The position numbers were made by a program, and so were the translations under genes. DNA of 32,871 bases from Oscillospiraceae bacterium (lineage in GTDB: Bacteria; Bacillota; Clostridia; Oscillospirales; Oscillospiraceae). The stretch is from NCBI GenBank assembly GCA_009783555.1, contig WRDH01000033.1, positions 1-32,871 of the forward strand. The letters run 5' to 3'. Below the pieces are notes generated by a model. The model made no database searches and was not told where the DNA came from. It saw only the letters and a program-made list of their open reading frames with translations. Below are positions 1 to 32,871 of this stretch, one piece after another (within the stretch, counting starts at the first letter, position 1; every line of letters begins with the position of its first letter).

Positions 1-372
1 GGGCTCCGTGCCCGAGGTGACCTGTCTCAGCAGAGACGAAAACAGCTCGATATCGCCTCCGAAATAACGCAGAAAGCTGTTGTCGCGCCCCATAGGGTAG
101 ACCGCCAGCTCCGCATCAGGCCGTCCGGCGATGCCGTTGACCACTTCAAACAATGTGCCCGATCCGCCTATCGAATGGACTCGAAACGGTCCCTCGGTCT
201 TATTCGCGTAACGCCGGACATAGCCCTTGGCATCACGTTCCCAGCGTGTTACATGGATGTCGTACTCTGCGTTCGTGCGGCTGCTGAAAAACCTTTTCAA
301 TTCGCCGGTGATTTCATCAAGCTCCCCTTTTACTTTGTAAGCTACGGGATTGATGATAAATAAGTGTTTCAT
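1..372 (-). CDS. Diacylglycerol/lipid kinase-like protein (DAGK catalytic domain), N-terminal part, runs off window
   Basis: The minus strand reads an open frame from ATG at 372 to the window edge (124 codons, no stop), preceded by AGGAG seven bases upstream. The start MKHLFIINPVAYK and the later VHSIGGSGTLFEVVNGI and YPMGRDNSFLRYFG match the N-terminal nucleotide-binding layout of YegS/DgkB-type lipid kinases (an INP motif, then a GGDGT-like loop, then the GTGNDFAR-like segment). Such enzymes phosphorylate diacylglycerol or sphingoid lipids at the membrane. Odd point: the loop reads GGSGT where the family normally has GGDGT, and the third motif is also divergent, so activity is uncertain. 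The C-terminal half is not in the window. Family assignment is by motif only. Confidence 0.8.
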   Translation of the reverse strand, partial: MKHLFIINPVAYKVKGELDEITGELKRFFSSRTNAEYDIHVTRWERDAKGYVRRYANKTEGPFRVHSIGGSGTLFEVVNGIAGRPDAELAVYPMGRDNSFLRYFGGDIELFSSLLRQVTSGTEP

Positions 373-415
373 GGACACACTCCTGTTCGAAAAGACGATT
401 GATCGCCCGAAAATC

Positions 416-421
416 AGTATA
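416..421 (-). promoter_or_regulatory. Possible -10 box for the lipid-kinase-like gene
   Basis: TATACT on the minus strand, about 45 bases before the ATG at 372. No convincing -35 is placed 17 bases upstream, so this is a weak call. Confidence 0.3.
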
Positions 422-494
422 CCGTAAAAAAGCACGTGTGGGAAGATGTTTTGCATAACATGTCGTAAAAACAGTATGACCCGTAATCTCCTGT

Positions 495-523
495 TTGCGT
501 TTCTATCCGCAATGCGATATACT
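495..523 (+). promoter_or_regulatory. Promoter of the LytTR response regulator
   Basis: TTGCGT at 495-500, a 17-base spacer and TATACT at 518-523. Transcription would start near 530. This excludes the longer reading frame that begins at 495, because its first codon lies in the -35 box. Confidence 0.6.
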
Positions 524-539
524 TGGTCCTGCCGGGGTG

Positions 540-1244
540 ATGAAATTGTACAGAATCGCCATCTGCGAGGACGAAGCGGTTTTTCGGAAAACGCAGGAGA
601 AAATCTGCCGCAGGATACTGGAAAAACAGAATATAGAATATAGCATATCCGTATTTGAATCGGGTGCAGCTCTTTGGCGCGATTATACTGACGCAGTGCG
701 GTATGATCTCGTTTTGCTGGACATTTTGATGGATGAAAACGGGGTGGAACTGGCGCGGAAGATACGCACCTGCGACACGGAAGCCGCTATCATTTTCATT
801 ACGTCCAATCCGGACTTTGCCTTACAGGGCTACGACGTCAACGCATTGCATTACTTGCTCAAGCCGCTTGACGCAGACAGATTGGAGCGGTTGATTGCGT
901 CGGATTATCAGCGCCGGTTTCAAAATAATTACCTTGTTTTCAAATCCGGGACGCAGACGCATAGTGTCCCAATCAAGGATATTATCTGCATCGAAACCGT
1001 GAGCAGGCGGGCAGCAATCACCCTGCCGGACATGGTGATAGAATACCCCGGAACACTGTCGGAGCTGCTTAGCAACAATCCGCAATTTATCCGCTGCCAT
1101 AAAGCGTTTGCCGTAAACATAGACAACATACGCAATCTCACCAAGACGGATGCCGTCGCCGTAAACGGGAAACTGATACCCGTCAGCCGGACATACCTCA
1201 AGGATGTGCAAAAAGCGCTTGTGAAACGGATGAGGGATGGGTGA
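540..1244 (+). CDS. LytTR-family response regulator (AgrA/LytR type)
   Basis: 234 residues. Residues 1-125 form a receiver domain: acidic pocket ICEDE (9-12), phosphoacceptor Asp61 in LLDILMDENG, and the conserved KP of YLLKPLD. Residues about 130-232 form a LytTR DNA-binding domain (IICIETVSRRAAI, FIRCHKAFAVNIDNI, LIPVSRTYLK). Such proteins are activated by a membrane histidine kinase and bind direct repeats upstream of virulence, bacteriocin or quorum genes. Start: ATG at 540 is only one base after GGGGTG; a TTG at 546 with that same GGGGTG six bases upstream, giving MYRIAICEDE, is a realistic alternative. No kinase gene is adjacent in the window, so it is an orphan or its partner lies beyond the left edge. 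Gap of 98 bases to the WYL gene, which has its own promoter. Confidence 0.9.
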   Translation: MKLYRIAICEDEAVFRKTQEKICRRILEKQNIEYSISVFESGAALWRDYTDAVRYDLVLLDILMDENGVELARKIRTCDTEAAIIFITSNPDFALQGYDVNALHYLLKPLDADRLERLIASDYQRRFQNNYLVFKSGTQTHSVPIKDIICIETVSRRAAITLPDMVIEYPGTLSELLSNNPQFIRCHKAFAVNIDNIRNLTKTDAVAVNGKLIPVSRTYLKDVQKALVKRMRDG

Positions 1245-1293
1245 CGGGGTTCTAATGGGGTTTTATAATGGACTGTTTTTGATACTTGTATTA

Positions 1294-1302
1294 TGCTATA
1301 TT
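1294..1302 (+). promoter_or_regulatory. Extended -10 promoter of the WYL-TIR operon
   Basis: TGCTATATT forms an extended -10 (TGn plus TATATT at 1297-1302). The predicted start site near 1309 falls inside the palindrome at 1306-1324. An alternative -35 TTGATA at 1279-1284 exists but is badly spaced for this -10. Confidence 0.45.
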
Positions 1303-1305
1303 TAA

Positions 1306-1324
1306 ATGCAAATATAATTTGCAT
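1306..1324 (+). promoter_or_regulatory. Perfect palindromic operator before the WYL regulator
   Basis: ATGCAAAT, three-base centre ATA, ATTTGCAT: an 8-bp perfect inverted repeat, located between the -10 box and the ribosome binding site (AGAGGAG, 1327-1333). Its position over the transcription start fits an autorepressor site. Binding by the adjacent WYL protein is inference. Confidence 0.6.
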
Positions 1325-1342
1325 AAAGAGGAGATGGCAAAT

Positions 1343-2392
1343 ATGCATACAAAAAAGCAGTTTTTGGTCAATATTCTTAACATTCTAAAAAAGTATTCGG
1401 ACGCCGATCACCGTCTTTCCCAGTCGGAAATCGCAAAGTGGATGGAGCGTGATTATAACATTGTAATCGGACGTAAAGCAGTTAAGAGCAACCTTATGGA
1501 GTTGATTAGTTTAGGTTATGATATTGAATATACTGAAATAGAGCGTAAAAGCAAGGATGGTGAAGATGGGATAGTCTATACCGATTGGTATTATAACCAT
1601 GAGTTTACTGAAGCGGAGCTTCGCTTTTTAATCGACTACTTATTATTTACAAAACTGATACCTTACAGCCAGCGCATGGAACTGATCGATAAGCTGACAG
1701 ATTTATCAAGCATTCATTTCAGAGAGAAGATGCGTAAAATCAAAGCTTTACCCGAAGACAGGGTTAAGGACGGGGGATTCTTTTTTAACCTTGAGTTATT
1801 GGATGAGGCAATATCAAATGAAAAGAAAGTCAGCTTCAAGGTACTAACCTTAAATACAAAAAACAATCCTCAGCCTCCGGCATTTGATGAGAAAAAAACT
1901 GTCAGCCCGTATGAGCTTGTAGCAAAAGGCGGAAAACACTACCTTTTTTTCAGTGAGGAACCAAAAAGACTACTTGGATACTGTCCCATAGAAAGCATAA
2001 CAGATCTTCATATACTGGACGAACCTGCTTTGCCGAAAAAAGACGTCGAATGGCTAAAGTACAGCCATGATCCTATATTAGGCATGATACGTTTTGCGGG
2101 AGAAGGTGAAGCAGTAACTTTTCGCACCGACTGGAGTACCTATCAGAAATTTAGCGCAAATCTTCTTTATCTCGATAAAGACAAGGTTGTCATTAAAAGA
2201 AAAGATGATGAAATAACCATTACGGCATCTGTTAAAGAGGATTTAATGCTCAGTTGGGCAATGTGTTACGGCTTGGAAATCATTTCTCCCGAGAGTTTGA
2301 AAGAAAAAGTGCGGGATGAAATGAAAGCAATGTGGAGCAAGTATGCGATATCCGGTGATAAGAGCATGCAATGTGAGGAGGATACAGTATAA
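1343..2392 (+). CDS. WYL-domain transcriptional regulator
   Basis: 349 residues from ATG 1343 (AGAGGAG nine bases upstream; the nearer ATG at 1334 touches the ribosome site and is less likely). Residues 1-65 look like a winged helix-turn-helix (LSQSEIAKWMERDYNIVIGRKAVKSNLMELISLGYDI). A linker of helices follows, then a WYL-type ligand-sensing region around residues 165-235 (KKVSFKVL, SPYELVAKGGKHYLFFSE, RLLGYCPIESITDL) and a C-terminal WCX-like extension. WYL regulators of this layout (BrxR, CapW) repress phage-defence operons and are thought to respond to nucleic acid or nucleotide ligands. The stop codon overlaps the next start by one base (TAATG), so it is translationally coupled to the TIR-LRR gene. 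It is probably a self-regulated repressor of the pair, acting at the 1306-1324 palindrome. Confidence 0.88.
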   Translation: MHTKKQFLVNILNILKKYSDADHRLSQSEIAKWMERDYNIVIGRKAVKSNLMELISLGYDIEYTEIERKSKDGEDGIVYTDWYYNHEFTEAELRFLIDYLLFTKLIPYSQRMELIDKLTDLSSIHFREKMRKIKALPEDRVKDGGFFFNLELLDEAISNEKKVSFKVLTLNTKNNPQPPAFDEKKTVSPYELVAKGGKHYLFFSEEPKRLLGYCPIESITDLHILDEPALPKKDVEWLKYSHDPILGMIRFAGEGEAVTFRTDWSTYQKFSANLLYLDKDKVVIKRKDDEITITASVKEDLMLSWAMCYGLEIISPESLKEKVRDEMKAMWSKYAISGDKSMQCEEDTV

Positions 2393-5300
2393 TGTTACCA
2401 AAAGACGCATCAATATTTGCAAGTTACCACAAGTCAGATGAAAAGCATGTACTGCCTATATTAGAGCAGGTTAAGGCAGCGGGATGGGATTGCATTACAA
2501 CCCGGGCTGTGCAAGCCGACAGGGTTGCTGAGAGACAGGCAATTGAACAAAGCGCAATGGCATTGATATTTCTAAGTACCTCATATGTCCGTGACGACTG
2601 CCTGATGTTAGAGGAGTTTTCGTATATCGCATCTGTCGCCCGAACACCTTTTTTGCCGGATTGGATAGACAAACCCGGAAAGATGGCATACGAAAGCGGC
2701 AGCTATGACAAGCAGCTTCTCAGTGCACTTGAAATGCTCACCGCAAATAATCCGGGAATAGACGAAGGTGCGAAAAATGCCGAAGGAGTAATTAACGCAC
2801 TTGGACAATATACACCGAATGCCGCAAGCTACACACCGTCTACGCCGCAAATCTATGAAAAACCGTGCGAGGCTTACGGTGGCAACGAGCCATACCTTTT
2901 TATCAGTTATGCACATGACGATGCGAACCGGGTTTACCCGATATTAAAAGAGTTGTATGAAGCCGGCTGGGATTTATGGTATGACGAGGGAATTAAAACG
3001 ACCGAACGTTATCTGCCTGTCATTGCCGACAGTCTCAGGCGTTGTGCAGCATTTGTGTTAATGCTGACCAACCGTTGTCTGGAGCGTCCGTTTATCATGG
3101 AGTACGAGCTTACATACGCCCGGCAACGCGGTATCCCTATAATACCGGTATTGCTGGAAGAATTGAATCAACCAAGCTGGCTGTGGATAGAAGTGAACTC
3201 GCTAATGAAAACAGCTATTGCACCGCAGGAGTTGTTAAAACATGTACAAGATTTAGAACTGTTGCAAAATCGCGGTGAACGTGTCGCCGTTCCCCCCGCT
3301 GTTCTTCAGAATGTAGTTTACGATGTCGTCCTGCCACCCGGGCTGCCCGGGTTTGACTTTTCAGCGCAGGGCGATACGCTGACCATCACTAAATATACGG
3401 GCAGCGATTCGGATGTGATTATTCCAAGCGAGGTTTGGTCACCTGACGGGTGTACTATGTTCCGGGTAACGAGTATAGGGCAACGTGCCTTTTGGGGATG
3501 CAATTCACTTGTTAGCATCACAATTCCGGATAGTATAACGCGTATTGACAGTGAAGCTTTTTCTTATTGCAAATCACTAATAAATATTAGTATCCCAAGC
3601 AGCATTTCCGGTATTAGCTCCGGATTATTTTCAGAGTGTATATCTTTAATAAGCATCACAATTCCGGACAGCATCATAAGCATTGGCAGCAGTTCTTTTT
3701 CCGGTTGTACATCGTTAACAGACATCACGATTCCGGACAGCGTAATAAGTATCGGGGAATGCGCTTTTGAAAGGTGTGAGTCCTTATTAAGTATTACAGT
3801 CCCAAACAGCGTTAGAAATATTGGCAGATATGCTTTCTCATATTGTAAGGCATTAACAAGTATAATCTTACCTGACAGTATTACAGAAGTTGATGCCGGA
3901 ATTTTCCGCGGATGCGAATCCTTAGCTAATATCGCTATCTCTGATTCTATAATACGAAGTGCTGTGAAAGCCTTTTTAAACTGCGATACCCTGGCGAATG
4001 TCATCCGATATGATAGTTGCATCAGCATTGCTGACTTTGATGCCGCAAGTGAAAAGATGGAACACGCAAGTCAAAACGGCAACATTGATGAGTATGTAAA
4101 CGATGTTAACGAAACCTCTCTAGCAGGATTTTCCGAACTGATATGTACTGATACTCCACGTGCACTGGTATGTTGTGCTGAGGACGATGCCAAAAACGTC
4201 AGTTCATTGCTGGCAGAGCTTTACTGGGAGGGCTTTAACATTTATTATGAGAATATTCTCAATCCGCAAACGATTAATAAGTATCAGTGTGTTCTTGCGT
4301 TTCTCTCTGCTGAAACAGCAAAATCCAAACAGGCTATGAGTATACTGGAAAATGCACTAATATGTGAAAATATGCCGGTTATTCAAGTATTTCTGGGTGA
4401 CAGCAACCACAACTGCTTGCCTAATGAGCTTCGGCTTAAAATGCAAAATCAACAAGCTATATTCCAAAATCCGGATAACACTACAGAGCGGGAGTTTAGC
4501 GGCAAAATTCGCAGCAGCCTGCGGGATTTTGATTGTGTCTTGGGCAATACAAGAGGATTTGCAGTTGAAAATAGAGACAACGGTGTCGAAATAGTAAAGT
4601 TTGTTCCGACAGATTTTCCGCATGTTGTTATCCCGAAAACTTTCTTTAACCCTCCAATACCGGTTACGAGCATCGGTGATATGGCTTTTTCGGGATGCGA
4701 ATCGATTGTGGGAGTTACGATTCCGGAGAGTGTAGAAAACATAGGACGGGAAGCTTTTTCTGATTGCAAGTCGTTGGTTGATATAGTAATTCCAAACAAT
4801 GTAACAGAAATAAGCGGTAGCACTTTTAAGGGATGTAAATCACTCGAAAAAATTGTTATTCCGGATAGCATCACAGCGATTAACAGTAACGCTTTTTCCG
4901 GTTGTGAATCACTAACAAGAATTGTTATTCCGAATAGCGTTAAAGAGATTGGCAGTAACGCTTTTTCCGGTTGTGAATCACTGGCAAGTATCACTATTCC
5001 TGACGGATTAACAAAGATACCGAATTTTGCTTTTGAAGATTGTAAATCATTGACAAAACTAGCCATTCCTGAGAGTGTAACACATATTGGACGAGGTGCT
5101 TTTTATAATTGCAAATCGATGGCTTGCATTAATATTCCAAATAGTGTATTCCAAATTTACAATAGTGCTTTTTCAGGTTGCGAATCGCTGACCGGCATCA
5201 TCATTCCTGATGGAATAACGGAGATACTTTATAGTACTTTTTCAGAGTGCAAATCACTAACAAGTTTTATCATCCCTGATAGCGTTACGATAATTGGTGA

Positions 5301-5817
5301 TGAAGCTTTTCGAGGGTGTGAGTCATTAACAAATATTACTTTCCCGGATAGCCTTGTGGAAATTGGTAATAGAGCTTTTCGTGAATGTAAATCACTGACC
5401 GGCATTAGTATACCGGACAGCGTCACAAGTATAGGCGACGGTGCCTTTAGTAGATGCATATTGCTTACCGATATCATCTTTCCTGACGGAATAACAGAGA
5501 TTCCTGGAAGTATCTTTTCCGAGTGCAAATCACTAGCAAGTGTTCTCATCCCGGATAGCATTACGAAAATTGGTGATAGAGCTTTTCGTGAATGTGAGTC
5601 ATTAACAGAATTGCATTTATCAAATAAGATAACCATCATTGATGATATGGCTCTTTCCATGTGCAAATCATTAACCAACATCACCATCCCGGGTAGCGTA
5701 ATAAAGATTGGCCGGGGTGCTTTTCCCGAATGCGAATCACTGACTATCCACACTCCGGCAGACAGTGTGGCGTGGCGATATGCAATAGAAAACGATATTA
5801 AACGTAAACCGCTATGA
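2392..5817 (+). CDS. Three-TIR, two-LRR-block protein (TIR-TIR-LRR-TIR-LRR)
   Basis: 1141 residues, ATG 2392 with GAGGAGG ten bases upstream, overlapping the WYL stop. Domains: TIR-like 1 at about 6-115 (IFASYHKSDEKHVLPIL, then LEEFSYIA); canonical TIR 2 at about 167-290 (YLFISYAHDDANRVYPIL, WDLWYDEGI, EYELTYARQRGIPIIPV); BspA-type leucine-rich repeats (LRR_5) at about 320-545; degenerate TIR 3 at about 588-712 (RALVCCAEDDAKNVSSLL, ILENALI); second LRR_5 block at about 718-1130. Glutamates at the place of the TIR NADase catalytic residue are visible in all three (E74/E75, E239, E653), read by eye. There is no signal peptide, so it is cytoplasmic, unlike secreted BspA proteins. The LRR units are 23 residues (69 nt) with ITIPDSVTxIGxxAFxxCxSL consensus. 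A role as LRR sensor with TIR NADase effector in defence is inferred from architecture and the WYL partner. A dispersed repeat begins at the base after the stop. Confidence 0.88.
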   Translation: MLPKDASIFASYHKSDEKHVLPILEQVKAAGWDCITTRAVQADRVAERQAIEQSAMALIFLSTSYVRDDCLMLEEFSYIASVARTPFLPDWIDKPGKMAYESGSYDKQLLSALEMLTANNPGIDEGAKNAEGVINALGQYTPNAASYTPSTPQIYEKPCEAYGGNEPYLFISYAHDDANRVYPILKELYEAGWDLWYDEGIKTTERYLPVIADSLRRCAAFVLMLTNRCLERPFIMEYELTYARQRGIPIIPVLLEELNQPSWLWIEVNSLMKTAIAPQELLKHVQDLELLQNRGERVAVPPAVLQNVVYDVVLPPGLPGFDFSAQGDTLTITKYTGSDSDVIIPSEVWSPDGCTMFRVTSIGQRAFWGCNSLVSITIPDSITRIDSEAFSYCKSLINISIPSSISGISSGLFSECISLISITIPDSIISIGSSSFSGCTSLTDITIPDSVISIGECAFERCESLLSITVPNSVRNIGRYAFSYCKALTSIILPDSITEVDAGIFRGCESLANIAISDSIIRSAVKAFLNCDTLANVIRYDSCISIADFDAASEKMEHASQNGNIDEYVNDVNETSLAGFSELICTDTPRALVCCAEDDAKNVSSLLAELYWEGFNIYYENILNPQTINKYQCVLAFLSAETAKSKQAMSILENALICENMPVIQVFLGDSNHNCLPNELRLKMQNQQAIFQNPDNTTEREFSGKIRSSLRDFDCVLGNTRGFAVENRDNGVEIVKFVPTDFPHVVIPKTFFNPPIPVTSIGDMAFSGCESIVGVTIPESVENIGREAFSDCKSLVDIVIPNNVTEISGSTFKGCKSLEKIVIPDSITAINSNAFSGCESLTRIVIPNSVKEIGSNAFSGCESLASITIPDGLTKIPNFAFEDCKSLTKLAIPESVTHIGRGAFYNCKSMACINIPNSVFQIYNSAFSGCESLTGIIIPDGITEILYSTFSECKSLTSFIIPDSVTIIGDEAFRGCESLTNITFPDSLVEIGNRAFRECKSLTGISIPDSVTSIGDGAFSRCILLTDIIFPDGITEIPGSIFSECKSLASVLIPDSITKIGDRAFRECESLTELHLSNKITIIDDMALSMCKSLTNITIPGSVIKIGRGAFPECESLTIHTPADSVAWRYAIENDIKRKPL
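4678..5745 (+). repeat. Tandem 69-nt units encoding 23-residue LRRs
   Basis: The second LRR block has about fifteen 69-nt units. Some are nearly identical at the DNA level: the 30 bases 4884-4913 recur exactly at 4953-4982, 69 bases later. This suggests recent unit duplication and a potential for copy-number change. Confidence 0.75.
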
Positions 5818-5880
5818 AGACAGATGAACCGTCCCCCTGGTCCTGCCGGATGAACCGTCCCCCTGTCCTGCCCCTGTCCT
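5818..5880 (+). repeat. REP-like repeat cluster A (two copies, forward)
   Basis: Two copies of the GATGAACCGTCCCC core with CTGTCCT tails. The first base of the repeat follows directly after the TIR-LRR stop codon (5815-5817). Confidence 0.85.
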
Positions 5881-5912
5881 GATTTTATAGTTAACAGAAA
5901 CGAGGAATTTTT

Positions 5913-7154
5913 ATGAAAAAAGCATTTGTAGCCCTGTTTGTTATTTTCTTAGCACTATTTTTATTCGGCTGTGCAGCAGATGAACCATCACCTGAGCCGA
6001 CCCCGACGCCCGGGCCTGTCATTGAAGCAACGCCGGAGCCGACGCCCATGCCCGAAGCTACGCCGACACCGACACCGGAACCGGAGCCAACACCTGAACC
6101 TGAGCCGGAATTTTATTGCTGGATTCAAAATGATGAGGGGTTTTATATGTTTGCCGAGGGTCAGCAATGGTGGGAGGCATGGTGTTTCTTTAATTGCTGC
6201 GGAGTGCCAAGCTGGGATCTTTTGCATCCGGATTTAAGATCTGACTTTATTCAAATTTACGGTTTAACATTTACAGAATATCTTCAATCGAGATTTGGTG
6301 CTCCCGAAATAATGATTGCTGAAGAAGCTTCAGTTATTGAAAATGATTATTTTACTGTCAACATTCAAGAAGGGTTATTGTACCTTAACTGGATTTTTCC
6401 GGTTTTAGAGGAGATAATAATACCTTTCATACATGAAAAAACGGGATTATATCTGCCGGACAGCGGTGAAAGGTTTCAATTGGTGCTTAGAAACCTTGAC
6501 CCTTGGGATGCTGAATATGGCACATTCAGTGCATTTGTTGAGCGTAATGAATCCGGAAATATTGTGATGGGTATGACTATAAGACCAAATGATTTCGATG
6601 GATGGGAAAATCCGTTAGACCACTGGGGTGGATCATCTTTAATATTTTTCCCTTTCCTTGCAATGTCGCATGAGTTTGCACATGTTTTATCATATGCATT
6701 TACAATGGAGAATAGACCTCGTCCATCTAATTCGAAACTCCATGAGGAAGGCCATGCCGCCCTTATTGATGCGATTACAGTGAATGAGTTTTTTGGTATT
6801 GGTGCCCGGAGCTCTTTGACGAATATGTCGAATGAAGATAGGTTTGACATGATTAGCGACATTGCCCGCAATAATCTTGCATACGCCCTTAGCAGTCATA
6901 CGCTTCTAGGCAGTTTAAATAATCCGATTCAGAACGGATTGTTGTTTGGAGTACTTTTTTATTATTACCTCTATGAAATGCACGGTAATCAGTATGTTGT
7001 TGAAATACTCACAGCGATGAACAGACAAACGCCGAATGAGGCAGATGTATTGTCTATTATTGATGACATTCTCGGTGGCGATATATCCGTAACATTCCCG
7101 GAGTGGATAGATGATAATAAGGATTTGGTTGTTCCGTTGGCAATTGCTAGTTAA
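5913..7154 (+). CDS. Lipoprotein with zinc-metallopeptidase-like domain
   Basis: 413 residues. Lipoprotein signal peptide with hydrophobic core and lipobox ending at Cys20 (LFLFGC). Residues 24-66 are a Pro-Glu-Thr-rich PEPTPTP linker that would span the wall. The C-terminal domain (67-413) has HEFAH at 253-257 and, 22 residues later, HEEGHA (277-282), which resembles the gluzincin arrangement of HExxH plus an EGxA segment giving the third zinc ligand (Glu279). A surface-anchored metallopeptidase is therefore likely; substrate unknown and the family is not recognised. AGGA lies about ten bases before the ATG. Monocistronic; a family-2 inverted repeat follows immediately after the stop. Not in the same unit as the TIR-LRR gene as far as can be seen, although no clear promoter of its own is visible. 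Confidence 0.7.
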   Translation: MKKAFVALFVIFLALFLFGCAADEPSPEPTPTPGPVIEATPEPTPMPEATPTPTPEPEPTPEPEPEFYCWIQNDEGFYMFAEGQQWWEAWCFFNCCGVPSWDLLHPDLRSDFIQIYGLTFTEYLQSRFGAPEIMIAEEASVIENDYFTVNIQEGLLYLNWIFPVLEEIIIPFIHEKTGLYLPDSGERFQLVLRNLDPWDAEYGTFSAFVERNESGNIVMGMTIRPNDFDGWENPLDHWGGSSLIFFPFLAMSHEFAHVLSYAFTMENRPRPSNSKLHEEGHAALIDAITVNEFFGIGARSSLTNMSNEDRFDMISDIARNNLAYALSSHTLLGSLNNPIQNGLLFGVLFYYYLYEMHGNQYVVEILTAMNRQTPNEADVLSIIDDILGGDISVTFPEWIDDNKDLVVPLAIAS

Positions 7155-7196
7155 GACAAAAGGGACAGACAAAATCGTACCGTCCCCTTTTGTCCC
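7155..7196. repeat. Family-2 palindromic repeat between convergent genes
   Basis: GACAAAAGGG at 7155-7164 pairs perfectly with CCCTTTTGTC at 7185-7194. The interior holds the CGTACCGTCCCC core seen again (inverted) at 7902-7920 and 9568-9588. It starts at the base after the lipoprotein stop and ends eight bases from the stop of the convergent membrane gene. No T-tract follows, so it is not a classical terminator, but it may mark both 3' ends. Confidence 0.7.
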
Positions 7197-7203
7197 TCGG
7201 GAA

Positions 7204-7797
7204 TCATGTATCCTGTAGATGGTCGATTAAATTTATGAAAAAAACCGGTCTTATGGCATAACAAACAAAAATGTATATTGTAGAAATTAAAAGAATGATA
7301 TGCATGATTTTTTCGTTTTTGATTTTAATGTAAATCCGGTGAAATAAGGGACCGAAAAATTTTACAGAAGCTACTCCCAACACACCCCACATAATGGATG
7401 TGGTCAGACATACTCTTCCTTGAATATTCATAAATCTGTTTGAATAATCCCAAAGAATTTGGTTCCATAAAAGTTCATATATAAAGCTTGTCAGGAACTC
7501 GAAAACAGACATTGAAAGCATACATATAAAAAACAATAAAATAGGTTTCTTTGCCAATGGTTTAAAACACCATATTATTATTACTCCGCCAATTCCATAA
7601 ATCAGGATAAATGGTAATCCCCAAATTATCGGGAAACCATTCAAATGTGAGATGAAAAGTATTCCTCTGTCTGTAATGTCGCCAAATGCAATAAGTATAT
7701 ATGCAGTTTCATAAATCCATCCGATTATCCCGCATATTATGAAACAAAATAAGATTTCATATATGTTTTTTTTGTTTTTAGAATAAAACTCAAGAAT
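7204..7797 (-). CDS. CmpB-family (putative ABC transporter type IV) membrane protein
   Basis: The open frame runs from a stop at 7798-7800 to the stop at 7204. It encodes about 197 residues with five or so membrane segments. FCFIICGIIGWIYETAY and DRGILFISHLNGFPIIWG near the N-terminus and YSNRFMNIQGRVCLTTSIMWGVLG in the middle are hallmarks of the ABC_trans_CmpB family (PF06541), small membrane proteins of unknown role in Bacillota. The only standard start in frame is TTG at 7644, which would remove the conserved first membrane segments. With GAGGAG nine bases upstream, ATT at 7797 is the best positional start, a rare codon choice; a frameshift in the A-rich stretch near 7765-7780 is the other explanation. 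Convergent with the metallopeptidase gene. Confidence 0.7.
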   Translation of the reverse strand: MLEFYSKNKKNIYEILFCFIICGIIGWIYETAYILIAFGDITDRGILFISHLNGFPIIWGLPFILIYGIGGVIIIWCFKPLAKKPILLFFICMLSMSVFEFLTSFIYELLWNQILWDYSNRFMNIQGRVCLTTSIMWGVLGVASVKFFGPLFHRIYIKIKNEKIMHIILLISTIYIFVCYAIRPVFFINLIDHLQDT

Positions 7798-7872
7798 TTA
7801 AATCAACTCCTCGCATTTTTCTTGTGAATAAAGTATACCAGCTATAAATCTTTTGTAAATAATAAAATTCTC

Positions 7873-7920
7873 GGGGACAAAAGGGACAAAAGGGGGACAA
7901 AAGCGGGACGGTACGATTTT
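7873..7920 (+). repeat. Family-2 repeat copy with GGGACAAAAG tandem
   Basis: Three direct GGGACAAAAG-like units followed by the GGGACGGTACGATTTT core, directly joined to the palindrome at 7919-7968. Confidence 0.65.
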
Positions 7921-7968
7921 ATTGCTCGCTGTGAAGGGTAAATTGCTGCTGCAAACAGCGAGCAATAA
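7919..7968. repeat. Palindromic element, copy 1 (14-bp arms)
   Basis: TTATTGCTCGCTGT at 7919-7932 is the exact inverse of ACAGCGAGCAATAA at 7955-7968, with a 22-base interior. It lies upstream of the -35 box at 7982 and is nearly identical to the element at 8016-8063. Confidence 0.8.
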
Positions 7969-7981
7969 TTGTATGACACTA

Positions 7982-8010
7982 TTGACTAATCCCCTGATTT
8001 ACTGTATCAT
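7982..8010 (+). promoter_or_regulatory. Promoter of the ATPase_2 gene, between twin palindromes
   Basis: TTGACT at 7982-7987, 17-base spacer, TATCAT at 8005-8010. The start site is expected near 8017, the first bases of the second palindrome. Confidence 0.6.
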
Positions 8011-8015
8011 CATTC

Positions 8016-8063
8016 TATTGCTCGCTGTGAAAGGCGAATTGCTGCTGCAAACAGCGAGCAATA
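8016..8063. repeat. Palindromic element, copy 2 (13-bp arms), in the 5' leader
   Basis: TATTGCTCGCTGT at 8016-8028 is the inverse of ACAGCGAGCAATA at 8051-8063. The interior keeps AATTGCTGCTGCAA as in copy 1. It would form a hairpin at the very 5' end of the mRNA or serve as a protein-binding site. Confidence 0.8.
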
Positions 8064-8091
8064 ACTAATGTAGAAGCTGATGAGGTGCTGT

Positions 8092-9516
8092 ATGGAAATC
8101 ATTGGAAGAAAATACGAACGTGGTATTCTTACAAGATGTGAACAGTCTGACAAGCCTGAGTTTGTTGCAGTGTATGGTCGAAGACGGGTTGGAAAAACCT
8201 TCCTTATTACTGAACATTTTCAAAATAAATTTGCGTTTACAGTAACAGGGATATCAGGCGGAAAAAGAACAAATCAACTCGGTGAGTTTCGCAGAGCTCT
8301 GATGAAGTCTTACAAGGGGGAAATTCCCGTACTGAAGAGCTGGTTTGAAGCGTTCGCTGTTCTTGAAGAAAAAATCGAAGGCGACACAACATTAGGAAAA
8401 AAGATTATTTTTATTGATGAACTGCCTTGGTTTGACACTCATAAGTCCGGGTTCGTTCCTGCGCTTGAACATTTCTGGAACTCTTATGCTGCCCGGAATC
8501 CGGACATATTTTTGATTGTTTGCGGCAGCGCAGCGTCGTGGATGATAAGCAACATTATTGATAACTATGGTGGTCTCTATAACAGGATAACAGAGACGAT
8601 GGTCATTAAGCCGTTCAATCTCGGTACATACGAGAAATATTTGACTAATAAAGGCATTTCATTTAACAGGCAACAGCTCGCGGAGGCGTATATGATTCTT
8701 GGCGGGATACCTTATTATGCGGATCTAATGGACAGGTCGTATGGGCTCAATCAAAACATTGACCTATTGTTCTTTGCCGAAAACGCTAAATTAGGCAATG
8801 AATATCAGCGGCTATATAACTCGTTGTTTCGCAATGCAGATAATCACATGAGAGTTGTAGAAGCACTGGCAAAAAGAACAGTTGGATTAACGCGAAGAGA
8901 AATCTCAGAAACCACCGGGATTTCAGATGGCGGCGGTCTTACAAAGGTTCTTACAGAACTGGAATCGAGCGGCTTTATATCCCGGCATATAGATATTTTT
9001 CATAAAAAAGACGGCGATTATTTTATGCTGATAGACTTTTTCACGCTGTTTTACTATAGATATTTGCGAAACCGAAAAAACACTGATCGCAGATTCTGGA
9101 CAAACTATCTGGCAGAGCCGGGGCATAGGGCATGGTGCGGATATGCTTTTGAATTGCTGTGTATGATGCATATAGATCAAATCAAACAGCGCCTGGGTAT
9201 ATCGGGCGTCATATCAGAAGTCTACACTTTTCGCAGTAAGTTAAAAAAAGGCGGTGCGCAAATCGATATTGTGATAGACCGCCGAGATAGCACAATAAAC
9301 TTATGTGAATGCAAATTCTCAAGTGATGTTTATACGATTACAAGTAAGGATGCTACAAGCCTGGAAAACAAAAGGGATGTATTTCTACAAGAAACTAAAA
9401 CCAAAAAAGCCATTCACATGACCATGATCGCAGCAAATGGTTTAACTCATAATGCTTACTGCAACGATATCCAAGCTGTGATCACCTTAGACGATTTGTT
9501 CTTACCTAACATTTAG
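8092..9516 (+). CDS. ATPase_2-type ATPase with DUF234 nuclease-like C-terminus
   Basis: 474 residues from ATG 8092 (GAGGTG four bases upstream; an in-frame ATG at 8080 has no ribosome site). Walker A GRRRVGKT at 29-36, Walker B KIIFIDELPW at 104-113, a sensor-like IVCGSAASWM, then a winged-helix region (LTRREISETTGIS). The C-terminal domain has D392 and ECK at 406-408 (QIDIVIDRR, NLCECKFS), matching the PD-(D/E)XK pattern of DUF234. This is the archaeal-type ATPase family (PF01637 plus PF03008), STAND-like proteins common in mobile or defence neighbourhoods but with poorly known function. Monocistronic, with its promoter between two palindromes. Confidence 0.88.
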   Translation: MEIIGRKYERGILTRCEQSDKPEFVAVYGRRRVGKTFLITEHFQNKFAFTVTGISGGKRTNQLGEFRRALMKSYKGEIPVLKSWFEAFAVLEEKIEGDTTLGKKIIFIDELPWFDTHKSGFVPALEHFWNSYAARNPDIFLIVCGSAASWMISNIIDNYGGLYNRITETMVIKPFNLGTYEKYLTNKGISFNRQQLAEAYMILGGIPYYADLMDRSYGLNQNIDLLFFAENAKLGNEYQRLYNSLFRNADNHMRVVEALAKRTVGLTRREISETTGISDGGGLTKVLTELESSGFISRHIDIFHKKDGDYFMLIDFFTLFYYRYLRNRKNTDRRFWTNYLAEPGHRAWCGYAFELLCMMHIDQIKQRLGISGVISEVYTFRSKLKKGGAQIDIVIDRRDSTINLCECKFSSDVYTITSKDATSLENKRDVFLQETKTKKAIHMTMIAANGLTHNAYCNDIQAVITLDDLFLPNI

Positions 9517-9555
9517 GAAAAAATAGGCAATTGCTGCAATCTATGTTCCGCATAT

Positions 9556-9588
9556 TGGGACAAATAGGGACGGTACGATTTTGTCCCA
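9556..9588. repeat. Family-2 palindromic repeat
   Basis: TGGGACAAA at 9556-9564 pairs with TTTGTCCCA at 9580-9588; the interior carries GGGACGGTACGATT. It is the third copy of the family and lies 40 bases after the ATPase stop. Confidence 0.7.
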
Positions 9589-9738
9589 TTTATTCCATAG
9601 ATGTAAAAATTTCTTGATATAGTTCACAATATCTGTAATGATTATTGAAAGAAGCAGTGATTATTGTGTTGCAAAATCAAACGTCTATTAAGCTAAAAGC
9701 TGCTACCTTGGAGAAAATTGAAACGGGGTTTTCATTCG

Positions 9739-10494
9739 ATGATAAAGATGTTGGTATTTGACCTTGATGATACTCTACTACGCAGTGATAAAACTGTTTC
9801 GGAATATACGGTATCCGTGCTAAAAAAATGCCGGAGCCTTGGGATAAAAGTTATTTATGCTACCGGAAGAGGATGTACGTTGGATATTGTGCCGCAGGAA
9901 GTGTTCGATGGTTATGTGCGAAATGGAGGTGCAGCGGCATTTGCCGGAAATGTACAGGTTTATGAAAAATTAATATCAACTGAAAAAGCAAGAGATTTAT
10001 TGATTGCTTGCGATAATGCCGGGATAAAAATCGCTGCGCAAGATGAAAACAGACATTACTCAAACTTCAATGTTGACGAGATATGGAGTTGGATTAAATA
10101 TTACACTATTGTTGATTTTAATGCATTGGATATTAACGCAGAGAAAATGTACGCACTACCTGAAACGCAGCAGGACGTGGATATAATAAAAAGTAATCTT
10201 CCTGATTGGATTAACCTGATAATAGCACGTGATGAACTGGCAATGTTTATGCACCGTGAAGCAAATAAGTCAAGTGCTGTGAGTGCCTTAGCCGAGTATT
10301 GGGGAATAGAAAACTTTGAAATTATGGCATTCGGCGATGATTTGAATGATATTGATTTACTTGAATTTTGCGGCATCGGTGTTGCGATGGGAAGCGCACT
10401 CGATGAAGTAAAAGCGGTTGCCGATTATATCTGCGACACGAACGAAAATGACGGAGCCGCAAAGTGGGTCGAAGAACATGTATTAAGGATGTGA
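9739..10494 (+). CDS. HAD-superfamily hydrolase (Cof-type phosphatase)
   Basis: 251 residues. Motif I FDLDDTLL with nucleophile Asp8 and Asp10; motif II as YATGRG; motif IV GDDLNDIDLLE followed by GVAMGSALDEVKAVADYI, typical of the Cof/YbiV subclass that dephosphorylates sugar phosphates, flavin or pyridoxal phosphate. ATG at 9739 gives the usual short N-terminus MIKMLVFDLDDT; a TTG at 9718 with GGAG upstream is possible and would add seven residues. Its stop is 11 bases before the start of the peptidase-E-like gene, so the two form an operon. No convincing promoter pair was seen upstream (9600-9700). Confidence 0.9.
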   Translation: MIKMLVFDLDDTLLRSDKTVSEYTVSVLKKCRSLGIKVIYATGRGCTLDIVPQEVFDGYVRNGGAAAFAGNVQVYEKLISTEKARDLLIACDNAGIKIAAQDENRHYSNFNVDEIWSWIKYYTIVDFNALDINAEKMYALPETQQDVDIIKSNLPDWINLIIARDELAMFMHREANKSSAVSALAEYWGIENFEIMAFGDDLNDIDLLEFCGIGVAMGSALDEVKAVADYICDTNENDGAAKWVEEHVLRM

Positions 10495-10505
10495 ATGTAT
10501 AAATT

Positions 10506-11123
10506 ATGAAAAAACTATTCTTAGCATCATCTTTTGACGGTGTGGCAAGCTTACTTCCGGGTTTTATCGGAGAAGATTTATCAGGAAAAAAAGTTGCATT
10601 TATTCCTACGGCAGGAAAACTTGAAGAAAACACATTTTATGTCGATGCAGACAGGAAGGCACTGGAAGAGCTGGGGCTTATTGTTGAGGATTTAGATGTT
10701 TCGAGTGTTCTTTGTGATGAAGCAAAAGATAGAATCAATAATTCAGATTATCTTTTTGTTTGCGGAGGGAATACATTTTTCTTGTTACAGGAACTTAAAC
10801 GAAGGGGTATTGATAAACTTGTTATTGAGCATATCAACAAAGGAAAGCCTTATATAAGTACGTCTGCCGGTTCACTTATCATGCAGAAAAAGATAATAAA
10901 TGATAACGCCGACAGAGTTGAGGATGCTCCTGATTTGAAAGGCGATTTCTCCGCACTTTCTATTATTGATTTCTACATTTATGTACACTACGGTCACAAC
11001 TATTATGGAAATGACGATGAATGTATAGATAAATACTATAGTAATCTTGAGTTAATTAAGATTAATGACAAACAAGTTGTCACAGTCACGGGCGAAAAAG
11101 TTGAGGTTCTTTCTGTCGGATAA
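10506..11123 (+). CDS. Peptidase E-like protein (peptidase S51, type 1 GATase fold)
   Basis: 205 residues. FIPTAG near the N-terminus, CGGNTFFLLQELKRRG and the nucleophile elbow ISTSAGSLIM with Ser120 are characteristic of peptidase S51; Salmonella PepE, an Asp-X dipeptidase, uses Ser120 as well. Histidines at 162 and 165 (YVHYGHNYYG) could supply the base. Cytoplasmic. The 11-base gap after the HAD phosphatase implies co-transcription, although no functional link is evident. Bacillota homologues are usually annotated as type 1 glutamine amidotransferase-like; substrate unproven. Confidence 0.88.
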   Translation: MKKLFLASSFDGVASLLPGFIGEDLSGKKVAFIPTAGKLEENTFYVDADRKALEELGLIVEDLDVSSVLCDEAKDRINNSDYLFVCGGNTFFLLQELKRRGIDKLVIEHINKGKPYISTSAGSLIMQKKIINDNADRVEDAPDLKGDFSALSIIDFYIYVHYGHNYYGNDDECIDKYYSNLELIKINDKQVVTVTGEKVEVLSVG

Positions 11124-11131
11124 TCACCCGC

Positions 11132-11170
11132 CAGCCGTGGCTGACACCCTCTTTTCAAAGAGGGCTAATC
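11132..11170. repeat. Double hairpin at the end of the HAD-PepE operon
   Basis: CAGCC-GT-GGCTG (11132-11143) followed by CCCTCTTT-TC-AAAGAGGG (11147-11164), both perfect. There is no T-tract, so it is an imperfect terminator candidate. A related GTCAGC/GCTGAC hairpin recurs at 27585-27599, also next to the REP-like repeats. Confidence 0.55.
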
Positions 11171-11224
11171 AGGACGGGGGGACGGTTCATCTGACAGGAC
11201 AGGGGGGACGGTTCATCTGTCTTT
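11171..11224 (-). repeat. REP-like repeat cluster B (two copies, reverse)
   Basis: Two copies of GGGGACGGTTCATC. The cluster ends one base before the stop codon of the acetamidase gene. Confidence 0.85.
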
Positions 11225-12118
11225 TTATTTAAGATACTTTTTTGGCATTTTACAAATATATGTGCGAGTGGGGTTGACAAACTGGGTAGCCCTTGCTTCC
11301 ATGAGCAATCCCATCAGCAGGTATCCTTCTTTATCGGAAAAACCGAAGCATTCAGTCATCCACTCCAACATACCCGCGGCTGCTTCATAAAATGATTCTT
11401 CCGTTGAACGTTGGCAGGCTACTGTCATGATGTAGTTATCATCTTCGATGCGGACACAAGAAAGAGTTTTTTGTCCTTTTAGTATTTCTACTTTTAGTCT
11501 TACTGTTGCCCGGCATTCAATGCCTCCGGAACAGTTGATTTCTCCGTCACCCTGGATGGCATGACAATCACCAACATGCAATAGCGCACCCGGTACAGCG
11601 ACCGGAAGGTAAACTATGCTGCCCGCCCGTACTTCCTGAACATCCATATTACCGCCGTGAAGCCCGCCTTTTGCATTACTTAAGGTTTCGCTTTTTGGTG
11701 CTGTGCCTAACGTACCAACCATAGGAATCACCGGTATTTTTCTTTGCTCATCCCAATGAATAAACCCGTCGCGGATTTCTACAGTCCTTTCATTGAGTCC
11801 CCAATCAATATTCTTTATTAAGCAAGCCAACGGGTTTGTGTGATTAGTAAAGCCTGTGTATCCAAGGGCATCAGGCTCAACAGCCAGGATATGCACCTTA
11901 AGAATATCTCCCGGCTCAGCCGAGTCAACAGATACCACTACCGAGGGGTTGCACCCGTACATTTTATCCTGTGTCCAGCGATCCGTCGGAGCAAGAAGCC
12001 ATTCACCGGAACACAACTCTGTGTGCACCTCAAAAACCTCTCCGGCGGCAACAGTTATTTGTGGTTTGCTTAGAGGACCATGTGTATTGGTTAACATCTT
12101 TCGCATGGCAACTTTCAT
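11225..12118 (-). CDS. Acetamidase/formamidase family protein
   Basis: 297 residues, close to the usual length of the bacterial family (PF03069). Conserved landmarks: PAEPGDIL-type segment (DSAEPGDILKVHIL), PVIPMVGTLGTAPK, the GGLHGGNMDVQEVRAGSIVYLPV block, GALLHVGDCHAIQGDGEINCSGGIE, and the C-terminal Glu-rich MGLLMEARATQFVNP. The family hydrolyses short amides to carboxylate and ammonia in the cytoplasm. AAGGA is about nine bases before the ATG. It is monocistronic, bounded by repeat clusters at both ends, and convergent with the PepE operon. Nothing nearby suggests the substrate. Confidence 0.93.
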   Translation of the reverse strand: MKVAMRKMLTNTHGPLSKPQITVAAGEVFEVHTELCSGEWLLAPTDRWTQDKMYGCNPSVVVSVDSAEPGDILKVHILAVEPDALGYTGFTNHTNPLACLIKNIDWGLNERTVEIRDGFIHWDEQRKIPVIPMVGTLGTAPKSETLSNAKGGLHGGNMDVQEVRAGSIVYLPVAVPGALLHVGDCHAIQGDGEINCSGGIECRATVRLKVEILKGQKTLSCVRIEDDNYIMTVACQRSTEESFYEAAAGMLEWMTECFGFSDKEGYLLMGLLMEARATQFVNPTRTYICKMPKKYLK

Positions 12119-12135
12119 TTTCTCAATCCTTTCTC

Positions 12136-12320
12136 AGGACAGGGGGACGATCCCCTTGTCTTATTTGACTCATCAAACAGCGCCAAATACCTGCAATGCC
12201 TACAAGACAGATGAACCGTCCCCCTGTCTTATTTGACTCAACAAACAGCGCCAAATACCTGCAATGCCTACAAGACAGATGAACCGTCCCCCTGTATTCA
12301 TGAACCGTCCCCCTGTATTC
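12136..12320 (+). repeat. REP-like repeat cluster C with a 68-bp tandem duplication
   Basis: One degenerate copy (GACGATCCCCTTGTC) and three forward copies. The segment 12158-12225 is repeated as 12226-12293 with one clear mismatch; each unit holds unrelated sequence (TTTGACTCA...CAATGCC) plus one repeat core. The last copy overlaps the stop codon (12319-12321) of the minus-strand regulator. Confidence 0.85.
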
Positions 12321-12954
12321 ATTCCATTAAATCTTCAACGTCACATCCCAAAGCCCGGGCGATTTTTATTGCAACAAGCACCTGTGCTTTGTTTATATCT
12401 CTTTCTCTTTGTTCGTACATTTCAATTGTACGTAAGGGTACACCTGCCTCGGCAGCGAGCTTTTCCCGGGATAGTCCGGCTGTTTTTCGAATATGATTAA
12501 GGTTTGTTTGAGGGCGCGAGTTTATATAGATATCATCTGCCATTTCATAGAATTTATTTATGTCCTCTTCATGCAGGGAGTAATACATATCAAGGATGTC
12601 TGAAAACGGCATGAATCGCAGTATTGAGGAGAATTTCCTGCCGGTGTACCACTGGTAGTGTGCCAAAGCCCAGCCGCCCCAGTATTCGGAGGTTTGGTTG
12701 TCTGTTATCGAGGGTACAGCCTTCGGAGCGTTGCCGGTTGCTTTTGTAATTGCTTCGATTGCTAAATCGATACCACTCATCTGTGCTACAATTTTTGGAT
12801 TACCGTGTTCGAATTGTTGTGCCAGTCCGGAAGAAATAAACATATGTAAAAACCTGCCGCCGTCGAGGCCGCAGTCGTTTACTGCATACCGCATCATGCT
12901 GCCGAAGTTTCTCGCGGCTTTGGATAAGTATGTTTTTCTGTAAGCGCGAGCCAT
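12319..12954 (-). CDS. HTH (XRE/Cro-type) regulator with N-terminal helical domain
   Basis: 211 residues from ATG 12954 (AAAAGGAG ten bases upstream). The longer frame would overlap the ATPase gene and is rejected. A Cro/C1-type helix-turn-helix is at the C-terminus, about 152-211 (LNHIRKTAGLSREKLAAEAGVPLRTIEMYEQRERDINKAQ). Residues 1-140 are a separate helical domain containing SEYWGGWALAHYQWYTG, seen in other Clostridia regulators, function unknown. It is the second gene of an operon with the AAA ATPase (16-base gap). It probably binds the decamer array at 14111-14170 and controls its own operon, and perhaps the divergent sacsin-like gene. Confidence 0.85.
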   Translation of the reverse strand: MARAYRKTYLSKAARNFGSMMRYAVNDCGLDGGRFLHMFISSGLAQQFEHGNPKIVAQMSGIDLAIEAITKATGNAPKAVPSITDNQTSEYWGGWALAHYQWYTGRKFSSILRFMPFSDILDMYYSLHEEDINKFYEMADDIYINSRPQTNLNHIRKTAGLSREKLAAEAGVPLRTIEMYEQRERDINKAQVLVAIKIARALGCDVEDLME

Positions 12955-12970
12955 GTCGTTCCATCTCCTT

Positions 12971-14071
12971 TTAAAGTCTGCTTTGAATATACTCGCGAAA
13001 CATTGGTAAGTCAAAAGTGACTTTACCGTGACCATAACTGCTTATTACTCCGTGTTCTATCAAACGCTTACGATACATACCTGCATATTTCGGGGTAACC
13101 TTCATACGTTTTGATATATCGGAGATAACGCTGTATTCGTTATCAAACAGCATTGCTTCAAGAAAGGCAATGTCTTTTTCAGACAGCTCTTTATAGGTAA
13201 CATCAAAAATCATTCGGTTAAGGTCGTTTTGCGCAAGGATGATTCCTTCTTCAGCATCATCAATAGAAATGTTCTTTTTATCAGAATTCTGTCGCCACAT
13301 TTGGTAACCGATTAACTGGATCATAAAAGGAAATCCTTTTGTACTTTTTACAGCTAAAGCAAGGGCATCACTGTCAATTGACCTTCCGGCAAGTTCAATT
13401 GTTTTCTTCATTGAAAAACGAACTTCGCTTTCCTCAACAGCCTCAAGGTGGTATTGAAAGGCTCTCCTGAGAAACGATATTGAATCGTTGCGAAATAAAT
13501 CGGACACTTTAGACGGCAATCCCGCCATTATAAGTGCTACATCTCTTCGTTCCCGTACGAAGTGTTGAAAGGTTGTGATAACTGTTTTTAATTCGTCAAT
13601 CCTGACATCCAGCTCATCCACAGTAATCAATAGTCCGGCATCCTTTTCATTCAGTTCCTTAATTATCGATGTCATCTCAGAGCGCCAGGTAGTTTTCCTA
13701 TTACTTTGTTTTTCATTTCGAGAGACACCAACACCGGCAAAGCTGATTGATGATATATGCAATAATGACTCGGGAGCAAGAAACTCTTTTGCATTGTCTC
13801 TAATTTGAATCAATAATTCCTCAAGCATATTTGAATCCGCATTTACATTAACGCTTATCCAGCCATTAGCTGATGCTTCTTCAGCAACTTTTGCTAACAA
13901 AACTGTCTTTCCCGATCCTCTAGCGCCAATAAATATTGTTGACCTGTGAGGGTCTCCGGGACCGTTATCAAGACCTTCTAAAGTATCTTGAATTATTTTC
14001 TCCCTTCCTGCCAATTGGAGTGGAATGCTTCCAAACGATGGTGTGAAGGGATTTCTTATTCGCTCTTTCAT
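12971..14071 (-). CDS. AAA ATPase, Orc1/Cdc6-like (ATP-binding protein)
   Basis: 366 residues. N-terminal NPFTPSFGSIPLQLAGRE motif, Walker A GARGSGKT at 49-56, Walker B LLITVDELDV near 147-156, an arginine-rich sensor region (FLRRAFQYHLEAV), and a C-terminal winged helix (FLEAMLFDNEYSVISDISKRMKVTPKYAGMYRKRLIEHGVI). This matches bacterial ATPases of the archaeal-ATPase/Cdc6 class that accompany HTH regulators in accessory regions. GGAAAG precedes the ATG. First gene of the operon with the XRE regulator, from the promoter at 14178-14206. The role is unknown; it might be a switch partner of the regulator or an effector of the neighbouring sacsin-like protein. Confidence 0.85.
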   Translation of the reverse strand: MKERIRNPFTPSFGSIPLQLAGREKIIQDTLEGLDNGPGDPHRSTIFIGARGSGKTVLLAKVAEEASANGWISVNVNADSNMLEELLIQIRDNAKEFLAPESLLHISSISFAGVGVSRNEKQSNRKTTWRSEMTSIIKELNEKDAGLLITVDELDVRIDELKTVITTFQHFVRERRDVALIMAGLPSKVSDLFRNDSISFLRRAFQYHLEAVEESEVRFSMKKTIELAGRSIDSDALALAVKSTKGFPFMIQLIGYQMWRQNSDKKNISIDDAEEGIILAQNDLNRMIFDVTYKELSEKDIAFLEAMLFDNEYSVISDISKRMKVTPKYAGMYRKRLIEHGVISSYGHGKVTFDLPMFREYIQSRL

Positions 14072-14110
14072 TGCATTTCTTTCCTCAGTCTTTGGTTAAA
14101 CACTTACACA

Positions 14111-14170
14111 GCCTTTAGTTTCCTTTAGAATGTTTTAGTTTTCTTTAGAATGTTTTAGTATCCTTTAGTT
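14111..14170 (-). promoter_or_regulatory. Six helically phased decamers (operator array)
   Basis: Six consecutive 10-base units, each with CTTTAG or TTTTAG at the same register (cores at 14113, 14123, 14133, 14143, 14153 and 14163, plus strand). Units 2-3 and 4-5 form a 20-bp direct repeat with two mismatches. The array covers the region just downstream of the -10 box of the minus-strand operon, so a bound protein would block transcription. Confidence 0.7.
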
Positions 14171-14177
14171 TTACATG

Positions 14178-14206
14178 ATTATAGCATGCTAATCCGAAGA
14201 AAGCAA
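14178..14206 (-). promoter_or_regulatory. Promoter of the AAA ATPase-HTH operon
   Basis: Minus strand: TTGCTT (14206-14201), 17-base spacer, TATAAT (14183-14178). The transcript begins near 14171, at the edge of the decamer array. Confidence 0.7.
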
Positions 14207-14220
14207 CCGTTTAATATTTA

Positions 14221-14255
14221 AGGACAGATGAACCGTCCCTGTGTCCCGTGTCCCG
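14221..14255 (+). repeat. REP-like repeat D (one copy, forward)
   Basis: GGACAGATGAACCGTCCCTG followed by a GTGTCCC pair, lying between the two divergent promoters. Confidence 0.8.
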
Positions 14256-14258
14256 CTC

Positions 14259-14287
14259 TTGTGTAATTCATTGTTTTGCGGTATAGT
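14259..14287 (+). promoter_or_regulatory. Promoter of the sacsin-like gene
   Basis: TTGTGT at 14259-14264, 17-base spacer, TATAGT at 14282-14287, about 33 bases before the ATG. Confidence 0.55.
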
Positions 14288-14319
14288 TCTTTTATGCTTT
14301 TTATTGAAAAGAGGTTTAA

Positions 14320-17300
14320 ATGAACAAGAGTCAACTGTTTATCAAGCGGTTAAATGATGATTATATCAGCAAGCATACGCAAAAGCATGTTTTTGATGAT
14401 CTTATTGTTGAGTATAATACTGTAAAGAAGGACATTAAGGGTTATCACGGGCGTGAGATTTTGGAACTGCTGCAAAATGCGGACGATGCATATGAAAACA
14501 GTGTGCGGGAAGGCAGGAAACCGGACAACGACCTTGAGGTTAATATCGAGTTTATTGAGAATGTCCTTACCGTGGAAAACACAGGGACATTTTTCAGTGA
14601 AGACGGAATTAAGGCTATTGTTCAGGGGAATAACAGCGACAAAGCGGGTTCGGGGTATATTGGCAATAAAGGGACAGGCTTTAGATCGATATTAAACTGG
14701 GCTGAGCAGATATTTATACATTCGGGAGAGTTTAATATAGAATTTTCAAAAGAAATTGCAAAAAAAGCGTTCAAAGGAATTGAAAATCACCCTCAAATAC
14801 AAAAACAAATAAAGCAGCAAAAAGAGAAAGGAAAGAAGCTCTATATACCGATGCTGGCATATCCTCAGTATATTGAAAACTCAAAATGGTCTGAAACGAC
14901 TGTAATAAAAGTCGTGGTTAATCAAAAAAAGCAAAGCGATGGATATGGGGTTTCGAAGCAGATCAATGATATTGATTTGAAAATCCTGCTGTTTTTACCG
15001 AATATCAGGAAAATATCCATTCATACCGATGTTGATGATATTATTTATGAAAAGCTTCAAACGGGGTACAAAAAACCAGAGAAGGTATTTCTCAGTAAAA
15101 TTACAGATGGTGATATGGAAAAAGAGGAGTCATATTATTATTTCTCCAAGATTTTACCAAAAGCAATCAAAGAAGATGAGGATGATGAAGACAAAAAGGA
15201 TGTTCGTTTAGCTGTTGCAATACCGTTGGATTACAGCAGATTTGAAAATTGCAGGCTGTATTCGTTTTTTCCCTTATTGGAAACGGAGTCGCCGTTTAAC
15301 TGCGTTCTGAATGCCACGTATGTTTTAGGAGATCAAAGAAACAATTTAAGTCCGACAGAGGTGAATACATTTATCATCCGTGAACAACTGCGTTTTTTGA
15401 TAGAAACGGCAAAAGATATGGCGGAAATAGAGGCCAATGATGTACCTCTGCGATTGCTGACACCGGTTAACTTCGAGTATGACCGGAAAGGGATAAGTCA
15501 CTACCCCAAAAGAGGTGAATGGAAATTTCTGTCAGCATTCTCGATTTCAAAACTCGAAAATGAATATTTGGATATGCTTAAAAAAAAAGATGTAAGGGTG
15601 TTTCTGACCGTAAACAACGAGTATATCTCTATTTGCGATAAACCAAAAATCTTAAATAAAGGCTGTCCGGAATTCTTTAAAGGGAAAGAGTTTAGCAATT
15701 TGCTGAAGCCGCTTAATGGAAAAGAACTTGATTTATTATATTGTTTGTCTGAGAGAACTGGCAATGCGGTTGAATATAATGAGCATGAATTATTGGCTAT
15801 TGTTAATAATCTCACAGAGACATGGACAAAAGAGCAGCGGGTGGAGGTGTTTACCTGGTGGAATGAGAATTTTGAAAACACTCTGCCAAGCCTGCTGAAA
15901 ACACAAGCCGGAGATTGGCTTGTATTCGGGAATGAGTACAGCTTCCTGACCGAAACGGTCGATGATGAAGGACTTCCGAATTGGGTGAAGGTTCCGACAC
16001 TGGAAAGCAGTTATCAAAAGCTTCTGTTTGAAATTGCCGGGCAAAATGCAGATGTTATAAAAATAAAAGAAACAGAGAAATCACAAGAAGACGGCAGATC
16101 AAGCCCGATTGACCGTATAATATCTCAAAATAACATATACCCTCTGGTTGACTTTAAATACAGAGATAAATCAACTATAGTCACAGCCGTTAACAGCTCC
16201 GTGGATAATTATGAGAAATCGGTCGAATTTGTTAAGTGGTTATGGAAGTATTACAGCAGTGATGAAAAATGGGAACCGATTGATAAGGTTATATACAAAT
16301 TCCCGAATGATACGGAACCGGAGGGTTATCAAGACAGCAGGAGAATGTTCTTCGGCTCTGAGTATGGATACGGATTATCAGAGAAGCTATTTGCTTTTCC
16401 GTATTGCAAATTCCCCGGATGCGATGTATTTATAGATAATCCCGACCCCGATACTATCTTGCGCTTTCAATGTTTTGTTGAACTCTTTGGAGTAAGAAAA
16501 TTCCCGCCCGTCGAGCTGACAGAGAATGTTAAACCAATCAGACAATATAGTGAAGAGTATGAAAGAAGCATTGCATCTCTGGAGAATGTTGAGTCATCAG
16601 ACGGGTATGATATTTCTTACACCCTAAAAACCATTGATAAAATCACAGAAATACTGCAAGCATTAACTACGGAAAGTATTATTAAGTGGATTTCTTCGGA
16701 TAGTAATTTAAAGGCGTGGCTAAAAAACTCTCCATATGAGGATAATGCGATAATAACCTATAAAAGAAAGAAAAGAGGTTCGACAACAAAAACTTACTAC
16801 GAAAAGAAAAAGAACTATTTATTGTGTGTGTTCAATAACAGAAAATGGGTTAATCTCAACGGCAAGAGGTATAGACCGGCAGAGGTGCTCAAGAGTATAG
16901 ATTCCGACAGAAATCAGCTTTTCTCTCCGCTTGTCCCTGTCTTGGGTACAGAAATTATCGAAAGCTGGGCGATAAACACAAAGATTGATTATGAGGAAAT
17001 CGTCAGTATTATCGAGCTGTTTGATTTTTGTGAAAAAGTCACGAATCTGTCGTCGGATGATTTTTATGGTTTGCTGCTGAAGCTCCCCGACCCCGAATAT
17101 GACTTCCAAAAAAGCCAAAAAATCTCTAAGGCAATTTACAGGATTATTGAGCAGCCGGGCTTTAGCCGGATATATGAGGATTCAAAAAATAAAAAGCAAT
17201 ACTTTACCGATGGTAAGATTTTGGTGAGATATAAAGGTGAGCTTAAATATTGGTTCGCTCGTGAAGCATATTTGCCCAGCACCAGAATCGTAGTGAAAAA

Positions 17301-18996
17301 AGATGTACGAATAGTGGAAAAGAACCAGAGGCAAGCCTCGAAAATATTTACAGAAATATTCGGTTGCCGGCAATATGATGGTGATTATGATATCGATGAG
17401 GGAAGCATTAAGCTAAGTGATTGTAATGAGAGATTTGCTGAGTTTTTTAAGGAATTTTCAAAGTTTGCTAATGCATATGCAGTTTACAATGCCAATTTGG
17501 AAAAAAACTTGGGAAAACTCTCGGTAAAACTGGTAAAAGAGATAATTGTTACAGAAAACAACGGTTTGAAGAGGATTGAAGATGAGTATGTCCTGTTAAG
17601 GAAAAGTCCGACGATTTGGTATATAACTGTGTTTAGCCAGAATTATGATATAAATGAGTTGTCGCTGCAAATTGAGAATATTTACTCCAATATTGCAGAT
17701 ACGCCCGGTTTTGATTCGGGTAAAATAGGAGAGCTGTTCAGAACGCCGGATAAAGCTGTCAGGGAGTTTCTGATATTAAAAGAGTTTGATACTCTTGATG
17801 TAATATCTGATGAGATATATGAAAGTGCAAATCAGAAAAGAATCAATTTCGTAGAAACAATAAAGAAGCTGCAACCGGATTACACAGTTGAGGATTGCTG
17901 TATAGATTTTAACAGATTTAATTTTGTAAGCTCTGCTGTTGATATAATCAGTACACTGCGCGTTATTGATTGTGATGTTGATGAATTTAGTGATGCCGGA
18001 TTCAACTATTCGATAAATTTGATACCTTATTACAATAGACAACTCTCGGAGTATATTACCGGCGAAAAGCTCAGGTATAAGGATTTTTTGTTTACAAAAG
18101 CATTAAATGACCCGGAGCTGCAATTGGGTTTTATAGAAAGCGCAGAGGATTTTGAATATTTTGAGATTGCCGGTTATGAGAATTCTATATATTTTGACGT
18201 GAAGCAAAAAGTCATTGATGAGTTTGGGCTTTGGGATATTGATGACCCTGAAGACAGTGACGAAGCGTATAGTATCAACTATGAGATTATGAATCCCGAA
18301 GATTTATACGGTGATGAAATCTCGAATAATAAAACAGCTCAGACGATGATATATTTTGGTGATGAACAAGGCTTTAGTAAATGGTTGATTGAACAGGAAA
18401 AAATTGAAAGGGAATCTAACAAAATGAGAAAAGAAAAAGATCATTATGCAGAACTGAGGGGAGTTGTGCCGGAGAAGGAGGACTTGGTTTTTAACGCTCC
18501 GACAAAGCCGGAGGCAGAAATTCGGTCAAAACGTAAAGGTGCTTATAATCAAAAATACGATGAGCAAACAAAAAGGGCAAAAAAAGTATATGGAAACAAA
18601 GGTGAGTTGTTAATCCATGCTTTATTGAGTAATGATCCTGCGGTTAAAAAAGTTATTCCGAGATCCGAGGCGTTTGTTGCTCTTGGTATACTAAAACCCG
18701 GGCAAGCCGTTTCGGGTGATTATGATTTGTCGTATATAGACGAACTGGGTGATGAGTATTTTGTGGAAGTGAAAACAGGCGACGGAATGTCTTTTATTAT
18801 TACACCCGGAGAGCTTGAGTTTGCGAAAAAACACCCGGAGAACTATAAGCTGTTTCTGGTGTACAATCTGGATAAATCACCTCCTAATTATACAGAGCTG
18901 CCCGCAAGATTTTGGGAAGATAAAAAGTTCCGTAGAAATGATATAGTTGAAAAAATAGAGTTTTCATTCGATGTAACGCGAAATCAGGACGGATGA
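14320..18996 (+). CDS. Sacsin/HSP90-type ATPase with C-terminal DUF3883-like PD-(D/E)XK nuclease
   Basis: 1558 residues; AAGAGG six bases before the ATG. N-terminus: GHKL ATPase fold with N-box ELLQNADDA (49-57), G1 VENTGTFFS (85-93) and G2 lid GYIGNKGTGFRS (112-123), as in sacsin and plant NO VEIN proteins. The middle (300-1400) is long, alpha/beta and unrecognised. C-terminus 1425-1535: GNKGELLIHALL (Glu1429), DYDLSY (Asp1469) and FVEVKTG (Glu1483, Lys1485) form a PD-(D/E)XK triad as in DUF3883. No membrane segment. Giant GHKL proteins with nuclease tails recur in defence islands, so an antiviral role is plausible but inferred. Its stop codon (18994-18996) lies inside a dispersed repeat, so the last four or so residues (NQDG) are repeat-derived. 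Divergent from the HTH/AAA operon. Confidence 0.88.
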   Translation: MNKSQLFIKRLNDDYISKHTQKHVFDDLIVEYNTVKKDIKGYHGREILELLQNADDAYENSVREGRKPDNDLEVNIEFIENVLTVENTGTFFSEDGIKAIVQGNNSDKAGSGYIGNKGTGFRSILNWAEQIFIHSGEFNIEFSKEIAKKAFKGIENHPQIQKQIKQQKEKGKKLYIPMLAYPQYIENSKWSETTVIKVVVNQKKQSDGYGVSKQINDIDLKILLFLPNIRKISIHTDVDDIIYEKLQTGYKKPEKVFLSKITDGDMEKEESYYYFSKILPKAIKEDEDDEDKKDVRLAVAIPLDYSRFENCRLYSFFPLLETESPFNCVLNATYVLGDQRNNLSPTEVNTFIIREQLRFLIETAKDMAEIEANDVPLRLLTPVNFEYDRKGISHYPKRGEWKFLSAFSISKLENEYLDMLKKKDVRVFLTVNNEYISICDKPKILNKGCPEFFKGKEFSNLLKPLNGKELDLLYCLSERTGNAVEYNEHELLAIVNNLTETWTKEQRVEVFTWWNENFENTLPSLLKTQAGDWLVFGNEYSFLTETVDDEGLPNWVKVPTLESSYQKLLFEIAGQNADVIKIKETEKSQEDGRSSPIDRIISQNNIYPLVDFKYRDKSTIVTAVNSSVDNYEKSVEFVKWLWKYYSSDEKWEPIDKVIYKFPNDTEPEGYQDSRRMFFGSEYGYGLSEKLFAFPYCKFPGCDVFIDNPDPDTILRFQCFVELFGVRKFPPVELTENVKPIRQYSEEYERSIASLENVESSDGYDISYTLKTIDKITEILQALTTESIIKWISSDSNLKAWLKNSPYEDNAIITYKRKKRGSTTKTYYEKKKNYLLCVFNNRKWVNLNGKRYRPAEVLKSIDSDRNQLFSPLVPVLGTEIIESWAINTKIDYEEIVSIIELFDFCEKVTNLSSDDFYGLLLKLPDPEYDFQKSQKISKAIYRIIEQPGFSRIYEDSKNKKQYFTDGKILVRYKGELKYWFAREAYLPSTRIVVKKDVRIVEKNQRQASKIFTEIFGCRQYDGDYDIDEGSIKLSDCNERFAEFFKEFSKFANAYAVYNANLEKNLGKLSVKLVKEIIVTENNGLKRIEDEYVLLRKSPTIWYITVFSQNYDINELSLQIENIYSNIADTPGFDSGKIGELFRTPDKAVREFLILKEFDTLDVISDEIYESANQKRINFVETIKKLQPDYTVEDCCIDFNRFNFVSSAVDIISTLRVIDCDVDEFSDAGFNYSINLIPYYNRQLSEYITGEKLRYKDFLFTKALNDPELQLGFIESAEDFEYFEIAGYENSIYFDVKQKVIDEFGLWDIDDPEDSDEAYSINYEIMNPEDLYGDEISNNKTAQTMIYFGDEQGFSKWLIEQEKIERESNKMRKEKDHYAELRGVVPEKEDLVFNAPTKPEAEIRSKRKGAYNQKYDEQTKRAKKVYGNKGELLIHALLSNDPAVKKVIPRSEAFVALGILKPGQAVSGDYDLSYIDELGDEYFVEVKTGDGMSFIITPGELEFAKKHPENYKLFLVYNLDKSPPNYTELPARFWEDKKFRRNDIVEKIEFSFDVTRNQDG

Positions 18997-19078
18997 ACCG
19001 TCCCTGTGTCCTGAGGACGGATGAACCGTCCCCGTGTCTTGCGCGAAATCAGGACGGATGAACCGTCCCCGTGTCCCG
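18977..19078 (+). repeat. REP-like repeat cluster E (three copies, forward)
   Basis: Three copies fill the whole 82-base gap between convergent genes. A 28-base block, including the last bases of the sacsin-like CDS, occurs at 18977-19004 and again at 19042-19069, showing local duplication. The repeat supplies that gene's TGA and ends one base before the stop of the next gene. Confidence 0.85.
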
Positions 19079-19966
19079 CTATTTTAGGTTTTTGATAAGG
19101 GTATTTAAGTCATCTGTGATATCAAGAGACTCGGGGTGGTTAAAGAGTTTATCGTTTGTTGATAATTTCCACCCGCGCTCGTGCTTATTTTCGTCTGCTA
19201 TTTTTTCTGCATAATCTACACCAATACAAATTGCTTTCAATACAGTCGCCCCATCCACAGAAAACACGACAACTACCAGATAATCAAATTCCCAGGATCG
19301 GAAAACACCAAGAGACGAAGATTTCAACTTCTTTAGTCTTCTTGATTTAACTTGGATTAACTTTTCTTTGTCTCCGTCATTTTTGTCATTAAATACAATA
19401 TCAGCAGACTTGTGACTTGCCGTCAACTGTTTCCCGTCATAGTACATAGCAACAAGTCTTTCTGAAATCTCAGCTACAATGTTCGCTGTACTTCCCATTG
19501 CTTTTTTCAACCCGTCATGGACTATATTATATTGCCTCCACAACTCGAAGACAGTTGCATCCAAACCATTATTTATCATGTGTTTCTTATTAGATTTTGT
19601 CTTTGAATGCTTCTTACTCACAATAACGCCGGTTGATGCAGCACCCGGCACTATTCCTTTCTGCTCTAACCATACCGTCAGCTTTTCTCTTGATGATTCG
19701 AACCATTGTGAGCATAAAAAATATTTATTACCGCTAATATTAACCGGATTTTTGTAATATCTGTATTGATGCCTACCGTCCTTGAGTTTAGTGAAGGTGC
19801 GGTCTTTTGATAAAAGAGGAAAATTAATCCCGAACATTTGCTTTGAATGAGCGGGGTCCTGCAGGATTGATATTTCTTCTTTGCTAACTTCCCTGTTCTC
19901 AAGAGCCTCTTTCAGGTATACCTGAACGATTGCACCTATTTTTTCACTATATATGGTTGTATCCAA
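19079..19966 (-). CDS. Restriction-endonuclease-like protein (PD-QXK, DUF6998-like)
   Basis: 295 residues from a TTG at 19966 preceded by GGTGGGG seven bases upstream; no ATG fits. Residues 35-100 hold a small conserved module (SKQMFGINFPLL, YRYYKNPVNISGNKYFLCSQWFE) seen in many bacterial proteins of unknown function. Residues 155-260 look like an endonuclease fold: Glu166 or Glu169, SADIVF with Asp189, and IQVKSRR with Gln205-x-Lys207, the D-QxK variant of PD-(D/E)XK. A DNA-cutting role is inferred. It is convergent with the sacsin-like gene and 87 bases downstream of the Sia-like operon on the same strand, so it could be read from either its own promoter or that operon. Confidence 0.75.
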   Translation of the reverse strand: MDTTIYSEKIGAIVQVYLKEALENREVSKEEISILQDPAHSKQMFGINFPLLSKDRTFTKLKDGRHQYRYYKNPVNISGNKYFLCSQWFESSREKLTVWLEQKGIVPGAASTGVIVSKKHSKTKSNKKHMINNGLDATVFELWRQYNIVHDGLKKAMGSTANIVAEISERLVAMYYDGKQLTASHKSADIVFNDKNDGDKEKLIQVKSRRLKKLKSSSLGVFRSWEFDYLVVVVFSVDGATVLKAICIGVDYAEKIADENKHERGWKLSTNDKLFNHPESLDITDDLNTLIKNLK

Positions 19967-19994
19967 TGTTTTGCCCCACCTTACGCTAGTTTTT

Positions 19995-20053
19995 CAATTC
20001 TTGAACCGTCAGGCTGTCCTCAGCGGTCAAAAACGTACCGTCCCCATGTCCTG
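19995..20053 (-). repeat. Diverged REP-like segment after the diguanylate cyclase
   Basis: Contains CGTACCGTCCCC (mixed family 1/2 core) directly after the stop of the GGDEF gene, plus GTCCTCAGCGGT at 20016-20027, a 12-base string that recurs at 21930-21941 between the phosphatase and kinase genes of the same operon. Confidence 0.5.
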
Positions 20054-20788
20054 TTACATTTCCAAAAATGAATATCTGTTGCGGCCGTTTTCTTTTGAGT
20101 GGTATAGGGCTTCGTCGGCGCGTTTTATGAAATCCAATCCGCCGGTTACGGCTTTTACGTTGCCTGTGGCTATGCCTATTGACAGGGTGACATGGGGGGA
20201 TACTTCGCTCTTTTCGTGGGGGATTTTGCAGATTCTCAAATTCTCCAGAATACGCTCGGCTATCGCCTGTGCGCCTGCTTTGTCGGTGTTTGGTAAAATG
20301 ACCGCAAATTCCTCACCACCGTATCTTGCGGCGAAGTCGTCGTCACGCATCAGGCTGTTACTGATTGCGAGCGCAACTGCTTTGAGGCAGACATCACCTT
20401 CGGCATGCCCGTAATTATCGTTATATTTCTTAAAGAAGTCAATATCCATCATCAGGACACTAAGCACTGCATCGCCTGAGCGTTGAAGGGTTTTCATAAT
20501 CTTTTCCAAAGCTTCTTCCATGTAACGCCGGTTGTAAATACCCGTAAGCGCGTCGTGGTGTACTTTGTCTGATAAGTCCGTTATTTGACCCTTTTGTTCG
20601 GTAATCATATTCGTCGAAGCCCTGTCGGAAATCTTGATAACTTTCTTATGTTGCTTTAACAACATCTTGTACTCTTTGATAAGGGATTCAAACTGTTCTA
20701 TGCACAAAGGATTGCCGCAGCATACTTCATCTATATGCGACAGAGCCTGGTCGAGTACAATCTGTTCCCGGTCAAAAATGTCTTCCAC
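20054..20788 (-). CDS. siaD: Diguanylate cyclase, SiaD-like (GGDEF)
   Basis: 244 residues, GTG start with AGGAGG eight bases upstream. Residues 1-75 are a helical, coiled-coil-like stalk with no membrane segment. The GGDEF domain (76-244) has DALTGIYNRRYME, MDIDFFKKYND, the active-site GGEEF at 157-161 and the inhibitory site RDDD at 148-151, five residues before it, so it should make c-di-GMP from two GTP and be product-inhibited. In Pseudomonas SiaABCD, unphosphorylated SiaC binds the stalk of SiaD and activates it. The same gene set and order here argue for that mechanism. Last gene of the operon, 111 bases after the SiaC-like gene; the gap holds AT-rich AAATGA(C/T) repeats only. Symbol given by analogy. 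Confidence 0.85.
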   Translation of the reverse strand: MEDIFDREQIVLDQALSHIDEVCCGNPLCIEQFESLIKEYKMLLKQHKKVIKISDRASTNMITEQKGQITDLSDKVHHDALTGIYNRRYMEEALEKIMKTLQRSGDAVLSVLMMDIDFFKKYNDNYGHAEGDVCLKAVALAISNSLMRDDDFAARYGGEEFAVILPNTDKAGAQAIAERILENLRICKIPHEKSEVSPHVTLSIGIATGNVKAVTGGLDFIKRADEALYHSKENGRNRYSFLEM

Positions 20789-20899
20789 TTAAAATACCTC
20801 CTGTCTTACAAATGATAAATGACAAATGAAAAATGACAAATAAGAGACTATGCCAAAGGTTATTTATAGGTTATTTTACGCTATCACTCTTAAACAGAG

Positions 20900-21277
20900 T
20901 TAATTCGTAATTAGGTTGAATGTCAGATTATCCAAATCTTCCTCAAAGTCCTCGCCGCATTCGATGATAATGCGGTTGTTTTTTGTAGTTATCCAGTTGA
21001 CAGTGATTTTATCGCAATTTTTGGAGTTGTCCATATCCAGCAACATACCCAACAGGATTTTAACGGTTGAGCTGTTGAAGTATACGAGTTCGCAATCGAA
21101 TGTAAACGAATCAAAATCTGTTTTCAGGTACTCTGCAAGCCATTCCTTGATTTCCCTGAAAAACTCAAAGACATTCTCGTGATAACTCTCGCCCTCGAGC
21201 TTCATTACCCCGCTTTCCTCGCAGATATATACATAGGGTGTCAAATCGGTTTTCCGTCGCTCAATTTTATATGCCAT
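20900..21277 (-). CDS. siaC: SiaC-family regulatory phosphoprotein (DUF1987)
   Basis: 125 residues from ATG 21277, with AAGGTGA five bases upstream, overlapping the end of the kinase gene by 11 bases. The longer frame is not needed. Typical DUF1987 features: VYICEESGVMKLEGESYHENVFEFF at the start, FDCELVYFNSSTVKILL containing the Ser/Thr segment that carries the phosphorylation site in SiaC, and ITVNWITTKNN. It is expected to be phosphorylated by SiaB and dephosphorylated by SiaA, and in the unphosphorylated form to switch on the diguanylate cyclase. The exact phosphosite among S-S-T is not determined. Translational coupling to the kinase suggests a fixed stoichiometry. Confidence 0.9.
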   Translation of the reverse strand: MAYKIERRKTDLTPYVYICEESGVMKLEGESYHENVFEFFREIKEWLAEYLKTDFDSFTFDCELVYFNSSTVKILLGMLLDMDNSKNCDKITVNWITTKNNRIIIECGEDFEEDLDNLTFNLITN

Positions 21278-21836
21278 GGTCGTCACCTTCAATCGTTGCA
21301 AACAGGGTAAAAAATGTATATCCTTCCTCGTAAGGCGTAAATGTGTATTCTAACTTTGAGCTTACGCGCCGCGCTATTTCTATAAATCCGAGTCCTGCGC
21401 CTTTGCTGTCGGGAATATCATTTTCAAGTCTCTGTTGTTTGTAATATGCTCTGAGTTGCTTTTTATCGAGGGTATTGAGATAGTCGATTCTATCTCTGAT
21501 AAAGTCCACGTGCTTATCTTCCATGACATTTCCGGTCTGGATGAAATATTTACTTCCTTGTACTCCCATGATAAATGTACCCTTCGGGGCTTCCGGGTGT
21601 ATCTCGTCGGCGACAAACTGGGATTTCTCCGCAGAGTACATCAGCATATTGTTCATCTGCTCAACAAATACCGAGAATACTTCTTGAGATGTCTCCAAAG
21701 GCAAATCATCGTATTCCAACCGTTTCTTCACAGTACTCGCGACTCCGCCGATGCCCTCCGCCCAAAGAGGACCGCTGTAAACAAGTGTGATTTTGCATTC
21801 CCGCAGCGTTTTATGATATTCCATCATGTCAAACAT
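21267..21836 (-). CDS. siaB: SiaB-family protein kinase (DUF6272)
   Basis: 189 residues, AGGGGG nine bases before the ATG. SGPLWAEGIGGVASTVKKRLE at the N-terminus, EQMNNMLMYSAE (an N-box-like region of a GHKL fold) and KGAGLGFIEIARR (glycine-rich ATP lid) fit SiaB/DUF6272 kinases, relatives of anti-sigma-factor kinases such as SpoIIAB. It should phosphorylate the SiaC-like protein encoded immediately downstream. No membrane segment. 154 bases separate it from the phosphatase gene upstream; that gap has no strong promoter and contains the GTCCTCAGCGGT string. Confidence 0.85.
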   Translation of the reverse strand: MFDMMEYHKTLRECKITLVYSGPLWAEGIGGVASTVKKRLEYDDLPLETSQEVFSVFVEQMNNMLMYSAEKSQFVADEIHPEAPKGTFIMGVQGSKYFIQTGNVMEDKHVDFIRDRIDYLNTLDKKQLRAYYKQQRLENDIPDSKGAGLGFIEIARRVSSKLEYTFTPYEEGYTFFTLFATIEGDDHGI

Positions 21837-21990
21837 TATTATCTACCCCCTATTAAATTATCCTTCTAACTCAATCATTTGTACATCATATACTTAAATC
21901 AGCAAATCGAAATTGTGGATTGCCACACCGTCCTCAGCGGTTCTTTAGGTTTCGTAAGTGCCTAAAAGTCTTAGCAATGACGGGGTTGGG

Positions 21991-23763
21991 TTAGTTACTT
22001 ATTATCGGTTTGAAGGTTATCAGCTCAAGGTCGTCGCGCCTTATATTCACGCCTCTGTACGCTTCAAATGCTTCCCATATTTTGTCCGATATTACGCTTT
22101 GTTTTTCGCTGTGGTATTCAAGGATTAATCTTTCAAACTCGTCATATCCGTACGGTACGCTGTTTTCTCCTCCGATTTGGTCATACAAGCCATCCGAAGC
22201 TATATAGAATTTGTTGTCGGCGTTTGCGGGAATGGTTATACTCTTGACTTGATGCTTGCCGGTCAAGTGACCCTCACCGATAAAAATCCTTTGTCCTTTA
22301 TTGCGTGTAACCGTTTTTCCGTCACAGACAAACACATCGATATGTCCGTTTGACATTGTTACGCTGCCGTCTTTTGTGATATACAATACTGCAAGGTCGC
22401 AGCCGTCTTTTATACTCATGTTGTCTTCGTCGCCTTTTGCGTGAAGAACGGATGCAAGTCTTTGGTCAAGCTGCCACAAGGCATGGGCAGTATCATGGCA
22501 GTTGTCCGGCTTTATCACGGATTCAAACGCGCTGACAACCAGCATGGTAAGGAGTGCTCCCGGTGTCCCGTGACCTGTACAGTCCGCAACGCAAAGGACT
22601 GTGCCTTTCTCAAATTGTTTCAGCCAATATATATCGCCGCCTACAATATCACGCGGTTTCCATATGATAAAATAATCGTCAAAAACAGATTCCAATACGC
22701 TGTTATATGGTAAGAGATTTCTTTGGATTTTGCTTGCATAGTTTATGCTTTCCATAATCGTATCATTGGCAATCTCTGTTTTTCTTTTGGATAATTCGGA
22801 CTCACGTAACAGGCGTATTGCAAATGTATTAAATATCACGATTATTATAAGCAATAAAGCAACCAGTATCGCAAAAAGGACTGTCATGCCGCTGCTAAGT
22901 GAATCACTGATATGGAATTCGTGTATAGCGGCGATATACCAGCCTAAGCTCGGAACGGAGCTGACAGCAGCTACCCCTTGGACAGCTTGAAGCCGGAAAT
23001 ATGCAAATTCACCGCTTTCAATGCTTTTTGCTTTATCATAGATTTCTATTCCGACCTGTCCGAGTTTTTCCTCCAAGGTGATTTTATTTTCAATAAAATA
23101 CATTTCATTTGCGCCGGTGATTTCCCCGTAAGAGTTGAAGAATAACAATTCTTCAGCACCTTTGTAGACGCTGTAAAGCGAATTGATAAAATCAGTAAGG
23201 TTTATGCCACAGCCCACCATGCCGAGAGCATTGTTGTTTTCATCAAAAATCGGTGCATTGACCCAAAGCATAATCATGTCCATTTCATGATTAAAATTAA
23301 TGTTAAAGTTAAAAACTTCTGTTTCACGGGTTGTCAGAAAATACCAGTAATATTCAGGATTATAAGGATCGACAACGTAAGGGGTGCCGTCACTGAAGTG
23401 GAAAACCATATCTATTTCGTTAATCCAAAAAACAATTTCCGAAGCGAATGCTTTGCGGAATGCCTCGAACTCCTCAAGGGCTTTTTCCTCAAGCACAGGA
23501 TCGTCGGGATTGGAAAAATACCGGCTGATTAACGGTGAGTTCGCCATTCTCAGTACAATGGCTATTTCACTATCGACAGATGCTTCAAGCTTTATCTGCT
23601 CGATTTCAATATTGCGTTTGAGCTGGATGCCGGTATTGGATATGAGATTAAGATTCATCAAAATGACAAATGCAATGCTTCCCAGAATAAATATGGTTAA
23701 AAAAATGGCAACAGAAAAAATAATGAGCTTATTCTGCATTGAAAGCTGCAAATACTTCTTCAT
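21991..23763 (-). CDS. siaA: SiaA-like membrane sensor with PP2C (SpoIIE) phosphatase domain
   Basis: 590 residues. Membrane helix at about 12-40, an extracellular sensor of about 250 residues resembling double Cache (FWINEIDMVFHFSDGTPYVVDPYNPEYYWY, then APIFDENNNALGMVGCGINLT), second helix at about 293-318, a short coiled linker, then a PP2C/SpoIIE domain (345-588) with metal-binding Asp377 (VGGDIYW) and Asp394 (VADCTGHGTPGALL), later GCDLAVLY and IASDGLYDQ. It would sense an external ligand and dephosphorylate the SiaC-like phosphoprotein, turning on c-di-GMP synthesis. Pseudomonas SiaA has a HAMP domain after the second helix; none is obvious here. GGAGGA is 11 bases upstream of the ATG. 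First gene of the four-gene unit. Confidence 0.88.
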   Translation of the reverse strand: MKKYLQLSMQNKLIIFSVAIFLTIFILGSIAFVILMNLNLISNTGIQLKRNIEIEQIKLEASVDSEIAIVLRMANSPLISRYFSNPDDPVLEEKALEEFEAFRKAFASEIVFWINEIDMVFHFSDGTPYVVDPYNPEYYWYFLTTRETEVFNFNINFNHEMDMIMLWVNAPIFDENNNALGMVGCGINLTDFINSLYSVYKGAEELLFFNSYGEITGANEMYFIENKITLEEKLGQVGIEIYDKAKSIESGEFAYFRLQAVQGVAAVSSVPSLGWYIAAIHEFHISDSLSSGMTVLFAILVALLLIIIVIFNTFAIRLLRESELSKRKTEIANDTIMESINYASKIQRNLLPYNSVLESVFDDYFIIWKPRDIVGGDIYWLKQFEKGTVLCVADCTGHGTPGALLTMLVVSAFESVIKPDNCHDTAHALWQLDQRLASVLHAKGDEDNMSIKDGCDLAVLYITKDGSVTMSNGHIDVFVCDGKTVTRNKGQRIFIGEGHLTGKHQVKSITIPANADNKFYIASDGLYDQIGGENSVPYGYDEFERLILEYHSEKQSVISDKIWEAFEAYRGVNIRRDDLELITFKPIISN

Positions 23764-23786
23764 AAATCACAACATCCTCCGCATGT

Positions 23787-23815
23787 ATTATATTTGGAAT
23801 TGCGCTATTTATCAA
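23787..23815 (-). promoter_or_regulatory. Promoter of the siaABCD-like operon
   Basis: Minus strand: TTGATA (23815-23810), 17-base spacer, TATAAT (23792-23787). The predicted start near 23780 leaves a very short leader beginning at the ribosome site. Confidence 0.75.
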
Positions 23816-23859
23816 GAAAAATATTGAGAAAATCTTTCCGGGAGCGGGAGCGGGGGACG

Positions 23860-24052
23860 ACAGGACAGGGGGACGGTTCATCTGTCTTGGACAGGACGGG
23901 GGACGGTTCATCTGTCTTGGACAGGACGGGGGGACGGTTCATCTGTCTTGACAGGACACGGGGACGGTTCATCTGTCTTGCAAGATTAATGTTGAGTATT
24001 TTCTTTGGTTGTATTATATTAACAGGACAGGGGGACGGTTCATCTGTCTTTT
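23860..24052 (-). repeat. REP-like repeat cluster F (four tandem plus one, reverse)
   Basis: Four head-to-tail copies of GGACGGTTCATCTGTCTTG at 30-31-base spacing (23860-23980), then a fifth at 24023-24052 that falls inside the 5' leader of the MFS gene, just after its promoter. Confidence 0.9.
23992..24020 (+). promoter_or_regulatory. Promoter of the MFS transporter gene, between repeat copies
   Basis: TTGAGT at 23992-23997, 17-base spacer, TATATT at 24015-24020. It lies in the only non-repeat stretch of the region 23860-24052. Confidence 0.6.
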
Positions 24053-24102
24053 CGGGACTGAACGAGAAAACAGCAGACAACATAGTAAAAACCGGGAGAT
24101 AT

Positions 24103-25344
24103 ATGCACAATCAATATGGTAGTCAAGAGGATATACGTCATAATCTGAAATTGTTTTTCGTAGATGGCATTTTGTTTATGCCAACTATGGCACTGATTTC
24201 AGTATCGGCGGTAATCCCGTTTTTTATGGATCAACTGGGTGCATCTACATTCCAGATTGCGTTGGCTACATCAATGCCGTTGATATGTGTTCTCCTTACT
24301 CAGCCGGTATTCGGATATATAGCGTCGCGGTCTCCTGCTATGCAAAAAACCTTTAGCAAAATCCTGTTTATGCAGCGTTTATCTTTTCTGCTTTTTATTT
24401 TTTTAATTCCTTTGGTCGCAGGAAATCATGGTGCGTTAGTAAATATATTCCTGATGTTCTGGTGTATTTTCAATCTTTTCGTAGGTTCTTACGCGGTGTT
24501 TTTTACACCGTTGGTTATAAGGCTTCTCCCCCCGGATAAACGAGGAGCGATACGAGGCATCGGTCTTGCTATCGGCTCATTTCTAGGCGTTGGAATGTCG
24601 GCACTTATCCCATCAATCCTCGGGTTCTTTTCTTTTCCGTATAACTACATGACAATCTTCGCGATTGGTGTGTTTTTTCTGTTGCTGAATGCTGCTGTAT
24701 TCTTTTTCATGCGTATAAGCAAAGATGCGGAGCCTATAGAACCTCTGGGCATGCTGGAGTATGTTAAGAAAATGCCCTCAACCATAGGCGAGAGCCCAAC
24801 CTTTCGCGTAATGATTATGACTGTAATATTTCTGGCAATCGCTCATTCAATTCTCCCGTTTTATACCCTGTACGCTATACGCGTCTTCTCCGCATCTGAA
24901 ACGCATGTTGCAACTTTTGCGGGGCTTGCCATTCTTTCGGGTGCAATTGCGAACATTGCTTTTGGGGTTGTTGTTGACCGATACGGCCCGAGAGTTGTTG
25001 CGGTTATAGGTGCTTGTTTGGTAATACTCGCAGGAACACTTGCCTTGACCACTAGCTCGTTAAATGTTCTGTTTGTCATATGGTTGCTTGCTAATATAAG
25101 CAACATAAGTTTTGTGTCAGCCGTTTCATTACTGCTCGGCGAGATAAGCCCGCCGGCAAAGCTGCCCTTATACGTAAGCGTTTACTCGACCATAGCGGCA
25201 GCACTTTCCGCTGTTATCGTTTTAGTATTGGCACCAGTCATGGAAAACTTCGGCTTTATGCCGCTGTTTGCAATTGTACTTGTTTGCGGAGTGTGCAGTT
25301 TCATGCTTAACGTTTTCGTTTTAAGGAGACGCATGGCGAGGTAA
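24103..25344 (+). CDS. Major facilitator superfamily transporter
   Basis: 413 residues from ATG 24103 (GGGAG four bases upstream). The open frame extends upstream through repeat cluster F, but that part only encodes GDGSSVL/GRFICL repeat peptides and is rejected. About twelve membrane helices; the helix 2-3 loop has GYIASRSPAMQKTF (MFS motif A-like), and a second-half copy reads GVVVDRYGPRVVAVIG. The profile resembles drug/sugar-type MFS carriers of Clostridia. Substrate unknown. It has its own promoter at 23992 and a repeat copy in the leader; another repeat follows nine bases after the stop. Confidence 0.88.
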   Translation: MHNQYGSQEDIRHNLKLFFVDGILFMPTMALISVSAVIPFFMDQLGASTFQIALATSMPLICVLLTQPVFGYIASRSPAMQKTFSKILFMQRLSFLLFIFLIPLVAGNHGALVNIFLMFWCIFNLFVGSYAVFFTPLVIRLLPPDKRGAIRGIGLAIGSFLGVGMSALIPSILGFFSFPYNYMTIFAIGVFFLLLNAAVFFFMRISKDAEPIEPLGMLEYVKKMPSTIGESPTFRVMIMTVIFLAIAHSILPFYTLYAIRVFSASETHVATFAGLAILSGAIANIAFGVVVDRYGPRVVAVIGACLVILAGTLALTTSSLNVLFVIWLLANISNISFVSAVSLLLGEISPPAKLPLYVSVYSTIAAALSAVIVLVLAPVMENFGFMPLFAIVLVCGVCSFMLNVFVLRRRMAR

Positions 25345-25352
25345 GGAATGTT

Positions 25353-25377
25353 GTCAGGGGGACGGTTCATCTGTCTT
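25353..25377 (-). repeat. REP-like repeat G (one copy, reverse)
   Basis: TCAGGGGGACGGTTCATCTG, eight bases after the MFS stop codon. Confidence 0.85.
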
Positions 25378-25461
25378 GTGAAAAGACAGCGGCAACAAAA
25401 TGGAACATTAGTGCACGATTATCGTCATATTTGGTAAAGACTTAATGATTGGGGATTTGAT

Positions 25462-26373
25462 ATGAAAATTGAACCTGTAATTGCAACGACGACCCCGAAA
25501 TATCCGGATAAGTACGATAGAGATATTAAGAAGATTTTAATTGCGAGCAAGCCTAACCGTTGGATCGGCACACCGCTTGTCGGGTTGCTTTCTGCCGCTG
25601 TTGCATTTAGTCTTAGCGGATGCACCGATGAAGATTTAGGTTCACAAGGACCGGATATTCCCGGAACAACAATAGCAAATCCGGCAGTAGTCAAACCTAC
25701 GGAATATGTTCTTATGGGGGATGTTCCGAGTCCGTATCAACAAATTTTTCAAGGAATACATATCCCGCTATTTGAGTTTGGCGACGGCACAGGCGGTATC
25801 GGATGCATGGCAATAACCGCACCGGTTTTTATGACGGAAGAGGAAGCCTTTGAGGTCATTGCTGCTGCATTTGCAGAAGCCGGATTATATCTTTTCCAAC
25901 CTGACGGCTATAGACCGGACGTGAACTTCCCGGTCACAAACATTGACGGTGAGGAGGTAGACCGCAACAAAACAGTGCAGGGGACTCTCAGCGGCGACGA
26001 AATGATGATGCTGGGAACTCATGATTTGACAGTGAAGTTTGTCTCGAAAGAAGATGTAGCAAATTGGCACGAAGATATTGATGATGGTCCAAGAATTTCC
26101 TTTTCCAGCTTCAATATAAAACAAGCGGCTATGACTCTTGTCGAGAATAACACAGCAATGGCAGTTTTTTATGACCCTGTTGCCGGTATGGTTAATTATA
26201 TGGAGGCAACCCGTGATATAGAGCAGGAAGACGGCGAAAGTGATGAAGCGTTTTTCGCCCGGCTTGATGCGATAAGAGACGAGTTGCATAAAAATGCACT
26301 TGCCGAGTCGGAGCTAATGCTCAGAAAACAAGTTGAAGCGTTTATTGCCTGGCTGTTTCAAATGGGTGGTTAA
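25462..26373 (+). CDS. Lipoprotein of unknown family, adjacent to a radical SAM gene
   Basis: 303 residues; GGGGAT before the ATG. Residues 1-35 form a charged, proline-containing N-terminus (YPDKYDRDIKK, KPNRWIGTP), followed by a hydrophobic segment (36-52) and lipobox LSGC with Cys54. This is an unusually long n-region for a lipoprotein signal. The mature part is acidic, with GDVPSPYQQIFQGIHIP, a FEFGDGTGGIGCMAI region, YRPDVNFPVTN and a helical Glu-rich C-terminus. Only two cysteines are present, so it is not a Cys-rich target. It lies 61 bases upstream of the radical SAM/SPASM gene in the same direction. It may be the substrate or a partner of that enzyme, the long N-terminus serving as a recognition leader; this is inference. 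Confidence 0.65.
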   Translation: MKIEPVIATTTPKYPDKYDRDIKKILIASKPNRWIGTPLVGLLSAAVAFSLSGCTDEDLGSQGPDIPGTTIANPAVVKPTEYVLMGDVPSPYQQIFQGIHIPLFEFGDGTGGIGCMAITAPVFMTEEEAFEVIAAAFAEAGLYLFQPDGYRPDVNFPVTNIDGEEVDRNKTVQGTLSGDEMMMLGTHDLTVKFVSKEDVANWHEDIDDGPRISFSSFNIKQAAMTLVENNTAMAVFYDPVAGMVNYMEATRDIEQEDGESDEAFFARLDAIRDELHKNALAESELMLRKQVEAFIAWLFQMGG

Positions 26374-26434
26374 GCTTGGAATATGAATTTCAAGACCATA
26401 AGGGAGTGGCGCTTCGCGCTGTTAAATAGAGAAA

Positions 26435-27544
26435 ATGCATTATACATTACATATGACCGCACGTTGCAATTTAAAATGCAGTTATTGCTACGTCAATCAC
26501 AATGGCGATGATATGACAATGGACACAACCCGCGCTGTGGTTGATCTTGCCGGTCGCGATTCAAAGCGGGCAGGAATTATTTTCTTTGGCGGAGAACCCC
26601 TGCTCCTGCGCAGCATTATATACGACACAGTGGCATACGCACGCTCAAAAGAGAAGGAAAGCGAATGCCGCTATTTCTTTAAGATCACAACAAACGGTCT
26701 CTTGCTAGATGATGACTTTATTGATTTTGCACGCCGCGAAGGATTGTTTATCGCACTATCGGTCGATGGAACAAAAAAAGCACATAACAAGCATAGAAAA
26801 GATTCCGGAGGCAACGGGAGCTTTGATAAGGTAGTCAGCGCAGCTCGCCGTTTATTAGCCGTAAAGCCCTATAGCCCGGTACTGATGACGATTCATCCCG
26901 ATACATTATCAGAGTTCGCAGCCGGAGTTCAATACTTGTTTTCTCTGGGGTTCTCATATGTGATTGCATCTCTTGACTATTCCGCGGACTGGCGCGAGGA
27001 GAACTTACCCGAGCTTGAACGCCAATATAAATTGCTGGCTAAACTATATGAGCAGAAAACACTGGCTGAGGATAAATTCTACTTTAGCCCATTTGAGGTT
27101 AAAATCAGCAGTCATGTAAACAGTAAAACTTATTGTCAGGAAAGGTGTGAACTGGGATTACGTCAATTATCGGTTGGTCCTGACGGCACGATTTATCCCT
27201 GTGTTCAGTTTGTGGGTGACCCGCAGTTTGCATTGGGTAATGTTTTCGACGGCGTAAACAACGATGCCCGGCAGGCACTGTACACAAGAAATGAAGAAGA
27301 AAAACCGGGTTGCGATATCTGTGCTATCAGATCACGCTGTAACCACTACTGCGCATGCTTAAACAGACAAGCAACAGGCAGCATCGACAAGGTGTCGCCC
27401 ATGTTGTGTGCACACGAACGCATTGTCCTTCCAATTGCAGATGATCTTGCGGAGCGGCTATACGAAAAGGGTAACGCTCTATTTATCCAAAAACAATACA
27501 ATGATTTTTATCCGCTCTTATCTTTAGCCGAGGATTCGCTATAG
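26435..27544 (+). CDS. Radical SAM/SPASM enzyme
   Basis: 369 residues. The [4Fe-4S] motif CNLKCSYC is at residues 11-18 (Cys11, Cys15, Cys18), followed by GGEPLL, TTNGLLLD and LSVDGTKKAHN, all standard radical SAM core strands. The C-terminal half carries SPASM-type cysteines: YCQERC, VGPDGTIYPCVQF, PGCDICAIRSRCNHYCACLN and MLCAHE. Such enzymes usually modify ribosomal peptides or activate sulfatases (anSME). The upstream neighbour is a lipoprotein rather than a sulfatase, which favours peptide or protein modification. The ribosome site is weak (AGAGA). A 17-codon ORF (TTG 26376 to TAG 26429) sits between the two genes. No transporter or protease typical of RiPP clusters is adjacent. Confidence 0.88.
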   Translation: MHYTLHMTARCNLKCSYCYVNHNGDDMTMDTTRAVVDLAGRDSKRAGIIFFGGEPLLLRSIIYDTVAYARSKEKESECRYFFKITTNGLLLDDDFIDFARREGLFIALSVDGTKKAHNKHRKDSGGNGSFDKVVSAARRLLAVKPYSPVLMTIHPDTLSEFAAGVQYLFSLGFSYVIASLDYSADWREENLPELERQYKLLAKLYEQKTLAEDKFYFSPFEVKISSHVNSKTYCQERCELGLRQLSVGPDGTIYPCVQFVGDPQFALGNVFDGVNNDARQALYTRNEEEKPGCDICAIRSRCNHYCACLNRQATGSIDKVSPMLCAHERIVLPIADDLAERLYEKGNALFIQKQYNDFYPLLSLAEDSL

Positions 27545-27545
27545 G

Positions 27546-27641
27546 AAGACAGATGAACCGTCCCCTTGTCTTTTTGCATCCTCAGTCAGCTTTGCTGACA
27601 GCTCCTTCGCGAAGAAGCCTAATGAACCGTCCCCCTGTTCA
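27546..27641 (+). repeat. REP-like repeat cluster H with hairpins
   Basis: A forward copy begins two bases after the rSAM stop (AAGACAG...CTTTTT, 27546-27575). Then come hairpins GTCAGC-TTT-GCTGAC (27585-27599) and CTTCGCGAAG (27605-27614), and a second copy at 27620-27641. The T-run at 27571-27575 after the palindromic repeat could terminate transcription. Confidence 0.75.
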
Positions 27642-27650
27642 CCTTGTTTT

Positions 27651-27948
27651 TTAGTTGAAACTTCTGTGTAGTAATATTAGCCGGTTTGAACCGGTAGATT
27701 GATCATTCCTCATAAGTAAGACATTAAATATGACACGAGCAACTTCTTCGTTTGAGATGTTCTGTCTTGGTTCAAATCTTTCATTATTACCATCGATCAA
27801 ACCAATATCAACCATCCAGGCGATTGATTGACCGTACCACTCATCTATTGGCACATCATCAAAAACAGATTCATCATAGCCGGAAATATCAGCATTTAAT
27901 AACTTAGAAAGCTGGTACGCAAACATGCCGCGTGTTACTTCGAAATCG
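27651..27948 (-). pseudogene. S-layer homology (SLH) domain remnant
   Basis: The minus strand encodes VTRGMFAYQLSKLL, FDDVPIDEWYGQSIAWMVDIGLIDGN and FEPRQNISNEEVARVIFNVLL: about one and a half SLH modules of the kind that bind cell-wall polymers. The frame has no start of its own. Upstream it continues into repeat cluster I, beyond which no SLH or signal-peptide sequence exists. This is the 3' end of a surface-protein gene cut off at the repeat cluster. Its stop is ten bases from cluster H. Confidence 0.65.
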
Positions 27949-28008
27949 AAGACAGGGGGGAAGACAGGGGGACGGTTCAGAAGACAGGGGGACGGTTCAT
28001 CTGTCTTT
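27949..28008 (-). repeat. REP-like repeat cluster I (two to three copies, reverse)
   Basis: Three GACAGGGGG starts, two full GGACGGTTCA cores, placed exactly where the SLH-coding sequence breaks off. Confidence 0.85.
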
Positions 28009-28024
28009 CTATAAATATCGCACG

Positions 28025-29506
28025 TTAATTTTGTGCAACACGGAAAAATCTTTTGAATATGATGAAAGCAAGTTTTGCCTGCAAATATTGACGAAAAGAT
28101 GTTCCGAAAGGTGTATTTATCCGACATAAGACAAATGAACCGTCCCTCTGTCTTCGCAGGACGGATGAACCGTCCCTCTGTCTTCGCAGGACAAATGAAC
28201 CGTCCCTCTGTCTTCGCAGGACGGATGAACCGTCCCTCTGTCTTCGCAAGACGGATGAACCGTCCCCCTGTCTCACTTGCCTTAAAACGCTCAACAGTCC
28301 AATGCTTTTTACGTTTGCTATATAAAGTATCGCAGCAGTTGCTAAGAGACCGAGTACAGAGAGCATAACTGTAAAGTGTATGTTTATGTAAGTGGTATCA
28401 TGAACCATTGCTTCACGCCCTACTGCGTCAAGCCTTGTTCTTGCAAGGGCTTCATCCGCGGCTGCTTGTGAAGCGATTCTTATCACAGTCTCTATTCTTG
28501 CCAACTCCGCCTCAGCCGCTTCCTCGGCTGCCAGCCTTGCCGCTGTTTCTGCAGCTTCCAACTCCGCAGCCTCCAACGCAGCCGCTTCGGCTTCCTCGGC
28601 AAGTCTTTGCTGCTCTTTTATATACTCATTAACCTTATCGCGCATACCTTGTACAAGATAACGCCCGTAGAAATCTTCATACGAAACGATTCCCCTGTTT
28701 TTCATCGCTGTCGCTATCGGAATCCCGATAAATCGCCAATGCCACGGTTCGAAAATGTATCCGCTTATTTCTGTGTAACCTTGCGGATATCTGAGGATAA
28801 ACCCGAACTCATGTGCATTTTCGACAAGCCATGAAAACTGACTCGTTCCTTCAAACCTCATACTTGACAGTGACCCGGTGGCTCCTCTGTGCAGAACATC
28901 AACCGCAAGACCCGTGTTATGCTCGGAGTGTCCGGGTCTGGCAATTGATCTTTCCGCACGTCGCACACCTCGTGACGAGGCGGCATTGTTAAAAAGATTT
29001 CGTTGCCTTGCAATAGTACGATATGTGGAAACTATGACCAGATTGAGATTGTCGTCTCTCATAGCTGCTCGCATTTTCTCAAGTTGCTCGGCTGCTTCAG
29101 GGCGCACTAAAAAACCGTGTCCGATATTCGTAAGCTCCTCCGGTTCCCAATCCTGCGGCAGCATAAAATTCTTATTCAACAATACATAGAGTTCATCCGG
29201 CTCTGTTACGATATCAACATAACGATATCCCTCCATATCGTTGTTGACATTCACAAGCGCGATAACAGTTTCAAAGGGCATATCGGGATATCTCTCTTGA
29301 AAATCCTTGTACCTATCGGCATTTTCAGCAAAAAAATGGGGATACTCTTCTGTTTCCGCCATATCGTCGATAATAGCGAGATAATCCTCCAGCTCAAGCT
29401 CTTCGAACGCACAGGTATCCGCACCTTGAACAGCATTGACCGATAAGGTAAATGAGAATATGACAATATTCAGTATAAGCAGAAAACAAAAAACCTTCTT
29501 TATCAT
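28025..29506 (-). CDS. VanY-type D,D-carboxypeptidase with repeat-encoded C-terminal tail
   Basis: 493 residues from ATG 29506. Signal peptide MIKKVFCFLLILNIVIFSFTLSVNA; then a VanY/D-Ala-D-Ala carboxypeptidase domain with VSTYRTIARQRNLF, the zinc motif SEHNTGLAVDV and FEPWHWRF. An Ala/Glu-rich coiled coil of about 60 residues (EEAEAAALEAAELEAAETAAR) leads to a membrane helix (FTVMLSVLGLLATAAILYI) near residue 405. This would be an exported peptidoglycan trimming enzyme held at the membrane. After the helix the frame passes through five 30-nt repeats (cluster J) giving RRQRDGSSVL units, then about 35 further residues. The natural C-terminus was probably near residue 420. The start lacks a ribosome site, and TGGTATAAT ends five bases upstream, suggesting a leaderless mRNA. 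Confidence 0.85.
   Translation of the reverse strand: MIKKVFCFLLILNIVIFSFTLSVNAVQGADTCAFEELELEDYLAIIDDMAETEEYPHFFAENADRYKDFQERYPDMPFETVIALVNVNNDMEGYRYVDIVTEPDELYVLLNKNFMLPQDWEPEELTNIGHGFLVRPEAAEQLEKMRAAMRDDNLNLVIVSTYRTIARQRNLFNNAASSRGVRRAERSIARPGHSEHNTGLAVDVLHRGATGSLSSMRFEGTSQFSWLVENAHEFGFILRYPQGYTEISGYIFEPWHWRFIGIPIATAMKNRGIVSYEDFYGRYLVQGMRDKVNEYIKEQQRLAEEAEAAALEAAELEAAETAARLAAEEAAEAELARIETVIRIASQAAADEALARTRLDAVGREAMVHDTTYINIHFTVMLSVLGLLATAAILYIANVKSIGLLSVLRQVRQGDGSSVLRRQRDGSSVLRRQRDGSFVLRRQRDGSSVLRRQRDGSFVLCRINTPFGTSFRQYLQAKLAFIIFKRFFRVAQN
28128..28277 (+). repeat. REP-like repeat cluster J (five in-frame 30-bp copies)
   Basis: Five tandem units, period exactly 30 bases, alternating GGACGGATGAAC and GGACAAATGAAC. 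The period is a multiple of three, so the overlapping VanY frame stays open through the array. Confidence 0.9.
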
Positions 29507-29511
29507 GCTTC

Positions 29512-29520
29512 GATTATACC
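29512..29520 (-). promoter_or_regulatory. Extended -10 promoter directly before the VanY start
   Basis: TGGTATAAT on the minus strand, ending five bases before the ATG at 29506; the usual start position would coincide with the ATG. The -35 is weak (ATTACC). Confidence 0.5.
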
Positions 29521-29615
29521 ACAAATATCAAAACGGGTAATAATGATTTTGTAAGAAGAAAATCACCTGTATTATTCAATGGTGTCTTTTTAATGCCGTC
29601 AACCCGGCTAACATT

Positions 29616-29735
29616 GGGACAGGGGGACGGTTCATCTGGAAGCCAAAGACAGGGGGACGGTTCATCTGTCCTGCGGAAGATTAGTATTTTTAAGCGCACA
29701 AAAGGAAGCCAGGGGGACGGTTCATTTGTCCTGTG
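29616..29735 (-). repeat. REP-like repeat cluster K (three copies, reverse), 3' flank of the RAYT
   Basis: Three copies of GGGGGACGGTTCAT. The second and third share a longer tail (TGTCCTG followed by GGA and TTAGT). The cluster ends five bases from the stop of the transposase gene. Confidence 0.9.
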
Positions 29736-29740
29736 GAGAG

Positions 29741-30502
29741 TTAGTTGCTTAAAGTCTTTTCAATGATACCTTTGCTAATGCCGGATATTCGTGAAAGCTG
29801 TCTTACTGAAATATCATTATTGCCAAGCACTCTAATGTACTCATCTCTTTGTTGTGCGCTAAATCCTTCAGCCACCTCAGAGGTGTTGCATTTACATAAT
29901 TCTATCATGAGTGCCTTTGCTTCGGCATCTGTAGGCAAAAATTTGCGTTCAGTGTATTCAAGGCAATTGTCCGCACTAATCATATTAGTATACATGATTA
30001 ACTCGACTAATCCGGTCATATTTATTGCAAATGCAGTATCAACAATTCCGGTGTTGTGATTTTTATCAATATATTCCTTGTAACTGCTCCATTTATATTC
30101 ATCAGGGTTCTTACAGAGTTTTGCCTTTACTGGGTTTTGGTGAATATAACGTAATACCGTTAGAAAGTATTCATCATCGTTGACAGGCTCGCTTCTAAAT
30201 CTGTCTTGAAACAGATGCCCTGTACGTTTGTATTTCCAATTGTACCAATAAACATATCGCGCACCGATTCTTTTGAAAATTAAGTCTAAATCTTCATTAA
30301 TTGTTTTGAGCAGCAGGTGTATGTGATTTCCCATTAAACAATAGCTGTACAACTCAAAACCGCTCAACGTTTTACATAACTCCAATACTTCGAGGTATTT
30401 TTCATTGTCTTCGTCATCTTCAAAAATGGTTTGCTGATTTATCCCTCTTAGCATAACATGGTACACTCCGGTATTACTCTTAACTCTTGACGTTCTCGGC
30501 AT
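29741..30502 (-). CDS. REP-associated tyrosine transposase (RAYT, Y1_Tnp)
   Basis: 253 residues; GGAG ten bases before the ATG. An IS200/IS605-like HUH nuclease: N-terminal MPRTSRVKSNTGVYHVMLRG, the metal-binding HxH in GNHIHLLL (His60, His62), and a tyrosine-rich helix YVYWYNWKYKRTGHLFQDRFRSEPV (83-107) that contains the catalytic tyrosine. A long C-terminal extension ends in a helix-turn-helix (VRQLSRISGISKGIIEKTL), typical of Bacillota RAYTs. RAYTs nick at REP palindromes and are single-copy housekeeping-like genes rather than classic insertion sequences. Here the gene is bracketed by cluster K (reverse) and cluster L (forward), i.e. inverted copies of the same repeat, the arrangement called a REPtron. 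The active residues look intact. Confidence 0.93.
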   Translation of the reverse strand: MPRTSRVKSNTGVYHVMLRGINQQTIFEDDEDNEKYLEVLELCKTLSGFELYSYCLMGNHIHLLLKTINEDLDLIFKRIGARYVYWYNWKYKRTGHLFQDRFRSEPVNDDEYFLTVLRYIHQNPVKAKLCKNPDEYKWSSYKEYIDKNHNTGIVDTAFAINMTGLVELIMYTNMISADNCLEYTERKFLPTDAEAKALMIELCKCNTSEVAEGFSAQQRDEYIRVLGNNDISVRQLSRISGISKGIIEKTLSN

Positions 30503-30582
30503 AGCGATAAATCTCCATTCACAAATTTAAGATAGTGGAAGCGAGGATAATTCAAACCAGGACAGACTATCCGTCGCACGGA

Positions 30583-30706
30583 TTGGAACCGTCCCCTTGT
30601 TTTGCCCTGTATTGCTGTCTTGTCTTCCAGATGAACCGTCCCCTTGTCTTCCAGATGAACCGTCCCCTTGTCTTGCAGGGGGATGATCCCCTTGTATTGT
30701 TGTCTT
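30583..30706 (+). repeat. REP-like repeat cluster L (about four copies, forward), 5' flank of the RAYT
   Basis: Copies with the CCCCTTGTCTT variant at 30585-30602, 30623-30649 and 30650-30673, and a degenerate GGATGATCCCCTTGT at 30680-30694 like the one at 12146-12160. Orientation is opposite to cluster K. Confidence 0.85.
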
Positions 30707-30888
30707 CCTTCTCTTCCCTGCTTATTTTATCAGACGACAATTCTTTTTCGCAATCCACGTTTGTTTCACGGTTTACCTTACCGAATGATGAAAAATCGAC
30801 GAAGTTTTATTCATTTTCGCAACTAATTTATACATAACACGACATAAAATTATCATAAAATGTAGAAAAAATATTTTTCGAAGAGATG

Positions 30889-30944
30889 CAAGACAGATGA
30901 ACCGTCCCCCTGTCTGAACCGTCCCCCTATCTTGCCCCTGTCTG
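30889..30944 (+). repeat. REP-like repeat cluster M (two copies, forward)
   Basis: AAGACAGATGAACCGTCCCC plus a truncated second core GAACCGTCCCCC, twelve bases before the -35 box of the ParB-like gene. Confidence 0.85.
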
Positions 30945-30956
30945 CACACCGACACT

Positions 30957-30990
30957 TTGACATTACTGGAAAATGTATATATACTGTCAA
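30957..30990 (+). promoter_or_regulatory. Near-consensus promoter with flanking inverted repeat, ParB-like gene
   Basis: TTGACA at 30957-30962, 17-base spacer, TATACT at 30980-30985. TGTCAA at 30985-30990 is the exact inverse of the -35 box, giving an inverted repeat across the whole promoter, a possible operator. This also excludes a TTG start at 30957. Confidence 0.75.
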
Positions 30991-31025
30991 GCAAAGCTAA
31001 TGGCGGAGAGGGATGGTGTAGACAG

Positions 31026-31970
31026 ATGCACGATATTATACTTGATGAAGAGTTCATGATGTATTTACCGAAACTGGATAAGGAAACGTTTGAATCCTTG
31101 GAAAAACAGCTTTTATCAGAAGGAGCAAGAGACCCGTTAGTTGTATGGAACAATATCCTTATAGACGGATACAACAGGCACAATATCTGCATCAAGCACG
31201 GTATTGCGTTTACAACGGTGAGCATGGAGTTTAACTCGCGCGAAGATGCATTGGAGTGGATTATTGACAATCAACTTTCACGCAGGAATTTATCGCCTAT
31301 TGAAGTGAGCCATTTCAGAGGAGTTCTTTTTAACTCAGCTAAAAGAAAGAGAGGTTCAAGCAATCAATATACAGAAAAAGTTGCTTTCCCTCAAAGTGAG
31401 GGAAAGCAAACTCGTCTGAACACAGCCACTGAGGTAGGTAAACGTTTTAAGGTGTCACGCGCCACAATAGAGCGGGACGGTAAGGTCGCAGAGGCACTAA
31501 ACGCAATCGCTGCGGTCTCTCTTGACGCGAAACAAAAAGTCCTGTCCGGTGAGGTGCCGGTTGATAGAAGTAAGCTGCAAAGACTGTCAAAAGCTTCGCA
31601 AGAAGAAATCACGAAAGTTGCTGACCAAATTAACTCGGGAACATATAACAGAAGCGAACATCGTGTTAGCAGAGCGGGAGACACGAGCCCTGAGCAGGGC
31701 AATGCTTCAAACGCTGCACAGCAATCAACACTGGGAACGAACCCTTTTATCAATGATAACTTAGAAAACTCCGCAAATAGTAATGAGATAATGACAGGTG
31801 ATTTTGACGAAACGGCGTATGTTGACACAATGGTCAGCTTGATAACAGGCAACCTTAACACAGTTGTACAGACGCTGAACAATGATAGCGGAGTCCGCGA
31901 ACTAAAGTCTTCGTTAAGAACCCTCATCAATTCGCTCGAAGAAATGTATAGTAATATCATAGATGAATGA
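31026..31970 (+). CDS. ParB/Srx-fold N-terminal domain protein (ParB-like)
   Basis: 314 residues from ATG 31026. Residues 1-90 form a ParB-N domain: LEKQLLSEGARDPLVVWNNILIDGYNRHNICIKHG, with the DGYNRH loop in place of the GERR box of chromosomal ParB, then EWIIDNQLSRRNLSPIE. Residues 110-160 contain an HTH-like KBD segment (TATEVGKRFKVSRATIERDGKVAEALN). The C-terminal part is low-complexity and ends with a helix. No parA is adjacent and the spacing is not that of a partition operon; similar lone ParB-like proteins act as regulators or are carried by plasmids and integrative elements. Strong promoter at 30957 with a possible autoregulatory inverted repeat. Confidence 0.85.
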   Translation: MHDIILDEEFMMYLPKLDKETFESLEKQLLSEGARDPLVVWNNILIDGYNRHNICIKHGIAFTTVSMEFNSREDALEWIIDNQLSRRNLSPIEVSHFRGVLFNSAKRKRGSSNQYTEKVAFPQSEGKQTRLNTATEVGKRFKVSRATIERDGKVAEALNAIAAVSLDAKQKVLSGEVPVDRSKLQRLSKASQEEITKVADQINSGTYNRSEHRVSRAGDTSPEQGNASNAAQQSTLGTNPFINDNLENSANSNEIMTGDFDETAYVDTMVSLITGNLNTVVQTLNNDSGVRELKSSLRTLINSLEEMYSNIIDE

Positions 31971-31987
31971 TAGATAAAGACAAGGTA

Positions 31988-32178
31988 AGACAGGGGGACG
32001 GTTCATCTGTCTTGACTTGAAAAGCTCCTGCCAAGACAGATGAACCGTCCCCCTGTCTGCCCTGTCTGAAAGCTCCTGCCAAGACAGATGAACCGTCCCC
32101 CTGTCTGCCCCTGTCTGAAAGCTCCTGCCAAGACAGATGAACCGTCCCCCTGTCTGCCCCTGTCTGGTCTCCCTGTCC
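31988..32178. repeat. REP-like repeat cluster N with a 27-bp perfect hairpin and three 48-49-bp tandem units
   Basis: One reverse copy (from 31988) faces a forward copy (from 32032): the arms 31988-32014 and 32032-32058 are perfectly complementary over 27 bp with a 17-base loop. Two more forward copies follow in units of 48 and 49 bases that also contain AAAGCTCCTGCC. The cluster starts 17 bases after the ParB-like stop. Confidence 0.9.
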
Positions 32179-32255
32179 GACATTATAGGGACTCATAGAA
32201 ACTATATTTTTATGAAAGTGTGCTAAGAACAGTAAAGTAAAGGATAGGTGCCGTT

Positions 32256-32871
32256 ATGAATTTACTGCGTTACACATTTATTACAGCTTTGACTTTTGCA
32301 TTTGTTTTTCTGACTGTTGGATGCCGCTCAGAAGAAACATTAGACATCCCGGAAGAAACACCACACACAACAGCACCACAAATTAACGAACCGGTTCACC
32401 GTGCCGAGAGAGTGGATCTCACCCGACTCTCTCTCGGTGTATTTGATCTGGCAAATGCAAATAATATCGCTCCAATACAGTCATTAGTTGCAAGCTTTAA
32501 CTCCAGATCTCTTACACATTATGTAGAAATTATTGATTACATGGATAGAGCACAGGGTAACTGGAATAATGCTCAAATATTACTTGCGACAGAGATATTG
32601 GGCGGACAGGCACCTGACATGCTTTTTTTGCTTGATCTTCCATATCAATCTTTCATTTCAAAAGGTTTGCTTGTGGATTTATACCCTTTTATCGACGCTG
32701 ACCCGGAACTTAGTCGAGATGGCTTAATTGAAAACGTGCTCTTAGCACTCGAAGTGGATGAAAATCTCTATCAGCTCCCATTCGATTTTCGGATTAACAC
32801 TATTGCAGGAAGCGAAAGCGTTTTGGGCAATTATCCGGGATGGACTTTTGACGAATTTATAGAGATAATGA
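32256..32871 (+). CDS. ABC transporter solute-binding lipoprotein, N-terminal part, runs off window
   Basis: ATG at 32256 with AAGGATAGGTG upstream; 205 codons to the window end, no stop. Signal peptide with lipobox TVGC (Cys23), then a Thr/Pro/Glu-rich linker and the start of a family-1 extracellular solute-binding domain: LSLGVFDLANANNIAPIQSLVASFNSRS, a GGQAPDMLFLLDLPYQSFISKGLLVDLYPFID segment and LEVDENLYQLPFDF, all typical of sugar or peptide-binding ABC components. It would be membrane-anchored on the outside. Permease genes are expected beyond the right edge. The leader 32186-32255 shows no clear promoter. Confidence 0.85.
   Translation, partial: MNLLRYTFITALTFAFVFLTVGCRSEETLDIPEETPHTTAPQINEPVHRAERVDLTRLSLGVFDLANANNIAPIQSLVASFNSRSLTHYVEIIDYMDRAQGNWNNAQILLATEILGGQAPDMLFLLDLPYQSFISKGLLVDLYPFIDADPELSRDGLIENVLLALEVDENLYQLPFDFRINTIAGSESVLGNYPGWTFDEFIEIM

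Follow-up and report, generated by a model that had tools for sequence, protein, structure and literature searches.

The pairing of TIR and LRR domains is known from plant and animal immune receptors, and LRRs of the BspA type occur mostly in surface proteins. Among bacterial TIR NADases of defence, ThsB of Thoeris, SpbK, AbTIR and SPARTA TIR-APAZ share a TIR fold with a catalytic-type glutamate. TIR domains are described as not necessarily immune and the glutamate as not always paired with activity (PMC7075850). WYL regulators such as CapW are described as repressors of the promoter of their own operon, and CapW has palindromic sites of about 20 bp and retains the Trp of the WYL motif (PMC9122588); ADPr moieties have been proposed as ligands sensed by such regulators (PMC9503650). 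According to a 2026 preprint, phage RyR-domain proteins cleave or sequester 2'/3'cADPR, their ligand contacts being H75, W78, H100 and D117 (PMC13232231). The TIR, LRR, WYL and RyR literature that was covered, which included few subscription papers, held no description of a bacterial BspA-LRR/TIR protein; TIR-LRR or TIR-RyR systems may already be described in a 2025 preprint on TIR-based systems that PMC13232231 cites.

The protein considered here resembles the bacterial NADases in the TIR fold and glutamate of its second TIR domain (TIR2), but differs from them by fusion to two BspA-type LRR blocks and two more TIR-like domains. No ThsA, pAgo or APAZ partner was found among the genes examined (PADLOC on seven window proteins; Pfam); the locus thus departs from Thoeris, where a ThsA-type effector gene lies next to the TIR gene. 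Like plant TIR-NB-LRR proteins and animal Toll-like receptors, it carries TIR and LRRs in one chain. In contrast to these, it has no NB/STAND NTPase and no membrane segment, and its BspA-type LRRs are split by a TIR-like domain. The central NACHT/NB-ARC/STAND domain of NLR/Avs (STAND NTPase) receptors is likewise absent, no such NTPase family being detected by Pfam at E 0.1.

We give about an even chance to the reading that this is a cytosolic phage-defence NADase, with LRRs as sensor and TIR2 as enzyme, under the local control of a recruited WYL protein. A danger ligand, from a phage or another source, would be recognised by the LRR blocks or serve them as a scaffold; engagement of this ligand would gather the TIR2 domains, with TIR1 and a degenerate TIR3 assisting as assembly surfaces, and TIR2, through E239, would consume NAD+, so that depletion or an ADP-ribose signal stops the infected cell. 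The upstream WYL protein, bound at or near 1306-1324, would keep expression low. NADase activity, ligand, phage defence and WYL repression are the parts that we infer: homology supports the enzyme half, family knowledge and context support the immune role, and for WYL control the gene coupling is the sole support.

A WYL-type gene coupled to a TIR-LRR gene

The window is the whole 32.9-kb contig C33 of a genome of 79 contigs and 2.75 Mb. The coordinates originally given for the palindrome and both open reading frames proved correct, and the features are as follows.

1306..1324, no strand assigned: candidate operator, an 8-bp inverted repeat with a 3-base spacer (sequence, dinucleotide shuffles)
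1343..2392, forward strand: putative WYL-type transcription regulator gene, 349 aa (PADLOC WYL; Pfam WYL and WCX below cut-off)
2376..2381, forward strand: AGGAGG, probable Shine-Dalgarno of the TIR-LRR gene, inside the WYL gene (sequence)
2390-2394, forward strand: TAATG, stop/start overlap of the WYL and TIR-LRR genes (sequence)
2392..5817, forward strand: TIR1-TIR2-LRR-TIR3-LRR gene, 1141 aa (Pfam TIR_2, LRR_5; same architecture in homologues L009 and L010)
2392..2676, forward strand: TIR1, residues about 1-95 (hhalign to TIR2; Pfam TIR below cut-off)
2884..3177, forward strand: TIR2, residues about 165-262, with conserved Glu E239 (Pfam, AbTIR matches, model fold match)
3508..3990, forward strand: LRR block 1, 7 repeats of 23 aa, residues 373-533 (fixed-pattern count)
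4144..4536, forward strand: TIR3-like, degenerate, residues about 585-715 (TIR_2 segment scan, hhalign)
4705..5739, forward strand: LRR block 2, 15 repeats, residues 772-1116 (fixed-pattern count)

The start of the WYL open reading frame was set at ATG 1343, with ATG 1334 and TTG 1286 as alternatives in frame. The TAATG coupling was confirmed: WYL stop and TIR-LRR start have one base in common. Since this overlap is accompanied by a strong Shine-Dalgarno, co-expression of the two genes is very likely.

The 8-bp perfect palindrome is exact (ATGCAAAT-ATA-ATTTGCAT) and lies directly 5' of the Shine-Dalgarno of the WYL gene. Its centre is a TATAAT (1313-1318) that is absent from the promoters listed by the promoter scan. 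It is the single exact copy among the examined contigs of its genome (92% complete). When the 98 bases upstream were dinucleotide-shuffled 2000 times, 71 of the shuffles held an inverted repeat at least as long, and arms of at least 8 bases with a loop of at most 12 occur at 12 distinct places within the window; 12 upstream stretches from the 20 loci of WYL relatives described below hold no common palindrome. Alone, the palindrome is weak evidence, near chance level, and as a candidate operator it is suggestive only.

The assignment of the first gene to the WYL-type regulators is supported by the PADLOC WYL model (5.6e-15), whereas in Pfam neither WYL (0.0094) nor WCX (0.072) reaches the curated cut-off. 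In place of the eponymous motif stands His-Tyr-Leu (residues 199-201), without the conserved Trp; Pfam recognised no wHTH in the protein, no convincing HTH was found, and a PDB sequence search up to E 1 gave no match. The locus recalls CapW and BrxR in that a WYL-type gene comes first in the operon, with a palindrome, as candidate operator, near the putative promoter, but it differs in the HYL motif, in the wHTH and WYL families missed by Pfam, and in a pairing that is not conserved.

The WYL protein has matches in 116 of the 199 relatives' genomes searched, a set that includes its own; the best match other than itself (41%) is encoded in its own genome, next to the Hen1 and Pnkp genes of an RNA-repair pair. 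From twenty loci of near homologues, eight neighbour proteins were scanned for families: Hen1, Pnkp, an AAA-M41 protein, clostripain, two further AAA proteins and two that matched no family. An HMM built from 12 TIRs found no TIR in any of the 20 loci. Because its relatives stand beside such diverse genes, and none beside a TIR, this type of WYL protein looks like a general-purpose local regulator. At L061, one of the 20, an LRR-matching and apparently secreted protein without a TIR (3.8e-54 to the TIR-LRR protein) is encoded third downstream of the WYL gene.

A WYL neighbour lacking in related genomes had been named beforehand as evidence against a coupled module, and the relatives gave that outcome: no WYL gene was found near the homologues L009 and L010 (about 8 kb each side) or at four other TIR-LRR loci, L099-L102 (phmmer E 1e-3 throughout), in scans of non-overlapping ORFs of at least 80 aa, which can hide genes; the WYL gene itself went untagged in 3 of the 20 loci (L063, L071, L078), overlapped by longer ORFs. 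Since no WYL gene was found near either homologue, WYL regulation does not appear to be a conserved trait. A dedicated WYL-TIR-LRR two-gene system was rejected as a conserved pair, the pairing not having been found at the loci of relatives examined. The lack of conservation speaks against such a system, not against local regulation here.

The same data bear on the possibility that the gene for an unrelated, mobile local regulator simply came to lie upstream, and that transcription reads through from it into the TIR-LRR gene without specific control. This we consider unlikely, though with a substantial share of the credence. It would fit the homologues that adjoin Hen1-Pnkp, an AAA-M41 protease, clostripain and other AAA proteins, and the finding of no WYL gene beside L009 or L010, but the very likely co-expression noted above tells against it. 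Moreover, CapW-like regulators are described as repressing the promoter of their own operon (PMC9122588), so that local control may follow even without co-evolution.

Domains and distribution of the TIR-LRR protein

In the 1141-aa protein, Pfam recognises TIR_2 (3.4e-21, two stretches) and LRR_5 (2.9e-184). The proposed layout of three TIR-like domains and two LRR blocks is borne out by Pfam for TIR2 and the LRRs, but the third TIR is weakly supported. TIR1 matches Pfam TIR at 0.0083 over residues 21-81, below cut-off, and aligns with TIR2 in hhalign (E 7.1e-7, probability 92), E75 falling opposite E239. TIR2 has the conserved glutamate: E239 aligns with the AbTIR Glu, the AbTIR sequence matches being weak, and the residue is conserved in 12/12 aligned TIRs of an author-chosen set. 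A model fold match places a TIR fold in TIR2 (VIA-align rows covering residues 161-299). The TIR3-like segment taken alone reaches E 0.16 with TIR_2 and E 3.3e-4 (probability 38) in hhalign to TIR2, is without the conserved Glu and has a shortened BB-loop/helix-B stretch. Judged by sequence, the three TIRs are unequal, TIR2 being the constrained one and TIR3 degenerate. PADLOC TIR models match the protein weakly (best 3.4e-4).

AF2 block means were 56-93 over LRR block 1; in the full-length model they were 23-51 in TIR1 and TIR2 and mostly 47-62 in TIR3, and a TIR1-TIR2 model had a mean of 55, with block means of 47-88 over residues 161-290. In these models the TIRs are predicted with modest to low confidence. 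The predicted cytoplasmic location first proposed agrees with hydropathy: the maximum is 1.44, no 19-residue stretch reaches 1.6, and no hydrophobic stretch could serve as signal peptide or membrane segment.

The TIR1-TIR2-LRR-TIR3-LRR architecture is kept across phyla in L009 and L010, where TIR2 is 73-78% identical and far more conserved than the LRRs. The LRR blocks have changed faster, and also in copy number; within block 2, 69-bp DNA repeats with 82-88% matches lie at 4851-5000. In scans of genome contigs by short peptide patterns, from which absence elsewhere does not follow, a TIR1-2 query matched 13 of 198 genomes of relatives (own included), 12 of the 13 matches covering the TIR2 part only at 26-34% identity; it matched none of the 18 other genomes of the genus, and 4/247 (G199 included), 9/398 (own included) and 10/296 genomes in wider sets. 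Across the sets searched, the query was matched whole only in its own genome and in G199, the genome of L009; L011 and L012 match the LRR part only. For the LytTR gene upstream, the top matches in two genomes of the same genus, G013 (59%) and G010 (45%), adjoin other genes, and the 14-15 kb examined of them hold no WYL- or TIR-LRR-like ORF. The simplest reading of this patchy distribution would be sideways gain of the locus.

No match to TIR1-2 occurred in 72,556 plasmid records; among 50,697 phage records there was one, which matches the TIR2 part at 37%. Scans of IMG/VR with A1, A4 and A3 confirmed no relative, nor did a scan with the WYL protein; WYDEG-type DNA patterns gave 1 and 22 stretches there, one of the 22 being a TIR (L115, a TIR-LRR protein). 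On these plasmid, phage and IMG/VR scans, which are pattern-limited, phage or plasmid carriage or origin was dropped. Other TIR-LRR proteins (L099, L100, L101, L102 and L115) each have TIR_2 and LRR families by Pfam, but differ in having one TIR only and, in L102 and L115, a hydrophobic segment between TIR and LRR; the TIR of L102 (L044) is 33% identical. A DUF4062 match (E 0.0014, below cut-off) lies near the L099 gene.

RyR-domain neighbours and a possible nucleotide signal

At L100 and L101 (genomes G738 and G820), a four-base overlap joins the TIR-LRR gene to one that encodes a 578-aa RyR-domain protein (PF02026, 1.1e-13 and 7.3e-14). At L010 the overlap of the TIR-LRR gene, likewise of four bases, is with a TrkA_N gene (PF02254 6.3e-6, hydrophobic N-terminus) whose product ends in an RyR-like, sub-threshold segment (Pfam E 0.067; hhalign E 8.1e-5, probability 61). 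On a spacing-based reading, the L100 and L101 RyR proteins retain H..W and D at the places of the phage ligand contacts, with T replacing H100. RyR was found in 7/329 genomes of the same phylum and in 24/296 relatives of G200 (titled Bacteroidetes). A TIR lies within about 1.5 kb at 7/40 RyR loci (4/10 + 3/30) and at 0/29 WYL loci (Fisher p 0.019). In these counts loci from one genome are not independent; L141, one of the seven, holds a TIR that was part of the HMM, and two TIR matches among the seven are weak, at 1.9e-4 and 9.6e-4. These associations support a role in nucleotide signalling for some of the TIR-LRR relatives; for the window protein the support is not direct, its own genome having no RyR match (controls silent; the same query was positive in the 7/329 genomes).

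Signal making is the chief mechanistic rival of direct NAD depletion, and we regard it as improbable, at about one chance in four. TIR2 would then be a maker of signal and not a killer, producing, as Thoeris does, a cyclic ADP-ribose-type messenger that a separate receptor reads. The RyR-domain protein of the same operon would be that reader in some relatives; for the window the reader would lie elsewhere, or the WYL protein would sense the product and release its own promoter, a positive feedback. The overlapping RyR and TrkA_N genes and the greater frequency of TIRs at RyR than at WYL loci favour such a role, as do the binding or cleavage of cADPR isomers reported for phage RyR proteins (PMC13232231) and the proposal that WYL regulators are ADPr sensors (PMC9503650). 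Against it, the genome lacks an RyR match, none was noted beside L009 (whose neighbours were without Pfam scan), no candidate receptor is adjacent in the window, which thereby differs from the TIR-RyR pairs of L010 and L100, and no TIR lies within 1.5 kb at 33/40 RyR loci.

A broader extension, speculative and improbable, would make TIR-LRR proteins a family of bacterial receptors that crosses phyla and lacks an NTPase: an LRR sensor that evolves fast and varies in copy number would drive a conserved TIR, and this TIR would produce a signal of the cADPR type. In some relatives an RyR partner would read the signal, giving prokaryotes their own version of the pairing of cADPR with the ryanodine receptor; in this genome the WYL regulator would read it as positive feedback. 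If so, a single bacterial chain unites the LRRs and TIR found in plant and animal immune receptors and does without an NTPase switch, and its LRR block gives a way into what the protein senses; the RyR link, if it holds, would provide a testable bacterial setting for asking whether RyR domains respond to cyclic ADP-ribose.

Possible defence context of the locus

That the protein is instead non-immune, serving as an internal scaffold or as a BspA-type LRR protein that is delivered to a gut eukaryote or acts on one, seems quite improbable: BspA-type LRRs are mostly surface proteins and further LRR-part matches lie on C58, C60 and C16 of the same genome, but there is no hydrophobic stretch fit for a signal peptide or membrane segment, and TIR2 is far more conserved than the LRRs.

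The preferred reading, a TIR2 NADase for phage defence, can be set against the surroundings on the contig, where a PADLOC scan of seven proteins (not all ORFs) gave three further matches.

8080-9516: PDC-S27, candidate family (PADLOC 1.8e-189)
14320-18996: TmtA (PADLOC 4.4e-260)
19079-19966: mREase_II (PADLOC 6.3e-18)

None of these three is immediately adjacent to the TIR-LRR gene: they lie 2.3-14 kb downstream, and the contig ends 1.3 kb upstream. They modestly favour a defence region. The nearest genes to the TIR-LRR gene by Pfam are those for a LytTR response regulator and the WYL protein and a lipoprotein-like ORF. The PADLOC matches are interspersed with ORFs that by eye resemble housekeeping genes.

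TIR genes beside RyR-domain genes

TIR genes recurrently adjoin RyR-domain genes: an HMM of 12 TIRs placed a TIR within about 1.5 kb in 7 of the 40 RyR loci scanned.

Loci with RyR and TIR gene neighbourhoods
L100:6019-9647, RyR and TIR
L101:6977-10602, RyR and TIR
L010:7977-14431, RyR-like (sub-threshold) and TIR
L145 (genome G570), RyR and TIR
L138, RyR and TIR

At L145, the TIR protein carries TIR_2 (Pfam, 1e-12) and its partner an N-terminus that is hydrophobic by hydropathy and a C-terminal RyR domain (6e-8). Such neighbours may be bacterial cADPR-RyR immune pairs.

Two other loci encode single-TIR proteins in which the TIR is followed by a hydrophobic segment and then LRRs (Pfam, hydropathy).

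Other TIR proteins
L102:6966-8528 (genome G119; same as L044), TIR-TM-LRR order
L115:1-1137 (IMG/VR contig), TIR-TM-LRR order
L104:7742-10168 (genome G150), 808 aa, TIR_2 at 166-267 (Pfam)

In the 808-aa protein, the stretch N-terminal to TIR_2 resembles TIR by eye and Sel1/TPR repeats lie C-terminal to it; a Pfam scan detected no LRR.

Surroundings of the WYL and TIR-LRR genes

Downstream of the nearest WYL paralogue, on another contig of the same genome, sits a Hen1/Pnkp RNA-repair pair (L059:7067-12397; PF12623 1.9e-100, PF16542 8e-174).

Downstream of the TIR-LRR gene
Window 5913-7154, lipoprotein-like ORF

This ORF has an HExxH motif (HEFAH) and a proline-rich stretch; a Pfam scan of it returned no informative family. 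PADLOC matches across 8080-19966 (PDC-S27, TmtA, mREase_II) mark what is probably a defence region; the TmtA-matching protein carries NOV_C (Pfam, 6e-10) and a sub-threshold sacsin domain.

Interspersed repeat and transposase

The repeat GATGAACCGTCCCCCTG is scattered over 5823-32152 (36 matches with at most 2 mismatches, against 0 expected), its first copy beginning a few bases 3' of the TIR-LRR stop.

Example repeat places and transposase in the window
5823-5865, 18992-19073, 28134-28270 and 32039-32152, GATGAACCGTCCCCCTG repeat
29741-30502, IS200/Y1-type transposase (PF01797, 5.6e-13)

The presence of this transposase suggests that the copies form a REP/RAYT-type array.
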